Shown piece by piece: positions 1 through 64,000 of a stretch of DNA of 64,000 bases. Every line of letters begins with the position of its first letter. Positions within the stretch are counted from its first letter, which is position 1. Source of the stretch: Vagococcus luciliae (GTDB lineage: Bacteria > Bacillota > Bacilli > Lactobacillales > Vagococcaceae); the NCBI RefSeq assembly GCF_024637875.1, contig NZ_CP102451.1, positions 995,001 to 1,059,000 on the forward strand. Direction: 5' to 3'. The notes beneath the pieces are model-generated. The model worked only from the letters and a program-made list of their open reading frames with translations. It was not told where the DNA came from and did not search any database. Made by a program: the position numbers and the translations under genes.

Positions 1-1133
1 ATTCGTTCTTTTTCTTGTTTATCATCCGTTGTTAGACCTTCTATAGCTAAAGCAATCGGCCAAACATAATTTTCAGGTGTGTGTGAGCTACCAATCCCTT
101 TAGCAAATTCCCCCTCATAAAAATAAGGATTTTCTTTACTTAGCAATGTTTTTCTTGTTGAAAGATAAAGTGGATCGTTTTTATCTAGATACCCAAGATA
201 AGGAGCGGCCATTAAGCTCGGTACATTGGAGTCATCCATAATAGAATAATGTCCTTTTCCATCTACTTCATAAGCAAAGATATTTTCTCCATCATTATTT
301 TTAACAATGGCATGTTCTTTAATACCAGAATCAATGTCTTTTTGAAGTGTCTTTGCTTGTTCTAACACAGTCTTATCTGTAAATAGAGTGGAATAAAGGT
401 CAATAATATAACCTAGAACCACAACAGCAAACATATTCGAAGGAACAAGGTAACCGTATTGACAGGCATCATCACTTGGTCTAAATCCAGACCATGTCAT
501 CCCTGTATCGTCAACAGGTGTGCCTTTTCCATCATTAGTTAAAGTATCTTCTAGTCGTGTTGTGTCTCTTTCAAAACGATAAGGAGAGTGATTATGATGT
601 TGTTCCGTTTTCCATACAGTGAGTATTTTTTTTACCCCTTCATGAAAATCTTCGTTAAAGTGAGATGTTTCTCCCGTTTGTTTATATAGAAGATAGGCTA
701 ATTGGATTGGGTAACATAATGAGTCAATTTCATATTTTCTTTCCCAAATCCAGGGTGTCATCTCAGTATGATCAGTTTGATGTCCTTTATTGTTAGGGGT
801 TTCATTAAAAGCATTAGCATAAGGATCCATATTGATGTATTTGAATTGTCGTTTCACTAGACCAGTAATCAGTGCGCGAATATCCTCGTCTTTTTTGGCA
901 ATAACTAGGTAGGGACGAAATTGAGCGGTTGAATCTCTTAACCACATGGCAGGAATATCACCTGTCAAAAGGAAAGTTGATCCATCATCATAGCGACGAA
1001 CAGTAGTTAGCAATGTATTAGCAAATCCAGCATTAAAGTTTTCTGCCCATTTTGGTTGATTTGCTTCATGACATTTTTGAGTCATTTGTTTCATAAAATG
1101 TTGAACAGATTGTGGTATTTCAGTATAAGCCAT
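1..1133 (-). CDS. GH125 exo-alpha-1,6-mannosidase (C-terminus off the window)
   Basis: The reading frame is open from ATG at 1133 to the window edge, so the C-terminus is missing. Conserved stretches such as MWLRDSTAQFRPY (about residue 63) and DDSNVPSLMAAP match glycoside hydrolase family 125 (Mug157-like), which removes terminal non-reducing alpha-1,6-mannose from N-glycans. There is no signal peptide, so the enzyme should act in the cytoplasm. A strong ribosome site (GGAGGG) precedes the start. The gene diverges from the GntR regulator and carries two copies of its likely operator in its leader. Together with GH84 and GH92 it forms a host-glycan degradation set. The family call is firm; linkage specificity is inferred from the family. 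Confidence 0.9.
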   Translation of the reverse strand, partial: MAYTEIPQSVQHFMKQMTQKCHEANQPKWAENFNAGFANTLLTTVRRYDDGSTFLLTGDIPAMWLRDSTAQFRPYLVIAKKDEDIRALITGLVKRQFKYINMDPYANAFNETPNNKGHQTDHTEMTPWIWERKYEIDSLCYPIQLAYLLYKQTGETSHFNEDFHEGVKKILTVWKTEQHHNHSPYRFERDTTRLEDTLTNDGKGTPVDDTGMTWSGFRPSDDACQYGYLVPSNMFAVVVLGYIIDLYSTLFTDKTVLEQAKTLQKDIDSGIKEHAIVKNNDGENIFAYEVDGKGHYSIMDDSNVPSLMAAPYLGYLDKNDPLYLSTRKTLLSKENPYFYEGEFAKGIGSSHTPENYVWPIALAIEGLTTDDKQEKER

Positions 1134-1146
1134 AATAGCCCTCCTA

Positions 1147-1190
1147 ATGATATATCTTTTATTTACAATTCTTATTATATGATATATCAT
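1147..1190. promoter_or_regulatory. Paired operator ATGATATATCAT, likely GntR target (GH125 / gntR)
   Basis: ATGATATATCAT at 1179-1190 is a perfect 12-bp palindrome. A second copy at 1147-1158 differs at one base and abuts the GH125 ribosome site. Their starts lie 32 bp apart, about three helical turns. The same pair, in the same order relative to the ribosome site, occurs before GH92 at 6236-6276. A half site, TGATATAT (1227-1234), overlaps the presumed promoter of the regulator gene (TATGAT at 1238-1243), suggesting autoregulation. Binding by the adjacent GntR protein is inference. Confidence 0.65.
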
Positions 1191-1278
1191 TATGAGTGTC
1201 TAGTGCTTCATCATATTTTTTATTTTGATATATATGGTATGATGTACAATGAAAATAAGGAGTAGGGAGTGGGAAAAG

Positions 1279-2334
1279 ATGTCAAAACAGCCATTATACA
1301 AAAAAATATATCAAGAACTGAAAAAAGATATACTAACTGGTGTGTATCTTGAAGAAACACAAGTACCAACTGAGTTAGAGTTATCTGAAAAATATGAAGT
1401 TAGTCGTATTACGTCTAAACGAGCATTAATGGAACTTGAAGCAGAAGGACTAATTTACCGCGTACGTGGAAAAGGAAGCTTTGTAAAACAACGTCAAGAA
1501 ACAATGCCACAAGAAAAAAAGAATACTTTACTATTTATCATGCCTTTTGCGCAAAATGAAGGATTAGGAAATTACGCAGAAGGAATACTTGCCTCACTAA
1601 ATACATCAGATTATCGTTTACACATGCAATCTCATGATTGGTTGCAGACTGAGGATGCTCTGTATTTATCAAGTGATTATGCGGGAGTGATTTATTACCC
1701 AATTAATATGCAAGAAAGCATTGATTTTTTATATCAATGTCATATGCAAAATATACCAGTCGTTTTATTAGATAAACAAATCGAAAAAATTCATTACCCT
1801 TGCGTTGTGGCAGATAATGAATCTGGTGGTTCTCTTGCATCAAAAGAGTTAATCAGTAAAGGCTATGATGAGGTTATTTTTGTTAGTGGGACAGGTCTAA
1901 CAGAAAGTTCGTCTGTTCGTGATCGTTACATGGGCTATTTATCAGCAGTTTATGAGGCTTCTTTGACACCTCAACATATTGTGAAAACCCCTTTACAAAC
2001 TATGGACCAGCTCTTTGAGTCAGTCTACGACGTTATTTGTCATAACAAAAAAGAATCTGTTGGTTTAGTCTGTGAAAATGATATTGTTGCTATTAGATTA
2101 ATGACGTATTTAAAACAACAAGGCATGGATATTGGAGACGAAATTGGTATTATTGGGTTTGATAATATTCAAGCCACACAATTAGTTGATCCACCTTTGA
2201 CAACTATTGCACAAGATTTCTATCGTATGGGGGAAGTCGCTGGAGAGCTATTACTTAAACAGTTAAATAAAGAACCAGTTGACTCATTAGTTAATGTGAT
2301 TCCTGTTTCCATTATTCCAAGACAAAGTACATAA
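1279..2334 (+). CDS. GntR-family transcriptional regulator with LacI-type sensor domain
   Basis: The protein has 351 residues. Residues 5-70 form a GntR winged helix (YKKIYQELKKDILTG, then ELELSEKYEVSRITSKRAL). Residues 85-350 form a LacI/periplasmic-binding-like sensor ending in the typical EIGIIGFDNIQAT and PLTTIAQDFYRMG strands, as in AraR-type regulators. The start at 1279 is chosen because the winged helix begins there and a G-rich ribosome site lies just upstream; an ATG at 1249 would add ten non-conserved residues. The gene stands between the divergent GH125 gene and the downstream GH84 gene, so it most likely represses this locus and responds to a sugar. The inducer is unknown. Confidence 0.88.
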   Translation: MSKQPLYKKIYQELKKDILTGVYLEETQVPTELELSEKYEVSRITSKRALMELEAEGLIYRVRGKGSFVKQRQETMPQEKKNTLLFIMPFAQNEGLGNYAEGILASLNTSDYRLHMQSHDWLQTEDALYLSSDYAGVIYYPINMQESIDFLYQCHMQNIPVVLLDKQIEKIHYPCVVADNESGGSLASKELISKGYDEVIFVSGTGLTESSSVRDRYMGYLSAVYEASLTPQHIVKTPLQTMDQLFESVYDVICHNKKESVGLVCENDIVAIRLMTYLKQQGMDIGDEIGIIGFDNIQATQLVDPPLTTIAQDFYRMGEVAGELLLKQLNKEPVDSLVNVIPVSIIPRQST

Positions 2335-2360
2335 AAGAATAGTAGAAAAGAGATGACCAT

Positions 2361-4022
2361 ATGATGATAGACCAAACGTTGAAAGTATTTGCTGAATATG
2401 ATGATGTGGTGTTTACAAAACAATATCATGTAGTAGAAGATAAAAATATATCAATGACTTTTTCGGGAACGTTTTTTCGATTTGAAAGTTTAGATAATTG
2501 TTTTGACCAGTTCAATTTAGCTCATCCATTTATTTTATGGGAGAAAGAACACGGAGAATTTCAAGTCAAGCATCGATTTAACAGAAACCTATCAAATGAT
2601 GGCTTTATGTTATCTATCAAGGAAGATAAGATGATTTTGATTGACAGTCGCACGATGAATGGCTGCCGTTTTGCTATCGAATTATTACAAAGATTGATTG
2701 TTAAAAATAAAAGCCAGTTATTTCTACCGATAGTAAAAGTGACACATACTCCGTCATTTGAAGTGAGAGGAATAATCGAAGGGTTTTATGGTGTTCCATG
2801 GACGCATGAGATGAGAAAAGATTGTCTTGTTTTTTTATCTTCAAAGAGAATGAACACTTATATGTATGCCCCCAAAGATGATGAGTATCAGCGAAAACTT
2901 TGGCGAGAGTTATATCCCAAAGAGAAACTAGATGAGTTTAGAGAGTTATTAAATCTATCAACAGCTCATCACATTGACTTTTGGTATATGATAAGCCCAG
3001 GAAATGACTTGAATTATTTAGATAACACAGATTTATCCGTGTTAAAACATAAATTGAAACAAATGGTGCAATTAGGTGTGACACATTTTGGGTTATTAAT
3101 GGATGATATTGCTTATGAATTAAGTGATGATGTGAAGAAAAAATTTAAAACAAGTGCTCAAGCGCATGCGTATTTGATGAACGTTGTTTATGATTACTTA
3201 GTAGAAGAGATCCCTTATGTTAAATTTGTTGCGTGTCCAACAGAATATGATAATCACTATGATTCTCCTTATTTAGAAGAATTGACAAGATTGTTACATC
3301 AAGATATTCCACTATTTTGGACAGGACCAACAACACTATCTCGACATATTACGACTGAAGATATAAAAAAAATGTCTGATATTTATCAACGTCAGATGAT
3401 TATTTGGGATAATGTACCGGTTAATGATTTTGAACAAGACAATGAATTAATTTTTTTAAGTCAGTATAGTAATCGAAGTAAACAGTTATCAGGTAATCAG
3501 TATAATGTATTAGGAATTGTACTCAATCCAATGGCCCAGTGGGAACTCTCTAAAATAACAGTTGGACATAGTGCAAAATATATGTGGCAAACAGATCGAG
3601 CAAATGATTTAGCGATGTGGCATCAAGTATTACAGGAGTATGGTCAAACAAAAGAGAATGGTCGAGCATTAGATATTTTATCAAAACATTTTACCAATAG
3701 ACATCTTGAACCAAGCATATCAGTAGAGTGGCAGCAGTTAGTAAAGCAACAAGATATTGATTCCTTGACAGATATTTTGAAAGAATTAAGTCAAGCGGTT
3801 GAAACACTGAAAAAAATGAATAATCATAACTTTTTGACAGAGATTACGCCTTGGTTTGAAAGAGTGATGTTAGAAGACCAGTTATGGCAAGCCATGATAT
3901 CAAAAAATGATAAAAAAGCACATACTCTGTATCAGGAGTTAATGACTAAAAAACATCGTGTGGGAAGTCAGATACCGATTATTTATTATGAAACTTATCT
4001 AAAAAAATCTAGCGGAGAATAG
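2361..4022 (+). CDS. GH84 beta-N-acetylglucosaminidase (O-GlcNAcase / NagJ-like)
   Basis: This 553-residue protein carries the GH84 signature. VRGIIEGFYGVPWT lies near residue 135, a YMYAPKDDEYQRKLWRELYP block follows, and the catalytic aspartate pair is D248-D249 in LLMDDI. GH84 enzymes use substrate-assisted catalysis to remove terminal beta-GlcNAc. No signal peptide, carbohydrate-binding module or cell-wall anchor is present, unlike the long secreted clostridial enzymes, so this looks like a compact intracellular form. It follows the regulator gene by 26 bp and is probably co-transcribed with it. The stop codon lies inside the downstream terminator. Family assignment is secure; the natural substrate is inferred to be an imported N-glycan fragment. 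Confidence 0.9.
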   Translation: MMIDQTLKVFAEYDDVVFTKQYHVVEDKNISMTFSGTFFRFESLDNCFDQFNLAHPFILWEKEHGEFQVKHRFNRNLSNDGFMLSIKEDKMILIDSRTMNGCRFAIELLQRLIVKNKSQLFLPIVKVTHTPSFEVRGIIEGFYGVPWTHEMRKDCLVFLSSKRMNTYMYAPKDDEYQRKLWRELYPKEKLDEFRELLNLSTAHHIDFWYMISPGNDLNYLDNTDLSVLKHKLKQMVQLGVTHFGLLMDDIAYELSDDVKKKFKTSAQAHAYLMNVVYDYLVEEIPYVKFVACPTEYDNHYDSPYLEELTRLLHQDIPLFWTGPTTLSRHITTEDIKKMSDIYQRQMIIWDNVPVNDFEQDNELIFLSQYSNRSKQLSGNQYNVLGIVLNPMAQWELSKITVGHSAKYMWQTDRANDLAMWHQVLQEYGQTKENGRALDILSKHFTNRHLEPSISVEWQQLVKQQDIDSLTDILKELSQAVETLKKMNNHNFLTEITPWFERVMLEDQLWQAMISKNDKKAHTLYQELMTKKHRVGSQIPIIYYETYLKKSSGE

Positions 4023-4038
4023 TTCCGCTAGATTTTTT
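4002..4038. terminator. Bidirectional terminator between GH84 and GH92
   Basis: AAAAAATCTAGCGGA (4002-4016) pairs perfectly with TCCGCTAGATTTTTT (4024-4038) around a 7-base loop. The A and T runs serve both directions. The GH84 stop (4020-4022) is in the loop and the GH92 stop overlaps the right end. Confidence 0.9.
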
Positions 4039-6223
4039 ATGTTAATGAGAAAGGTAAATCAGTTTCTGTGTAGTGTTTGATTGGTGGAACTAAGCATAAG
4101 TCAAATTCTATGTTTCCACCTGTCATTAAATCATCATGGGTAAAGAAGAGCTGGTTGTAGTGTTGATTATTTCTCAAAATATTTTTGGAATAGTGATATT
4201 GTGGGACGTTATTGTTTGACTGAATGGTTAAGTCATTGCCATTTGATAAATGAATCACTGCTTTATCAACAAAAGGAATACCTATGACATATTCGCCACT
4301 GCCTGGAGTCACAGGATAAAACCCTAAACTATTCAAGACAAACCAAGCACTCATGCTACCGTTATCTTCATCACCTGGATAGCCATCAAATCCTAATTTA
4401 AAGGCTTTTGATAGTAATTCTTTTACAATGTGTTGGGTAGTTGATAGTTCTCCAATATAGTTAAATAAAAATGGCAGATGGAAACTAGGTTGGTTAGAAA
4501 TGGCAATTTGTCCAAAGTCAATGGCTGCCATCTCACTCATTTCATGAATTTCAAACCCGTAGCCATCAACATCAAAAATAGGGTAAGTATTGCACAAATC
4601 CGTGATGATTTCTTTGAAACGTTCCTTTCCACCAAGAGATTGAATCAGACCGCTAAAATCATGAAATGCAGCAAAACTATTTTGGTAGGCACTTCCTTCA
4701 GCATAGTCACGTCCCCAAGCGTAAGGGTTAAAAGGTGTTCTTGGCTGTCCATTTTTATCTTTTGAACGTAAGACACCATAGTCAAAGTCAATTAAGTTTC
4801 GATAATTAAGTGATTGCGTAGCATATTTTTTTGCCAAGTCTTTATCATCTAACAACTCAGCCACTTGTGAAATACAAAAATCACTATAAGCATAATCTTG
4901 AGTGTGGTTGACACTTTCGTGATAGTGATTTGGTACATAACCATAAGTTAGATAATCAAGTGTGCCAGATCGACCATAATTATCCTTTCCACTAACGGTT
5001 GTGGCACTTTTTAACATGGCTTTAAGGAAATCAGGCATCTTATCTGTCGCAATATGTTTTACTGCAGCGTCAGCGATGACAGCATCAATCAATGTGCCAG
5101 GCATTAAACCTCTTTCATCAGGAGAGAGCCATTTGGGTAAATAGCCACTATTTTTATACGCGTTATAGAAACCTGCCAGCATTTTTTCATATTCTTCTGT
5201 TGCGATAAGTGAATACAGAGGGAAAAGCGAACGACAAGTATCCCAAAAACCATTATTAGTATAATAATAACCTGATTTAATGGTTTTACTTAACGTGTCA
5301 TAGTGAATTGGTTGGTTGTCTTTGTCTAATTCGTACCACGTTTGTGGGAATAAAAAACAACGGTACATCATTTGATAAAATAGTGAAATTTTCTCCTTAC
5401 TTTTGTCGCTCACTTCAATTCGATTGAGATAATTTAGCCATTTATCTGCAGCTAGATTTTTATGTTCCTCAAAAGTATGAGGTAATTCACGTTCTAGATT
5501 GAGTGTCGCTTGTTCTTGACTAATAAATGATGTCGCAAGTTGTAAATCAAGCGTTCCATCAGAAGCTAATTTGTCAAATGACAGATAAAGTGTTTCTTCC
5601 TCTCCTTTGTAGTGAGGCCCTAAATCAATCATGTGATTATTTTCTTGGTATTTTAAAGACTCAATGTTTGTAGAAAAAGAAAGGTCGATATACATTTTTA
5701 ACTTTTTATCTTCACAACCAGCCATATTACAAATATAGCCAGTTAAATGATTGTTTTTAATGGTGAGTGATTTAATACCAGGAGCGGTAAAAAGAATGCC
5801 GGCTGTCATGTCTTTTCGGTTAAAGGTAAATCTTATATGTGCACCATAAGTATGCGCTGTCAATTCTGTTAAGATACGATGCCTTTCAGAATAAATCGAT
5901 AAGTAATGTGGTTGAAAAGTTGCCTCTTCAGGTCGATAAGATCCTTGGTTAAAAAATAAATCAGTGGAATTTATTGCTCCTGACACAGGTGAAAGTAATA
6001 AATGAGAAAAGTCCCCCATCCACGGACTTGGTTGATGGGTTAAACGAATGCCTTGAAAAGTATGATCTCTTGGATGAAACCACCAACTCCCTTTTTGATG
6101 TGTGGTTTGCGGGCAGAAGTAATTCATTGCAAATGGCACACCGGTATAAGGTAAGGTATTCCCATTAGAGTAGCTATGTTGATTAGCTGTCCCATGACGT
6201 GTATCGATGTTTGAAAGTAACAT
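4037..6223 (-). CDS. GH92 alpha-mannosidase
   Basis: The protein has 728 residues. The N-terminal beta-sandwich opens with NIDTRHGTANQHSYSNGNT. The (alpha/alpha)6 catalytic domain holds FWDTCRSLFPLY and, from residue 614, GYPGDEDNGSMSAWFV followed by LGFYPVTPGSGEYVIG. These are GH92 hallmarks; this calcium-dependent family removes alpha-1,2 (also -1,3, -1,4 or -1,6) mannose. No signal peptide is seen, so it is probably cytoplasmic, like its GH125 partner. Its leader carries two operator palindromes identical in layout to those of GH125. Exact linkage specificity cannot be read from sequence. Confidence 0.92.
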   Translation of the reverse strand: MLLSNIDTRHGTANQHSYSNGNTLPYTGVPFAMNYFCPQTTHQKGSWWFHPRDHTFQGIRLTHQPSPWMGDFSHLLLSPVSGAINSTDLFFNQGSYRPEEATFQPHYLSIYSERHRILTELTAHTYGAHIRFTFNRKDMTAGILFTAPGIKSLTIKNNHLTGYICNMAGCEDKKLKMYIDLSFSTNIESLKYQENNHMIDLGPHYKGEEETLYLSFDKLASDGTLDLQLATSFISQEQATLNLERELPHTFEEHKNLAADKWLNYLNRIEVSDKSKEKISLFYQMMYRCFLFPQTWYELDKDNQPIHYDTLSKTIKSGYYYTNNGFWDTCRSLFPLYSLIATEEYEKMLAGFYNAYKNSGYLPKWLSPDERGLMPGTLIDAVIADAAVKHIATDKMPDFLKAMLKSATTVSGKDNYGRSGTLDYLTYGYVPNHYHESVNHTQDYAYSDFCISQVAELLDDKDLAKKYATQSLNYRNLIDFDYGVLRSKDKNGQPRTPFNPYAWGRDYAEGSAYQNSFAAFHDFSGLIQSLGGKERFKEIITDLCNTYPIFDVDGYGFEIHEMSEMAAIDFGQIAISNQPSFHLPFLFNYIGELSTTQHIVKELLSKAFKLGFDGYPGDEDNGSMSAWFVLNSLGFYPVTPGSGEYVIGIPFVDKAVIHLSNGNDLTIQSNNNVPQYHYSKNILRNNQHYNQLFFTHDDLMTGGNIEFDLCLVPPIKHYTETDLPFSLT

Positions 6224-6235
6224 TTAAACTCTCCT

Positions 6236-6276
6236 TTGATATATCATTTTTATTTTATTTTTATATGATATATCAT
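6236..6276. promoter_or_regulatory. Paired operator ATGATATATCAT upstream of GH92
   Basis: A perfect ATGATATATCAT lies at 6265-6276 and an 11/12 match at 6236-6247, right beside the GH92 ribosome site (CTCTCC on the plus strand at 6229-6234). Spacing is 29 bp. This mirrors the GH125 leader, supporting a common regulator. Confidence 0.65.
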
Positions 6277-6310
6277 AACATTTTGATTGAGAAATAAAAA
6301 GAGGGTATAA

Positions 6311-6340
6311 AAAAAGAAACGAAAAAAATCGTTTCTTTTT
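6311..6340 (-). terminator. Terminator of the APC permease gene
   Basis: AAAAAGAAACGA (6311-6322) pairs perfectly with TCGTTTCTTTTT (6329-6340). Read on the minus strand the hairpin is followed by a T-rich run, directly after the permease stop codon. Confidence 0.85.
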
Positions 6341-7701
6341 TACTGTTTTATCATATTATTGGATTGATTTTTTCTAAAGGTGATATAACCAAATAAACAA
6401 AATAAAAAGCAAATTCCAAAAGAGATAAATTCAAAGACTGGATTGTCATAAAATCCACCAAATAAAATAATTAATCCCCCAAGTATTGCTAAAATAGGTG
6501 AAATAAGTCCTGTAAAGGTTTCTTTAATGTTTTTGTCTAAATAAAGTTGAATGACTTTAAAATAAAGCGCGATGTACCACATATAACCAAATACAATCGC
6601 AATTTCACCAATATCACCTAATCCCATTAACTGGAAGTATTGTGTGAGATAGTGAATAATAAACCAACCGCAAGAGGTCAATAAGGCAATAATAGCAGAT
6701 TGACTACCTAATTTTTTTTGATGATAATTATCTACTATTTTTTGACTATTTGGTAACATATTTTTTGTTGCTAAAGCATAAGGCATGCGGATATGTCCCA
6801 AAGTAACCCCATTTATTACCCCAAATAATGCTACAAGGATGAATAATAAAATAATTTTTTGACCAATATTTCCAAATAGCATGTCACCAATTTTCATAAC
6901 AGCCCCTTCACCCATAGATAAGATGTATTCGGGACCTAGAATATGTGTGAGACCTAGAAAATAGGATAGATAAACAACTAGGACGATGATTGGACCAAAA
7001 CATAAGGCTTTTTTCATCGTTTGACTACCACCTTTGACTTCATGTGAAATGGATAAAGCAATAGGCCATCCATCATACGAAAAAGCCATAGGAGCAAGTG
7101 CTGCTAACCACCCAAGACCAACGTTTGTTGGTTCAACTAATGGAACAGTTGGTGGAACGACAGGTGTTTCTTTTGACCAAAATAATGCGATAAGCCCAAT
7201 ACCAAGTAAAGGAATTAATTTAGTAATCGTGGAAATAATTTGAAACCACCCAGCAAATTGACTTGATAAGATATTCAAGCAATAAAAAAATAACATATAT
7301 CCAAAACCAATCCCCATTTGATAAGTCATCGTTTGAGGTAAATTTAGTAGCATAGTAGTGTAAGTTCCAGCTGCCCATGATACCACGACACCAATGGTAG
7401 GAAAATATAGAAATGTCTGATACCAACCAAAGGCACTTGCTGTAGACTCTGAAAAAAATTCTTCAAAATAGGCAACCATTCCACCATTTTTAGTAGTACG
7501 CTGTGCTAGGTTTGTGAGTGATAAACTTCCAAAAATAATACAAAGAGCTCCAATAATAAATACCAATACACCTAAAAATATGTTTCCACCAGTAAAAGCT
7601 AAAATATTTCCAACTTTGAAAAATATTCCAGACCCTACACAAATACCGATAATCATAGCAATTGCTGTACCAAGACCATATTGTTTTTTCTCGTCGATAA
7701 T
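6340..7701 (-). CDS. APC-family amino acid permease, probable non-AUG start
   Basis: The product is a roughly 450-residue, multi-helix membrane protein of the amino acid/polyamine/organocation superfamily. The first helix holds the consensus GICVGSGIFFK. The first in-frame ATG (7654-7656) would begin inside that helix. Upstream, the conserved lead-in DEKKQYGLGTAIAM is encoded in frame. The only starts before the in-frame TGA are ATT (7699-7701) or ATC (7696-7698), and they sit 4 and 7 bases after a perfect GGAGG (7706-7710). I therefore place the start at 7701. A degenerate copy of the GntR operator lies just upstream. The substrate is unknown; co-regulation with the glycosidases is possible but weakly supported. 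Confidence 0.8.
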   Translation of the reverse strand: MIDEKKQYGLGTAIAMIIGICVGSGIFFKVGNILAFTGGNIFLGVLVFIIGALCIIFGSLSLTNLAQRTTKNGGMVAYFEEFFSESTASAFGWYQTFLYFPTIGVVVSWAAGTYTTMLLNLPQTMTYQMGIGFGYMLFFYCLNILSSQFAGWFQIISTITKLIPLLGIGLIALFWSKETPVVPPTVPLVEPTNVGLGWLAALAPMAFSYDGWPIALSISHEVKGGSQTMKKALCFGPIIVLVVYLSYFLGLTHILGPEYILSMGEGAVMKIGDMLFGNIGQKIILLFILVALFGVINGVTLGHIRMPYALATKNMLPNSQKIVDNYHQKKLGSQSAIIALLTSCGWFIIHYLTQYFQLMGLGDIGEIAIVFGYMWYIALYFKVIQLYLDKNIKETFTGLISPILAILGGLIILFGGFYDNPVFEFISFGICFLFCLFGYITFRKNQSNNMIKQ

Positions 7702-7722
7702 AAAACCTCCATTTCAATATTA

Positions 7723-7734
7723 GCAATATATCAT
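7723..7734. promoter_or_regulatory. Degenerate GntR-type operator before permease
   Basis: GCAATATATCAT matches 9 of 12 positions of the ATGATATATCAT operator. It sits 13 bp upstream of the permease ribosome site, the same relative place as in GH125 and GH92. Given the AT-rich context this may be chance. Confidence 0.3.
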
Positions 7735-7849
7735 AAATAGCAAAAAAGTGAATGAAAATTTTATGAAATTTAAAAAAGTCATGAGAGAGTTTTAATGTGT
7801 GAGATATGTTAAAATAAGGAAGATAAATAAAGGGATTGAGGTGGTATGT

Positions 7850-10800
7850 TTGAGTCTTCAATTTATATTAAATACAGCAGACAAAGAAGTTTTAGAAGAT
7901 TTATTAGGTATGTCGACAGACTGGTTAGAAAAGTCGATGCATCATGAGGTGTTTTACCTTGTGCCTAATCACGTTAAATTTGAAACGGAAATAAATGTAT
8001 TGAAAAAAATGCATACGTTACCTAAATTTAGCAAACAGAAGTATATGGCAAGTATGAGATTACAAGTCTTTAGTTTTTCTAGGTTGGCTTGGTATTACAT
8101 GCAACAAACTAAAAGTTATCAAGCAACGAGACTAAGTGATTCTGGAAAGTTTATGCTGATAAGAAAAAGTTTAATAAGCTGTAAAGATAACTTGGTGTTA
8201 TTTAAGCGTGAAGTCGATAGACCAGGTTTTATTCAACAATTACTTGATTTATTTGATGAGTTAAAACAAGGAAATGTTTCACCATTTGATTTACAAGAAG
8301 TTGTGGAAAATATTGCAACAACTGAAAAGACCAGTCAAGAAGATTATGTCACAAAATTAATCGATATACAGTTAATTTATCAAACGTATCAAGAGATGTT
8401 AATCACTCATCATATTGCCGATAAAGAATTATTAACAGAATTAGCTGAGTATTTGAGTGAGAAAGATTTATCTCATGTTCAATTTATTGTGTCAGGATTT
8501 ACTAATTTTACAGCAGTAGAAAAACAATTAATAGAAGTACTAATGAAAGTGTCTGGTGAAATAAAAATAAATTTAGTTCTTGACGAGGCACCAAAAGAAA
8601 CTTCTTTAGATAGTTATCAATTGTTTTTTAATACGTCAAAAATGTACCAAGAATTATATGATGTCGCTAGAGACAATCAAGTGAAAGTATTATTTGATAT
8701 TAAATGTCACTCAAAAAATAAGACATCAATGAGTGAATTAGCACATGGGTGGCAAAATTTACAAGAGTTAGTGCCGAATAAGATAGAAAAATCGACTGTT
8801 TCAAATGTGTTATCACTTTGGACTTGTACAGATACGTATCAAGAAGTAAAAGCTATTGGGACAAAAATTAGAGAATTAGTGGCAACAGAAGGTTATCGTT
8901 ATGAAGAGATTGCCTTAATTAGTCGAGATATTGAAACATATGCTTCAGAAATTATGGCAGTATTTGATGATATGGACATACCTTACTATGTTAATGAAGA
9001 AGAAGACATGGCAAATCATCCTTTAGTCGAATGGTTGCGTTCATTATTTAAAATAGATGAATCATTTTATCAATACCGAGATGTGATGCGCTTTTTAAGA
9101 ACAGAATTATGTTTTCCAAATACTAATTTGACTGACGATTTAAAAACATGGTATGAAAAAATGAGTGCATTTAGACAAGCAACAGACTATACAGAAAATG
9201 TGGTACTTGCTTATGGATATAGTGGGAGTGACTGGATTAAAAAAGAAGATTGGGAGTATGTGACCTATCAGTACAACACAGATGATGATACTTTGGATAA
9301 TCAACAAGTTATTCAAGAACAATCTAATGATATCAGACGGTTAATTGCGACCCATTTACCTAAGTTTTTTGAGAAATTAAAACAATCTATTACTAATAAA
9401 GAAGCTATTGTGACGTTCTATCAATTTTTACTAGAAATTGGTGTAGATAAACAGCTTCAAGCGATGCAACAACAAGAAATCGAAAGAGGGCATTTAACTG
9501 AAGCGAAAAATCATGAGCAAACATGGCAAGCATTGATGGATTTATTAGATGAATATTATGATGTATTAGGTGAAGATACTTTTGAGTTTGAGATTTTTAA
9601 GGAGATTTTACTTAGTGGATTAGAAGGCGTTAGCTATAGTAAAGTCCCAGCTTCAATTGATGAAGTAGTGGTAACATCATTAGATAGGGTTCGAGCAAAA
9701 AAATATCGGGCGACGTTTATTTTTGGGGCAACAGATCAAGTGTTACCTAAAAAAATTGATAATAAAACACTATTAAGTAACGAAGAACGAGATGTGTTTT
9801 CTCAATTATTAAGGTCAGACAGTTTCTTAAATAATAGTTTAACTGAATCAATGGCTAATGAACCATTTATCTTTTATTTGGCGTTACTGTCAGCCACAGA
9901 CAAAATTATTCTTAGCGCACCTAAAAATCGTGACCAAGTCAAAGATGTTAAACTATCACCATACATCGAACAGTTAAGTCGATATTTTGCTATTCCTATT
10001 ATTCATCATGATGCTGTCCTAACAGCTGATGAACAGGTATTAAACTCAATTTCGACAGACAAACTATTGCTTAGTGATTTAGTGAGTGCTTATAGAGAAT
10101 ATGACGAAAAGAAAGAAAGTGTTCCTTGGCTATTTTTACAACTAGAAAAACGTGTTCGTAAACAATTACCGGTTGAAACAAATCGTTTGTTTATGAGTTT
10201 ATCGCATAAAAATATTCCCGAAACCTTAAACAATCAATCCGTTGATACATTATATGGTGAAACAATTTATGCGTCTGTTTCAAAAATTGAAAATTTCTAT
10301 CAATGTCAGTATAAGTACTTTTTACGTTATGGACTTGGTATTCAAGAAAGAGAGCAGTTTGAGTTATCCCCAGCAGCAGCAGGAGAATTTTATCATGAAG
10401 CCTTGGATTTATTCTTTAAGGAACTAATTAAACAGAAAATCCAACTAACAGATATGTCAGATGATGAAGTGAAACAACTTGCTCAAACGGTGTTACAGGA
10501 AATATTAGGAGATAAACGATTTACTATTTTGTCCACAACCAATCGGATGAAATATGTGTCGTATCAGTTAGAAAAAACCATTCAAAGAGTGTGCTTATCG
10601 CTAAAAAATCAAGCTAAACGAAGTGATATGACCCCTATCCAAACAGAAATATTGTTTGGTGAGTCGTTAAAACAAGCTGGATTAAATAGTTTGGAAATTG
10701 TTTTAAACAATAATAAAAAAGTAAAAGTGCGAGGTAAAATTGATCGCTTGGATAAATTAGTTATTGAAGATGATGTGTATTTAAGCGTGATTGACTACAA

Positions 10801-11416
10801 ATCGAGTAAGCATAATTTTGATTTTGTTGATGCTTATTATGGATTAGCTATGCAAATGATTACGTACTTAGATGTTGCCTTAAGTAATGCAGTAGAGTTA
10901 GTTGGTCAAACAGCTAAACCAGCTGGAGCACTATACATGCATATTAAAAATCCAGTTATCAATGTTAACGAAAAATTCTCATTAGATACGCTAGATGAAC
11001 AACTACTAAAAGAGTATCAATATGATGGGTTGTTAGTAGAAGATGATGTGATTTTAGGAAAATTAGATAAAACCATTGACTCTCAGGTAAAATCGCTAGT
11101 TTACCCATACGAGCAGTTAAAAAGTGGGAAAATGAAATCATCACGATTTATCACATCAGATGAATTATCTCATTTAGTTGCTCATAATCGTGATAATTTC
11201 AAACAAGCTGGAGAAAAAATCTATGAAGGTAGCACGGAGTTAAATCCAGTCTATAAAGAACAAAAACGGTTAGCTTGTGGTTTTTGTCCATATAAAAGTG
11301 TGTGTCAATTTGACGTGATGTTACCAGAAAATAATTATCACCGAATTGAGTCCTTGAAAAAAGAAACGATTATGGAAAAACTGCAGCCTGAATCAAAGGA
11401 GGAGACACATGAGTAA
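7850..11416 (+). CDS. rexB: ATP-dependent helicase/nuclease subunit B
   Basis: RexB pairs with RexA in double-strand break resection and recombination repair. With the TTG start at 7850 the protein has 1188 residues and begins MSLQFILN; a GAGGTGG ribosome site lies just upstream, whereas the more upstream GTG (7799) lacks one. The amino end lacks the P-loop found in Bacillus AddB, which is the feature that distinguishes lactic-acid-bacterial RexB. The C-terminal nuclease has VIDYKSS. An iron-sulfur cluster is indicated by C819 together with C1143, C1146 and C1152 (CGFCPYKSVC). The gene overlaps rexA by 8 bp, consistent with translational coupling. Confidence 0.93.
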   Translation: MSLQFILNTADKEVLEDLLGMSTDWLEKSMHHEVFYLVPNHVKFETEINVLKKMHTLPKFSKQKYMASMRLQVFSFSRLAWYYMQQTKSYQATRLSDSGKFMLIRKSLISCKDNLVLFKREVDRPGFIQQLLDLFDELKQGNVSPFDLQEVVENIATTEKTSQEDYVTKLIDIQLIYQTYQEMLITHHIADKELLTELAEYLSEKDLSHVQFIVSGFTNFTAVEKQLIEVLMKVSGEIKINLVLDEAPKETSLDSYQLFFNTSKMYQELYDVARDNQVKVLFDIKCHSKNKTSMSELAHGWQNLQELVPNKIEKSTVSNVLSLWTCTDTYQEVKAIGTKIRELVATEGYRYEEIALISRDIETYASEIMAVFDDMDIPYYVNEEEDMANHPLVEWLRSLFKIDESFYQYRDVMRFLRTELCFPNTNLTDDLKTWYEKMSAFRQATDYTENVVLAYGYSGSDWIKKEDWEYVTYQYNTDDDTLDNQQVIQEQSNDIRRLIATHLPKFFEKLKQSITNKEAIVTFYQFLLEIGVDKQLQAMQQQEIERGHLTEAKNHEQTWQALMDLLDEYYDVLGEDTFEFEIFKEILLSGLEGVSYSKVPASIDEVVVTSLDRVRAKKYRATFIFGATDQVLPKKIDNKTLLSNEERDVFSQLLRSDSFLNNSLTESMANEPFIFYLALLSATDKIILSAPKNRDQVKDVKLSPYIEQLSRYFAIPIIHHDAVLTADEQVLNSISTDKLLLSDLVSAYREYDEKKESVPWLFLQLEKRVRKQLPVETNRLFMSLSHKNIPETLNNQSVDTLYGETIYASVSKIENFYQCQYKYFLRYGLGIQEREQFELSPAAAGEFYHEALDLFFKELIKQKIQLTDMSDDEVKQLAQTVLQEILGDKRFTILSTTNRMKYVSYQLEKTIQRVCLSLKNQAKRSDMTPIQTEILFGESLKQAGLNSLEIVLNNNKKVKVRGKIDRLDKLVIEDDVYLSVIDYKSSKHNFDFVDAYYGLAMQMITYLDVALSNAVELVGQTAKPAGALYMHIKNPVINVNEKFSLDTLDEQLLKEYQYDGLLVEDDVILGKLDKTIDSQVKSLVYPYEQLKSGKMKSSRFITSDELSHLVAHNRDNFKQAGEKIYEGSTELNPVYKEQKRLACGFCPYKSVCQFDVMLPENNYHRIESLKKETIMEKLQPESKEETHE

Positions 11417-14400
11417 CCTAGATATTCCAGTAAAACCAGAAAACAGCCATTTTACAGATAAACAATGGCAAGCGGTATATGATTCTGGTGATAATTTGTT
11501 GATTTCTGCCTCTGCCGGTTCTGGTAAAACAACGGTATTAGTTGAGCGAGTGATTCAAAAAATTAAGTCGGGTGTTAATGTCGATGAATTATTGATTGTG
11601 ACCTATACGGAAGCCGCTGCAAAAGAGATGAAACAACGAATTAAGGTAGCCATTCAAACGGCTCTTACAGAAGAAGTTGATACCGCACAAAAAGAGCATT
11701 TGGTAAAACAACTGGGGATACTTCCAACAGCTACCATCAGTACACTTCATGCTTTTTGTTTACGTGTCATTCAAAGATACTATTATCTTATTCATATCGA
11801 TCCTGTTTTTCGTTTATTGACTGATGAAACAGAAAATCTACTATTAAAGGAAGATGTCTGGGATGAGCTAAGGGAAGAACTATACGGTGAAGAAAGAGAA
11901 GCGTTTTATCAATTAACTGAAAATTTTTCCAATGATCGTAATGATAATGGGTTGATGGAACTCATTTTTTCGATACACTTATTTGCTCAAGCAAATTCTG
12001 AACCGGAAAATTGGTTAGATAGTTTGCTTGAAAATTATCAAATAACAGACAGCTTAGTCAACTCGTCACTCTATCAACAATACATGAAACCAGATGTATT
12101 AAATCAATTATTGTTAGCTCAAGTAACCACAGATGAGTTAGTGAATCGTTGTCAAAGTGATGAAGAGCTAAAGAAAACACTAGAAACAGTCAGTGACGAC
12201 AAACAATTAATTGATACATTATTATTTTTAATTAACGAAGATAGACTAGAGGACTTTTATGATTATTTGATAAGCACACCATTTAATCGTATTAAAGCGC
12301 CGTCTAAAAAAACAGCATCAGAAGAAGTTCAAGAGGAATATCAGGAAATAAAATTGGTACGAGATAGTGTAAAAGAAAATATTGGAAAGTTAAGAAGTCA
12401 GTATTTTAAACAAAGCCCTAAAGAGATGTTAGAGATATTAGAAAAATCACAGTCAGTGGTTGAAGAGCTAATTAGTGTGACCAAGCGATTTATTCAACGA
12501 TTTTCTAAGGAAAAAGAATCTCGTCATGTACTTGATTTTAACGATTTAGAGCATTTGACATTGGCAATTTTAAGAAAACAAGTTGAGGGTCAATGGGTAG
12601 AATCTGAAGCATCAACGTATTATCGTCATAAATTCAATGAAATTTTGGTAGATGAGTATCAAGATATTAATAGATTACAAGAAACGATTTTGTATTGGTT
12701 GCGTCGCCCTGAAAAACATAATGGTAATCTATTTATGGTAGGGGACGTTAAACAATCAATTTATGGGTTCCGTTTAGCTGATCCTACTTTGTTTATTGAA
12801 AAATATGAACAATTTGCGACAGAAGAAGATGGCCGTCGTATTATCCTAGCAGAAAATTTTCGTTCAAGAAGTAATGTCTTAGATTTTACGAACCTTGTCT
12901 TTACACAATTAATGGATAAAGAATTAGGGCAATTAGATTATGATACGAGTGCTGAATTAATTGTTGGAAATAAGTCATTTCCTGAAAGTAAGGATTATGA
13001 TACGGAATTATTAATTTATCAAACCACATCAGAAGAAAAAGATCAGGAGTCATTAGAATTTAGACTAGATGGAAAAACAGAAGGTGAGTTACGGCTTGTT
13101 GCGTTAAAAATTCGAGAATTAATTGATAAGAAATTTGAGTTGTTTGATAAAAAAGAAGAAAAAATGCGTTCAATCGCCTATAAAGATATTGTGTTGTTAA
13201 CACCAACGAAAAAAAACAACTTAGATATTTTAGATATTTTTAAAGAGTACGATATCCCATTAATGGTGAACGATACACAGAATTATTTTCAAGCCACTGA
13301 GATTAGAATCATGATTTCTTTACTACAACTAATCGACAACCCTTACCAAGATATTCCGTTAGCGGCTATTTTACGCTCGCCGATTGTTGGAATTGGTGAA
13401 AATGATATGGTTCTATTAAAAAGCTATGACATGACAGGCTACTATTATGATGCCTTACAGAAATTTTTAATAGACGGAGATAAATCCAGTCAGTTATATC
13501 AAATAATCGAGACGTTTAATCAACAGTTTAATCATTGGCGTGAGTTGGCTAGAAGAAAACGATTGGTTGAATTAATTTGGCAAATTTATAAAGATACTGA
13601 CTTACTTGATTATGTAGCAGGGTTGCCTTCAGGTATGCAACGAAAAGCCAATCTTCATGCTTTGTATCACCGTGCATCGAGTTATGAAGAGATGAGTTTT
13701 AAAGGTCTATTTCAATTTATTCGGTTTATCGAAAAAATGCAGCAAAAAAATAAAGATTTAGCCGAAGCATCTAACATTAATGAAGAAGCAGATGCTGTTA
13801 GAGTGATGACCATTCATGCTAGTAAAGGCTTAGAATTTCCTGTTGTGTTCTTACTAGACATGTCAAAACAATTCAATCTAATGGATGTTAGACAACGAAA
13901 ATTTGTTTTTGATGAAGAGCTTGGTATGGGGATTAAATACAAAGACATTGAAAAACGTTTAGAATATGATACATTTCCTTTTAGTGTGATTAGAGAACAT
14001 AAAAAACAGAAATTGTTAGCAGAAGAGATGCGTAAATTATACGTTGCACTAACTCGTGCAGAAGAAAAGCTTTACTTAGTCGGTTCCTATAAAAGCAAAG
14101 ATGATGCTTATAAGAAATGGGCAACTTTAACTAGTACTGAGCATATGGTTTTACCAACAGCAAGCAGACAATCAACATCAAGTTTGATGGACTGGGTAGG
14201 AATGTCTTTAGTTAGACATCCGGACTTTGAAACGTATTTTCCAACTAGCGAAGCGACTGTCCTATCAGGATTAAAGAAACATCCAGGACAATTTTCTATT
14301 CACTTTTATCAAGAAGAGGATATTTTAGCTAGACATATGGCTCAAGGAGAGCAAGAAGAAGAATTAAAAGTATCTGATGTGAAACCAAATGTTAAATTAT

Positions 14401-15155
14401 TAAAAGAAGTGGTAGAGCGCTTGAATTTTTCTTATCCTGAAAAAGATGCCACTATGACGGCAAGTTATCAATCTGTTTCTGAGGTTAAACGATTATTTGA
14501 AGATCCTGACATGAAGGATGTACCAACACTTAATTTCTCAAAAGATAAACAAATAAAAGCACATAGAGAAATATTGAGCGATAGTGCTAAGCCTAAATTT
14601 ATGGAAGGTGATATTCAAATTAAATCTACAGATATTGGTTCAGCAGTACATTTATTGATGCAATTGTTACCTCTTGATAAAAAGCCGACAGAACAAGATA
14701 TAAAGGAACAAATAGAGATAATGGTACAAAATGGTGTTTTTACAGAAAAATTAGCAGCTATATTACCTATCAATATAATAAAGTCATTTTTCGATACAAC
14801 GTTTGGTGCATACCTATTAGCACACCATGAATTTACTAGAAGAGAACAACCGTTTTCATTGCTACTACCAGCTAAAGAGTTGTATCAAGATTATGTAACT
14901 AAAGAAGAGGATACTGTATTGATTCATGGGATTATTGATGGATTTGTCTTAACAGATTCAGAGCTTATTTTATATGATTTTAAAACAGATTATGTGCCTA
15001 AAGGTGCTACTATTGAAGAATTAGAAAAATTAAAACAGCGTTATGTTGGGCAATTAACTCTTTATCAATTAGCATTGGAAGAAATCTATCAAAGAAACGT
15101 GACGTCTTCCAAATTGATTCTATTAAATAGTGGAGACATCATTGATATGATATAA
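11409..15155 (+). CDS. rexA: ATP-dependent helicase/nuclease subunit A
   Basis: This 1248-residue UvrD-like helicase has a Walker A motif SASAGSGKTT near residue 34. Helicase motifs VDEYQDIN, GDVKQSIYGFR, MTIHASKGLEFP and YVALTRAEEKLY follow in order. The C-terminal RecB-type nuclease is marked by LILYDFKTDY near residue 1195. Together with RexB it forms the Gram-positive counterpart of RecBCD, processing DNA ends and acting at Chi-like sites. It overlaps rexB and has no terminator between them. Length and motif order are normal for the family. Confidence 0.95.
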   Translation: MSNLDIPVKPENSHFTDKQWQAVYDSGDNLLISASAGSGKTTVLVERVIQKIKSGVNVDELLIVTYTEAAAKEMKQRIKVAIQTALTEEVDTAQKEHLVKQLGILPTATISTLHAFCLRVIQRYYYLIHIDPVFRLLTDETENLLLKEDVWDELREELYGEEREAFYQLTENFSNDRNDNGLMELIFSIHLFAQANSEPENWLDSLLENYQITDSLVNSSLYQQYMKPDVLNQLLLAQVTTDELVNRCQSDEELKKTLETVSDDKQLIDTLLFLINEDRLEDFYDYLISTPFNRIKAPSKKTASEEVQEEYQEIKLVRDSVKENIGKLRSQYFKQSPKEMLEILEKSQSVVEELISVTKRFIQRFSKEKESRHVLDFNDLEHLTLAILRKQVEGQWVESEASTYYRHKFNEILVDEYQDINRLQETILYWLRRPEKHNGNLFMVGDVKQSIYGFRLADPTLFIEKYEQFATEEDGRRIILAENFRSRSNVLDFTNLVFTQLMDKELGQLDYDTSAELIVGNKSFPESKDYDTELLIYQTTSEEKDQESLEFRLDGKTEGELRLVALKIRELIDKKFELFDKKEEKMRSIAYKDIVLLTPTKKNNLDILDIFKEYDIPLMVNDTQNYFQATEIRIMISLLQLIDNPYQDIPLAAILRSPIVGIGENDMVLLKSYDMTGYYYDALQKFLIDGDKSSQLYQIIETFNQQFNHWRELARRKRLVELIWQIYKDTDLLDYVAGLPSGMQRKANLHALYHRASSYEEMSFKGLFQFIRFIEKMQQKNKDLAEASNINEEADAVRVMTIHASKGLEFPVVFLLDMSKQFNLMDVRQRKFVFDEELGMGIKYKDIEKRLEYDTFPFSVIREHKKQKLLAEEMRKLYVALTRAEEKLYLVGSYKSKDDAYKKWATLTSTEHMVLPTASRQSTSSLMDWVGMSLVRHPDFETYFPTSEATVLSGLKKHPGQFSIHFYQEEDILARHMAQGEQEEELKVSDVKPNVKLLKEVVERLNFSYPEKDATMTASYQSVSEVKRLFEDPDMKDVPTLNFSKDKQIKAHREILSDSAKPKFMEGDIQIKSTDIGSAVHLLMQLLPLDKKPTEQDIKEQIEIMVQNGVFTEKLAAILPINIIKSFFDTTFGAYLLAHHEFTRREQPFSLLLPAKELYQDYVTKEEDTVLIHGIIDGFVLTDSELILYDFKTDYVPKGATIEELEKLKQRYVGQLTLYQLALEEIYQRNVTSSKLILLNSGDIIDMI

Positions 15156-15220
15156 ATGTTGTTCATAAAAAAAAAAACATGATAAAATAAGTATCAATAA
15201 AAGGAGAGGGATGTGATATT

Positions 15221-16066
15221 ATGTATAAATCCTCTAAAGAACTTAAAATGCAAGCAAAAGAGTCACTCAGAGGACGATGGAAAGAAGCAGTAATATTGAA
15301 TTTGGTACCGTCAATTATTCAAATGATTTCAATGTTTTTTATTACAATAACAGTATTGGTGTTTGGATTATTTATTGGCACGATGGCAAGTGATCAAACA
15401 AATTACTCAAAAATAGCGGGAGACGACTATGATAGTATTCAACATGAATATACATGGGAGGAAAACTTGGATGATGAATCACCTGCTTCAGGCGTAGTAG
15501 CGGCAATTGCTTCAGCAGGATCTGCTCCATTAGCAGGACCTATATTTAGCTTTGTTATGACATTTTTAACAATTGGTATTTCATTTACTTTTTTAGATGT
15601 CATAAGGCGTGGTAAATCACAAAATATGTCATTTAAAGAATCATTTAGATTGTTTAATGGAAATGATTTTGTTCCAGTATTATTGATTAATATTTTGACA
15701 TATATTTTCCAATACTTATGGACTTTATTATTTATTATTCCAGGTATTGTAAAAGGATATTCTTATTCACAAGCAAACTTTATTTACAAAGATTTATCTT
15801 CAACTCGTGACACAAGGAGTATGGGCGCTACAAGTTTTATAACTGAAAGTCGTGAATTAATGGATGGGCATAAAGGTCGATTATTTTGGTTAGATATTAG
15901 TTTTATTGGGTGGTATTTTGTGGGAATGCTAACAATGGGAATAGGATTATTATGGATTAATCCATATATTAATGCGACGAAAGCAGCGTTCTATGATGAT
16001 TTATCTAAAGGAAAATTTTTAGAGCAAGAAGTAATGGAAGAGGATGAAATTTGGACAAGTTTTTAA
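15221..16066 (+). CDS. DUF975-family integral membrane protein
   Basis: The 281-residue protein starts MYKSSKELKMQAKESLRGRW, typical of the DUF975 family. Hydrophobic segments follow near residues 25-50, 105-130, 145-175 and 225-250. An acidic, probably extracellular loop lies around residues 60-85. The function of DUF975 proteins is unknown. It stands 65 bp after rexA with its own ribosome site (AAAAGGAGAGGG) and is closed by a hairpin terminator, so it may be transcribed separately. The family call rests on N-terminal similarity and topology. Confidence 0.75.
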   Translation: MYKSSKELKMQAKESLRGRWKEAVILNLVPSIIQMISMFFITITVLVFGLFIGTMASDQTNYSKIAGDDYDSIQHEYTWEENLDDESPASGVVAAIASAGSAPLAGPIFSFVMTFLTIGISFTFLDVIRRGKSQNMSFKESFRLFNGNDFVPVLLINILTYIFQYLWTLLFIIPGIVKGYSYSQANFIYKDLSSTRDTRSMGATSFITESRELMDGHKGRLFWLDISFIGWYFVGMLTMGIGLLWINPYINATKAAFYDDLSKGKFLEQEVMEEDEIWTSF

Positions 16067-16095
16067 AGAATGAGATGATTCTCATTCTTTTTTTA
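16067..16095 (+). terminator. Terminator after DUF975 gene
   Basis: AAGAATGAG (16067-16075) pairs with CTCATTCTT (16081-16089), followed by seven or so T residues. It sits immediately after the stop codon. Confidence 0.85.
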
Positions 16096-16154
16096 TTATA
16101 TTGATACCATAAAGTCAGATAAATTTAATGCATAAGTCGTATGATGAGTGGCAT

Positions 16155-16204
16155 ACCAATTATCCCGAATTGGTTTTTGAATTCTATTTATTTGTAAATA
16201 GAAT
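16155..16204. other. Two consecutive perfect hairpins of unknown role
   Basis: ACCAATT/AATTGGT (16155-16161 and 16168-16174) forms a 7-bp stem followed by TTTTTG. Six bases later ATTCTATTTA/TAAATAGAAT (16181-16190 and 16195-16204) forms a 10-bp stem with a 4-base loop. Both lie between the DUF975 terminator and the dinB promoter, outside any gene I can identify. The first could be a terminator of a small RNA. Confidence 0.45.
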
Positions 16205-16265
16205 CATTTACAACCTTCATTTCCACTAGAGCGACGGCTTTGGTGGTTTTTTTGTGTCTTCATGA

Positions 16266-16290
16266 TATAATATAAGCGAACGTACATTCT
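16266..16290 (+). promoter_or_regulatory. dinB promoter -10 and LexA-like SOS box
   Basis: TATAAT at 16266-16271 is followed by CGAACGTACATTCT at 16277-16290. This matches the Gram-positive LexA (DinR) consensus CGAACNNNNGTTCG in the first half and three of five bases in the second. The position just after the -10 would block transcription. The -35 is weak. Confidence 0.55.
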
Positions 16291-16307
16291 TTTTTGGAGG
16301 TTAGTTT

Positions 16308-17441
16308 ATGTCAAATGGTTTGAAATTTCCGTTAATTAACGATTTATCTCGAAAAATTATCCATGTTGATATGGATGCTTTTTATGCTTCTATAGAAGAA
16401 AGAGATAATCCCAGTCTAAAAGGTAAGCCATTAGTCATTGCCAAACACCCTAATGATACAAATGGACGTGGTGTTGTCACCACAGCAAATTATGAAGCAA
16501 GAAAATATGGCATTCATTCAGCAATGAGTGCAAAAAAAGCATATGAACTTTGTCCACATGCGATGTTTGTCTCAGGTAACCGGGAATATTATGCTGAAGT
16601 TTCTAAACAAATTCATGAAGTTTTTAGAGAATACACTGATGTAGTTGAACCTCTTTCTCTTGATGAGGCTTATCTTGACGTAACGCATAATAAACAAAAT
16701 ATTAAAAGTGCAATAAAAATAGCCCGACTTATTCAATCCAAAATTTATGAAAAAGTTGAATTAACCAGTTCAGCAGGAGTCAGCTATAATAAATTTTTAG
16801 CTAAAATTGCGTCAGACTATGATAAACCAAAAGGATTGACCGTTATATTACCAGAAGATGCGCAAGAATTTTTGTTTGAATTACCAATTGAAAAATTTTA
16901 TGGTATTGGAAAAAAGACGATTCCACTTATGCACGAAATGGGTGTATACACAGGCAAAGATTTGTATGATATACCAGAAATGACGTTAATCGATTTGTTC
17001 GGTAAAAAAGGATATAGTTTATATCGTAAAGTTCGAGGTGTTCATAATGATCCTGTCGAAAATAATCGAGAGAGAAAATCAATAGGTAGAGAAAAAACGT
17101 TTGGAAAAATACTTATCCAAGAAAGGGATGTACTAAATCATTTAAGAGAATTGTCAGAAGAAGTTAGTCGAAAACTATTGAAAAATGAATTAAAAGGAAA
17201 AACAATCGTTCTAAAGGTAAGGACTAATTCTTATGAAACAGTTACAAGAAGGATGACATTAAATAAATATATTTGTCAAACGGAAGAAATTTATTTTTAT
17301 GCTAATCAATTATGGGAAGAATTAAATTGGAGCAATAGCGGTATTAGATTAGTAGGAGTAACAATCACAACTTTAGAAAAGTCTGTTTACGAAGCAATAG
17401 AATTACCATTATTCATTAAAAAAGGACAGATAAATAAGTAA
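16308..17441 (+). CDS. dinB: DNA polymerase IV, Y-family translesion polymerase
   Basis: The 377-residue product contains the Y-family catalytic blocks: HVDMDAFYASIEERDNP near residue 21 (first metal ligand), GVVTTANYEARKYGI, and PLSLDEAYLDVT near residue 117 (the paired acidic residues). The helix-hairpin-helix region (FYGIGKKT) and a little-finger domain follow. The enzyme performs low-fidelity bypass of DNA lesions. A GGAGG ribosome site and a LexA-like box upstream fit SOS control. The last residues lack an obvious perfect beta-clamp motif, though ELPLFIKK near the end could serve. Confidence 0.95.
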   Translation: MSNGLKFPLINDLSRKIIHVDMDAFYASIEERDNPSLKGKPLVIAKHPNDTNGRGVVTTANYEARKYGIHSAMSAKKAYELCPHAMFVSGNREYYAEVSKQIHEVFREYTDVVEPLSLDEAYLDVTHNKQNIKSAIKIARLIQSKIYEKVELTSSAGVSYNKFLAKIASDYDKPKGLTVILPEDAQEFLFELPIEKFYGIGKKTIPLMHEMGVYTGKDLYDIPEMTLIDLFGKKGYSLYRKVRGVHNDPVENNRERKSIGREKTFGKILIQERDVLNHLRELSEEVSRKLLKNELKGKTIVLKVRTNSYETVTRRMTLNKYICQTEEIYFYANQLWEELNWSNSGIRLVGVTITTLEKSVYEAIELPLFIKKGQINK

Positions 17442-17464
17442 TATTGAAAAAAATAAAAAAACTA

Positions 17465-17493
17465 TTGACGAATTGTGACATAATTGTTATATT
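17465..17493 (+). promoter_or_regulatory. rRNA operon promoter P1
   Basis: TTGACG (17465-17470), a 17-bp spacer and TATATT (17488-17493) form a strong sigma-A promoter about 310 bp before the 16S gene. The region between dinB and the 16S gene (17442-17802) holds this, P2 and the leader, with no reading frame of note. Confidence 0.8.
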
Positions 17494-17603
17494 AGTAAAT
17501 GTCCTTGAGACACAGATTTTGAAATACTTGTTTTTTAATATTAGATGATAGGATTTATTTTATTAGGAATGAATTTTCAGAAAAATTAAAAAATAAAAAA
17601 CTG

Positions 17604-17632
17604 TTGACAAGTTATTATAAACTTGTTATGAT
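17604..17632 (+). promoter_or_regulatory. rRNA operon promoter P2
   Basis: TTGACA (17604-17609), a 17-bp spacer and TATGAT (17627-17632) form a near-consensus sigma-A promoter. Tandem promoters are typical of Firmicutes rRNA operons. Confidence 0.85.
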
Positions 17633-17668
17633 ATAAAAGTTGTTACGGCAACAAAGTTTAGACCTTTG

Positions 17669-17685
17669 AAAACTGAACAAAGTAA
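17669..17685 (+). other. 16S leader strand of the rRNA processing stalk
   Basis: AAAACTGAACAAAGTAA (17669-17685) is the exact reverse complement of 19393-19409, just after the 16S gene. The two would pair over 17 bp to make the RNase III processing stalk. A similar, bulged pair around the 23S gene lies at 19535-19556 and 22620-22639. Confidence 0.75.
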
Positions 17686-17802
17686 GACGAACCAAATGTG
17701 TAGGGCGTTTCTACTATGTAGAAACAAACCATATTTAGTGAATACAATTCGCTAGCAAGTTTTAAAACAAATGAGCTAAACATCGTAAGATGTTATCAAC
17801 TT

Positions 17803-19366
<1,564 letters not shown>

Positions 19367-19428
19367 ATAATTACGGAAAACACATTACGTTTTTACTTTG
19401 TTCAGTTTTGAGAGGTTTACTCTTAATA

Positions 19429-19501
19429 GGGGCCTTAGCTCAGCTGGGAGAGCGCCTGCCTTGCACGCAGGAGGTCAGCGGTTCGATCCCGCTAGGCTCC
19501 A
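19429..19501 (+). tRNA. tRNA-Ala (anticodon TGC)
   Basis: A cloverleaf folds with acceptor GGGGCCT/AGGCTCC (one G-U pair), a D arm AGCTCAGCTGGGAGAGC, anticodon stem CCTGC/GCAGG with loop CTTGCAC (anticodon TGC), and T arm GCGGTTCGATCCCGC. The 3' CCA is not encoded. It is the only tRNA in the 16S-23S spacer. Confidence 0.97.
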
Positions 19502-19681
19502 TTGATGAGAAATCATCATATAGATTGTTCATTGAAAACTGGATAGTTGAAGTTAGACATCAACATAAACCGAGAACACCGCGTTGAACAGTTTCTTTTA
19601 AAGAACTGTGAAATGTATTAACTATTATCTATCGCTAGTTAATAGTTAATGAAAAAACAAGCTAACCGTAAGGTTAGAAAA

Positions 19682-22596
<2,915 letters not shown>

Positions 22597-22671
22597 AGCG
22601 GTGGACAATTATATTGATACTAACTTAACATCCAGTTTTGAGTGAATCATCACTCAATAAAAAACAGATAA

Positions 22672-22788
22672 GTGCGGTGACGATGGCAAGAAGGATACAC
22701 CTGTAACCATGTCGAACACAGAAGTTAAGCTTCTTAGCGCCGAGGGTAGTGAAGGGTTTCCCTTTGTGAGAGTAGGACGTTGCCGTGC
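22672..22788 (+). rRNA. rrf: 5S ribosomal RNA
   Basis: The gene has the typical 117-nt layout. GTGCGGTGACG at the 5' end pairs with CGTTGCCGTGC at the 3' end using several G-U pairs. The core ACCATGTCGAACACAGAAGTTAAG and the AGTAGGACG end are conserved. Confidence 0.95.
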
Positions 22789-22814
22789 TTTTTGTATTAA
22801 TTCAAATATAAATG

Positions 22815-22855
22815 AAAAAGGGAGGTACATTTAATTATGTTATCTCCTTTTTTTT
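22815..22855 (+). terminator. rRNA operon terminator
   Basis: AAAAAGGGAG (22815-22824) pairs with CTCCTTTTTT (from 22844) with one G-U pair, followed by a T run. It lies about 27 bp after the 5S gene. Confidence 0.75.
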
Positions 22856-23128
22856 GTTATAATATACATGTTTTATAATAATAAAGTGAGAATAAGTAAT
22901 GAAATTACACAAATCATTATAAAATATAGTGAAAATATGATAAACTCATATATGAGGTTTTTTTAAGATTTGATTGTTATTGTTGACGTAGAATAGTATT
23001 TACAATAAACTAGTCAAAGATTTATAAGTAAAAATAGGTCTCAAGTCCTATTATAAATTCAATCATATGCTTGATATAATTTAACTTAAATGATTGTAAA
23101 ATGAGTTGAAAGTAAAGGAGTGCTATGT
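22856..23128. other. Non-coding region before dlt operon with promoter-like elements
   Basis: No gene is visible here. A palindrome CTCATATATGAG (22945-22956) followed by GTTTTTTT resembles a small terminator. TTGACG (22983-22988) with TAAACT 17 bp later is one possible promoter. TATAAT at 23075-23080 with TTATAA 18 bp upstream is another, closer to dltX. Confidence 0.4.
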
Positions 23129-23284
23129 ATGGAATTAAAAAAAATTGAAGTGCCAGAAAATACGAAAAGATGGATGAGTTTCGTTGGAAGAACACTTTTT
23201 TATGCAGCCATAATACTTGTATTAATTTATTTGTATCAATATAGCCATGTGGGTGGGGGCTCTTTCATATATAATCAATTTTAA
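23129..23284 (+). CDS. dltX: DltX, small membrane protein of teichoic acid D-alanylation
   Basis: A 51-residue protein begins MELKKIEVPENTKRWMSF. It has one transmembrane helix (about residues 24-37) and ends in HVGGGSFIYNQF, the conserved C-terminus of DltX. In related bacteria DltX delivers D-alanine across the membrane together with DltB, DltC and DltD. A good ribosome site (AAAGGAG) lies 8 bp upstream, and dltA follows after 17 bp. The ATG at 23125 is out of frame with this protein. Short length makes it easy to miss, but position and C-terminal motif make the call strong. Confidence 0.92.
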   Translation: MELKKIEVPENTKRWMSFVGRTLFYAAIILVLIYLYQYSHVGGGSFIYNQF

Positions 23285-23301
23285 AAAGGAGCTAGTAAAT
23301 A

Positions 23302-24813
23302 ATGTTAAATGAAATTGTAGAAAAAATTAAAGATATTTCATTAAATAGTGAAGAAACTATCTTTTTTGAAGAAAATAATCGTCAATACTCTTATAAAGAG
23401 TTAGATAAATTGTCAGATTCTCTTGCTGGATTTTTAGAAGAAAGATATCCAGTGAAAACGCCTGTTATTGTTTATGGGGCTCAAGAAGCTTTAATGATTA
23501 TCTCGTTTTTAGCTTGTACTAAATCGGGTCATTCATATGTACCTATTGATGATCACACACCTAAAGAACGAGTATCAATGATTGTTGAAGAAGCAAATGC
23601 TTCTTGTGTTTTATCTTTGTCTGATTGGCCATTAGATACAAAAGAAGTTTATGATAGACAAACAGTTATTTCTTTGATGAATGATGAAAAAGAATATTTA
23701 GCAAAACAAGTGGTGTGTGAAAATGATGTGTATTATATTATTTTTACATCTGGAACAACTGGGAAGCCAAAAGGGGTGCAAATCACTTATAATAATTTAA
23801 TTAGTTTTACCAATTGGATGTTGAGTGATTTTTATTTGAAAAAAAATCAACGTTTTTTATGTCAAGCACCATTTTCATTTGATTTATCAGTGATGGATTT
23901 GTATCCTGCTTTATTATCAGCTGGAACGCTTATCCCAATGCCGAAAACAATGATTGAAAATTTTCCGTTATTATTCAAATCAATTCCAGAAATGGCCTTG
24001 AATGTCTGGGTGTCAACTCCTTCATTAATTGAAATGGTATTATTGAATCCAGAATTTGATTCAAAACATTTACCAACATTAGAGAACTTTGAATTTTGTG
24101 GTGAAGAATTACCAAAAAATACTGCTCAAAAATTGTTGGACCGTTTCCCTAATGCTAAAATTTATAATACATATGGTCCAACAGAAACAACTGTTGCAAT
24201 TACGAATATTATAATTACGCAAGATGTTCTAGATAACTATGAACGAGTACCACTTGGAAAAGTTAAAAGTGATACAACAATTCATATTTTGAATGATAAG
24301 GGTGAAAAATTACCTAGTGGTGAAATTGGTGAAATTGTTATTTCTGGTCCAAGTGTATCTATAGGTTATTTTAATAATCCTGAAAAAACAAAAGATGTGT
24401 TTTTTGAATTTGAAGGGGTACCATCCTATCGAACTGGAGATGCAGGTCTGATCAAAGACGATTTGTTATTTTATAAAGGAAGAATGGATTTTCAAATTAA
24501 GTTAAATGGTTATAGAATGGAATTAGGTGATATTGATCACCATTTAATCACTCTTCCAGAAATTCGTTCTGCATGTTCTGTTCCAAAATATAACAAATCT
24601 GGTAAGGTACAACAATTATTAGCTTATGTAGTTTTGGAAACACCTATTGAAAAAGCAGATGAAAAAAGTTTGACTCAAAAATTAAAAGAGGACTTAAATA
24701 AAACAGTGATGGATTATATGGTACCACATCGTTTTGTCTTTGTTGAAAGTCTTCCAATGACACAAAACGGAAAAATAGATCGTAAACAATTAATAAATGA
24801 GGTGAATAGTTAA
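23302..24813 (+). CDS. dltA: D-alanine--[D-alanyl carrier protein] ligase
   Basis: The protein has 503 residues and is an acyl-adenylate-forming enzyme. It has the phosphate loop IIFTSGTTGKPKGVQ near residue 148, YNTYGPTETTVA near 290, YRTGDAG near 376, and the C-terminal catalytic lysine in MTQNGKIDRKQL near 492. It activates D-alanine with ATP and loads it onto DltC in the cytoplasm, the first step of teichoic acid D-alanylation. The stop overlaps the dltB start by one base, indicating coupling. Confidence 0.96.
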   Translation: MLNEIVEKIKDISLNSEETIFFEENNRQYSYKELDKLSDSLAGFLEERYPVKTPVIVYGAQEALMIISFLACTKSGHSYVPIDDHTPKERVSMIVEEANASCVLSLSDWPLDTKEVYDRQTVISLMNDEKEYLAKQVVCENDVYYIIFTSGTTGKPKGVQITYNNLISFTNWMLSDFYLKKNQRFLCQAPFSFDLSVMDLYPALLSAGTLIPMPKTMIENFPLLFKSIPEMALNVWVSTPSLIEMVLLNPEFDSKHLPTLENFEFCGEELPKNTAQKLLDRFPNAKIYNTYGPTETTVAITNIIITQDVLDNYERVPLGKVKSDTTIHILNDKGEKLPSGEIGEIVISGPSVSIGYFNNPEKTKDVFFEFEGVPSYRTGDAGLIKDDLLFYKGRMDFQIKLNGYRMELGDIDHHLITLPEIRSACSVPKYNKSGKVQQLLAYVVLETPIEKADEKSLTQKLKEDLNKTVMDYMVPHRFVFVESLPMTQNGKIDRKQLINEVNS

Positions 24814-26036
24814 TGAGTCAGCTAGCACAGTTGATCCCATACTTGACTCCTTATGAAAAACCTTTTTATTTTATTATATTAGGTGTGTTGTTTATCCCAT
24901 CGATTCTTTTATCATTAAACGGTAAAAGAATGATGTGGTATCAAAACTTTTTAACTATTTTCTTTTTATGGATTAGTTTTGGTGGCCCAAATTCAAAACA
25001 GGGACTGGCTTTAATTGCTTATATGATTTGGCAAACACTATTAACAGCTATATACTTTAAATATCGACAAAAAGATAATAAAAGTAGTGTTTTTTACTTA
25101 GCAGTTTTGCTAAATTTATTGCCGATGTTTATTATTAAACTTTCACCATTTTTTGGTTCTCAATCGATTTTAGCTTTTCTAGGTTATTCTTATTTAACCT
25201 TTAAATCTGTTCAAGTCGTGATGGAAATACGTGATGGAATATTAAAGGAATTTAATATTAAATATTATATTCAATTTTTAATTTTCTTTCCAACTATTTC
25301 ATCTGGACCAATTGATCGCTATCGCCGATTTTTAAAAGATTATTTAAATCCGCCAGACAAAGAAAAATATGTTGAGTTATTACAAAAAGGTATTCATTAC
25401 ATATTCTTAGGTTTATTATATAAATTTATTATAGGATATGTTTTAGGTAGTCAATTATTACCAACAGTTCAAGGATTTGCACTAGGTGGAACGGCTCCTG
25501 TTCTTGGAACGATTGGATATATGTATGTGTATAGTTTTTATTTATTTTTTGATTTTGCTGGTTATAGTTTGTTTGCAGTAGGGACAAGTTATTTACTTGG
25601 TTATGAAACACCTATGAACTTTAATAAACCATTTATTAGTCCCAACATTAAAGAATTTTGGAATAGATGGCACATCACTTTATCATTTTGGTTTAGAGAT
25701 TATGTTTACATGAGATTGATGTTTACGTTATTAAAGAAAAAAGTATTTAAGAGTCGTGTTGTGGCATCAAATGTTGGGTATTTCGGCTTGTTCCTATTAA
25801 TGGGATTATGGCACGGATTAACCTGGTATTACATTGTATATGGTATTTACCATGCTTTATTAATTTGTATTAATGATGCTTGGTTGAGATATAAAAAGAA
25901 ACATAAAGACAAATTGCCAAGTAATCGTTGGACGCATGCTTTAGCAATCTTTATTACATTTAATGCAGTATGTTTTAGTTTCTTGATTTTCTCAGGATTT
26001 TTGGATACATTAATTAAACAATTTATCTTAGTATAG
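24813..26036 (+). CDS. dltB: MBOAT-family D-alanyl transfer protein
   Basis: This 407-residue polytopic protein belongs to the membrane-bound O-acyltransferase family. The conserved motif KEFWNRWHITLSFWFRDYVY and the catalytic histidine in GLWHGLTWYYI are both present, along with about ten hydrophobic segments. DltB takes D-alanine from the DltC carrier and moves it across the membrane. It lies within the tight dlt operon, 13 bp ahead of dltC. Length matches the family. Confidence 0.96.
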   Translation: MSQLAQLIPYLTPYEKPFYFIILGVLFIPSILLSLNGKRMMWYQNFLTIFFLWISFGGPNSKQGLALIAYMIWQTLLTAIYFKYRQKDNKSSVFYLAVLLNLLPMFIIKLSPFFGSQSILAFLGYSYLTFKSVQVVMEIRDGILKEFNIKYYIQFLIFFPTISSGPIDRYRRFLKDYLNPPDKEKYVELLQKGIHYIFLGLLYKFIIGYVLGSQLLPTVQGFALGGTAPVLGTIGYMYVYSFYLFFDFAGYSLFAVGTSYLLGYETPMNFNKPFISPNIKEFWNRWHITLSFWFRDYVYMRLMFTLLKKKVFKSRVVASNVGYFGLFLLMGLWHGLTWYYIVYGIYHALLICINDAWLRYKKKHKDKLPSNRWTHALAIFITFNAVCFSFLIFSGFLDTLIKQFILV

Positions 26037-26049
26037 GAGATGGCTAAAA

Positions 26050-26286
26050 ATGAACGTAAAAGACACAGTATTAAGCATTTTAGAAGATTTAACAGGAAGT
26101 GATTTTTCAGATCAAATGACTGTTGATTTATATGAAGAAGGTATTTTAGATTCAATGGCTACTGTTCAAATGTTAGTAGAAATTGATGGTCAATTAGGTA
26201 TAACTGTTCCTGTTTCGGAATATGAAAGAAGTGAGTGGGCGACTCCTGAACAAATTATTGCACAGGTTGAAGCTTTACAATCATGA
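26050..26286 (+). CDS. dltC: D-alanyl carrier protein
   Basis: A 78-residue acyl-carrier-like protein has the phosphopantetheine serine in EEGILDSMATVQML (about residue 36). DltA charges it with D-alanine and DltB unloads it. The stop codon overlaps the dltD start (ATGA), a classic coupled arrangement. Length and motif are standard. Confidence 0.96.
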   Translation: MNVKDTVLSILEDLTGSDFSDQMTVDLYEEGILDSMATVQMLVEIDGQLGITVPVSEYERSEWATPEQIIAQVEALQS

Positions 26287-27542
26287 CACTAAAGAAAAAA
26301 ATATTTTTCGCCGTTGGCCCGTTTGCAGTAGCAGCTTTGTTCATAGTAGCTTTATTGTATTCGCCACTAGAATTTATTAAGGAACCTTCAGAAAAGAAAG
26401 TGCATGAAGCTGCATCGTCTATGTCTGTTAATGTATTAAAAGGCTCTGAAATAAAAAGAGAAGCAATGGAATCTGGAAAGTATTTACCATTCTTTGGTTC
26501 ATCTGAATTAAGTCGTGTGAATCCTTTTCATCCATCTGTACTGGCAAAAAAATATGATAGATCTTATGAACCGTTCCTCTTAGGAGCGCCAGGAACGCAA
26601 TCTTTAACGCACTTTTTTATGTTAAATTCTGTTAAAAAACCATTAGAAAATAAAAAGGTTGTATTTATTATTTCTCCACAATGGTTTGTTAAAAAAGGTG
26701 TATCAGATCCCATGTACTCTCTTTTTTATTCACCGATTGAAACGTATGAATGGTTAGTAGATTTAGATGAAACAGATCAAACAGATCAATATATTGCTGG
26801 TCGGTTGCTTGAATTTGAAAGTGTAAAATCTGATACTCAGTTAAAGAAAATGTTGTTAAAAGTAAAAAATGGTGAAGAACTATCAAAAGCTGATAGAAGA
26901 AAAGCTTATTATAAATATAAACGTCTTAAAAATGAAGATTTACTATTTGGTCAAATTGGAATTGTTTCTAAAAACAAACGGATTGATAAACAAGCAACAT
27001 ATTTACCAAATCAATATAATTTTAATGAGCTTGATGCATTAGCTTATAAAATTGGACAAGAAAAAACAAATAATAACCCATTTGAAATTTCAAATGGATT
27101 CTACTCAAATAGAATTATGCCGATGAAAGGGAAGTTAAAGGATTCTCAAAAGAAATTTAACTATATCTCTTCACCAGAATATGCTGATTTTGAAGCATTT
27201 TTGGAGTTACTTGCTAAAAATAATATTGATGCCATGTTTGTTATTCCACCTGTGAATAAGTTGTGGTCTGATTATACAGGATTATCAACTGAGATGTTAG
27301 ATGATTTTTCTAAAAAGATTAATTATCAATTAACCTCACAAGGCTTTAATAATATTGTAGATTTTACTGATAAACGTGGTGAAAAATACTTCATGGAAGA
27401 CACGATTCATATTGGTTGGCGTGGATGGTTAGAAATGGATACTCAGTTACAAGAGTTTTTAAAATCTGATTCCAAACCTGATTATAAAATGAATCCAGAA
27501 TTATTCTTTAGTAAAGAATGGCAGACAGAACAATATAAATAA
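26283..27542 (+). CDS. dltD: D-alanyl-lipoteichoic acid transfer protein
   Basis: The 419-residue protein has an N-terminal membrane anchor (about residues 7-28) and an extracellular SGNH-like domain. The nucleophile serine lies in FFGSSELSR near residue 77 and the catalytic Asp/His pair in DTIHIGWRGW near residue 376. DltD moves D-alanine onto lipoteichoic acid outside the membrane. It ends the dlt operon, and a terminator follows within 10 bp. D-alanylation lowers surface negative charge and contributes to tolerance of cationic peptides. Confidence 0.95.
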   Translation: MTLKKKIFFAVGPFAVAALFIVALLYSPLEFIKEPSEKKVHEAASSMSVNVLKGSEIKREAMESGKYLPFFGSSELSRVNPFHPSVLAKKYDRSYEPFLLGAPGTQSLTHFFMLNSVKKPLENKKVVFIISPQWFVKKGVSDPMYSLFYSPIETYEWLVDLDETDQTDQYIAGRLLEFESVKSDTQLKKMLLKVKNGEELSKADRRKAYYKYKRLKNEDLLFGQIGIVSKNKRIDKQATYLPNQYNFNELDALAYKIGQEKTNNNPFEISNGFYSNRIMPMKGKLKDSQKKFNYISSPEYADFEAFLELLAKNNIDAMFVIPPVNKLWSDYTGLSTEMLDDFSKKINYQLTSQGFNNIVDFTDKRGEKYFMEDTIHIGWRGWLEMDTQLQEFLKSDSKPDYKMNPELFFSKEWQTEQYK

Positions 27543-27548
27543 ACAAAA

Positions 27549-27582
27549 ACTCCATTTACCTAAACAGTAAGTGGAGTCTTTT
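27549..27582. terminator. dlt operon terminator, shared with convergent LysR gene
   Basis: ACTCCATTTAC (27549-27559) pairs with GTAAGTGGAGT (27567-27577) with one G-U pair, followed by CTTTTT. The stop codon of the convergent LysR gene (27560-27562) lies in the loop. On the minus strand the hairpin is followed by TTTTTG, so it may serve both genes. Confidence 0.85.
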
Positions 27583-28450
27583 TATGCTCTTTTAAGGAAT
27601 CTAAAAAGAATCGTGTGGAGGCATTGATTGGTTGATTTTTATTCATCACAACATAAAAATTTTGATGTAAATCAATGTCTTCTAGATGAATTTGGCTAAT
27701 AGATTGATTTATTAGTTCTAAATTGATGGATGATGCATAGATAAAACTAATTCCTCTATTGTGTAAAATCATTTGTTTAATTAAATTAATATTACCGACA
27801 TATTGTTTATGAGAAAAGTAATCGAGTGATAGATTTTGTTTATCTAATAATAGCATCATAGCATCACTGATACCAGATCCTTTTTCTCTAAAAATAACGG
27901 TTTCATTTTCTAAATCTTTTAGAGAAACTTCTTGGTTTGCTAGTGGATGGGAATTTGAGCAAATACAAATAATACTATCTTTAAAAAAGATTTCTTTTGC
28001 TAGTGATTTATCTTCAATCGGACCTGAGATGAGGGCTAAATCAATTTTGTGAGCATGAATCAATTTAAGCAATCCTTTTGTATTATCAACCATTAGAGAG
28101 ATAGACGATTTTGGGTAGCGGTTTGAATATTCGGTAATATATTGTGGAATCCAGTATTCACCAATGGTTTTACTAGCACCGATGCGAAGTGAGACAGTGT
28201 TTGTCAAATAAGAATTAATTTGTAATATCTCACTTTTTAGATTTTTTATTTTTTTATAGAGATAAAGACCTTCAGGGGTAATTGTTAAGGTTTTATCCTG
28301 ATACTTAACAAGGGAAACCCCTAACTCTTTTTCTATATATTGTATATGCTTTGTCACAGCTGGTTGAGTAAAGTTTAAAATTTGGGCTGTTTTTGTATAA
28401 TTTTTTGTTTCTACTAAAACTAAAAACGTATCGTAACGATAATCCAACAT
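27560..28450 (-). CDS. LysR-family transcriptional regulator
   Basis: The 296-residue protein has an N-terminal LysR helix-turn-helix (FLVLVETKNYTKTAQILNFT then QPAVTKHIQYIEKELG, residues 8-50) and a substrate-binding domain from about residue 88. It diverges from the sulfur transport cluster, with 164 bp between. LysR regulators usually activate the divergent operon on binding a small metabolite, so it probably controls the YeeE/CDR/Tau genes in response to sulfur status. It may be CysB-like in role; that is inference from context. A candidate binding site lies at 28535-28549. Confidence 0.88.
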   Translation of the reverse strand: MLDYRYDTFLVLVETKNYTKTAQILNFTQPAVTKHIQYIEKELGVSLVKYQDKTLTITPEGLYLYKKIKNLKSEILQINSYLTNTVSLRIGASKTIGEYWIPQYITEYSNRYPKSSISLMVDNTKGLLKLIHAHKIDLALISGPIEDKSLAKEIFFKDSIICICSNSHPLANQEVSLKDLENETVIFREKGSGISDAMMLLLDKQNLSLDYFSHKQYVGNINLIKQMILHNRGISFIYASSINLELINQSISQIHLEDIDLHQNFYVVMNKNQPINASTRFFLDSLKEHKKTPLTV

Positions 28451-28534
28451 TCCTTTAACCTCCTTATACCTACCCCCCTATTATACATTATTTTTCCATA
28501 AAAAGAATTAACTATGACAATTTAGTATAGCACT

Positions 28535-28549
28535 ATAACAAAGTGTTAT
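28535..28549. promoter_or_regulatory. Candidate LysR operator, ATAACA-AAG-TGTTAT
   Basis: A perfect inverted repeat with 6-bp arms and 3-bp centre fits the T-N11-A form of LysR boxes. It lies between the divergent LysR gene and the YeeE gene, about 66 bp before the YeeE start. Confidence 0.5.
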
Positions 28550-28614
28550 TTTATTTTTGTGATAATTTGCACTAATATAGATTGTGTAATAAGTAACAAG
28601 AAGGAGGAAATAAA

Positions 28615-29928
28615 ATGGAAAATGTCAATATCGATGAAAGGGAATCGTTTAAAAGATTTCAGCCACTCATAGCTATTATTATTGTGATTTTATTATTAAT
28701 GTTTGGTAATTATCTAGGAAATCAGAAAGCGGTTTTACCCATTCAATTATTTTCGGGTGTTTTATTAGGGGCAACATTAACAAGAGCGCGTTTTGGGTTT
28801 GCCGGTGGTATCAAACGAATTTATGTTAGAGGAGAAGGCAGTTTAACGAAAGCGCTATTAATTATGTTGTTTGTTACGATGTTCTTATTTATGGGAATAC
28901 AATGGTATGCAGCGCAAAATGGAGCTGTTCCAGCATTTTTAGCTGCTGAAGGTGAAGCCATTATTCCAGGTACACAAAATGTGTACATGGCTAATTTAGC
29001 AACTATACTTGGTGGAATATTATTTGGAATGGGAATGATATTTGCCGGAGGGTGTGCTTCAGGGACGTTGACTGATATGGGTGAAGGAGAAGGACGTGCG
29101 ATGTTTGTCTTTTTATTCTTTATACTAGGATCAGCACCTGGAGAGTTAGCTAGATACAAATTTGACCAATCATCATTAGGTAAAGTAGGGGTACAAAGTT
29201 ATTTACCTGATACATTTGGTTACATTGGAGCATTAGCCGTATCTGGTTTAATTTTATTATTTATCTATTGGTTAGTTTTAAAATACGAGAAAAAACGTAA
29301 AGAAGAAAATACTTATATGGATCCTTTAGGTGATTGGGAAGACTTTGAGAAACCTTTAGCTATTGAAACCTCTGAAGAAACATCATTGTTTAGTTACAAA
29401 ACATATCATAAATTGTTTATTGAACGTTGGAGTTTTAAAACAGGTGCCGTTGTAATTGCTGTTATTTGTACATTTATATTGTTAACAACGAATAAAGCTT
29501 GGGGTGTGACAAGTGCTTTTTCAAAATTAGAAATCGCTTTATTACAGCCGCTAGGAGTTGAATTTGCTTCTCCTGCATTTGATAAATTAAATATGTCTGT
29601 CAGTGAAGGGTTATTAACAGATGGTGGAACGATTCGAAATTTAGGGATTGTTGTTGGAGCGGCTTTATCATTTTTAATGGCTGGCAGATTTAAATTTGCG
29701 ATGAAATTAAATAAACGAGATATCCCTTACTTTGTTGTTGGTGGTTTATTAATGGGATTTGGCGCAAGACTTGCTAAAGGATGTAATGCTGGGGCAATGT
29801 ATTCAGCCATCTCGACATTCTCAGTATCAGGTTGGGTCTTTACAATTGCAATGGTCGTTGGCGGATTAATTAGTCTAAAACTTTTTGCTGGTAAGATGTC
29901 TTTAATACCAGCAAGTAGAAAAAAATAG
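28615..29928 (+). CDS. YeeE/YedE-family sulfur (thiosulfate-type) transporter
   Basis: The 437-residue polytopic protein has the two signature cysteine motifs of the YeeE/YedE (TsuA) family: FAGGCASGTLTDMGEG near residue 145 and LAKGCNAGAMYSAIS near residue 390. In TsuA, conserved cysteines pass thiosulfate through the membrane. The two-repeat architecture is visible, with a hydrophilic linker around residues 220-260. An AGGAGG ribosome site precedes the ATG. The next gene encodes a persulfide-handling enzyme, supporting a reduced-sulfur substrate. The exact ligand (thiosulfate, sulfide or persulfide) is not determined by sequence. Confidence 0.87.
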   Translation: MENVNIDERESFKRFQPLIAIIIVILLLMFGNYLGNQKAVLPIQLFSGVLLGATLTRARFGFAGGIKRIYVRGEGSLTKALLIMLFVTMFLFMGIQWYAAQNGAVPAFLAAEGEAIIPGTQNVYMANLATILGGILFGMGMIFAGGCASGTLTDMGEGEGRAMFVFLFFILGSAPGELARYKFDQSSLGKVGVQSYLPDTFGYIGALAVSGLILLFIYWLVLKYEKKRKEENTYMDPLGDWEDFEKPLAIETSEETSLFSYKTYHKLFIERWSFKTGAVVIAVICTFILLTTNKAWGVTSAFSKLEIALLQPLGVEFASPAFDKLNMSVSEGLLTDGGTIRNLGIVVGAALSFLMAGRFKFAMKLNKRDIPYFVVGGLLMGFGARLAKGCNAGAMYSAISTFSVSGWVFTIAMVVGGLISLKLFAGKMSLIPASRKK

Positions 29929-29950
29929 AAAATATAGGAGGAGTTTTATC

Positions 29951-31654
29951 ATGAGTAAACGCGTATTAATTATCGGTGGGGTTGCAGGGGGAGCATCAAC
30001 TGCAGCACGAGTTAGAAGAATAGATGAATTTGCAGAAATTATTATGTTTGAAAAAGGGCCTTTCGTTTCATTCTCAAACTGTGCTTTACCATTTCATTTA
30101 AGTGGTGTAGTAGCTGAGGCAGATGATTTAGTTTTAATGTCTCCAGAGGTTTTCCATAAACAATATAATATTACGGCAAAAGTGAATCATGAAGTGATTG
30201 CTATCCATCCAGAAGAAAAGAAAATTACAGTAAAAAATGTGTTAACTGGTGAAACAATGGATGAAGAATACGATGAATTAGTATTATCACCAGGAGCAAA
30301 TCCTATTCTACCAAAAAGTATTAAAGGAATTGGATCAGATCATGTCTTTACTGTGAGAAATGTTCCTGACATTGATGCTATCAAGCATTATATTGATGAC
30401 AATCATATTAAAGATGTTGCAGTTGTTGGTGCTGGATTTATTGGGATTGAAGTGGCAGAAAACTTACAAATGGCTGGAAAACATGTCACCATTATTGAAG
30501 CAGCAAATCAAGTCATGGCACCGTTTGACTATGATATGGCTCAGATTTTACATAAAGAAATTATTGATAATGAGGTTGACTTAGTATTAGAAGATGGCGT
30601 GAAAGAAATCTTCTCAGATAGAGTGGTATTAGAGTCTGGTAAAGAAATACCTGCGAAAGCAGTGATTATGGCAATTGGGGTAACACCTGAATTAACATTA
30701 GCTAAATCAGCTGGATTAGAAATAGGAGAAACTGGCGGTATTAAAGTGAACCATCATTATTTAACATCTAAACCACATATTTATGCAGTTGGTGATGTGA
30801 TTGAAACAACTCACTTTATCACTCAAAAACCAACACGTTTAACTTTAGCAGGACCAGCTCAACGTCAAGCAAGAGCTGCGGCAGATCATATGTATGGTAA
30901 AACTTATCGTAATACAGGCGTTATCGGTTCATCAGTGATTCAATGTTTTGGTATGAATGCCGCGTCAACTGGTCTAAATGAAAAAGATTGTCAACGAGAA
31001 GGTATTGCTTACCAAACGGCATATGTTATCCCTAAAGATCGTGTAGGTCTTATGCCTAATGCGAAACCATTATTCTTTAAACTAATCTTTGCAGATCCTT
31101 CTGGACAAATTTTAGGCGCTCAAGCAATGGGACAAGGAAATGTTGACAAACGAATTGATGTCATCGCAGCAATGATTATGAATCATGCGAATATCGAAGA
31201 TTTAAAAGAATTGGAATTATCTTATTCTCCAATGTTTGGTACAGCCAAAGATGTGGTTAATATGGCAGCACTTGTTGCGATGAACGTTCTAAATGGAGAG
31301 TACAAACAAGTTCCCGTAACCGAAATTAGAGAGTTAGTGGAAAAAGATGCCTTTATTATTGATGCACGTGAACCACATGAATATGCTGAAGGGCACATTG
31401 TAAATGCAGTAAGTATTCCATTTAGTGAATTCCGTCAACGTTTGGATGAAATTCCAAAAGACAGACCAGTTTATGTCCATTGTTTATCTAGTCAACGTAG
31501 TTATAACATGGTAAAAGCACTACAAGCACATGGTTTTGATAATGTCTTTAACTTAATGGGGTCATTCTTAGGTGTTTGTATGTACGAATATTTCAATGAT
31601 CAACAAACAGGTCGTAACCCAATTGTGACAAATTATCGTTTCGACTTATTATAA
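29951..31654 (+). CDS. CoA-disulfide reductase / rhodanese fusion (persulfide reductase type)
   Basis: This 567-residue flavoprotein opens with the FAD fold VLIIGGVAGGASTAARVRR. It carries the redox cysteine C44 in SFSNCALP, an NAD(P)H fold (VAVVGAGFIGIEVAENL near residue 157), and a second FAD motif (IYAVGDVIE). A C-terminal rhodanese domain begins near residue 465 and has active cysteine C511 in HCLSSQRS. The fusion matches CoA-disulfide reductase isoforms that reduce CoA or other low-molecular-weight persulfides to sulfide. It follows the YeeE gene by 22 bp, so imported reduced sulfur may be handed to it. A terminator hairpin follows the stop. Confidence 0.92.
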   Translation: MSKRVLIIGGVAGGASTAARVRRIDEFAEIIMFEKGPFVSFSNCALPFHLSGVVAEADDLVLMSPEVFHKQYNITAKVNHEVIAIHPEEKKITVKNVLTGETMDEEYDELVLSPGANPILPKSIKGIGSDHVFTVRNVPDIDAIKHYIDDNHIKDVAVVGAGFIGIEVAENLQMAGKHVTIIEAANQVMAPFDYDMAQILHKEIIDNEVDLVLEDGVKEIFSDRVVLESGKEIPAKAVIMAIGVTPELTLAKSAGLEIGETGGIKVNHHYLTSKPHIYAVGDVIETTHFITQKPTRLTLAGPAQRQARAAADHMYGKTYRNTGVIGSSVIQCFGMNAASTGLNEKDCQREGIAYQTAYVIPKDRVGLMPNAKPLFFKLIFADPSGQILGAQAMGQGNVDKRIDVIAAMIMNHANIEDLKELELSYSPMFGTAKDVVNMAALVAMNVLNGEYKQVPVTEIRELVEKDAFIIDAREPHEYAEGHIVNAVSIPFSEFRQRLDEIPKDRPVYVHCLSSQRSYNMVKALQAHGFDNVFNLMGSFLGVCMYEYFNDQQTGRNPIVTNYRFDLL

Positions 31655-31660
31655 AATTTA

Positions 31661-31699
31661 TTGGGGCAAAACAGTAAGGGATTTTGCCCCAATCTTTTT
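31661..31699 (+). terminator. Terminator after CDR gene, inside the sulfur cluster
   Basis: TTGGGGCAAAA (31661-31671) pairs perfectly with TTTTGCCCCAA (31682-31692), followed by TCTTTTT. It lies between the CDR gene and the ABC importer genes with only 25 bp left before the next start, so it may act as a partial terminator. Confidence 0.88.
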
Positions 31700-31723
31700 A
31701 AATTAAAAAAGGTTGGTGAAGAT

Positions 31724-32509
31724 ATGAAAAAGAAACAAACCAAGAGTTATAAAGGATATACCTATGCCACATGGCTCATTATTTTAGTTGCATGGCTAAT
31801 TGTGACAGAAACAAACTTGGTCTCTTCACGATTGATTCCTTCACCAATTCAAGTGGTCAAAACAGCAGGTGATATTTTTATTAATGGATACAATGGTATG
31901 TCCTTTTGGCAACATATAGGGATTAGTTTATATCGCTTAATTGTATCTAGTTTTTTAGCTGTATTAACGGCTATTCCATTGGGATTAATGAGTGGCTATT
32001 TTCCAAGATTTAGAGCAGTGGTTGATTCCCTTGTTCAATTTTATCGTCCACTACCACCACTTGCTTATTATACGTTATTAATTTTATGGTTAGGAATCGA
32101 TGAGTCACCAAAGATTATGTTATTATATTTAGCTGCTTTTGCCCCAATATATCTATCATGTGTTTCAGCAGTGAGGAAAATTCCAATTGATTACATCAAT
32201 AATGCTGAGTCATTGGGTGCAAGTAAGAAAGATATTTTCTTTACCGTCATTTTACCAGGGAGTTTACCTGATATATTTACTGGGTTAAGAACAGCTGTTG
32301 GAGTTGCATATACTACGCTTGTATCAGCAGAGATGGTGGCTGCAACAAGTGGTATTGGTTGGATGGTGATTGATGCATCAAAATATTTAAAAAGTGATGT
32401 CATGTTTGTCGGGATTATTTTTATGGGGTTAACTGGCATTTTGATTGATATGGGACTGCGTTTAGTTGAAAAGCGTGTGGTCTTTTGGAAGGGAAGAGAT
32501 GAATCGTGA
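31724..32509 (+). CDS. ABC transporter permease, TauC/SsuC type
   Basis: The protein has 261 residues and about six hydrophobic segments. The conserved EAA-like loop is NAESLGASKKDIFFTVILPGSLP near residue 167. This matches BPD-type permeases for taurine, sulfonate or nitrate. I start at ATG 31724, after the terminator; an upstream TTG at 31661 lies inside the hairpin stem and would add residues with no family similarity. The gene overlaps the binding-protein gene (GTGA), so the three ABC genes are coupled. Substrate class is inferred from family and sulfur context. Confidence 0.86.
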   Translation: MKKKQTKSYKGYTYATWLIILVAWLIVTETNLVSSRLIPSPIQVVKTAGDIFINGYNGMSFWQHIGISLYRLIVSSFLAVLTAIPLGLMSGYFPRFRAVVDSLVQFYRPLPPLAYYTLLILWLGIDESPKIMLLYLAAFAPIYLSCVSAVRKIPIDYINNAESLGASKKDIFFTVILPGSLPDIFTGLRTAVGVAYTTLVSAEMVAATSGIGWMVIDASKYLKSDVMFVGIIFMGLTGILIDMGLRLVEKRVVFWKGRDES

Positions 32510-33543
32510 CAAGAAGAAAAAAAGGTAGGCTAATATTACTACTTAGTATCATTATTTTAGTATTTACTGGATGCTCCTCTAAGTCAAAAGATGAGGAAGG
32601 TGCTTTACCAAAAGAAGTAAAAATCGGAATTATTCGTGTACCAAATGATAAGCAAGTGGCGATTTCTCAAAAGTATTTTGACGAATTTTTTAAAGATAAA
32701 GGAATTAAAACAAAATTTATGTTTTTTGATTCAGGTGTAGCGGCAAACAAAGCTCTCTCATCAAACAGCATTGATTTTGCAGAGATGGGTTATACCAATG
32801 GGGTTGTTGCTTTAGCGACAGATATCCCGGCTGAATTGATTTGGATTCATGAAGTATTGGGAACCAATGAAGCATTAGTGACACCAAAGGATTCTAGTAT
32901 TACAGATATTAAACAACTTAAAGGGAAGAAAATAGCTACACCTTTTAGTTCGACATCTCATTTTAGTCTCTTACAAGCATTAAAATTAGCTGGTATTGAA
33001 AAAGAAGTGACGCTACTTGATATGGAAACGAATGATATTGTGGCAGCTTGGGAACGTGGTGACTTAGATGCTGCTTATACATGGGAGCCTACATTATCCA
33101 CTTTAAAAGAGACAGGAAACGTATTGATAGATAGTGAAACATTGGCGAACAAAGGATTTATGACGGTTAATATAGATTTAGTGAATGCAGAATTTAGTAA
33201 AAAATACCCTGAACTTGTTCAAGAGTATGTTAAAGCTTTAAACAAAGGGGTAGAGTATTATAATGAAAATCCTGATGGAGCAGCAAAAGGCGCAGCGACA
33301 GAATTAGGAATTGAAACCAACGATGCTTTAACACAAATGCAAGGAACAACTTGGTTAATGATGAATGAACAAGTATCTCCAGATTACTTAGGAACAGAAG
33401 CAACACCGGGTAAATTTCATCAAGTATTTAAGGACACAGCAGAATTTTTAGCTGAGCAAAAATCTATTTCTAATGTACCAAGTGATGAAGATATTAATCA
33501 TTTTATCAATACGACTTACATCGAAAAAGCGATGGAAAAATAG
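32506..33543 (+). CDS. ABC substrate-binding lipoprotein, TauA/SsuA type
   Basis: A GTG start gives 345 residues with an N-terminal lipoprotein signal (hydrophobic core then LVFTGCSS; lipidated cysteine near residue 23). The mature domain carries features of NMT1/TauA-like binding proteins, for example SIDFAEMGYTNGVVAL, LKGKKIATPFSSTSHFSL and WERGDLDAAYTWEP. It should sit on the outer membrane face and deliver an organosulfur ligand to the permease. The start overlaps the permease stop. The ligand is unknown; no sulfonate monooxygenase or dioxygenase gene is nearby. Confidence 0.87.
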   Translation: MTRRKKGRLILLLSIIILVFTGCSSKSKDEEGALPKEVKIGIIRVPNDKQVAISQKYFDEFFKDKGIKTKFMFFDSGVAANKALSSNSIDFAEMGYTNGVVALATDIPAELIWIHEVLGTNEALVTPKDSSITDIKQLKGKKIATPFSSTSHFSLLQALKLAGIEKEVTLLDMETNDIVAAWERGDLDAAYTWEPTLSTLKETGNVLIDSETLANKGFMTVNIDLVNAEFSKKYPELVQEYVKALNKGVEYYNENPDGAAKGAATELGIETNDALTQMQGTTWLMMNEQVSPDYLGTEATPGKFHQVFKDTAEFLAEQKSISNVPSDEDINHFINTTYIEKAMEK

Positions 33544-33555
33544 GGAGGAATTTAT

Positions 33556-34335
33556 ATGCCACCAATTAAAGAGCCGTTAATTGAATTAACAGAGGTAACA
33601 CAAGCATTTAACTCGGTCGAATCAAAATCGAATCCAATAATTAATCATCTTAATTTATCTATGCATGACGGCGAATTTGTTAGTGTGGTGGGTCCCTCAG
33701 GGTGTGGAAAAAGCACGTTGCTTAATTTAATAGCAGGTTTTCTCATTCCAACAAGTGGAAGTATCAAGATGAGAAATCAAGTTATCGCAGGGCCAAATAA
33801 AACTAGAGGTGTAGTCTTTCAATCTCCGACATTGTACCCTTGGCTTTCAGTAGAGCAAAATATTGCGTACGGGCTTAAAAGGCAAAAACTACCGACTAAT
33901 GAGATAAATGAAGCAGTTAAAGTATTAGTGGAAAAAGTTGGATTAAATGGATCGGAAAAAAAATATCCTTTTGAATTATCTGGAGGGATGAAACAGCGAG
34001 TATCTATCGCTAGAGCCATGGTCAATGAACCTGACTTATTACTAATGGATGAGCCGTTTAGTGCATTAGACGCGATTACAAGACGAAATATGCAAGGGTT
34101 ATTACGAAAGTTATGGAAAGAAAATCATCAAAGTATTTTTATGATTACTCATGATATAGAAGAAGCACTTAAATTAAGTACAAGGGTATTAGTTTTTCCT
34201 AAAAATAATCCTGGTAAATTAAAAGAATATCAATTTGATTTTACAAAAAAAATAGCGCAAGATTCAACATATGAACCTGATACAGATGAGGAATTTCAAA
34301 AAAATAAACTGATGTTATTAAATGATATTATGTAA
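33556..34335 (+). CDS. ABC transporter ATP-binding protein, TauB/SsuB type
   Basis: The 259-residue ATPase has Walker A VGPSGCGKSTLLNL near residue 49, the Q-loop VVFQSPTLYPWLS, signature LSGGMKQRVSIARA near 146 and Walker B LLLMDEPFSALDA. Switch histidine is in ITHDIEEA. The family distinguishes nitrate/sulfonate/taurine importers by this Q-loop form. It completes the importer with the two preceding genes. About 100 bp without a gene follow. Confidence 0.92.
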   Translation: MPPIKEPLIELTEVTQAFNSVESKSNPIINHLNLSMHDGEFVSVVGPSGCGKSTLLNLIAGFLIPTSGSIKMRNQVIAGPNKTRGVVFQSPTLYPWLSVEQNIAYGLKRQKLPTNEINEAVKVLVEKVGLNGSEKKYPFELSGGMKQRVSIARAMVNEPDLLLMDEPFSALDAITRRNMQGLLRKLWKENHQSIFMITHDIEEALKLSTRVLVFPKNNPGKLKEYQFDFTKKIAQDSTYEPDTDEEFQKNKLMLLNDIM

Positions 34336-34433
34336 TTTATTAAAATAAGCCTAAACAGTCAATCAATGACTTGATTATTAAATCATAATATGACAAAATT
34401 AATGCTACCTTGATTGTAAGGAGCAGTGCATGA

Positions 34434-35045
34434 GTGAGTAAAAAAATTATAAAACGTTGTCTTTTATGTCTAATCCTTTTATTTTTGATTGCGTGTAGTT
34501 GGTATGTTTGGCAGTTGAAAAAACATGTCACCCAAACTCTAAAATGGGAGCCCTTAGTGAAGACTGTTTTGGAAGAAGAAGGCATGGATCAATATGAGGA
34601 TCTTGTATTAGCTATCATATTTACTGAAACAAAAGGAAATAGTGTTGATGTAATGCAAAGTAGTGAAAGTAAGTATGGAGAACAAAATAAAATAACGTCA
34701 GAAAAAGAGAGTATTACGAGTGGCGTGACACACTTGGCAGAGGCCATAAAATATGCACTTGATAATGATTGTGATACTTGGACGGGGGTTCAAGCATACA
34801 ATTTTGGTACAAGTTATGTTGATTATGTGGTTAATCATGGGAAGAAGAATTCTCTAGAGTTGGCAGAAACCTATTCTAAAGAGGTGTTAGCACCAATGTT
34901 AGGCAATTCAACAGGTGCTACCTATCATTACTATGAACCAATTGCATTACTTCATAATGGTGGTAAATTATATCAAAATGGTGGAAACTTCTTTTATGCT
35001 GAACTTGTTAAACGAAATATGAAAATTATTAACATATTATCATAG
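34434..35045 (+). CDS. Lysozyme-like lipoprotein/membrane-anchored muramidase-type domain protein
   Basis: The 203-residue protein has an N-terminal hydrophobic segment (residues 8-26, with ACS as a possible lipobox). A lysozyme-like domain follows with a likely catalytic glutamate in IIFTETKG near residue 64 and DVMQSSES after it, as in the CwlT N-terminal domain. GTG at 34434 is the start because the ATG at 34430 runs into a stop after three codons; an AAGGAG ribosome site is 10 bp upstream. No partner peptidase domain is present. It probably acts on peptidoglycan outside the cell. The hairpin terminator begins right after the stop. Confidence 0.78.
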   Translation: MSKKIIKRCLLCLILLFLIACSWYVWQLKKHVTQTLKWEPLVKTVLEEEGMDQYEDLVLAIIFTETKGNSVDVMQSSESKYGEQNKITSEKESITSGVTHLAEAIKYALDNDCDTWTGVQAYNFGTSYVDYVVNHGKKNSLELAETYSKEVLAPMLGNSTGATYHYYEPIALLHNGGKLYQNGGNFFYAELVKRNMKIINILS

Positions 35046-35085
35046 AAAACTCCTAATGGCTGGTGTCCATTAGGAGTTTTCTTTA
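35046..35085. terminator. Hairpin terminator, copy 1 (left border of the unknown cassette)
   Basis: AAAACTCCTAATGG (35046-35059) pairs perfectly with CCATTAGGAGTTTT (35067-35080), then CTTTA. The stem is the same as that at 37587-37623. Confidence 0.9.
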
Positions 35086-35142
35086 TATATACACATTATA
35101 ATCTACATTATTTTCTTAAATACATACGTTACGTGTTATAAA

Positions 35143-35172
35143 TTGTTTAAATACAGTAAAAGTGCATATTAT
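35143..35172 (+). promoter_or_regulatory. Candidate promoter of the unknown four-gene cassette
   Basis: TTGTTT (35143-35148), 18-bp spacer and TATTAT (35167-35172) give a plausible sigma-A promoter about 60 bp before the first cassette gene. Confidence 0.5.
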
Positions 35173-35230
35173 GATGATTTAATTGTTTATTATCATTTGT
35201 AATGTATTGGAAAGATTATTTAGGAGGAAC

Positions 35231-35908
35231 ATGTTAATGTATAGGGATAAATTTTACTTGGTTATTAAAAACATTAAGAATTATGCTTTTAATAATAAAA
35301 AGGTGTGTATAGGATTAGGGATTATTGTTATGTTGATTGTGGCTAATGTAGTTACATCATTAACAGCAATATCAAATATTTCAACAACTTTAGAAAAAAA
35401 GAAAGAGTATATTCAAGAAACAAAAAATATACAAAATAGAATTAGTGATATAAAAAAAGAAACAAATCAATTGACTAGAAAAAAAGTGGAAGTAGAGAAT
35501 GACAATAAAAAAGGTGATGAGGAGATTCAAAAGAGTCAAAAAATTTATGAACAATTTGACTCACTTATTGAAGAGAGTAATCGTTTAGGTGAACAGAGAA
35601 TTCGAGAAAGTAGTCATAAAAAGAAAAAAGAATTAACAAAAGAAGAAATCATAGAGATGATTAATTTAGCTGAAAATAAACAATTGGAAGAAAAAAATAT
35701 AAACATATTTTTCTCAAAAAATAAACTTGAGGCTGTTGTAAGAAATGATAAATTAAATTTTGTTGTCGTAAAACCAGATGAAAATGATTATATATTTGTT
35801 ATGAGGTTGAGCCATGACAAACAACTTGAAAAGGTAAGTGTGATTAATTTTAATGAGAAAAAAATAGAGATGGTAAAAGATTATAGTGATAGAGAGGTAG
35901 GTATTTAA
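35231..35908 (+). CDS. Unrecognised single-pass coiled-coil membrane protein (cassette gene 1)
   Basis: I do not recognise this 225-residue protein. From ATG 35231, which follows GGAGG, a short basic cytoplasmic tail leads into one transmembrane helix near residues 28-48 (GLGIIVMLIVANVV). A long Lys/Glu-rich coiled coil spans about residues 55-150, and a small folded-looking C-terminal domain of about 60 residues ends the protein. The next gene starts immediately after its stop codon. A bitopic helix plus coiled-coil layout is seen in assembly scaffolds such as PilN/PilO or FtsL-type proteins, but no sequence motif supports either. Confidence 0.75.
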   Translation: MLMYRDKFYLVIKNIKNYAFNNKKVCIGLGIIVMLIVANVVTSLTAISNISTTLEKKKEYIQETKNIQNRISDIKKETNQLTRKKVEVENDNKKGDEEIQKSQKIYEQFDSLIEESNRLGEQRIRESSHKKKKELTKEEIIEMINLAENKQLEEKNINIFFSKNKLEAVVRNDKLNFVVVKPDENDYIFVMRLSHDKQLEKVSVINFNEKKIEMVKDYSDREVGI

Positions 35909-36553
35909 ATGAAGGAAGAAAAAGTATTTAAATACATGTCTATTATTTTAAAAGTATTATGTATTTGGTCACTGACGATATTTGCTTTAAGGATATTAGA
36001 GTATCAAGAAAAAAATGCTAGTAAGAAATTATCAGATATAAGAGCTCAAGAGACTGAAGAAATATCAAAATATCAGGAATTACAAAATGAAATAGAAGAA
36101 TTATCAGACCAAAATAGAACGCGTAACGTGATGCATGGAACAGATGATTTATTGTATTGGTATAATGAACAAACGTATAATGAATTTAAAAACAATATAA
36201 AAGAAATGAAAAAAAACGAAAAAGTTTATTCGGCTTTACCAAAGGATACACAAATTTTTAAAGTGATGAGAGATGTATTACCAGAACATGAACAAATTGG
36301 TGGGATTCAATATCAAACGTATTTTACTAAAGATACTAGTGTGACAGACGATGTGATTTCTTTACACAAATCATTTGGATCAAAAGATGGATACGATCTT
36401 TTTATGTTTGGACCGTATGCTTTAGTTCTTAGCTTTGATGACAACTCAAATAAATTTAATAGTGAAGTGTTGATGACAGGAATTGATGATAATTTAAATA
36501 TTTCCCCCAAAAAATATAATATTAATCAGATAATGATGCGAGGAGACGAATAA
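35909..36553 (+). CDS. Unrecognised single-pass coiled-coil membrane protein (cassette gene 2)
   Basis: This 214-residue protein begins at an ATG directly abutting the previous stop. A transmembrane helix lies at about residues 10-30 (SIILKVLCIWSLTIFAL), a predicted coiled coil at about 32-70, and a C-terminal soluble domain at about 75-214 with no motif I know. The architecture mirrors gene 1, suggesting the two may be partners in one membrane complex. The stop overlaps the next start (36553), so translation is probably coupled. Function unknown. Confidence 0.75.
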   Translation: MKEEKVFKYMSIILKVLCIWSLTIFALRILEYQEKNASKKLSDIRAQETEEISKYQELQNEIEELSDQNRTRNVMHGTDDLLYWYNEQTYNEFKNNIKEMKKNEKVYSALPKDTQIFKVMRDVLPEHEQIGGIQYQTYFTKDTSVTDDVISLHKSFGSKDGYDLFMFGPYALVLSFDDNSNKFNSEVLMTGIDDNLNISPKKYNINQIMMRGDE

Positions 36554-36870
36554 TGAATAATCTAATAGACCACTACAAACAAAATAGCTTAGTCATTTTA
36601 TTTTTTTTAGCAACTACGCTGACATGTTTAAATATATCAAGTATCTTGTTTATCTTATCATTAATCTTAACAGTATTGACTATTACGATACCTATTTGGT
36701 TTTCAAAAAAAGATGTATCATTATATGATGAAATTGCAAGTATAGTTAATAAATTATTACTTAAAATGAAAAGTTATAATGAATCATATAAACAAAAAAG
36801 AGCAAATGATTTTAAACAACAGTTGAGAGATATCGAAACAGCGCAAAAAAACAATACGATGCCTTATTAG
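36553..36870 (+). CDS. Unrecognised small two-helix membrane protein (cassette gene 3)
   Basis: The 105-residue product has two hydrophobic segments (about residues 13-33 and 34-53) forming a hairpin, then a basic, Lys/Gln-rich cytoplasmic-looking tail (KMKSYNESYKQKRANDFKQQ). I find no family match by eye. It overlaps gene 2 and is followed by gene 4 after 2 bp. It could be a holin-like or scaffold component, but nothing specific supports that. Confidence 0.68.
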   Translation: MNNLIDHYKQNSLVILFFLATTLTCLNISSILFILSLILTVLTITIPIWFSKKDVSLYDEIASIVNKLLLKMKSYNESYKQKRANDFKQQLRDIETAQKNNTMPY

Positions 36871-36872
36871 AA

Positions 36873-37508
36873 ATGGCTATGCTTAATATACCTCTTGAAA
36901 AACGAGATGTTGTTTTGAATATCATTGATTCTCTAGAAAATAATGAAGGGAAAAATCTTATTATAGCATTAAGTGGTGGTAATGTTGATAGAATGGCAGT
37001 TTATAAGATTTTAAATAATCTAAATAAAGCAGATAGAGATATATTACAACCCATTATTGATAAAATAAACACCGAAAAAATGCATGATAATATAATGAAT
37101 CAAAATATATCGAACTCTGATGTTACATATCAAGGCTTTTCTATGCAAAAAAGTGGTGTGTGGTTAAATATTTTAATCATTTTATTAGGGACAATTTTTT
37201 TAGTATTTGCATATAAGTTTCTTTTAAGTATGGGCATAGGTATTGGGTTATCAACTTCGATGGTGGGTATTATCGCTATTGCTTTTTTCTTTAGTTTACT
37301 TCATTATTTACCTACTTTTATTTATCATGCTTCACTAGGTGGGAAAATATTAATGTTTATTGCCAATTCGTTAATATCAGTCTTTTTAATTGCAACACCT
37401 ATTGCTTGGCTGATTTTATTAGTAATCGCAAATTCTCAAAATAAAAAAGAACGATACAAACAAGAAGTAAGTCATTTATTAAAGAATATGAATCAAAATA
37501 AGAGATAA
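36873..37508 (+). CDS. Unrecognised multi-pass membrane protein (cassette gene 4)
   Basis: The 211-residue protein has a soluble N-terminal region (residues 1-95) resembling a small helical fold with the phrase IALSGGNVDRMAVYKIL. Three to four hydrophobic segments follow from about residue 100 to 190, and a basic tail ends in KKERYKQEVSHLLKNMNQNKR. No family recognised. It is the last gene of the cassette; 78 bp later comes the second copy of the border hairpin. All four genes are compact and same-strand with near-zero spacing, so they likely form one unit. Confidence 0.72.
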   Translation: MAMLNIPLEKRDVVLNIIDSLENNEGKNLIIALSGGNVDRMAVYKILNNLNKADRDILQPIIDKINTEKMHDNIMNQNISNSDVTYQGFSMQKSGVWLNILIILLGTIFLVFAYKFLLSMGIGIGLSTSMVGIIAIAFFFSLLHYLPTFIYHASLGGKILMFIANSLISVFLIATPIAWLILLVIANSQNKKERYKQEVSHLLKNMNQNKR

Positions 37509-37586
37509 AGGAAATTAGGTTTATGAAGAATTAACGTTTTTTTATTTAGGAAAAGAAAACTAGATACTAGGAAATAAGTCAAAATT

Positions 37587-37623
37587 AAAAACTCCTAATG
37601 GACATCTGCCATTAGGAGTTTTT
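37587..37623. terminator. Hairpin terminator, copy 2 (right border of the unknown cassette)
   Basis: AAAAACTCCTAATGG (37587-37601) pairs perfectly with CCATTAGGAGTTTTT (37609-37623). The carbonic anhydrase stop codon lies in the right arm. The stem repeats that at 35046-35080, and the loop ACATCTG is close to the reverse complement of the other loop CTGGTGT. Confidence 0.92.
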
Positions 37624-38277
37624 ATTGAATGATTTAAATAAGACTTTTCGTCCGTTTAATGGTTGCGTATGACGAGAATTGTTAGCATGGAAATGTTTTA
37701 ATGTGTTGATTTGTTCAGCCGAAATTTCCACAGTTTCTTTAAAAAGATACCATTCCACATTTTCAGTTAGTGGTGGAGTAGTTAAAGATCCTAGATAATG
37801 ATAATAATCAGAAATTTTAGGTAATAAGTCGTATAGATAAACATTATGAATAGATTTATTTGTGTTAACAGCATCTAATAATGTTTGTAGAGTATTATTA
37901 TGGGCTCCCTCAACTAAAAAAACACCTAAAACAGCTAAACGACCATTTTGAGCCTCATGGACAAAATGAAGCTCTGCATCAGATATTTTTCCATCAATTT
38001 TATGTTCGCTATGAGTATGAAAATGGAATTGTTGTAGATTGAAAAACCGATTGTTAATATTAGCGGCTCCAGTTGCTAATCCTTGAATGGCAGATCCAGT
38101 ATCAAAAATAGCATCAACAGTACGAGAATAGGTTAGTTGCAACTTTCCCATATCCATCATTGGTTCTAAAAGACTTGTGTCTATATCAATAGGTGATTGT
38201 GACATTGAATGTTCACAACACCAGTCATGCTGATTTGCATAGTTCCAATCAAGTATGGGGGCATCAAAATGTTTCAT
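37612..38277 (-). CDS. Alpha-class carbonic anhydrase, no signal peptide
   Basis: The 221-residue protein fits alpha-carbonic anhydrases: CEHSMSQSPIDI, the zinc histidines H85 and H87 in QFHFHTHSEH, H104 in AELHFVH, and SLTTPPLTENVEW holding the catalytic threonine. It interconverts CO2 and bicarbonate. Most bacterial alpha-class enzymes are exported; here the start MKHFDAPILDWNY carries no signal, so the enzyme is probably cytoplasmic, providing bicarbonate for carboxylation. The gene is convergent to the lysozyme-like gene and the inserted cassette. Family call firm. Confidence 0.93.
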   Translation of the reverse strand: MKHFDAPILDWNYANQHDWCCEHSMSQSPIDIDTSLLEPMMDMGKLQLTYSRTVDAIFDTGSAIQGLATGAANINNRFFNLQQFHFHTHSEHKIDGKISDAELHFVHEAQNGRLAVLGVFLVEGAHNNTLQTLLDAVNTNKSIHNVYLYDLLPKISDYYHYLGSLTTPPLTENVEWYLFKETVEISAEQINTLKHFHANNSRHTQPLNGRKVLFKSFNKNS

Positions 38278-38473
38278 CTAAAAACTCCTTTTTCATGATT
38301 CATTAGTATTATCAAAATTTTATCTGATATTCCTTCTTTTCACCAAATCAGATGTCTTGAAAAAGAGTATTGTAAAGAATGTTTTATGTTTAATGATATA
38401 AAAATGAACAAGAAGTTTATATAACAAAAATATCACAGAATAAATAAAGTATTGACACGCATTTATGACATAT

Positions 38474-38492
38474 CTTAGTATATAATACTAAG
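38474..38492. promoter_or_regulatory. Operator-like inverted repeat over a -10 element
   Basis: CTTAGTAT-ATA-ATACTAAG is a perfect 8-3-8 inverted repeat that contains a consensus TATAAT (38481-38486). The start codon of the glycerophosphodiesterase gene follows 14 bp later. TTGACA at 38452-38457 is 23 bp upstream, too far for a normal -35. Confidence 0.6.
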
Positions 38493-38506
38493 AGTGAGGT
38501 GATATA

Positions 38507-40312
38507 ATGTACAAAGTAAAAAATAGTATAAAAAAATCACTCGAATTCATAAAAGATGGAGTACGTTCATCTAAAAGTGTTATATTAGCCAACGTTATTA
38601 TATTGTTTATCATGACACCACTGATGGTCACATTAACTCGTTTTATTTTAAAAATGGGTGATATACCTTATTTGTCTTATGATACAGTGGGTTTAATTGT
38701 TTTTCACCATCCTATTGTACTTTGTTTACTTATTATGATGTTGTTTTTACTAGTGTTTACGATATATTTTGAGTACACTTTTCTACTATTAACAATGTAT
38801 TTTATCAAGAATAAAGTAGCGATATCGTTGAGACAATTGGCTAAAGAAACCATTTTTCAGATGAAAAAATTAAAAATTAGCAACTTTTTATTTTTTTTGT
38901 GTTACTTTATTTTATTAAGTCCAATAGGGGCGATTAGATTTCATTCAGATTTGTTGTCAAAATTTAAAATTCCGATTTTTATTGTGGATTTTATTTTTGA
39001 AAATCGCATTATCTTTGTCGCACTATTTATTTTGGCTTATGTGAGTTTAATTGTGGTAGCGATACGATTAATGTTTACATTACCACTAATGATTTTTAAG
39101 GATTATACATTCAAAAAAGCAAGCAAAACAAGCTGGCATTTAACGAAAAAACATTTTAAGTCAATTAGTATTCAATTTATCATGGTGATGGGTTCGATTG
39201 CTATAATCGCCACAGTGATTAATGGGTTATTAATTGGGATACAAGAGATGGTAGACACATATGCTCAGTCATCTAGTTTTTATGTTGCGATTGTGTTATT
39301 AACACTCCTTCAATTTAATTGGGTATTTAATTTAGTTTTAACGACGATTGGAATTTTCTTTATTACGATTTCATATTTAGATAAATTAGATTATTTACCA
39401 AGTATTAGTGATATTTTTCCATCAATCAATAGAACAACTTTTAGAAAAGTAACGTGGCGGCAAAAAATGATGTTTGCTTTTGGTGGAATTTGGTTAGTAG
39501 TCAGTGTCTTGTCCTATAATTATTTATTTTTAACGCAACCAAGCATTCATCGCCCATTAACTATCTCGCATCGAGGGGTCGATAATGCCAATCATGTTCA
39601 AAACTCTATCGAGGCATTAGAGCTGACGAGCAAGAAAACACGACCTAATTTTATCGAAATGGATATACAAGAAACAAAAGATAAAGAATTTATTGTGATA
39701 CATGATTTTAAATTAAATCAATTGGTTCAAGAAAAGGGTCGTCCAAATGAATTCACACTAAAAGAATTACAACACATGACAGCCAAAGAAAATGGTCGCC
39801 AAGCACATTTAGTGTCTTTTGATGATTATTTAAATCGAGCTAAGGAATTGGACCAAAAATTGTTGATAGAAATCAAAGCCACAAAGCGAGATAGTCCCGA
39901 TATGATTGAGCGATTTATCGAAAAGTATTACGATATCATAAAAGAAGAGGGACATGAAATACAGTCACTGTCTTTTGATGTTGTAAAAGAGTTGAAAGAA
40001 AAGAAACCTGATTTATATGTGGGCTATATAATGCCATTTACTTTAGCAGGACCACCTGAAGGAGATATGGATTTTTATTCGGTTGAATACACAACACTTA
40101 CAAAAAATTTGGTTCAGTCTATGCATAATCAAGAGAAGAAAGTTTATGTGTGGACATTAAACGATACAGATACTATTAATCGTATGATTTTTTATGGAGT
40201 AGATGGAGTAATTACTGATAATATGACGTTATTAAATACTGTACTGTCAAGGGATATTAAAGAAACGACTTATGCTGATAAGTTATTATATTTCTTGGTA
40301 GGAATTGGTTAA
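38507..40312 (+). CDS. Membrane-anchored glycerophosphodiester phosphodiesterase
   Basis: The 601-residue protein has an N-terminal region of about 330 residues with several transmembrane helices (GPDPase membrane domain type). A GDPD TIM-barrel domain starts near residue 350. Catalytic signatures are SHRGVDNANHVQNS (H355), EMDIQETKDKEFIVIHD (metal and base residues), LLIEIKA and VYVWTLND. The enzyme should cleave glycerophosphodiesters, possibly teichoic acid or lipid breakdown products, at the outer membrane face. Its start is closely preceded by a repeat that looks like an operator. A strong terminator follows. Confidence 0.9.
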   Translation: MYKVKNSIKKSLEFIKDGVRSSKSVILANVIILFIMTPLMVTLTRFILKMGDIPYLSYDTVGLIVFHHPIVLCLLIMMLFLLVFTIYFEYTFLLLTMYFIKNKVAISLRQLAKETIFQMKKLKISNFLFFLCYFILLSPIGAIRFHSDLLSKFKIPIFIVDFIFENRIIFVALFILAYVSLIVVAIRLMFTLPLMIFKDYTFKKASKTSWHLTKKHFKSISIQFIMVMGSIAIIATVINGLLIGIQEMVDTYAQSSSFYVAIVLLTLLQFNWVFNLVLTTIGIFFITISYLDKLDYLPSISDIFPSINRTTFRKVTWRQKMMFAFGGIWLVVSVLSYNYLFLTQPSIHRPLTISHRGVDNANHVQNSIEALELTSKKTRPNFIEMDIQETKDKEFIVIHDFKLNQLVQEKGRPNEFTLKELQHMTAKENGRQAHLVSFDDYLNRAKELDQKLLIEIKATKRDSPDMIERFIEKYYDIIKEEGHEIQSLSFDVVKELKEKKPDLYVGYIMPFTLAGPPEGDMDFYSVEYTTLTKNLVQSMHNQEKKVYVWTLNDTDTINRMIFYGVDGVITDNMTLLNTVLSRDIKETTYADKLLYFLVGIG

Positions 40313-40330
40313 CTCATTTGTTTCAAATAA

Positions 40331-40355
40331 AAATGGCGTAATAGCCATTTTTTTT
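40331..40355 (+). terminator. Terminator after glycerophosphodiesterase gene
   Basis: AAATGGC (40331-40337) pairs with GCCATTT (40344-40350) and is followed by a T run. Confidence 0.8.
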
Positions 40356-40391
40356 ATATAATGAAGTGAGAATTGATTGGAGATGGAATGA

Positions 40392-41111
40392 ATGAGTGTT
40401 GTTGTATTTGATGTGGATGATACGTTATATGAACAGCGTATACCATTTGAGATGGCGATAAAGGCTAATTTTGGAACAAAATCTTGGTTTGATGATACGA
40501 TTTTTTTACCAACATTGTATCGACTATTTAGATACCATAGTGATATAGCTTATGCTAATGTTATAGCAGGAGTATTATCATTACACGATATGCGTGTTTT
40601 ACGTATTAAGCAAACATTGAAAGATATTGGTGTTGAGATAACAGACTCAGAATGCGAGTCATTTCAAGCCTGTTATTTGCATGAACAAACTAAAATAGTG
40701 GTTCATCCAGAAATGATAAAATTACTTAATATATTGAAAGACAAAAATATTTCAACAAGCATTTTAACAAACGGGCCAACTGATCATCAAGAATTGAAAC
40801 TTTCACGACTAAATTTAGTAAAATGGATTGATGAAGAAGCTCATCATATTTCAGAAAGTATTGGTTACAGTAAACCAGATGCTACAGCTTTTAAAATGGT
40901 TGAAAAATCTCATCCTAATGAAACTGATTTTTTATATGTCGGAGATTCATATGATAATGACGTGGTCGGTGCTAAAAGTGCCGGTTGGAAAGTTATTTGG
41001 TTAAACAAAAATAATAAAAGGCTGACACCAGAAATGTTTGAACCTGATGTTGAATTAGATTCGTATGAAAACATTATAGAAACAGTGTTAGGCTTATTAC
41101 AAGAGGAGTAA
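40392..41111 (+). CDS. HAD-superfamily hydrolase (YjjG-like)
   Basis: The 239-residue protein has the HAD nucleophile motif [10 protein letters not shown] at residues 3-12, motif [10 protein letters not shown] near 121, motif III lysine in SIGYSKPDA near 158, and motif [21 protein letters not shown] near 178. The layout with a helical cap after motif I fits subfamily I phosphatases such as the nucleotidase YjjG. Substrate is unknown. It stands 4 bp ahead of ysxC, so the two are probably co-transcribed. HAD family firm, substrate not. Confidence 0.88.
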
Positions 41112-41115
41112 ACAC

Positions 41116-41700
41116 ATGAATGTAAATCATGCTGATATTGTCATTAGCGCGGTACAACCAGAGCAATACCCGAAAACAAATTTACCTGAAATAGCGTTAG
41201 CAGGACGCTCGAACGTTGGAAAGTCATCATTTATTAATACGTTAGTAAATCGTAAAAATTTAGCTAGAACATCAGGGAAACCTGGGAAAACGCAAACGCT
41301 AAATTTTTATATCATTGAAGATAGTCTGCATTTTGTTGACGTTCCAGGATATGGTTATGCAAAAGTATCAAAAACTGAGCGTGCCAAATGGGGAAAAATG
41401 ATAGAGACTTATCTAACGGAAAGAGAACAGCTAAGGGCTGTTGTGTCACTTGTTGATATGCGACACGCACCTTCTACTGAAGATATTCAAATGTATGAAT
41501 TCTTGAAGTACTACGATATACCAGTTATTGTTGTAGCAACAAAATGCGATAAAATTCCTCGTGGAAAATGGAACAAGCATGAATCAATGATTAAGAAAAA
41601 ATTGAATTTTGATCCATCAGATGATTTCATTATTTTCTCTTCTGAAACAAAAGAAGGAAAAGATAAGGCGTGGAAAGCCATTGAAAGTTATATGGATTAA
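41116..41700 (+). CDS. ysxC: Ribosome biogenesis GTP-binding protein YsxC/EngB
   Basis: The 194-residue GTPase has G1 [12 protein letters not shown] near residue 30, G2 [14 protein letters not shown]3 [11 protein letters not shown] near 74, and G4 [11 protein letters not shown] near 142. These identify EngB/YsxC, an essential factor in late large-subunit assembly. A 4-bp gap from the HAD gene and a terminator 15 bp after the stop define the end of this unit. Confidence 0.95.
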
Positions 41701-41715
41701 TTAAAATAAGTAGTT

Positions 41716-41749
41716 AAAATGGAGTATGCTCAGCATGCTTCATTTTTTT
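41716..41749 (+). terminator. Terminator after ysxC
   Basis: AAAATGGAGTATGC (41716-41729) pairs with GCATGCTTCATTTT (41733-41746) with two G-U pairs and a 3-base loop, followed by T residues. Confidence 0.85.
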
Positions 41750-41802
41750 ATGAAAAAAGTAACAAATTGTTAAGTAATTTCATTAATTTTAGGTTTAGAA
41801 TA

Positions 41803-41843
41803 TTCATAAAATGTCTTATCTATGTTAAAATTTAGTAGATAAG
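41803..41843. promoter_or_regulatory. Flavodoxin promoter with overlapping inverted repeat
   Basis: TTCATA (41803-41808) and TAAAAT (41826-41831), 17 bp apart, form a plausible promoter. CTTATCTA (41815-41822) and TAGATAAG (41836-41843) are exact inverted copies that flank the -10, so they may be an operator or an RNA stem in the leader. Confidence 0.5.
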
Positions 41844-41885
41844 GTTTGTGAAATAATTAAGTTAATCATAAGTGGAGGAAAATAA

Positions 41886-42332
41886 ATGGCTTTAGTTAAA
41901 ATCGTATATGCTAGTATGACTGGAAATACAGAGGGTATTTCTGAAATTATAGAAGATCAGTTCAGTGATGCAGGATTAGAGGTAGAACGTGAAGAATGCA
42001 CAGAAGTTGACCCGGATTTTTTTGAAGATGCAGATATTTGTATTGTCGCAACATACACTTATGGAGATGGTGAATTGCCATTTGAAATGGAAGACTTTTT
42101 TGCTGATTTAGAAGAGGAAGATTTAGAAGACAAACTATTCGGCGTTGTCGGATCTGGTGATACAGAGTACGGAGAATATTTCTGTCAATCAGCTAGAGAT
42201 TTTGTGGAACAATTCAAAAAAACAGGTGCCACAGAAGGTGCTGAAATGGTTGAGATTGAAAACGAAGCAGATGGTGAAGATACTGAACGTCTTCAAGCAT
42301 TTGTTGATAAATTAGTTAGTAAAGTAGAGTAG
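41886..42332 (+). CDS. Flavodoxin
   Basis: The 148-residue protein has the FMN phosphate-binding loop YASMTGNTEGISE at residues 8-20, an ATYTYGDGELPFEMEDFF loop near residue 57 and VVGSGDTEYGEYFCQSA near residue 88, the normal short-chain flavodoxin layout. It carries low-potential electrons. The gene lies just ahead of the PFOR gene, so flavodoxin is its likely acceptor in place of ferredoxin. A GGAGG ribosome site precedes the start. A hairpin separates it from the next gene. Confidence 0.93.
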   Translation: MALVKIVYASMTGNTEGISEIIEDQFSDAGLEVEREECTEVDPDFFEDADICIVATYTYGDGELPFEMEDFFADLEEEDLEDKLFGVVGSGDTEYGEYFCQSARDFVEQFKKTGATEGAEMVEIENEADGEDTERLQAFVDKLVSKVE

Positions 42333-42338
42333 ACAATT

Positions 42339-42366
42339 AGCAAGGGGGATACCTTGCTTTTATTTT
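42339..42366 (+). terminator. Terminator-like hairpin between flavodoxin and PFOR genes
   Basis: AGCAAGG (42339-42345) pairs with CCTTGCT (42352-42358) around a 6-base loop, followed by TTTATTTTTAT. It sits only 27 bp before the PFOR start, so it may allow partial read-through. Confidence 0.65.
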
Positions 42367-42392
42367 TATCAATAGAAAAGGATGTAACGACA

Positions 42393-45300
42393 ATGACAGA
42401 AAAAATTACCATGGATGGAAATACAGCGGCTGCTTATATATCTTATGCGTTTACTGAATTAGTGGCAGTTTATCCGATAACACCAAGTTCTACAATGGCA
42501 GAAGTGGTAGAAAATTGGTCAGTAAAACATCGTAAAAATATTTTTGGTGAACCAGTCAAGGTTGTAAATATGCAATCAGAAGCAGGAGCAGCAGGAGCAG
42601 TACATGGGTCTTTAAAAGCTGGAACATTGACATCAACCTATACAGCGTCCCAAGGGTTATTGTTGATGATACCAAATATGTATAAAATTGCAGGGGAGTT
42701 ACTTCCAACTGTTTTTCATGTGGCCTCTCGCGCGGTCACAACGAACGCGTTAAGCATTTTTGGAGATCATGGAGATGTGATGGCAGCCAGACAAACAGGC
42801 TTTTGTATGTTAGCTGAGAGCTCTGTTCAAGAAGTGATGGATTTATCTGCGGTAGCTCACTTAGCTTCCATCGAAGCAAGTTTACCATTTATGAACTTTT
42901 TTGATGGGTTTAGAACCAGTCATGAAATTCAAAAAATTGATGTGATTCCATATGACGTGTTAGGAAATTTGGTGAACCAGGAAGCACTAGATGCTTTTAG
43001 AAATCGAGCAATGAATCCAAATCACCCAAGTGTGTCAGGAACAGCACAAAATCCAGATATTCATTTTCAACAAAGAGAAACAATTAACCAATACTATGAA
43101 AAAGTTCCTAGTATTGTTCAAAAATATATGCAAGACATTAATGACATACGTGGGACAAATTATGATTTGAGTACTTATTATGGTCATGAAGAAGCAACAG
43201 AAATTATCATTTCAATGGGGTCAGTTGCGCCAACTGTTAGACAAACAGTTGATTATCTAAATAATCAAGGTCGTAAAGTAGGGCATTTAAATATACATTT
43301 GTATCGCCCATTTCCAACTGAAAATATTTTACAAAATATTCCAGATACAGTAGAGCGAATTGCCGTTTTAGATAGAACCAAAGAACCAGGAGCTGATGGC
43401 GAGCCACTTTTACTAGATATTCAAAGTGCGATGTATCGTCATAAAAATCGTCCAATTGTCATTGGTGGACGATATGGGTTAGGTTCAAAAGACGTACCAC
43501 CAAATCAAATCAAAGCGATTTTTGATCACCTTGGTGGGCCAGTCGATAAACTATTATATCGTTTTACAGTAGGTATTAATGATGATGTGACACATCTGTC
43601 ACTACCAGTAGGGCCATTACTTGACTTGACACCAAAAGACACCTATCAAGCAAAATTTTGGGGATTTGGGTCTGATGGAACAGTAGGAGCAAATAAACAA
43701 GCCATTAAAATTATTGGAAATCATACTGATTTGTATGCACAAGGCTATTTTTCATATGATTCCAAAAAATCAGGTGGATTAACAACGTCTTATTTACGTT
43801 TTGGGAAAGAACCAATCAATTCACCTTATTTAATTGAATCAGCAGATTTTATTGGGTGTCATAATGGCTCATACATTCATCAATATGATCTATTAAAAGG
43901 GTTAAAAAAAGGTGGTACGTTCCTTTTAAACACCACTTGGGATATTGAAAGAGTCAAACGTTTATTACCTAAACGATTAAAAAAAGAACTAGCACAAAAA
44001 GAGGCAAGGTTTTATATTATTGATGCCATATCAATTGCACAACAAGTTGGCTTAGGCCGACGAATTAATCAAGTCATGTCGACTGCATTTTTTGAATTGA
44101 ATCAACTCATGACAAAAGATAAATATATCAAATATTTAAAGGAAGAAGTAACTACAAATTACGGGAAAAAATCTCAAACGATTGTGGATAAGAATCATAA
44201 AGCTATTGATTTAACATTATCTGATCTTGTAAAAGTGGATATACCAAACGACTGGTCAGATATTGAACTTGATGAGACAATTATCGACAAGTCAAAGCCA
44301 AAATATGTCAGAGAAATATTAGAGCCTGTTAATGCTCAAAAAGGAGACTCCTTAAGTGTTAAAACATTAATAGATAATAATATGACAGATGGAAGTATTC
44401 CAATGGGGACAACTTCATTTGAAAAACGAGGTATTGCATTAGAAGTGCCTGAATGGATACCGGATGCTTGTACGATGTGTAATGAATGTGCCTTTATTTG
44501 TCCGCATGCTGCGATTCGACCATTTTTAGCCGATGATGATGAGATGAAAGAAGCACCAGAAGGGTTTATTGTTCGTGAGATGAAAGGTGCAGATGGCTTG
44601 AAATACCGTATTCAAGTGTCATTGGAAGATTGTACGGGTTGTGGATTATGTGTGGATGTGTGTCCGGCAAAAGAAAAAGCTCTTGTGATGAAGCCTTACG
44701 AGGAACAAAAAGAAGAAGCGATTAACTGGGCATTTGCTATGACGCTGAAACAAAAAGCTAATCCAGTGAAGAAAAAAGAATCAATTAAGGGATCACAGTT
44801 TGAACAACCCTTAATGGAATTCTCGGGTGCGTGTTCAGGTTGCGGAGAAACAACTTATATCAAACTATTAACGCAACTTTATGGTGATCGTATGTTGATG
44901 GCAAATGCGACAGGTTGCTCTTCCATTTGGGGAGCCTCATCCCCAGCAACACCTTATACAACCAATTCAGAAGGACAAGGTCCTGCTTGGAGTAATTCGT
45001 TATTCGAGGACAATGCTGAGTTTGGTTTGGGAATGTATCTAGCTAATAAAACGCAACGAGATAGCGTGAAACATTTACTTGAACAAGCCATTAAAGAAAA
45101 GGTTGGTTCTAAGTCGTTAAGAGAATTAATGGTCGACTGGATTGAACACAAAGATGAAGGAAATGGGTCAAGACAAAGGTCAACAAAACTTGAAGCAGCT
45201 TTGTTAGAAGAGATGGATGGTGTCGAATTACTCGAAGACATCTATCGAAAAAAAGATTTGTTTGTCAAACCTAGCCAATGGATTATTGGTGGTGATGGTT

Positions 45301-45926
45301 GGGCTTATGATATTGGCTTTGGTGGGATTGATCACTGTTTAGCTAGTGGTGAAGACGTGAATATCTTTATTATGGACAATGAAGTTTACTCAAATACTGG
45401 TGGTCAAACATCAAAAGCAACGCCAACTGGTGCGATTGCAAAATTCTCATCAGAAGGTAAGAGAACACCTAAAAAAGATTTAGGATTAATTGCCATGACA
45501 TATGGTGGGGTGTATGTCGCACAAATTGCGATTAATGCCAACCCTACCCAAGCAATCAAAGCAATTGCTGAAGCAGAAAGGTATCCAGGTCCATCCCTTA
45601 TTATTGGATATGTTCCTTGTATCAATCATGGGATTCAAGGTGGAATGAGCCATGCCGTTGAAGTAACTAAACGAGCTGTCGAGTCAGGTTACTGGCCGCT
45701 TTATCGTTATAATCCTGAGCTAGTGGATAAAGGAAAAGAGCCATTAAAAATAGATTATAAAAAAGCTAATTTTGATAATCTAACAGAATTCTTTAACTAT
45801 CAAACTCGTTTTTCTGCATTGGAAAATGTATTAGAAGATGAAGCAGAAGTAGCAACATTACTTGAAAAATCAGCAGATGATGCGATTGAAAAGGCACAAA
45901 CTTATAAGAGATTATCTGGGAAATAG
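42393..45926 (+). CDS. nifJ: Pyruvate:flavodoxin (ferredoxin) oxidoreductase
   Basis: The single-chain enzyme has 1177 residues from ATG 42393. Domain order is normal: pyrimidine-binding start (MDGNTAAAYISYAFTE, VYPITPSS), transketolase C-like, gamma domain (GFGSDGTVGANKQ), two [4Fe-4S] motifs CTMCNECAFICP and CTGCGLCVDVCP, and a thiamine-binding C-terminal domain with ACSGCGET and NATGCSSIWG. It turns pyruvate and CoA into acetyl-CoA, CO2 and reduced flavodoxin. Such oxygen-sensitive enzymes are uncommon in Lactobacillales. The upstream in-frame start at 42354 lies inside the hairpin region and lacks family similarity. Confidence 0.95.
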   Translation: MTEKITMDGNTAAAYISYAFTELVAVYPITPSSTMAEVVENWSVKHRKNIFGEPVKVVNMQSEAGAAGAVHGSLKAGTLTSTYTASQGLLLMIPNMYKIAGELLPTVFHVASRAVTTNALSIFGDHGDVMAARQTGFCMLAESSVQEVMDLSAVAHLASIEASLPFMNFFDGFRTSHEIQKIDVIPYDVLGNLVNQEALDAFRNRAMNPNHPSVSGTAQNPDIHFQQRETINQYYEKVPSIVQKYMQDINDIRGTNYDLSTYYGHEEATEIIISMGSVAPTVRQTVDYLNNQGRKVGHLNIHLYRPFPTENILQNIPDTVERIAVLDRTKEPGADGEPLLLDIQSAMYRHKNRPIVIGGRYGLGSKDVPPNQIKAIFDHLGGPVDKLLYRFTVGINDDVTHLSLPVGPLLDLTPKDTYQAKFWGFGSDGTVGANKQAIKIIGNHTDLYAQGYFSYDSKKSGGLTTSYLRFGKEPINSPYLIESADFIGCHNGSYIHQYDLLKGLKKGGTFLLNTTWDIERVKRLLPKRLKKELAQKEARFYIIDAISIAQQVGLGRRINQVMSTAFFELNQLMTKDKYIKYLKEEVTTNYGKKSQTIVDKNHKAIDLTLSDLVKVDIPNDWSDIELDETIIDKSKPKYVREILEPVNAQKGDSLSVKTLIDNNMTDGSIPMGTTSFEKRGIALEVPEWIPDACTMCNECAFICPHAAIRPFLADDDEMKEAPEGFIVREMKGADGLKYRIQVSLEDCTGCGLCVDVCPAKEKALVMKPYEEQKEEAINWAFAMTLKQKANPVKKKESIKGSQFEQPLMEFSGACSGCGETTYIKLLTQLYGDRMLMANATGCSSIWGASSPATPYTTNSEGQGPAWSNSLFEDNAEFGLGMYLANKTQRDSVKHLLEQAIKEKVGSKSLRELMVDWIEHKDEGNGSRQRSTKLEAALLEEMDGVELLEDIYRKKDLFVKPSQWIIGGDGWAYDIGFGGIDHCLASGEDVNIFIMDNEVYSNTGGQTSKATPTGAIAKFSSEGKRTPKKDLGLIAMTYGGVYVAQIAINANPTQAIKAIAEAERYPGPSLIIGYVPCINHGIQGGMSHAVEVTKRAVESGYWPLYRYNPELVDKGKEPLKIDYKKANFDNLTEFFNYQTRFSALENVLEDEAEVATLLEKSADDAIEKAQTYKRLSGK

Positions 45927-45927
45927 A

Positions 45928-45972
45928 AAAAGAAGCTGACTAATCAAAATTGGATTTGTCAGCTTCTTTTTT
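45928..45972. terminator. Bidirectional terminator between PFOR and Mga-type gene
   Basis: AAAAGAAGCTGAC (45928-45940) pairs perfectly with GTCAGCTTCTTTT (45958-45970). The convergent regulator's stop codon begins at 45940 inside the left arm, so the element serves both genes. Confidence 0.88.
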
Positions 45973-47454
45973 GTTAATCAAATTAAAAATATTATCAGCT
46001 TCTTTTTCTTTTAGTAAAGAAGTTAACGAAGAAAATGAAGTGTCAATACAATTTAGTGGAAGTATCATCACATTTTCTTTTTTTAATTCTTCATGAAAAT
46101 TGAATGATTTTGTAAATACTAAGATATTATTTTCGTGGTTTTTAAGCGTATTGATTGGCTCTGCACCTAACAGGAATTCTTTTATCATAAATTTATTGAA
46201 AGAAAGGTTATTATAGAGCAAATGTTTCATTAACTTATGATCAGCAATGGACTCGCTGACGATGGTTAGCGTCAAAGTAGGTGTGAGAAAACGTAGTAAA
46301 TTCGTTAACAACATAGTGAAGTAATTTAGTTCACTATAGGAAACAGCTTCTATAATATTAAGTTCCTTTTCACAGTTTATTTTTACTTGAACTAATCGAT
46401 TGTATATTTCTTTGTCCAGGTCAGACTTTAGAACATTGCAATCATAATTATTTATTTTTATTAGGTGATGTAAATTAAATAAATAGCGTTTATATAAATA
46501 AAAAATACCTGTTTTAAAATCTGGTAGTTTGACAATATCAGAGCCAAAATAGTGTTCAATTAAATTAATTAAATAGGTAACTCTATCTTGACTATAGACT
46601 ATTTCTTTAACTTGTATTTTATCTTGTTCAGACCATTGATTTGAAAAAAGTGGATTTTTGGTGGAACAGTAAACTAAAAAAATATAATCATAATCAGACT
46701 TTGACCAGTTAAGTGGTCCAAATAATTGGTCGAGATATGATGGTAACATTTTATAAATAAAAATAGTTTTTAATTCTTCAAATTCTTCATTATCAGGTAA
46801 CGAATAATCAGGGTTATATCGAATCCATGAAAGCATAATTAGATGTTCGAAAAAACCATATTCTTCTTGTGAATGTTCAAGAAAATCGAAAGAAATGAAA
46901 GAATTAGTCTCGCAAATAAATTGACGTACTTTATAAGTATCTTTGGGAGTGATCTCGTAACAATGTATCCCATAGTTAAAAGCTAATGTTGAAATAAGAT
47001 AACGTATTCTGTATTCGTCACCTTTTATTTTATAGTTATGGGTTTCCAGTCCAATATAGTGTAAAAAGGATTTACAAGAATTAATGACTCTATAGGCATT
47101 TGCTTTTGAAATATAGATGGAATCAATAAAGTCATTCAACGTTTGGTTAGTATTTGTCACTAAAAATTTTAAAGCAAGTAAAACATTAGATTGTTGATAA
47201 ATAATATGTTGTATCTGTCGGCAAGATAAATCGCATAATGAAGTTAGTGAGTAAACATTGGGTTTTATTTCATTAATGGAAATGTATGTATCTAGAAGTC
47301 GCTCCAGTTCTTTTATAGTATTTAATATTTTTACTTTTGAGAATTGAGTGACTTCAATTAAATCATTCATATGACTGTATTTCTTATTAAATAAAATTTT
47401 AAATATTAAAATCTCATCTTTTACTCTGTTTTCAATATGATTATCTAACAGCAT
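45940..47454 (-). CDS. Mga-type helix-turn-helix transcriptional regulator
   Basis: The 504-residue protein has an N-terminal winged-helix region (about residues 15-60) and a second helix-turn-helix (LNDFIDSIYISKANAYRVIN, near residue 106), the Mga two-domain pattern. A long PRD-like region follows, and the C-terminal part resembles an EIIB-like fold. Mga proteins activate surface adhesin genes in streptococci and enterococci. The LPXTG adhesin gene diverges from it with 178 bp between, so this is its likely activator. Assignment rests on domain pattern and context. Confidence 0.78.
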   Translation of the reverse strand: MLLDNHIENRVKDEILIFKILFNKKYSHMNDLIEVTQFSKVKILNTIKELERLLDTYISINEIKPNVYSLTSLCDLSCRQIQHIIYQQSNVLLALKFLVTNTNQTLNDFIDSIYISKANAYRVINSCKSFLHYIGLETHNYKIKGDEYRIRYLISTLAFNYGIHCYEITPKDTYKVRQFICETNSFISFDFLEHSQEEYGFFEHLIMLSWIRYNPDYSLPDNEEFEELKTIFIYKMLPSYLDQLFGPLNWSKSDYDYIFLVYCSTKNPLFSNQWSEQDKIQVKEIVYSQDRVTYLINLIEHYFGSDIVKLPDFKTGIFYLYKRYLFNLHHLIKINNYDCNVLKSDLDKEIYNRLVQVKINCEKELNIIEAVSYSELNYFTMLLTNLLRFLTPTLTLTIVSESIADHKLMKHLLYNNLSFNKFMIKEFLLGAEPINTLKNHENNILVFTKSFNFHEELKKENVMILPLNCIDTSFSSLTSLLKEKEADNIFNLINKKEADKSNFD

Positions 47455-47530
47455 AAATGCGCCCCTTCCCTAAATAGCTATAATCTATTATATTCTAATT
47501 TGTTTAAAAAAGAGAAGACCTGTTATTATA

Positions 47531-47574
47531 TTTTTCTCAAAAAAATTTTATTTTAAAAAAAATAATGAGAAAAA
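47531..47574. promoter_or_regulatory. Inverted repeat between Mga-type and adhesin genes
   Basis: TTTTTCTCA (47531-47539) and TGAGAAAAA (47566-47574) are exact inverted copies 26 bp apart, about 60 bp upstream of the adhesin start. A binding site for the divergent regulator is possible; the A/T-rich sequence makes chance matches likelier. Confidence 0.35.
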
Positions 47575-47632
47575 AATGAAAAATAATTTGTTATTCTTTA
47601 AATTGAAATAAGTTTGGAAGGGAAATAAAGGT

Positions 47633-50600
47633 ATGAAAATAAAGAAAATAAGCCATTTTTTAATGGCAGTTATGGTGTTACCTTATTTTAGTGGATTAAG
47701 CGTTTTAGCTGAGAAAAAGCCGATTAATGATGCTTATGATAAGCAAGAAGAGGTTGTCAAAGAAACAAAATGGTATAAGGAAAAGAAAATAACGTTAAAA
47801 GCAAAAAAAAGCCAGGAATTTGTAGAACCAACACCAATTGATTATGAAATTTTAATCGATGGTTCAGGCTCTATGCGTGATACTGGTAGTTTGGAAACAA
47901 CAAAAGCTGTTTTAAAAGACTTTATTAACACGAGAAATAAAAAGACAGATAGAGTAGGATTATCGGTATTTAGAGGACCTGGTTATGATACAGTAAATAA
48001 TACGATGTTATATGAAGTTATAACAGATACTATTAGTGATTATGATAATAATTTTGATGAACTAAACCAAAAAATTGATGGGTTAAAATCAGGAGGATTA
48101 ACACCTTTACTTGATGGGCTTAACCATTCATTAAACAAAATGAATACTACAAGTCGAAAAGATGCGAGAAAGGTATTAATCGTTTTTTCTGATGGGCATC
48201 CTAATATTGGACCCAAGAGAGATTATGTTATTACTAAAAATGCTTTGAGAGGTGCTGAGCAATATATAAATCCCCAAGTGAATTATCCAGGAAATAAAGC
48301 AATCGAGTTAAGAAAAGAGATTGATGAATTTTATGAAAAGGGAGATATTGAGTCAGATTTATATTTACAAAAGGAAAAAGAATTAAATGAATTAGATAAT
48401 AAGTTTCCATTGGGATACAAAAATGTAAATTTTGATAACCCTTCAGATAGAGTTAATAAAGATTTTGAAGGAAGACGTTATGAAAATCATATACAAGAGT
48501 TTTATGATTTAGCAGACATGATCACGAAAAAAGCAACAGATATAAAAAAACAAGGTTATGAAGTGTATACCATTTATTTAGATAACTCGAAAAGCGATTC
48601 TTACTCAAAGATTATTAATAAAAATGGTGAAGTAGAATCATTATTTAAGAATATGGCACAAGATTCTAATCATTATTTTTCTGCAAGCAATGTCAATTTA
48701 TTAAGCCAATCTTTTAAAGAGTTGGATAATACCATTAAAAAATATACTTATGAAATTCATGATGACATCGAACAAGGATATACATTAATGCCAGAGACGA
48801 TTAAATCAGATAAGGATAATGTGTTAGTTAATCATGATGATAAACAGATACAATGGACATCATCAGGAGTAGATTATGAAGAGTTAACTGTTTCATATCA
48901 TATATATAAGGAAATTTCTGAGGGAAATGTCGTGGTGAAACACGTAGATGAATCAGGCAAAGAATTGGTGGAACCTGAAACAAAAACTGATACAGTTGGC
49001 GAAAAATATGAGACAACGTCAAAAGAAATTCCAGAATATGAGTTGGTAACAACGCCAACTAACGCCAATGGTGAATTCAAAGAGGGCACACAAGAAGTTA
49101 TCTATGTGTACAAGCCAAAGGCAGATGTACCGTCTGTTGTGGAAGGCACCATTGTGGTGAAACATGTGGACGAAAGTGGCAAAGCAGTCGCAAAACCTGA
49201 AACAAAAACCGATGAAGTGGGTAAAAAATACGAGACTGAATCAAAAGAGATCCCAGGTTATGAGTTAGTGACCACACCAACTAACGCCACTGGTGAATTT
49301 AAAGAAGGCACACAAGAAGTTATCTATGTGTACAAGCCAAAGGCAGATGTACCATCTGTTGTGGAAGGCACCGTTGTGGTGAAACATGTGGACGAAAGTG
49401 GCAAAGCAGTCGCAAAACCTGAAACAAAAACCGATGAAGTGGGTAAAAAATACGAGACTGAATCAAAAGAGATCTCAGGTTATGAGTTAGTGACCACACC
49501 AACTAACGCCACTGGTGAATTTAAAGAAGGCACACAAGAAGTTATCTATGTGTACAAGCCAAAGGCAGATGTACCGTCTATTGTGGAAGGTACCGTTGTG
49601 GTGAAACATGTGGACGAAAGTGGCAAAGCAGTCGCAAAACCTGAAACAAAAACCGATGAAGTGGGTAAAAAATACGAGACTGAATCAAAAGAGATCCCAG
49701 GTTATGAGTTAGTGACCACACCAACTAACGCCACTGGTGAATTTAAAGAAGGCACACAAGAAGTTATCTATGTGTACAAGCCAAAGGCAGATGTACCATC
49801 TGTTGTGGAAGGCACCGTTGTGGTGAAACATGTGGACGAAAGTGGCAAAGCAGTCGCAAAACCTGAAACAAAAACCGATGAAGTGGGTAAAAAATACGAG
49901 ACTGAATCAAAAGAGATCCCAGGTTATGAGTTGGTGATTACACCAACTAACGCCACTGGTGAATTTAAAGAAGGCACACAAGAAGTTATCTATGTGTACA
50001 AGCCAAAGGCAGATGTACCATCTGTTGTGGAAGGCACCGTTGTGGTGAAACATGTGGACGAAAGTGGCAAAGCAGTCGCAAAACCTGAAACAAAAACCGA
50101 TGAAGTGGGTAAAAAATACGAGACTGAATCAAAAGAGATCCCAGGTTATGAGTTGGTGATTACACCAACTAACGCCACTGGTGAATTTAAAGAAGGCACA
50201 CAAGAAGTTATCTATGTGTACAAGCCAAAGGCAGATGTACCATCTGTTGTGGAAGGCACCGTTGTGGTGAAACATGTGGACGAAAGTGGCAAAGCAGTCG
50301 CAAAACCTGAAACAAAAACCGATGAAGTGGGTAAAAAATACGAGACTGAATCAAAAGAGATCCCAGGTTATGAGTTGGTGATTACACCAACTAACGCCAC
50401 TGGTGAATTTAAAGAAGGCACACAAGAAGTTATCTATGTGTACAAGCCAAAGGCAGATGTACCATCTGTTGTGGAAGGCACCGTTGTGGTGAAACATGTG
50501 GACGAAAGTGGCAAAGCAGTCGCAAAACCTGAAACAAAAACCGATGAAGTGGGTAAAAAATACGAGACTGAATCAAAAGAAATCCCAGGTTATGAGTTGG

Positions 50601-50917
50601 TGACCACACCAACTAACGCCACTGGTGAGTTTAAAGAAGGCACACAAGAAGTGATCTATGTGTACAAGCCAATTAAACAAATTATTACTAAAGAGGGTAA
50701 TTCTAATGAAACGAATACGATAGAAAAACCATCAAGTAAGCCGATATCACAAGATGTAATAAAATATGAAAAGAAGAATAATAATGTCGTTTCAAAAAAT
50801 GAACTAACGAAAACATTACCTAAAACAGGTGATATAGAAAAAATAAACTATCTATTAATGGGATTAATATCAGTAATTGGTTCTTTTGGAATGTTAATTT
50901 TAAGAAGAAAAAAATAA
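47633..50917 (+). CDS. LPXTG-anchored adhesin with VWA domain and MucBP repeats
   Basis: This 1094-residue surface protein has a signal peptide (cleavage near residue 26, SVLAEKK). A von Willebrand A domain follows, with the metal site DGSGSM near residue 81, and then a pilus-tip-like linker. Eight tandem 74-residue MucBP-type repeats run from about residue 430 (VVKHVDESGK, YELVTTPTN, EVIYVYKPK). The wall anchor is LPKTGDIE, a hydrophobic helix and RRKK. Sortase should link it to peptidoglycan, with the VWA head binding host or mucin ligands. It diverges from a Mga-type gene, and a terminator follows. Confidence 0.93.
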   Translation: MKIKKISHFLMAVMVLPYFSGLSVLAEKKPINDAYDKQEEVVKETKWYKEKKITLKAKKSQEFVEPTPIDYEILIDGSGSMRDTGSLETTKAVLKDFINTRNKKTDRVGLSVFRGPGYDTVNNTMLYEVITDTISDYDNNFDELNQKIDGLKSGGLTPLLDGLNHSLNKMNTTSRKDARKVLIVFSDGHPNIGPKRDYVITKNALRGAEQYINPQVNYPGNKAIELRKEIDEFYEKGDIESDLYLQKEKELNELDNKFPLGYKNVNFDNPSDRVNKDFEGRRYENHIQEFYDLADMITKKATDIKKQGYEVYTIYLDNSKSDSYSKIINKNGEVESLFKNMAQDSNHYFSASNVNLLSQSFKELDNTIKKYTYEIHDDIEQGYTLMPETIKSDKDNVLVNHDDKQIQWTSSGVDYEELTVSYHIYKEISEGNVVVKHVDESGKELVEPETKTDTVGEKYETTSKEIPEYELVTTPTNANGEFKEGTQEVIYVYKPKADVPSVVEGTIVVKHVDESGKAVAKPETKTDEVGKKYETESKEIPGYELVTTPTNATGEFKEGTQEVIYVYKPKADVPSVVEGTVVVKHVDESGKAVAKPETKTDEVGKKYETESKEISGYELVTTPTNATGEFKEGTQEVIYVYKPKADVPSIVEGTVVVKHVDESGKAVAKPETKTDEVGKKYETESKEIPGYELVTTPTNATGEFKEGTQEVIYVYKPKADVPSVVEGTVVVKHVDESGKAVAKPETKTDEVGKKYETESKEIPGYELVITPTNATGEFKEGTQEVIYVYKPKADVPSVVEGTVVVKHVDESGKAVAKPETKTDEVGKKYETESKEIPGYELVITPTNATGEFKEGTQEVIYVYKPKADVPSVVEGTVVVKHVDESGKAVAKPETKTDEVGKKYETESKEIPGYELVITPTNATGEFKEGTQEVIYVYKPKADVPSVVEGTVVVKHVDESGKAVAKPETKTDEVGKKYETESKEIPGYELVTTPTNATGEFKEGTQEVIYVYKPIKQIITKEGNSNETNTIEKPSSKPISQDVIKYEKKNNNVVSKNELTKTLPKTGDIEKINYLLMGLISVIGSFGMLILRRKK
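48920..50674 (+). repeat. Eight tandem 222-bp MucBP-coding repeats
   Basis: Repeat units start at 48920, 49142, 49364, 49586, 49808, 50030, 50252 and 50474, with an exact 222-bp period. Unit 1 is divergent; units 2-8 are nearly identical at the DNA level, differing in a few bases (for example GTGACC versus GTGATT before ACACCAACT). Unit 8 breaks off into the stalk near 50674. Copy number may vary by recombination. Confidence 0.95.
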
Positions 50918-50945
50918 ATGCTATAAAACCATAGAAAAACAAGTG

Positions 50946-50991
50946 AAATCCATTTATATTATGTATAGACATAGTATAGGTGGATTTTTTT
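50946..50991 (+). terminator. Terminator of adhesin gene
   Basis: An 18-bp stem (50946-50963 with 50970-50987, three G-U pairs, 6-base loop) is followed by T residues. It lies 22 bp before the response-regulator start, which has no separate promoter that I can place. Confidence 0.8.
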
Positions 50992-51012
50992 ATCCTAAAA
51001 AGGAGTTTCAAT

Positions 51013-51696
51013 ATGAATCATAAAATATTTATTGTAGAAGATGATCCGATTATTAGTCAAGGTTTAAAGACACATCTATCTCAGTGGGGGTATGAGTGTT
51101 TTAGTGTAGACAATTTTGAACGTGTGTTAGATGAAATGTCAGATTGCCAACCAGATATGGTGCTAATGGATATTTCGTTACCCTATTATAATGGTTTTTA
51201 TTGGTGTGAACAAATACGACAAACATCGGAAATCCCGATTATATTTCTCTCGTCAGCCAGTGATAATATGAATATGGTCATGGCGATGAATATGGGAGCC
51301 GATGATTTTATTGCCAAACCATTCGATTTTTCTGTTTTAGTTGCAAAAACCCAAGCATTGCTCAGACGAAGCTACCAGTTTGGAAATGTAACGTCGTATC
51401 AAATGGGTGCGTATCAATTATTATTTCAAGATAATCGAGTAAAATATAAGGATGAAGTAGTTGATATATCACCAACAGAGTGCAAAATTTTATCTTTATT
51501 ATTTCAATATAAAAATCAAGTAGTGACTAAAGAGATGATTATGGAAAAACTTTGGGAGGGTGACGACTTCATAGATAGCAACACACTCTCAGTTAATATG
51601 ACACGTCTAAGAAAGAAATTATCTGTGATTCAACTTGATGACCATATTCAAACAGTGAAAGGGAAAGGCTACTTGTTAGATGGGTTAGATAGATGA
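51013..51696 (+). CDS. OmpR-family response regulator (BceR-like)
   Basis: The 227-residue protein has a receiver domain with the phosphoacceptor aspartate in MVLMDISLPYYNG near residue 53 and lysine in ADDFIAKPFDF. An OmpR-type winged helix follows (ISPTECKILSLLF, SVNMTRLRKKL, VKGKGYLL). Sequence and neighbours match Bce-type systems that respond to cell-wall peptide antibiotics. The start at 51013 follows an AAAAAGGAG ribosome site; the earlier ATG at 50980 is within the terminator. The stop overlaps the kinase start. Confidence 0.92.
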   Translation: MNHKIFIVEDDPIISQGLKTHLSQWGYECFSVDNFERVLDEMSDCQPDMVLMDISLPYYNGFYWCEQIRQTSEIPIIFLSSASDNMNMVMAMNMGADDFIAKPFDFSVLVAKTQALLRRSYQFGNVTSYQMGAYQLLFQDNRVKYKDEVVDISPTECKILSLLFQYKNQVVTKEMIMEKLWEGDDFIDSNTLSVNMTRLRKKLSVIQLDDHIQTVKGKGYLLDGLDR

Positions 51697-52688
51697 CACA
51701 ATTTTTAAAACATTATATTAAGGGAAAATGGGTCATTTATGCGTTGTTTGTTATGATGAGTGGCATGTTTTTGACGACGTTCTTTTTATATGACCTAACT
51801 TTAACTCCTTTTATGGATGGGTTATTATTCGTGTTCTTTATTTTAGTGATTTGGACACTAGTGGATATGAGAAAAGTATATAAAGAACACGAGATGTTGC
51901 AAGATATCATCGAACAAGAATCAGTCGATAATGTGTTGTATCAGCAACTTGATATAGGTGAAGATATGCTAAACAAGGATTATCAAGCATTGTTGAAAAA
52001 AGTAAGTTCCGAAAATCAACACTTAGAGAACCAACTAGTTAAGGAACAACAATTACTATTAGATTATTATGCTATGTGGAGTCACCAGATAAAGACACCT
52101 CTAGCGGCCTTACAAGTTTTAGTCGAAACAGAACCAGAGTCAACGACCAAAATAAAAAATGAAATTTCAACGATTGATGGCTACTTATCTATGATGCTTC
52201 ATTATTTAAAAATGACGAATTTAGAAGATGATTTAGTTTTAAAAAAAGTAGAACTATCAGGTGTTGTTAAAAAAGTAATCAAAAAATACCGCATGTTCTT
52301 TATACAAAAAGATTTGAGTGTGGAGTTGGTTCCATTTGAAAAAGAGATTGTCACAGATGAAAAATGGTTATTGTTTATTTTAGAGCAATTAATCTTTAAC
52401 AGTATCAAATACACAAAAATTGGCGGAATAAAAATTGAAATGAATAATGATACTCTAACTATCACTGACAGTGGGATTGGTATCTTACCACAAGATTTAC
52501 CACGGATTTTTGAATCAGGCTATACAGGATTTAATGGACGAGGACACCAAAAAGCAACAGGATTAGGACTTCATATGAGTCAAAATATTGCGACTCATTT
52601 AGGGATAATCTTAGAAATATCATCTGAAGTAGGAAAAGGAACAGTGGTTAGTATGACTTTTTCACAATTTGATAGTATGTATGATTAG
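51693..52688 (+). CDS. Intramembrane-sensing histidine kinase (BceS-like)
   Basis: The 331-residue kinase has two close transmembrane helices near residues 14-55 with almost no extracellular loop. The phosphorylated histidine lies in MWSHQIKTPLAAL near residue 130, and an HATPase domain follows (IFNSIKYTK, TDSGIGI, GRGHQKATGLGLHMSQ). Such kinases sense through a partner ABC transporter rather than directly. The partner permease and ATPase follow downstream, separated by a terminator. It overlaps the regulator gene by 4 bp. Confidence 0.92.
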   Translation: MTQFLKHYIKGKWVIYALFVMMSGMFLTTFFLYDLTLTPFMDGLLFVFFILVIWTLVDMRKVYKEHEMLQDIIEQESVDNVLYQQLDIGEDMLNKDYQALLKKVSSENQHLENQLVKEQQLLLDYYAMWSHQIKTPLAALQVLVETEPESTTKIKNEISTIDGYLSMMLHYLKMTNLEDDLVLKKVELSGVVKKVIKKYRMFFIQKDLSVELVPFEKEIVTDEKWLLFILEQLIFNSIKYTKIGGIKIEMNNDTLTITDSGIGILPQDLPRIFESGYTGFNGRGHQKATGLGLHMSQNIATHLGIILEISSEVGKGTVVSMTFSQFDSMYD

Positions 52689-52720
52689 CCAAACTTACTA
52701 AGTTGTAAGTTTGGTTTTTT
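52689..52720 (+). terminator. Terminator between BceS-like kinase and ABC genes
   Basis: CCAAACTTAC (52689-52698) pairs perfectly with GTAAGTTTGG (52705-52714), followed by TTTTTT. The transporter genes must then use their own promoter; TATCAT at 52753-52758 is a possible -10. Confidence 0.88.
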
Positions 52721-52795
52721 ATCTGTAAGTGTCCATGTATGGCAATGTTTTGTATCATAGAGATATCAAGTAAACAAGAAATAAGGAGAACGCAG

Positions 52796-53554
52796 ATGAA
52801 AATTTTAGAAGTGAATAATGTCAAAAAAACATATCATACACGTTTAGGGGGAGCGAAAGTTGAGGCGTTAAAGCAAATCAATTTTTCAGTGGAAGCTGGC
52901 GAATATGTTGCCATAATGGGAGAATCAGGTTCAGGAAAAAGCACACTGTTGAATTTATTAGCAACATTAGACAAACCAACTTCAGGTGATATTTTACTAA
53001 ATGGTAAAAACATGAATGACATTAAAGAAAAAGAAGCAGCTGCTTTTAGGCGAGAACACTTGGGATTTGTATTCCAACAGTTTAATTTACTGGACACTTT
53101 TTCGGTTCAGGACAATATTTTATTACCATTAGTTTTAGCTAAAACACCCCTTAAAGAGATGATGTATAGATTAGATAAACTAGCACCACAACTTGGGTTG
53201 AATAAATTGTTGGAAAAATATCCTTATGAATTATCTGGTGGACAACAACAACGTGTAGCTGCAGCAAGAGCATTGATTACACAACCGGATATTTTACTTG
53301 CAGATGAGCCGACAGGAGCACTTGACTCGAAAACTTCTACTCAACTTTTATCATTGTTTCAAGAAGTAAACAAACAAGGACAAACAATCGTTATGGTGAC
53401 ACATAGTGTGGTAGCAGCAAGTCATGCGAATAGAGTATTGTTTATCAAAGATGGTCAAGTATATAATCAAATATACCGTGGCTCACAAAACAATGATGAT
53501 TTTTTAAATCAGATCTCTGAAACGATGACGGTTTTGTTAACAGGGGAGGCGTAA
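52796..53554 (+). CDS. Bce-type ABC transporter ATP-binding protein
   Basis: The 252-residue ATPase has Walker A MGESGSGKSTLLNLL near residue 40, signature LSGGQQQRVAAARALI near 143 and Walker B ILLADEPTGALDSKTS. These are features of the MacB/BceA subfamily partnered with FtsX-type permeases. The start at 52796 follows AAGGAG; an upstream in-frame ATG at 52739 would add unrelated residues. The stop lies 1 bp from the permease start. It powers removal of peptide antibiotics from their lipid targets and signals to the kinase. Confidence 0.92.
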   Translation: MKILEVNNVKKTYHTRLGGAKVEALKQINFSVEAGEYVAIMGESGSGKSTLLNLLATLDKPTSGDILLNGKNMNDIKEKEAAAFRREHLGFVFQQFNLLDTFSVQDNILLPLVLAKTPLKEMMYRLDKLAPQLGLNKLLEKYPYELSGGQQQRVAAARALITQPDILLADEPTGALDSKTSTQLLSLFQEVNKQGQTIVMVTHSVVAASHANRVLFIKDGQVYNQIYRGSQNNDDFLNQISETMTVLLTGEA

Positions 53555-53555
53555 G

Positions 53556-55538
53556 ATGTTTTATTTAAAATTAGCCTTAACAAATTTAAAGAAAAATAAG
53601 CGAGCATATGCACCATTTATCTTATCGATGATTTTTTTGGTCAACGTCAATGTAATTATGCAAATTTTATTAAAAAATGATGGAATGAATTCTTTACCAG
53701 GAGCAGATTCAGCAAAATCATTGTTTGGATTTGGTTCAATCGTCATCTTAATCTTTACAACTATTTTTTCATTGTACACCAATAGTTTTTTGCTCAAACA
53801 AAGAAAAAAAGAACTAGGGTTATACAATATATTAGGGATGGGAAAACGTGAACTTGGCAAGATTTTATTTATCGAGACTATGTTGGTGTCTTTGTTTTCA
53901 ATAGTAGTTGGATTATTTACGGGGATTATTTTTTCAAAATTATCGTTTCTAATTTTGAAAAAAATGACAGGATTTGGTGAAGGATTTACTTATAATTTAA
54001 CGATGACGAGCTTAGGTTATGTAGTAGTATTTTTTATCGGTATCTTTTTATTACTTTATGTGATTAATATGATTCAGTTAAAACTAGTCAATCCTTTAGA
54101 ATTATTAAAAGGCACTCAAACAGGAGAAAAAGAACCAAAAGTAAAATGGTTAACAGGTATATCAGGGATTGTCTGTATTGGTGCTGGGTACTATATGTCA
54201 GTTACGATTGAGTCCCCTTTAAAAGCAATCAGTCTATTTTTTATTGCGATTTTACTCGTGATTTTTGGAACGTATGCCTTATTTATGGCAAGTAGCATCA
54301 TGATTTTAAAGGGGTTAAAACGGCGTAAAAAATATTATTATCAACCAACACATTTTATTGCGATTTCAAACATGATGTATCGAATGAAGCAAAATGCGGT
54401 TGGGTTAGCAAGTATCAGTATTTTAAGTACGATGGTACTAGTAACACTTAGCACAACAGGTAGTCTATTTTTTGGAATGGATAATGTCATAAAAAATCGT
54501 AATCCATATGATATGAGTCTGATTGTGCCACAAGACAAAGTAAAAGAAGTGGAATCATTATTTAAGTCAGAGGCTAAGAAATATGATGTTACATTAAAAG
54601 AAGTTGATCATGCAGATTTATCTGATGGATTAATGGTAATAAAAGACAATAATGATTATCAGTTATTATCTAAAGAAGCTAAAAATCTAAACGACTTTAG
54701 CAAATCAGAGTCTTTAAACTTTATGACACAAGATGAGTACAATCGTTTGGAAAAAACGAATTTAAAACTATCAGACAATGAGATTGCTTTTTATAGTATG
54801 AATGGTAAATTTGATGGAAAGTCAGCGTCGTTTGGTAACAAAGAATTTAAGGTTAAACAAATTATTGATAACATTACATTTATTCCAAGAGTAAGTGGTA
54901 TTTCAAATATGTTGTTTGTTGTTGTGGCAAATCAAAAAGTGATGGAAGACACAATAAAGGCTTTGGCACCAAATGACTATACAAATTATTTGGAAATCAG
55001 TCCGACAGTATACGCTAATTTTACTGGGGAAAGTGATAAACAGTTAGCTTATGCTAAAGAGATGAAAAGCAAATTGAAAGAGATGGGACTAACTGACAGT
55101 TTCTCTGCAGCTGCGATTGACAGAGAAGAATTACAAGCATTCACAGGTGGTTTCTTATTTTTAGGTATGATTTTAGGACTTAGTTTCACTTTAGCCACAG
55201 GGTTAATCATCTACTACAAACAAATATCAGAAGGTATGCAGGATGAACATCGCTATGATATTATGCAAAAGGTTGGCATGAGTCATCAAGAAGTGAAACA
55301 AAGTATTAGAGGACAAATCATTATGGTATTCTTTTTCCCGATTATCCTCGCGACACTTCACTTAGCTTTTGCGTTTCCTTTGATGAGTAATTTACTGATG
55401 TTATTTGGATTGAGTGATAAAGTGTTATTTATGATAATTTGTATCATTATGGTAGTAATCTTTTTGATGATTTACCTTGTGATGTATGCTCAAACATCTA
55501 AAGTCTATTATCGATTAGTTGAGAGAAAAGTAGTATAA
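53556..55538 (+). CDS. Bce-type FtsX-family ABC permease
   Basis: The 660-residue protein has about ten transmembrane helices and a large extracellular domain between helices 7 and 8 (roughly residues 310-530), the layout of BceB-type permeases. Four helices are visible in the N-terminal half, and a final FtsX-like set covers the last 140 residues. With the ATPase it forms a resistance and sensing complex for bacitracin-like or other lipid II-targeting peptides. The specific peptide cannot be read from sequence. Confidence 0.9.
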   Translation: MFYLKLALTNLKKNKRAYAPFILSMIFLVNVNVIMQILLKNDGMNSLPGADSAKSLFGFGSIVILIFTTIFSLYTNSFLLKQRKKELGLYNILGMGKRELGKILFIETMLVSLFSIVVGLFTGIIFSKLSFLILKKMTGFGEGFTYNLTMTSLGYVVVFFIGIFLLLYVINMIQLKLVNPLELLKGTQTGEKEPKVKWLTGISGIVCIGAGYYMSVTIESPLKAISLFFIAILLVIFGTYALFMASSIMILKGLKRRKKYYYQPTHFIAISNMMYRMKQNAVGLASISILSTMVLVTLSTTGSLFFGMDNVIKNRNPYDMSLIVPQDKVKEVESLFKSEAKKYDVTLKEVDHADLSDGLMVIKDNNDYQLLSKEAKNLNDFSKSESLNFMTQDEYNRLEKTNLKLSDNEIAFYSMNGKFDGKSASFGNKEFKVKQIIDNITFIPRVSGISNMLFVVVANQKVMEDTIKALAPNDYTNYLEISPTVYANFTGESDKQLAYAKEMKSKLKEMGLTDSFSAAAIDREELQAFTGGFLFLGMILGLSFTLATGLIIYYKQISEGMQDEHRYDIMQKVGMSHQEVKQSIRGQIIMVFFFPIILATLHLAFAFPLMSNLLMLFGLSDKVLFMIICIIMVVIFLMIYLVMYAQTSKVYYRLVERKVV

Positions 55539-55540
55539 GA

Positions 55541-55579
55541 AAAAACAGCGACGCAGAATCAAACTGTGTCGCTGTTTTT
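55541..55579. terminator. Bidirectional terminator between Bce permease and zinc-ribbon gene
   Basis: AAAAACAGCGACGCAG (55541-55556) pairs with CTGTGTCGCTGTTTTT (55564-55579) with one G-U pair. It closes the + strand permease gene and overlaps the end of the convergent zinc-ribbon gene. Confidence 0.9.
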
Positions 55580-55862
55580 ATTTATCATGTTTATCTATTT
55601 GTTTTTGTAATTTTTCTATTTTTTTCTTCTTTTGTTCAATTGATTTTTTTTGTTGCGTTTCTTTTATTTGTTTTATTCCTTCTCCTGTTTTACTTAGTAT
55701 TGCAGAGGAGGTATCAACAGTTTTATTAATAGCTGTTGATGATATTTTTTTGGTTTTCTTTAATACTTTCCCGGCTGTAATAGGAATGATCCTTGACTTA
55801 CAGTAGCTACATCTTTTTTGATTTGGGTTTATTTCACGACCACATTCTTTACAAGTAATCAT
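55578..55862 (-). CDS. Small zinc-ribbon protein with basic coiled-coil tail
   Basis: The 94-residue protein begins with a zinc ribbon, CKECGREINPNQKRCSYCK (two CxxC pairs, residues 4-22). A Lys/Thr-rich linker and a highly charged helix (KKSIEQKKKKIEKLQKQI) end it. No membrane segment is present. It follows the 310-residue gene by 20 bp on the same strand, so the two are probably one operon. I do not recognise a function; such proteins often bind DNA, RNA or partners. Confidence 0.75.
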   Translation of the reverse strand: MITCKECGREINPNQKRCSYCKSRIIPITAGKVLKKTKKISSTAINKTVDTSSAILSKTGEGIKQIKETQQKKSIEQKKKKIEKLQKQIDKHDK

Positions 55863-55882
55863 GTTATATGTTCCTTTCTTAA

Positions 55883-56815
55883 TTAATGAGTTTGTTCTAA
55901 AACAAGTGTTTCATTCATGGAAAGAAAATCATTTGTTTGACTTACGCTTTCCAAAACATCAGTCACAGCATGACTGAAAGGATTTGTTGCTTCTTTGAAG
56001 TACCCATCCACAGCTAGCTGGACATCTTTAGTTAATACAGTGTCCATTTCTTTATTGTACATATCAAGCGCATGGCTTAGGGCATAATGTTCTTCAAGTT
56101 CAGTATAACACTGAATCTGAATTTTAAAGCACTCATTGAATAAATATAAGTTTTGAAGTGACTGATTTGCTAAATCAATTGTTGATTTATCTTTAAAACG
56201 CGTTTTAGTATTGATTAATTTATCGACTTTATCTGTGAGTTGTTTATATAGCATGTGTTTTGTGTTTGTGACATCACTTAATATAGCGAGTAAGAATTCT
56301 TGTTTAAGTTTTTTATCTGAGAAAAGTAAAGCTTGTTCTAACTTCTCCTTTGCAGCAAAAGCTCTTGCATATCGATCGTTTTCAAAGTTTTGCAAAATAT
56401 CACTAATTCCTTGATTAAGCTCCTCAATTCCTTTTTCAATTTTTTGAAGTTTAACAAATAGTCCGGCAGCTAACATAGCAGGTCCTAACATAGGGGTAGC
56501 AAGTTCAGCTTTTATTGGTAGTTGTTTTACCATTTTTTTTGTTTTAGGATCTCTCACAATGGCTAAAGCATCACCATCAGCTTTTTGTAGAAATTCAAGT
56601 GAGCCATCTGTAAGTTTTTTACCAATATCGGTAGAAATGTCTACAACATATTTTGTATCTGTTTGTAGACTTTCAACTAAACCAGGAATCATTAAAGAGA
56701 TTTCTGCTAAATAATTCAATCCTTGTTTGCCTTTTGAAGGAGATGTCTTTTTGAAAAGAGGGCTTTTATTAATATTTAAATCTTTCGTAATTGTGTCTAC
56801 TTCTTTTATTTCCAT
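55883..56815 (-). CDS. Unrecognised 310-residue helical protein
   Basis: No family recognised. The protein is mainly helical, with a weakly hydrophobic patch (LATPMLGPAMLAAGLFVKL, residues about 115-133) and charged helices after it (KIEKGIEELNQGISDIL). There is no signal peptide or nucleic-acid motif. It is transcribed away from the restriction-modification operon, and its start is about 180 bp from the first restriction gene. The hydrophobic patch in an otherwise soluble protein is compatible with membrane association, but no toxin motif is seen. Confidence 0.72.
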   Translation of the reverse strand: MEIKEVDTITKDLNINKSPLFKKTSPSKGKQGLNYLAEISLMIPGLVESLQTDTKYVVDISTDIGKKLTDGSLEFLQKADGDALAIVRDPKTKKMVKQLPIKAELATPMLGPAMLAAGLFVKLQKIEKGIEELNQGISDILQNFENDRYARAFAAKEKLEQALLFSDKKLKQEFLLAILSDVTNTKHMLYKQLTDKVDKLINTKTRFKDKSTIDLANQSLQNLYLFNECFKIQIQCYTELEEHYALSHALDMYNKEMDTVLTKDVQLAVDGYFKEATNPFSHAVTDVLESVSQTNDFLSMNETLVLEQTH

Positions 56816-56890
56816 CGAATCACCTCAATTAAATAATTTACATATATTTTATCACTTATGTTAGATTTAATATATAATAAACAAAAAAAT

Positions 56891-56982
56891 AAAGTAATTT
56901 AACTAAAAAACATTGACGGATGTTTTTTCTTGGAGTATATTTAGTGAGTAATCAAATTAATACAATTTAACTAAATTACTTT
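56891..56982. repeat. Repeat pair bracketing the restriction operon promoter
   Basis: AATTTAACTAAA occurs as an exact direct repeat at 56896-56907 and 56964-56975. The wider arms (56891-56907 and 56966-56982) also match in inverted orientation at 15 of 17 bases, because each arm is nearly palindromic. They flank the TTGACG/TATATT promoter. Confidence 0.6.
56913..56941 (+). promoter_or_regulatory. Promoter of type I restriction-modification operon
   Basis: TTGACG (56913-56918), a 17-bp spacer and TATATT (56936-56941) form a clear sigma-A promoter directed at the genes starting at 56999. Confidence 0.75.
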
Positions 56983-56998
56983 AGGGAGAGGTGAAGAA

Positions 56999-57562
56999 AT
57001 GAAATTAGAAAATGTTTTAACAATTAAGTTAGGTTTAAACTTATCTCGTCAAAAAGATAAAGAAGATATCCCTATATATGCTAATAAAGATATGTTGGAC
57101 GATTTAGAACAATTAGACATTAATCCGCCAGAAAAAGAGATTATTCCATTTGATGATGGGACACATACTGTTAGAACAGGTGATATTGTTTATAATTTTA
57201 TTAATACAGTATGTGGCATTGTCAGTCCCAAACACGATGGAAAAACAATTAATCAAAATTTTGCTAAGATCATTATAGATGACGAAAAAATAGATGCGAA
57301 ATTTTTATGCTATTTATTAAATGAATCATCCGAAATTGAGCGACAAAAATTTATATCTTTTCAAGGGACAATAATAAAAAAACTATCGCCTAGTATGATA
57401 CAGGCTTTTGATGTCACGCTACCACCACTGGAAGCACAAAAAAAGATTGGACAATTATATTTTGATTCATTAAAACGGCGAGCTTTAAATAAAAGAGAGC
57501 AAGAGTTAGAAACTATTATAATAAAAAATGTATTAGATAACATGATGAAAGTTAAAAGGTGA
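56999..57562 (+). CDS. Half-length HsdS-like protein (single target-recognition-like domain)
   Basis: The 187-residue protein resembles one half of a type I specificity subunit. A recognition-domain-like region (TGDIVYNFINTVCGIVS, then TINQNFAKIII and KFLCYLLN) is followed by the usual switch LPPLEAQKKIGQLYFDS and a coiled-coil helix. It lacks a second domain, and its helix differs from those of the full HsdS (59154). It lies 6 bp ahead of hsdM, so it is co-transcribed. It may dimerise as an alternative S subunit or be a regulator; neither is proven. Confidence 0.78.
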   Translation: MKLENVLTIKLGLNLSRQKDKEDIPIYANKDMLDDLEQLDINPPEKEIIPFDDGTHTVRTGDIVYNFINTVCGIVSPKHDGKTINQNFAKIIIDDEKIDAKFLCYLLNESSEIERQKFISFQGTIIKKLSPSMIQAFDVTLPPLEAQKKIGQLYFDSLKRRALNKREQELETIIIKNVLDNMMKVKR

Positions 57563-57568
57563 ATATAA

Positions 57569-59164
57569 ATGGGAAAAGAATTAAATAGTAAATTATACGG
57601 AGCAGCAGATAACTTAAGAAGTAAAATGGATGCATCAGAATATAAAAACTATTTGTTAGGACTAATTTTTTATAAATACTTATCAGACAAATTATTATTA
57701 GAAGTTGTTGAACAAGCAGGAGAATCTATAGAGGACTATCCAACACAAACAGAACAAACAGAACTTTATAAGTCATTATTAGAGGATGAAGATACAAGAG
57801 ATGATTTGATTGAAACATTGGAAGATATTTTGAATTATGTCATTGCACCAGAGTATTTATTTAATGTGTTAACGGCTCAAGCCAAAGCAAATACCTTTCA
57901 GTTAAATGATTTGAAAAAAGCATTTGCTAACTTGTCTAATACATATGATCAATTTATTGGTTTATTTGATGATGTGGATTTGTCTTCGAGAAAATTAGGA
58001 AATGATGAACAACAACAAAATATCACCATCACGGAAGTCTTAAAAAAATTGGATGACATTGATGTGCTTGGTCATGAGGGTGATGTGATTGGGGATGCGT
58101 ATGAGTTTCTGATTGGGCAATTCGCCTCAGAAGCTGGTAAAAAAGCCGGGGAATTTTACACACCAGCTGAAGTATCAGTGATGATGGCTCGTATAGCTGC
58201 AATAGGACAAGAAGATAAAAAATTATTCAGTGTATATGACCCAACAATGGGATCTGGCTCGTTGATGTTGCATATTCGTGATTATATCAATCATCCAGAT
58301 AATGTGAAATACCACGGACAAGAGTTAAATACGACTACTTTTAATTTAGCAAAAATGAATCTTATCTTACATGGTGTGGATAAAGAAGATATGAATCTTA
58401 GAAACGGTGATACTTTAAATAAAGATTGGCCTACTAATGAGCCTTACACATTTGATTCAGTTGTGATGAATCCTCCATACTCAGCAAAATGGTCAGCCGA
58501 TGCAACTTTTTTAGATGATGCACGTTTTAATCGTTATGGAAAATTAGCTCCAAAATCAAAAGCCGATTTTGCCTTTTTATTACATGGTTTTTATCATTTA
58601 AAAGATACAGGAACAATGGCGATTGTGTTACCTCATGGTGTGTTATTTAGAGGAGCAGCAGAAGGTGTGATACGTAAAAAATTATTAGAAGACGGTAGTA
58701 TTGATGCTGTGATTGGTATGCCGGCTAATCTATTCTTTGGGACCTCTATTCCAACGACTGTTATCATCTTGAAGAAAAATAAAACGACCAGGGATGTATT
58801 GTTTATTGATGCCAGTCGAGAGTTTGAAAAAGGAAAAAATCAAAATAAACTATCTAATGAAAACATCGATAAAATAGTCGAAACATATAAAGAGAGAAAA
58901 AATATCGATAAATACTCTCATGTAGCGACATTTGATGAAATCAAAGAAAATGACTATAACTTAAATATCCCTCGCTATGTTGACACATTTGAAGAAGAAG
59001 AGCCAGTCGATATGGAAAAAGTTGGACAAGAATTAAAAGAAATACGAGAAGAAAAGAAAAAACTTAACAGTGAACTTGAAAGCATGATACGCTCACTAAC
59101 ATATAGCAAGGAAGATGAAGCGTGGATAAAAGGGGCATTAGAGGTGTTTAGTGATGATAAATAA
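57569..59164 (+). CDS. hsdM: Type I restriction-modification system M subunit
   Basis: The 531-residue N6-adenine methyltransferase has an HsdM N-terminal helical domain, motif I DPTMGSGSLMLHI near residue 224 and motif IV NPPY at residues 301-304. Motif YGKLAPKSKADFAFLLHGF follows. M subunits join S to methylate the recognition site and R to cut unmodified DNA. Length and motifs are normal. The end overlaps the hsdS start. Confidence 0.95.
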   Translation: MGKELNSKLYGAADNLRSKMDASEYKNYLLGLIFYKYLSDKLLLEVVEQAGESIEDYPTQTEQTELYKSLLEDEDTRDDLIETLEDILNYVIAPEYLFNVLTAQAKANTFQLNDLKKAFANLSNTYDQFIGLFDDVDLSSRKLGNDEQQQNITITEVLKKLDDIDVLGHEGDVIGDAYEFLIGQFASEAGKKAGEFYTPAEVSVMMARIAAIGQEDKKLFSVYDPTMGSGSLMLHIRDYINHPDNVKYHGQELNTTTFNLAKMNLILHGVDKEDMNLRNGDTLNKDWPTNEPYTFDSVVMNPPYSAKWSADATFLDDARFNRYGKLAPKSKADFAFLLHGFYHLKDTGTMAIVLPHGVLFRGAAEGVIRKKLLEDGSIDAVIGMPANLFFGTSIPTTVIILKKNKTTRDVLFIDASREFEKGKNQNKLSNENIDKIVETYKERKNIDKYSHVATFDEIKENDYNLNIPRYVDTFEEEEPVDMEKVGQELKEIREEKKKLNSELESMIRSLTYSKEDEAWIKGALEVFSDDK

Positions 59165-60338
59165 ACAAGTACCTAGTATTCGTTTTAGTGGATTTACTGA
59201 CGCTTGGGAACAGCGTAAAGTTGGAGATATTTTTGATGTAACTAGAGGTAAAGTATTATCCTCAGATAAAATTAGCGAAAAATGTAATATAGAAATGAAA
59301 TATCCTGTATATTCTTCGCAGACTAAAAATAATGGATTGATGGGTTATTTTAATGAGTATTTATTTGATACAGCGATAACATGGACTACAGATGGAGCAA
59401 ATGCAGGTACTGTAAATTTCAGAGAAGGCAAATTTTATAGTACAAATGTAAATGGAGTTCTATTATCTGATAAAGGGTTTGCAAATAATACAATTGCAGA
59501 GATATTGAATTTGGAGGCATGGAAACATGTATCTAAAGTTGGAAATCCTAAACTAATGAATAATATTATGAGTGAAATAAAGATACATATTCCCAAATGT
59601 ATGCAAGAACAAACTCATATCGGCAACTTCTTCAAACAACTTGATGACACTATCGCACTTCATCAGCGTGAGCTAGATTTACTCAAAGAACAGAAAAAAG
59701 GATTTTTACAAAAAATGTTCCCTAAAAAAGATGAAACTGTACCTGAAATTCGATTTGAAGGATTTACTGACGCTTGGGAACAGCGTAAGTTAGAAGATGG
59801 TGTTACCAAAGTTGGTGATGGACTTCATGGAACCCCTAAGTATTTTGATAATGGAGGTATTTATTTTCTAAATGGTAATAACATTATAGATGGTAAAATA
59901 AAAATTACTCATGAAACTAAACAAGTCACAAAAGAAGAACAATCAGTTAATGATAAGTTGCTGAATAATAAAACTATTTTAATGTCTATAAATGGAACAA
60001 TTGGTAATTTAGCATTTTATAACAATGAGCCTGTTATGCTAGGGAAAAGTGTAGCTTACATTATTGTATCTACATATGATAAATACTTTTTATATTATGT
60101 TCTACAAACAAATAACACTCTAAAATTTTTTTTAAATCATCTGACAGGCACTACAATTAAAAATTTAGGATTAAAGACAATTAGAGAAACTCCAATAAAA
60201 TCACCTAAAAATGTTGAAGAACAAACCAAAATTGGTAACTTCTTCAAACAATTAGATGATACTATCGCACTTCATCAGCGTGAGTTGGAAGAGTTAAAAG
60301 AAATGAAAAAAGGATTTTTACAAAAAATGTTTGTATAA
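59154..60338 (+). CDS. hsdS: Type I restriction-modification system specificity subunit
   Basis: The 394-residue S subunit has two target-recognition domains, each headed by GFTDAWEQRK and ended by a conserved helix (IGNFFKQLDDTIALHQREL then KKGFLQKMF). This internal duplication is visible at both DNA and protein level. Domain 1 spans about residues 20-160 and domain 2 about 215-360. ATG 59154 is preferred over GTG 59151 since a GAGGTG ribosome site lies 7 bp upstream of it. The recognised DNA sequence cannot be deduced. Recombination between duplicated blocks could change specificity. Confidence 0.93.
   Translation: MINKQVPSIRFSGFTDAWEQRKVGDIFDVTRGKVLSSDKISEKCNIEMKYPVYSSQTKNNGLMGYFNEYLFDTAITWTTDGANAGTVNFREGKFYSTNVNGVLLSDKGFANNTIAEILNLEAWKHVSKVGNPKLMNNIMSEIKIHIPKCMQEQTHIGNFFKQLDDTIALHQRELDLLKEQKKGFLQKMFPKKDETVPEIRFEGFTDAWEQRKLEDGVTKVGDGLHGTPKYFDNGGIYFLNGNNIIDGKIKITHETKQVTKEEQSVNDKLLNNKTILMSINGTIGNLAFYNNEPVMLGKSVAYIIVSTYDKYFLYYVLQTNNTLKFFLNHLTGTTIKNLGLKTIRETPIKSPKNVEEQTKIGNFFKQLDDTIALHQRELEELKEMKKGFLQKMFV
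59190..59788 (+). repeat. Exact 29-bp direct repeats inside hsdS
   Basis: The same 29 bases encoding GFTDAWEQR(K) occur at 59190-59218 and 59760-59788, 570 bp apart. A longer, less exact duplication codes for the conserved helices near 59620-59720 and 60234-60331. Confidence 0.9.
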
Positions 60339-60343
60339 AAAGC

Positions 60344-60370
60344 GTCGATAGGTGTTTATCGCCTATCGAC
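60344..60370. other. Perfect 9-bp hairpin between hsdS and hsdR
   Basis: GTCGATAGG (60344-60352) and CCTATCGAC (60362-60370) are exact inverted copies with a 9-base loop. No T run follows, so it is not a typical terminator; it may affect mRNA stability or separate S from R expression. Confidence 0.6.
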
Positions 60371-60407
60371 AACTTATCAAAATTGTTGGTTAAAAAGGAG
60401 TGAAAAA

Positions 60408-63400
60408 ATGGATTATGGATTAAATGAATTAGAGGTTGAAGATAGACTGATTTCAGTTCTTGGTGAGGGACATAACCAGTGGAATTATCGTCCTGATTTA
60501 AAAACGGAACAAGATTTATGGGATAATCTACGTCAGAAAATCAGTCAAAATAATGTCGCAGAATTACAAGATGTTCCACTGACAGATGATGAGTTTGATC
60601 GTATTAAGGTTGAGCTACTAAATAAAACACGTACACCTTTTGATGCGGCAAAATGGCTGAAAGGTGAAAATGGGATAGCACGTATTTCGATTGAGCGTGA
60701 TGATGATTTAGGGAGTGCCTCTTTGATTTTATTTACCAAAGATTATACTGGTGGGTTATCAAGTTATGAGGTGGTTCATCAGATAGCGACTCAACCAAGT
60801 GAAGACGGTGGACGAAATCGCCGTTTTGATGTGACACTGCTAATCAACGGGCTACCGATTGTACAGATTGAACTAAAACAAGTTGCAGCAAAAGACGGTA
60901 TATTTCAAGCATTTAATCAAATAAAAAAATACGCAGAAGAAGGATTATTTCGTAATAACATTTTTTCAACGTTGCAATTATTTGTCGTATCTAATGAAAC
61001 GACAACACGATATTTTGCGAATGCATTACCAAAAGATTTACATCATAAATTCATGTTTAGTTGGCGAACAAAAGACAATCAAAAAGTGGATAATATCTAT
61101 GAGTTTAGTAAGCAAATGTTAAATATCCCTGATGCTCATCGACTGATTGCTGATTATATGATTGTGAGTGAAGATCAAGATAGTAAAGTGTTGATGGTAT
61201 TACACCCATATCAGATACATGCGTTTGAAGCAGCTTTTAAAGCAGCAGTTAAACATCAATCTGGTTATATTTGGCACGCGACTGGTAGTGGGAAAACAAT
61301 TACCAGTTTTGTCACGACAAAGTTATTAGCAAAAAAATCCGGGATAGATCGGACGATTATGTTAGTAGACAGGACAGATTTAGACAATCAGACAACCACA
61401 GAATTTACTAAATTTGCTTCTGAATACAATACTGGGATATCAAGTGGTGAAGCCAAAAGTAATGCTTTAATAGTTGGAACAGATAGTGCACGTGACTTAA
61501 GTGATGAGCTACTATCGGGAGAAAACAGCAATACAATTATCATTACCACAAGACAGAAATTAGAAGCAGCACTAAGATATGCTGAGAAACAAGAACAAAA
61601 AAAAGGAAGCAATAAATTTCAAAAACTCAAATCTCAACATATTGTATTTGTTGTAGACGAGTGTCATAGAGCGATTAGTGCTGAGGGAATGGAAAATATA
61701 AAAGAGTTCTTTCCAAATTCAACGTGGTTTGGTTTTACGGGGACCCCGATATTTGACGTTAATAAAAAACAAGCCAAAGGGCAACTTGCAAGAACAACTG
61801 ATGATCAATATGGCGATTGTTTACATACTTATACCATCAAAAATGCCTTAGAAGATAAATCAGTATTAGGATTTCAAGTGGAGCATAGTGATACCATTGA
61901 TCAAGATAGTCTACACTCTCATATTTTTTCTCAATTAAGACAAAAAGATGAATCAGGTAAGTTTGATGATGAGACATTATCAAAGAGGATTGATGAGATG
62001 GATGGTTTGAAAAAAGAAACATATATTAAACCATCTACCTATGAAACAGATGAGCATATAGATGAAGTGATTAAAAAGATTTTTAAACCAAATGATGCTT
62101 ATACAAAATTCGATTTTCGAAATGGGCGTCCTCAAAAGTCAGCTATTTTAACCACCAGCTCAATTGAGATGGCAAAACGTTTTTATCATAAAATCAAAGA
62201 GCTAACTGCTGATAAAGATTGGATGACAGAACTTTTTGGCGAAAAAGGTTTAAGACAAGGTCGAACAATGGCTGATCCTGATTTTCCACGCATTGCAATT
62301 ACGTATTCGGTTGATGAAAATGATGTGGACTCTCACGACAATCAAAAAGAAATGTCAGAAATTATTTCTGATTACAACGAATATTATGGCACGTCTTGGA
62401 GTATAGCAGATATTAAACGATACAATGGAGATATCAATAACCGTTTAGCTCGTAAAAAAGGTGAGTTTAAAGAATTTGGTAATCACTTAGATTTAGTGAT
62501 AGTTGTTGATAGATTATTAACAGGATTTGATGCACCTACTATCCAAACACTGTATGTTGATCGAACACTAAGTTACGCTAATTTGATTCAAGCTTTTTCT
62601 AGAACGAATAGAACGTTTCCAGAAAAAACAAAAGGAATGATAGTGACGTTTCGTTATCCACATACAATGGAGAAGAATGTAGAGGAGGCCACAAAACTCT
62701 ATTCTCATGAACAAGAAAAGACAGATTTAATCTATCCGACTTATGATGAATCTAAAGCAAAGTTTAATGAGTCATATAAAGAACTAGAGGAAATACTGTT
62801 TGATTATCCTGAGGGGATCGACGAAAAATCAGAAGTTGAAGCTAAAATAACCTATGTGAAAAGTTATCAAGCGTTTAACAATGCCTTTGAGTCCTTAGTA
62901 ACATATGACGAATATAATGATGAATTAACGAATGACGGCATTAAATATGATCCGACATTACAAGAAAAAGTTAGTTTATTGGAAGAACAGTTGGGACATT
63001 ATGAAACAATCAAAGGCTCTCTTATAGATGAAACAACGCCACCAATGTTACTAACAGATGTTGAATTTTTTAGCGATTATGGTTCGAAATTGTATGATAT
63101 TGATACAGCATATATTAATAAACTATTAGGAACGTATGCGCCACATCGTACAGATATTCGTGAAGAGTTTGAAGAAGCCCTTTCTAAAATGAATAAATCA
63201 GATGTTGTCAAAGAAATTTATTATCAAATGTTAAATGATGTGGATAGCGGTAAAATTTCTCCGGATGAAGATTTATTTAGCGTGAAGCGGGAATACTTTA
63301 CGAAAGAACGTAATCATTTAATTGAAGAATTTTCTAATGAATGGTGTGTATCATCAAATGAATTGAAAACATCAGCTATGCAATATGAGATTGGTATGAA

Positions 63401-63563
63401 AGAGATACCTAACATTAAAAAGGTAAATAAAAGTAGAGATTTGGATACTTACAGGTTGAAATATCCTGAAGTAAAACCATTAAAATATAATGGCATGTTA
63501 AAAAATGCTTGGCTTGAGTTACTTGATACAAGAGTTATTCCATTAACAGAAGAGTTGAGATAG
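60408..63563 (+). CDS. hsdR: Type I restriction enzyme R subunit
   Basis: The 1051-residue protein has the PD-(D/E)xK nuclease near residues 140-157 (FDVTLLINGLPIVQIELKQ; E155, K157). The helicase Walker A ATGSGKT is at 291-297, DECH at 417-420, FTGTP follows and FSRTNR is near residue 731. It translocates DNA and cuts at a distance from unmodified sites, together with HsdM and HsdS. A ribosome site (AAAAAGGAG) lies before the start, and a hairpin separates it from hsdS. Length is within the usual range. Confidence 0.94.
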   Translation: MDYGLNELEVEDRLISVLGEGHNQWNYRPDLKTEQDLWDNLRQKISQNNVAELQDVPLTDDEFDRIKVELLNKTRTPFDAAKWLKGENGIARISIERDDDLGSASLILFTKDYTGGLSSYEVVHQIATQPSEDGGRNRRFDVTLLINGLPIVQIELKQVAAKDGIFQAFNQIKKYAEEGLFRNNIFSTLQLFVVSNETTTRYFANALPKDLHHKFMFSWRTKDNQKVDNIYEFSKQMLNIPDAHRLIADYMIVSEDQDSKVLMVLHPYQIHAFEAAFKAAVKHQSGYIWHATGSGKTITSFVTTKLLAKKSGIDRTIMLVDRTDLDNQTTTEFTKFASEYNTGISSGEAKSNALIVGTDSARDLSDELLSGENSNTIIITTRQKLEAALRYAEKQEQKKGSNKFQKLKSQHIVFVVDECHRAISAEGMENIKEFFPNSTWFGFTGTPIFDVNKKQAKGQLARTTDDQYGDCLHTYTIKNALEDKSVLGFQVEHSDTIDQDSLHSHIFSQLRQKDESGKFDDETLSKRIDEMDGLKKETYIKPSTYETDEHIDEVIKKIFKPNDAYTKFDFRNGRPQKSAILTTSSIEMAKRFYHKIKELTADKDWMTELFGEKGLRQGRTMADPDFPRIAITYSVDENDVDSHDNQKEMSEIISDYNEYYGTSWSIADIKRYNGDINNRLARKKGEFKEFGNHLDLVIVVDRLLTGFDAPTIQTLYVDRTLSYANLIQAFSRTNRTFPEKTKGMIVTFRYPHTMEKNVEEATKLYSHEQEKTDLIYPTYDESKAKFNESYKELEEILFDYPEGIDEKSEVEAKITYVKSYQAFNNAFESLVTYDEYNDELTNDGIKYDPTLQEKVSLLEEQLGHYETIKGSLIDETTPPMLLTDVEFFSDYGSKLYDIDTAYINKLLGTYAPHRTDIREEFEEALSKMNKSDVVKEIYYQMLNDVDSGKISPDEDLFSVKREYFTKERNHLIEEFSNEWCVSSNELKTSAMQYEIGMKEIPNIKKVNKSRDLDTYRLKYPEVKPLKYNGMLKNAWLELLDTRVIPLTEELR

Positions 63564-63639
63564 AGAAATAAAGGTGTACACAAATGAAGAAATTTATTTG
63601 TGTGAAAATAAATGGTAACGGTTTAAAAAGGGGTTGTAG

Positions 63640-64000
63640 GTGTTGGGAAGTAGTATTATGTTTATTGGAAATGCCCATCCGGTGTATTTACCGTATTGGC
63701 AAAATAAGAGAAAAGTAAAATACATTGACAAAGAAGAGTTTTATCAAGATTTATTGACCTATTGTCAAACGGACATAAACTCAAAATCTAGTGTAATTAT
63801 AAATAAATTAGAAAATAAATATAAGACAAAAAGGCTGAAAGATGAAACCATTAAACGTATTCACATGTCTTATCGTGACATATTATCCGGTCGAAAAATA
63901 AATAAGCGTTCTATTAAGTTGATATTAAATAATGAACTTGTGGCAAGTTTGGAGAAGCATGATGTGGATGCCCGTGTCATCAAAAGTATTTGCCAATATC
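63640..64000 (+). CDS. Incomplete unrecognised gene at window end
   Basis: An open frame runs to the window edge. GTG 63640 follows AAAAAGGGG by 6 bp and gives a start MLGSSIMFIGNAHPVYLPYW; TTG 63643 and ATG 63658 are alternatives. At least 120 residues, rich in Lys, Tyr and Ile, with no signal peptide or membrane helix. A short helical region near IKRIHMSYRDILSGRKINKRS might bind nucleic acid. No family recognised. It lies 77 bp after hsdR. Confidence 0.5.
   Translation, partial: MLGSSIMFIGNAHPVYLPYWQNKRKVKYIDKEEFYQDLLTYCQTDINSKSSVIINKLENKYKTKRLKDETIKRIHMSYRDILSGRKINKRSIKLILNNELVASLEKHDVDARVIKSICQY

Follow-up and report, generated by a model that had tools for sequence, protein, structure and literature searches.

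A four-gene block encoding predicted membrane proteins between two terminator hairpins in Vagococcus luciliae

Chromosomal hotspots that lack recognisable mobile elements, and whose flanking core genes undergo frequent recombination, have been described (Oliveira et al. 2017, PMC5635113). The locus analysed here, found in a 64,000-nucleotide stretch of the Vagococcus luciliae genome (the window), resembles these integrase-less turnover hotspots in having species-specific, changing content between two conserved neighbours and no mobile element. It differs from them in that the insertion point is a terminator hairpin, and that each block has this hairpin to its left and to its right; the main text of the same paper contains neither the word ‘terminator’ nor the word ‘convergent’. 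We found no published description of a terminator acting as an exact insertion junction and present on both sides, which is no proof that none exists, and this combination seems unusual.

The proteins encoded by the block can also be compared with described systems. PilN and PilO of type IV pili, and GspL and GspM of type II secretion systems, are encoded by consecutive genes for single-pass proteins with a coiled coil and a C-terminal domain, as are the first two proteins here. FtsL and DivIC (FtsB) resemble the same two proteins in layout only, with a single N-terminal transmembrane (TM) segment, an outward-facing coiled coil and a small C-terminal part. PycTM of the Pycsar systems and the 2TM effectors of CBASS share with the fourth protein a helix followed by a TM segment.

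The main new result is the location of the block: insertion at a duplicated terminator did not feature in the first-pass annotation of this DNA, which had treated the four genes as a single unit on the basis of their packing and shared topology. That they form a single unit is supported by the genome comparison, in which they appear as one block, in one piece, at one site, with a hairpin on each side. In our view, the block probably represents an accessory operon that arrived recently at an insertion hotspot, with no recognisable recombinase.

The site and the inserted block

The features of the site are listed in Table 1. The carbonic anhydrase gene, which gave no NCBIfam match at 1e-10, is convergent to the block, and the right hairpin serves both ORF4 and, on the other strand, this gene. 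DNA homology to two sister species (G001 and G011) stops at 35080 and restarts at 37588. The two hairpins have predicted RNA folding energies of about -24 kcal/mol (left) and about -21.5 kcal/mol (right), with z about -7 to -9 (about -8 for the left one); their stems are identical and their loops differ at 6–7 of the 7 bases. Searched for across the 2.15-Mb genome in a single pattern search (CCTAATGG-N(3-12)-CCATTAGG), the hairpin arms CCTAATGG and CCATTAGG occur in two places only, the left hairpin and position 37594.

Table 1 Features of the block and its surroundings (window coordinates)
Feature	Position	Strand	Description
Lysozyme-like gene (PF13702)	34434..35045	+	Left neighbour; in 14/14 genus genomes
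Left terminator hairpin	35044..35082	.	Perfect stem of 16 bp, loop of 7 nt (CTGGTGT); follows lysozyme-like gene
Inserted AT-rich block	35081..37587	+	2507 bp; bounded by homology breaks vs sister genomes
Promoter-like match	35146..35175	+	TTTAAA-18-TATGAT; weak match to consensus, located after left terminator and before ORF1
ORF1	35231..35908	+	225 aa; TM segment at N-terminus, then coiled coil; beta strands predicted for C-terminal part (low confidence)
ORF2	35909..36553	+	214 aa; TM segment at N-terminus, then coiled coil; beta strands predicted in C-terminal part (low confidence)
ORF3	36553..36870	+	105 aa; two-TM hairpin and charged C-terminal helix
ORF4	36873..37508	+	211 aa; N-terminal helical part (~80 residues) and 3–4 TM
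Right terminator hairpin	37586..37624	.	16-bp perfect stem, 7-nt loop ACATCTG
Alpha-type carbonic anhydrase gene	37612..38277	-	Right neighbour; called by sequence motifs; in 14/14 genus genomes

The GC content of the block is 25.9%, whereas the remainder of the window, rRNA excluded, has 32.7%. Its dinucleotide usage is host-like (delta 38.9, inside the host window range of 20.5–119), so that composition alone is no proof of foreign origin, and the dinucleotide signature lends a foreign origin no support. As regards a transposon or IS-type insertion, none of the four ORFs matched a transposase or recombinase family (Pfam, NCBIfam, PHROGs). No integrase, transposase or tRNA gene is found beside the block in the ORF list of the region, and the only tRNA in the window is at 19429.

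Three other parts of the window also vary between species. A gene that by its appearance encodes an Mga-like regulator, together with that for an LPXTG surface protein with around eight near-identical 74-aa repeats (45940–50917), is missing from both G008 and G012; judging by repeat-rich matches, the number of repeat copies in the surface protein may differ between sisters. The region at 27619–33834, comprising a LysR regulator, a thiosulfate/YeeE-type transporter, a CoA-disulfide reductase-rhodanese and a taurine-like ABC transporter operon, is missing as one block in G011, the flanks of which are ~97% (left) and 79% (right) identical. Finally, type I restriction-modification genes occupy 56999–63563 (an extra specificity-like fragment, HsdM, HsdS and HsdR), of which HsdS and most of HsdR have no DNA match in G001.

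Filled and empty sites in related species

In three sister species (G001, G011 and G012; each species in our comparison is represented by one genome) the site is empty: the lysozyme-like and carbonic anhydrase genes lie ~20–30 bp apart and share one hairpin, a single bidirectional terminator of the form CTCCTAATGG-loop-CCATTAGGAG. The G011 hairpin, for example, is AGAAAACTCCTAATGG-TATCTAG-CCATTAGGAGTTTTTA. The flanks in G001 are ~90% identical in DNA to those in the window. In G008, the site is filled (contig C1, about 627.1–628.4 kb), with ~1.3 kb unrelated to the V. luciliae block lying between the same neighbours. This second insert encodes two small TM proteins (71 and 120 aa) and has one further short frame; its ORFs have no Pfam match above cut-off, and reading of the insert revealed no integrase, transposase or tRNA target.

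The G008 insert is also flanked by the hairpin on both sides, with ~32 bp, corresponding to the whole hairpin, repeated almost exactly (loops TATCTCG and TATCTCGG). The two G008 copies are thus nearly identical, loop included, unlike the single copy in its sister G012 (loop TGTCTAG), as predicted by duplication within the G008 lineage. In V. luciliae, the arms are repeated exactly but the loops differ. Loops are unlike even between close sisters (G001 TTTGAATG, G011 TATCTAG), implying that they evolve fast at this site. The G001 loop TTTGAATG resembles the sequence immediately beyond the right arm of the hairpin (ATTGAATG), a pattern that could be the trace of template switching at a palindrome.

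When syntenic stretches of five species, ~360 kb in all, were scanned for same-arm hairpin pairs, intergenic pairs were found at the V. luciliae and G008 sites only; the other pairs all belong to the repeats within the gene for the surface protein (47633–50917). Across these syntenic stretches, therefore, doubling of the hairpin goes with the presence of an insert at the site.

Between the same flanking genes there is thus 2.5 kb in V. luciliae, 1.3 kb in G008 and nothing in G001, G011 and G012, and the junctions have neither an integrase or transposase gene nor a tRNA target. The best explanation for two unrelated blocks and three empty sites is that insertion at the shared terminator has happened repeatedly. 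The two insertions would have been independent, each either duplicating the hairpin or bringing a second copy; the second copy might arise by target duplication, by template switching at the palindrome or by import with the block. After insertion, both old genes and the new operon would each keep a terminator. Selection offers a simple explanation for this arrangement: an insert to one side of the shared terminator would presumably cost one neighbour its terminator, and only those bounded by a hairpin at each end would be harmless. Two points weigh against the insertion account: differences at 6–7 of 7 loop positions are not expected from a fresh, simple duplication, and three deletions between hairpins could replace two gains. 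For the reading as a whole, in which a self-contained accessory operon was acquired recently at an insertion hotspot of the genus and its four proteins form an envelope complex, our confidence is about evenly balanced.

The second of these points leads to the alternative that the block is old in the genus, a lineage-old envelope operon lost in the sister species by deletion between the hairpins. Such a deletion between near-identical hairpins would give exactly the single-hairpin empty site seen, the host-like dinucleotide usage of the block is in keeping with long residence, and the two hairpins would have had time for complete loop divergence. The genomes of the other 13 species in the genus carry none of the four genes at any position, however, which would call for at least three losses at the site plus loss elsewhere, and the G008 block at the same site is unrelated. 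We therefore regard an old block as rather unlikely, if a serious contender.

A little more doubtful still is the possibility that the four genes are a remnant of a larger phage or conjugative element (surface or entry-exclusion genes, for example) with no function as a unit now. The block is AT-rich and encodes genus-unique membrane proteins of no recognised family, and small two-TM proteins and coiled-coil single-pass proteins are common in phage and conjugative elements. Set against this, tblastn found no match in 72,556 plasmid records (four ORFs singly) or 50,697 phage records (ORFs 2 and 4, and all four joined), there is no match in PHROGs, and a pattern scan of the IMG/VR viral contigs with all four ORFs, which reaches close relatives only, revealed none. 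Nor does any integrase, relaxase or phage gene adjoin the block, which has a terminator at each end and in which no frame is broken.

The four genes and their predicted products

The first-pass annotation described four tightly packed genes, overlapping or with gaps of 0–2 bp, and the junctions are indeed as described: ORF1 and ORF2 abut (0 bp), the ORF2 stop and ORF3 start overlap by 1 bp, and 2 bp separate ORF3 from ORF4. The start of ORF1 is more likely to be the in-frame ATG at 35237 than that at 35231, because an AGGAGG at 35222–35227 lies 9 nt upstream of it; this gives a protein of 223 aa. ORF4 has no ribosome site of its own and is probably translated by coupling. Promoter-like matches in the region are no commoner than in shuffles.

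Hydropathy analysis also agrees with the topologies first proposed, with ORF1 and ORF2 each having one N-terminal TM segment, ORF3 a hairpin of two TM segments, and ORF4 3–4 TM segments after a soluble, helical N-terminal region. Measured against shuffles, the heptad periodicity of a coiled coil is genuine in ORF1 (p=0.0015) and weaker in ORF2 (p=0.02), and the positively charged N-termini of the two proteins suggest an N-in, C-out orientation. Their ‘similar architecture’ holds for layout but not for sequence, mutual comparison having revealed no similarity among the four proteins. The structure prediction called for by the first-pass annotation was of partial help: the AlphaFold model of ORF4 (pLDDT 76, pTM 0.33) could be used for a fold search, with no match at E<0.1, but that of ORF1 and ORF2, joined with the in-frame TAA between them read as G, was too poor to use (pLDDT 44).

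The description of the system as undescribed has also stood, the four proteins being unmatched in every library and genome sample searched; the survey of co-occurrence proposed in the first-pass annotation accordingly yielded no second genome carrying any of the genes. With Pfam and NCBIfam, no family scored above its cut-off for any of them, and neither PHROGs nor PADLOC gave anything convincing for any of the four, the PADLOC matches being weak and partial; in all four collections, sub-threshold matches cover TM or coiled-coil stretches only. Sequence searches of the PDB with ORFs 1, 2 and 4 found no credible match. A pattern scan of GTDB genome contigs with ORFs 4 and 2, reaching close relatives only, found no relatives, nor did searches of 28 other genomes of the family and of samples of ~230–400 Lactobacillales or Bacilli genomes, in which the ORFs covered varied by set. 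The joined-protein genome search, in which few candidates were scored per genome, is weak for ORFs 1 and 3 and was supplemented by further searches. Genome matches at E 1e-5 to 1e-2 were discarded as short, mostly TM or coiled-coil stretches, mostly of much longer or broken frames, as was an ORF3 match in another species of the genus (G009) that lies in a 562-aa transporter-like protein.

From topology and coupling, it is plausible that the four predicted membrane proteins form one complex. The most likely product, as far as can be judged from the sequences, would be a cell-envelope complex comprising two outward-facing coiled-coil proteins and two membrane-embedded subunits. Outside the membrane, ORF1 and ORF2 might associate by way of their coiled coils, and ORF3 and ORF4 might form a membrane-embedded base, the four proteins together making up one envelope complex; we propose both of these steps with low confidence. 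The weak promoter-like site, the operon's own terminator, the overlapping or abutting genes and the complementary topologies fit such a complex.

The layout shared with the division and pilus proteins introduced above raises the possibility that ORF1 and ORF2 are a diverged coiled-coil pair of the FtsL/DivIC or PilN/PilO type with accessory membrane subunits. Both proteins have a short cytoplasmic N-terminus, one TM segment, a coiled coil and a small beta-rich C-terminal part, and ORF2 matches the FtsL model with 14.3 bits (E 0.029). This score is well under the cut-off of 42.45, however, and the match comprises 48 residues of TM segment and coiled coil, as any such protein would give. The two ORFs are also much longer than FtsL and DivIC, there is no division-gene neighbourhood and no PDB match, and PilN/PilO and GspL/M show no sequence match. 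We consider a diverged pair of this kind improbable. The ATPase, platform protein and prepilin/pilin genes of a type IV or competence pilus module are likewise not found in or beside the operon.

Weak PADLOC matches to ORF4 (residues 37–113), to a ‘2TM’ effector (E 7e-4) and to PycTM (E 9e-4, 0.007 and 0.15), raise the further possibility that this protein acts as the membrane effector in a defence system based on nucleotide signalling, and seven locally shuffled copies of ORF4 gave no such match. The matches extend over one helix and one TM segment, mostly to profile ends, however, and ORF4 has further TM segments. Furthermore, it has no Pycsar, CBASS or SLATT match in Pfam or NCBIfam and no similar fold, and there is no nucleotide cyclase gene in the block. 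An effector of this type is very unlikely in our estimation, and we treat the PADLOC matches to ORF4 as a possible lead, not as a classification.

The four genes are real. In 1000 first-order Markov shuffles of the block, the longest stop-to-stop frame was 158 aa (99th percentile 136 aa); ORFs 1, 2 and 4 all exceed this maximum and so are not chance frames, and in each of them codon position 1 is the GC-richest, matching host genes. For ORF3, the good ribosome site (AGGAG) and the start overlapping ORF2 argue for a real gene. That AT-rich intergenic DNA has been misread as genes in some or all cases is therefore hardly credible, given these frame lengths, the host-like position-1 GC and the ribosome sites and coupled starts, even though homologues were found nowhere in the data searched and ORF3 by itself is within chance length and has no codon-position GC pattern.

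Implications for species-restricted gene content

Species-restricted blocks in hotspots are a frequent source of new defence and competition systems, and no part of the four-gene block was recognisable in any library searched. Restriction to one species and residence at a site of turnover fit exclusion, defence or competition better than housekeeping. The function that we judge likeliest, though still tentatively and as a minority possibility, is that the complex would act against, or detect, phages, mobile DNA or rival bacteria.

The site itself raises the question of why two unrelated blocks in two species should occupy the same terminator hairpin, with the hairpin on both sides. One answer would be that intrinsic terminator hairpins act as landing sites for cassettes, the hairpin being doubled without a cassette recombinase and the cassettes being fast-turnover, undescribed membrane systems. 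We put this forward as a long shot. Were it true, the landing process would double the hairpin, so that each new operon would arrive bounded by terminators and its neighbours would be unharmed. Should landing at hairpins prove to be general, a duplicated terminator would provide a simple signature for finding such blocks in other genomes, and it is this signature, directly testable in more genomes, that is the main source of interest in the locus.
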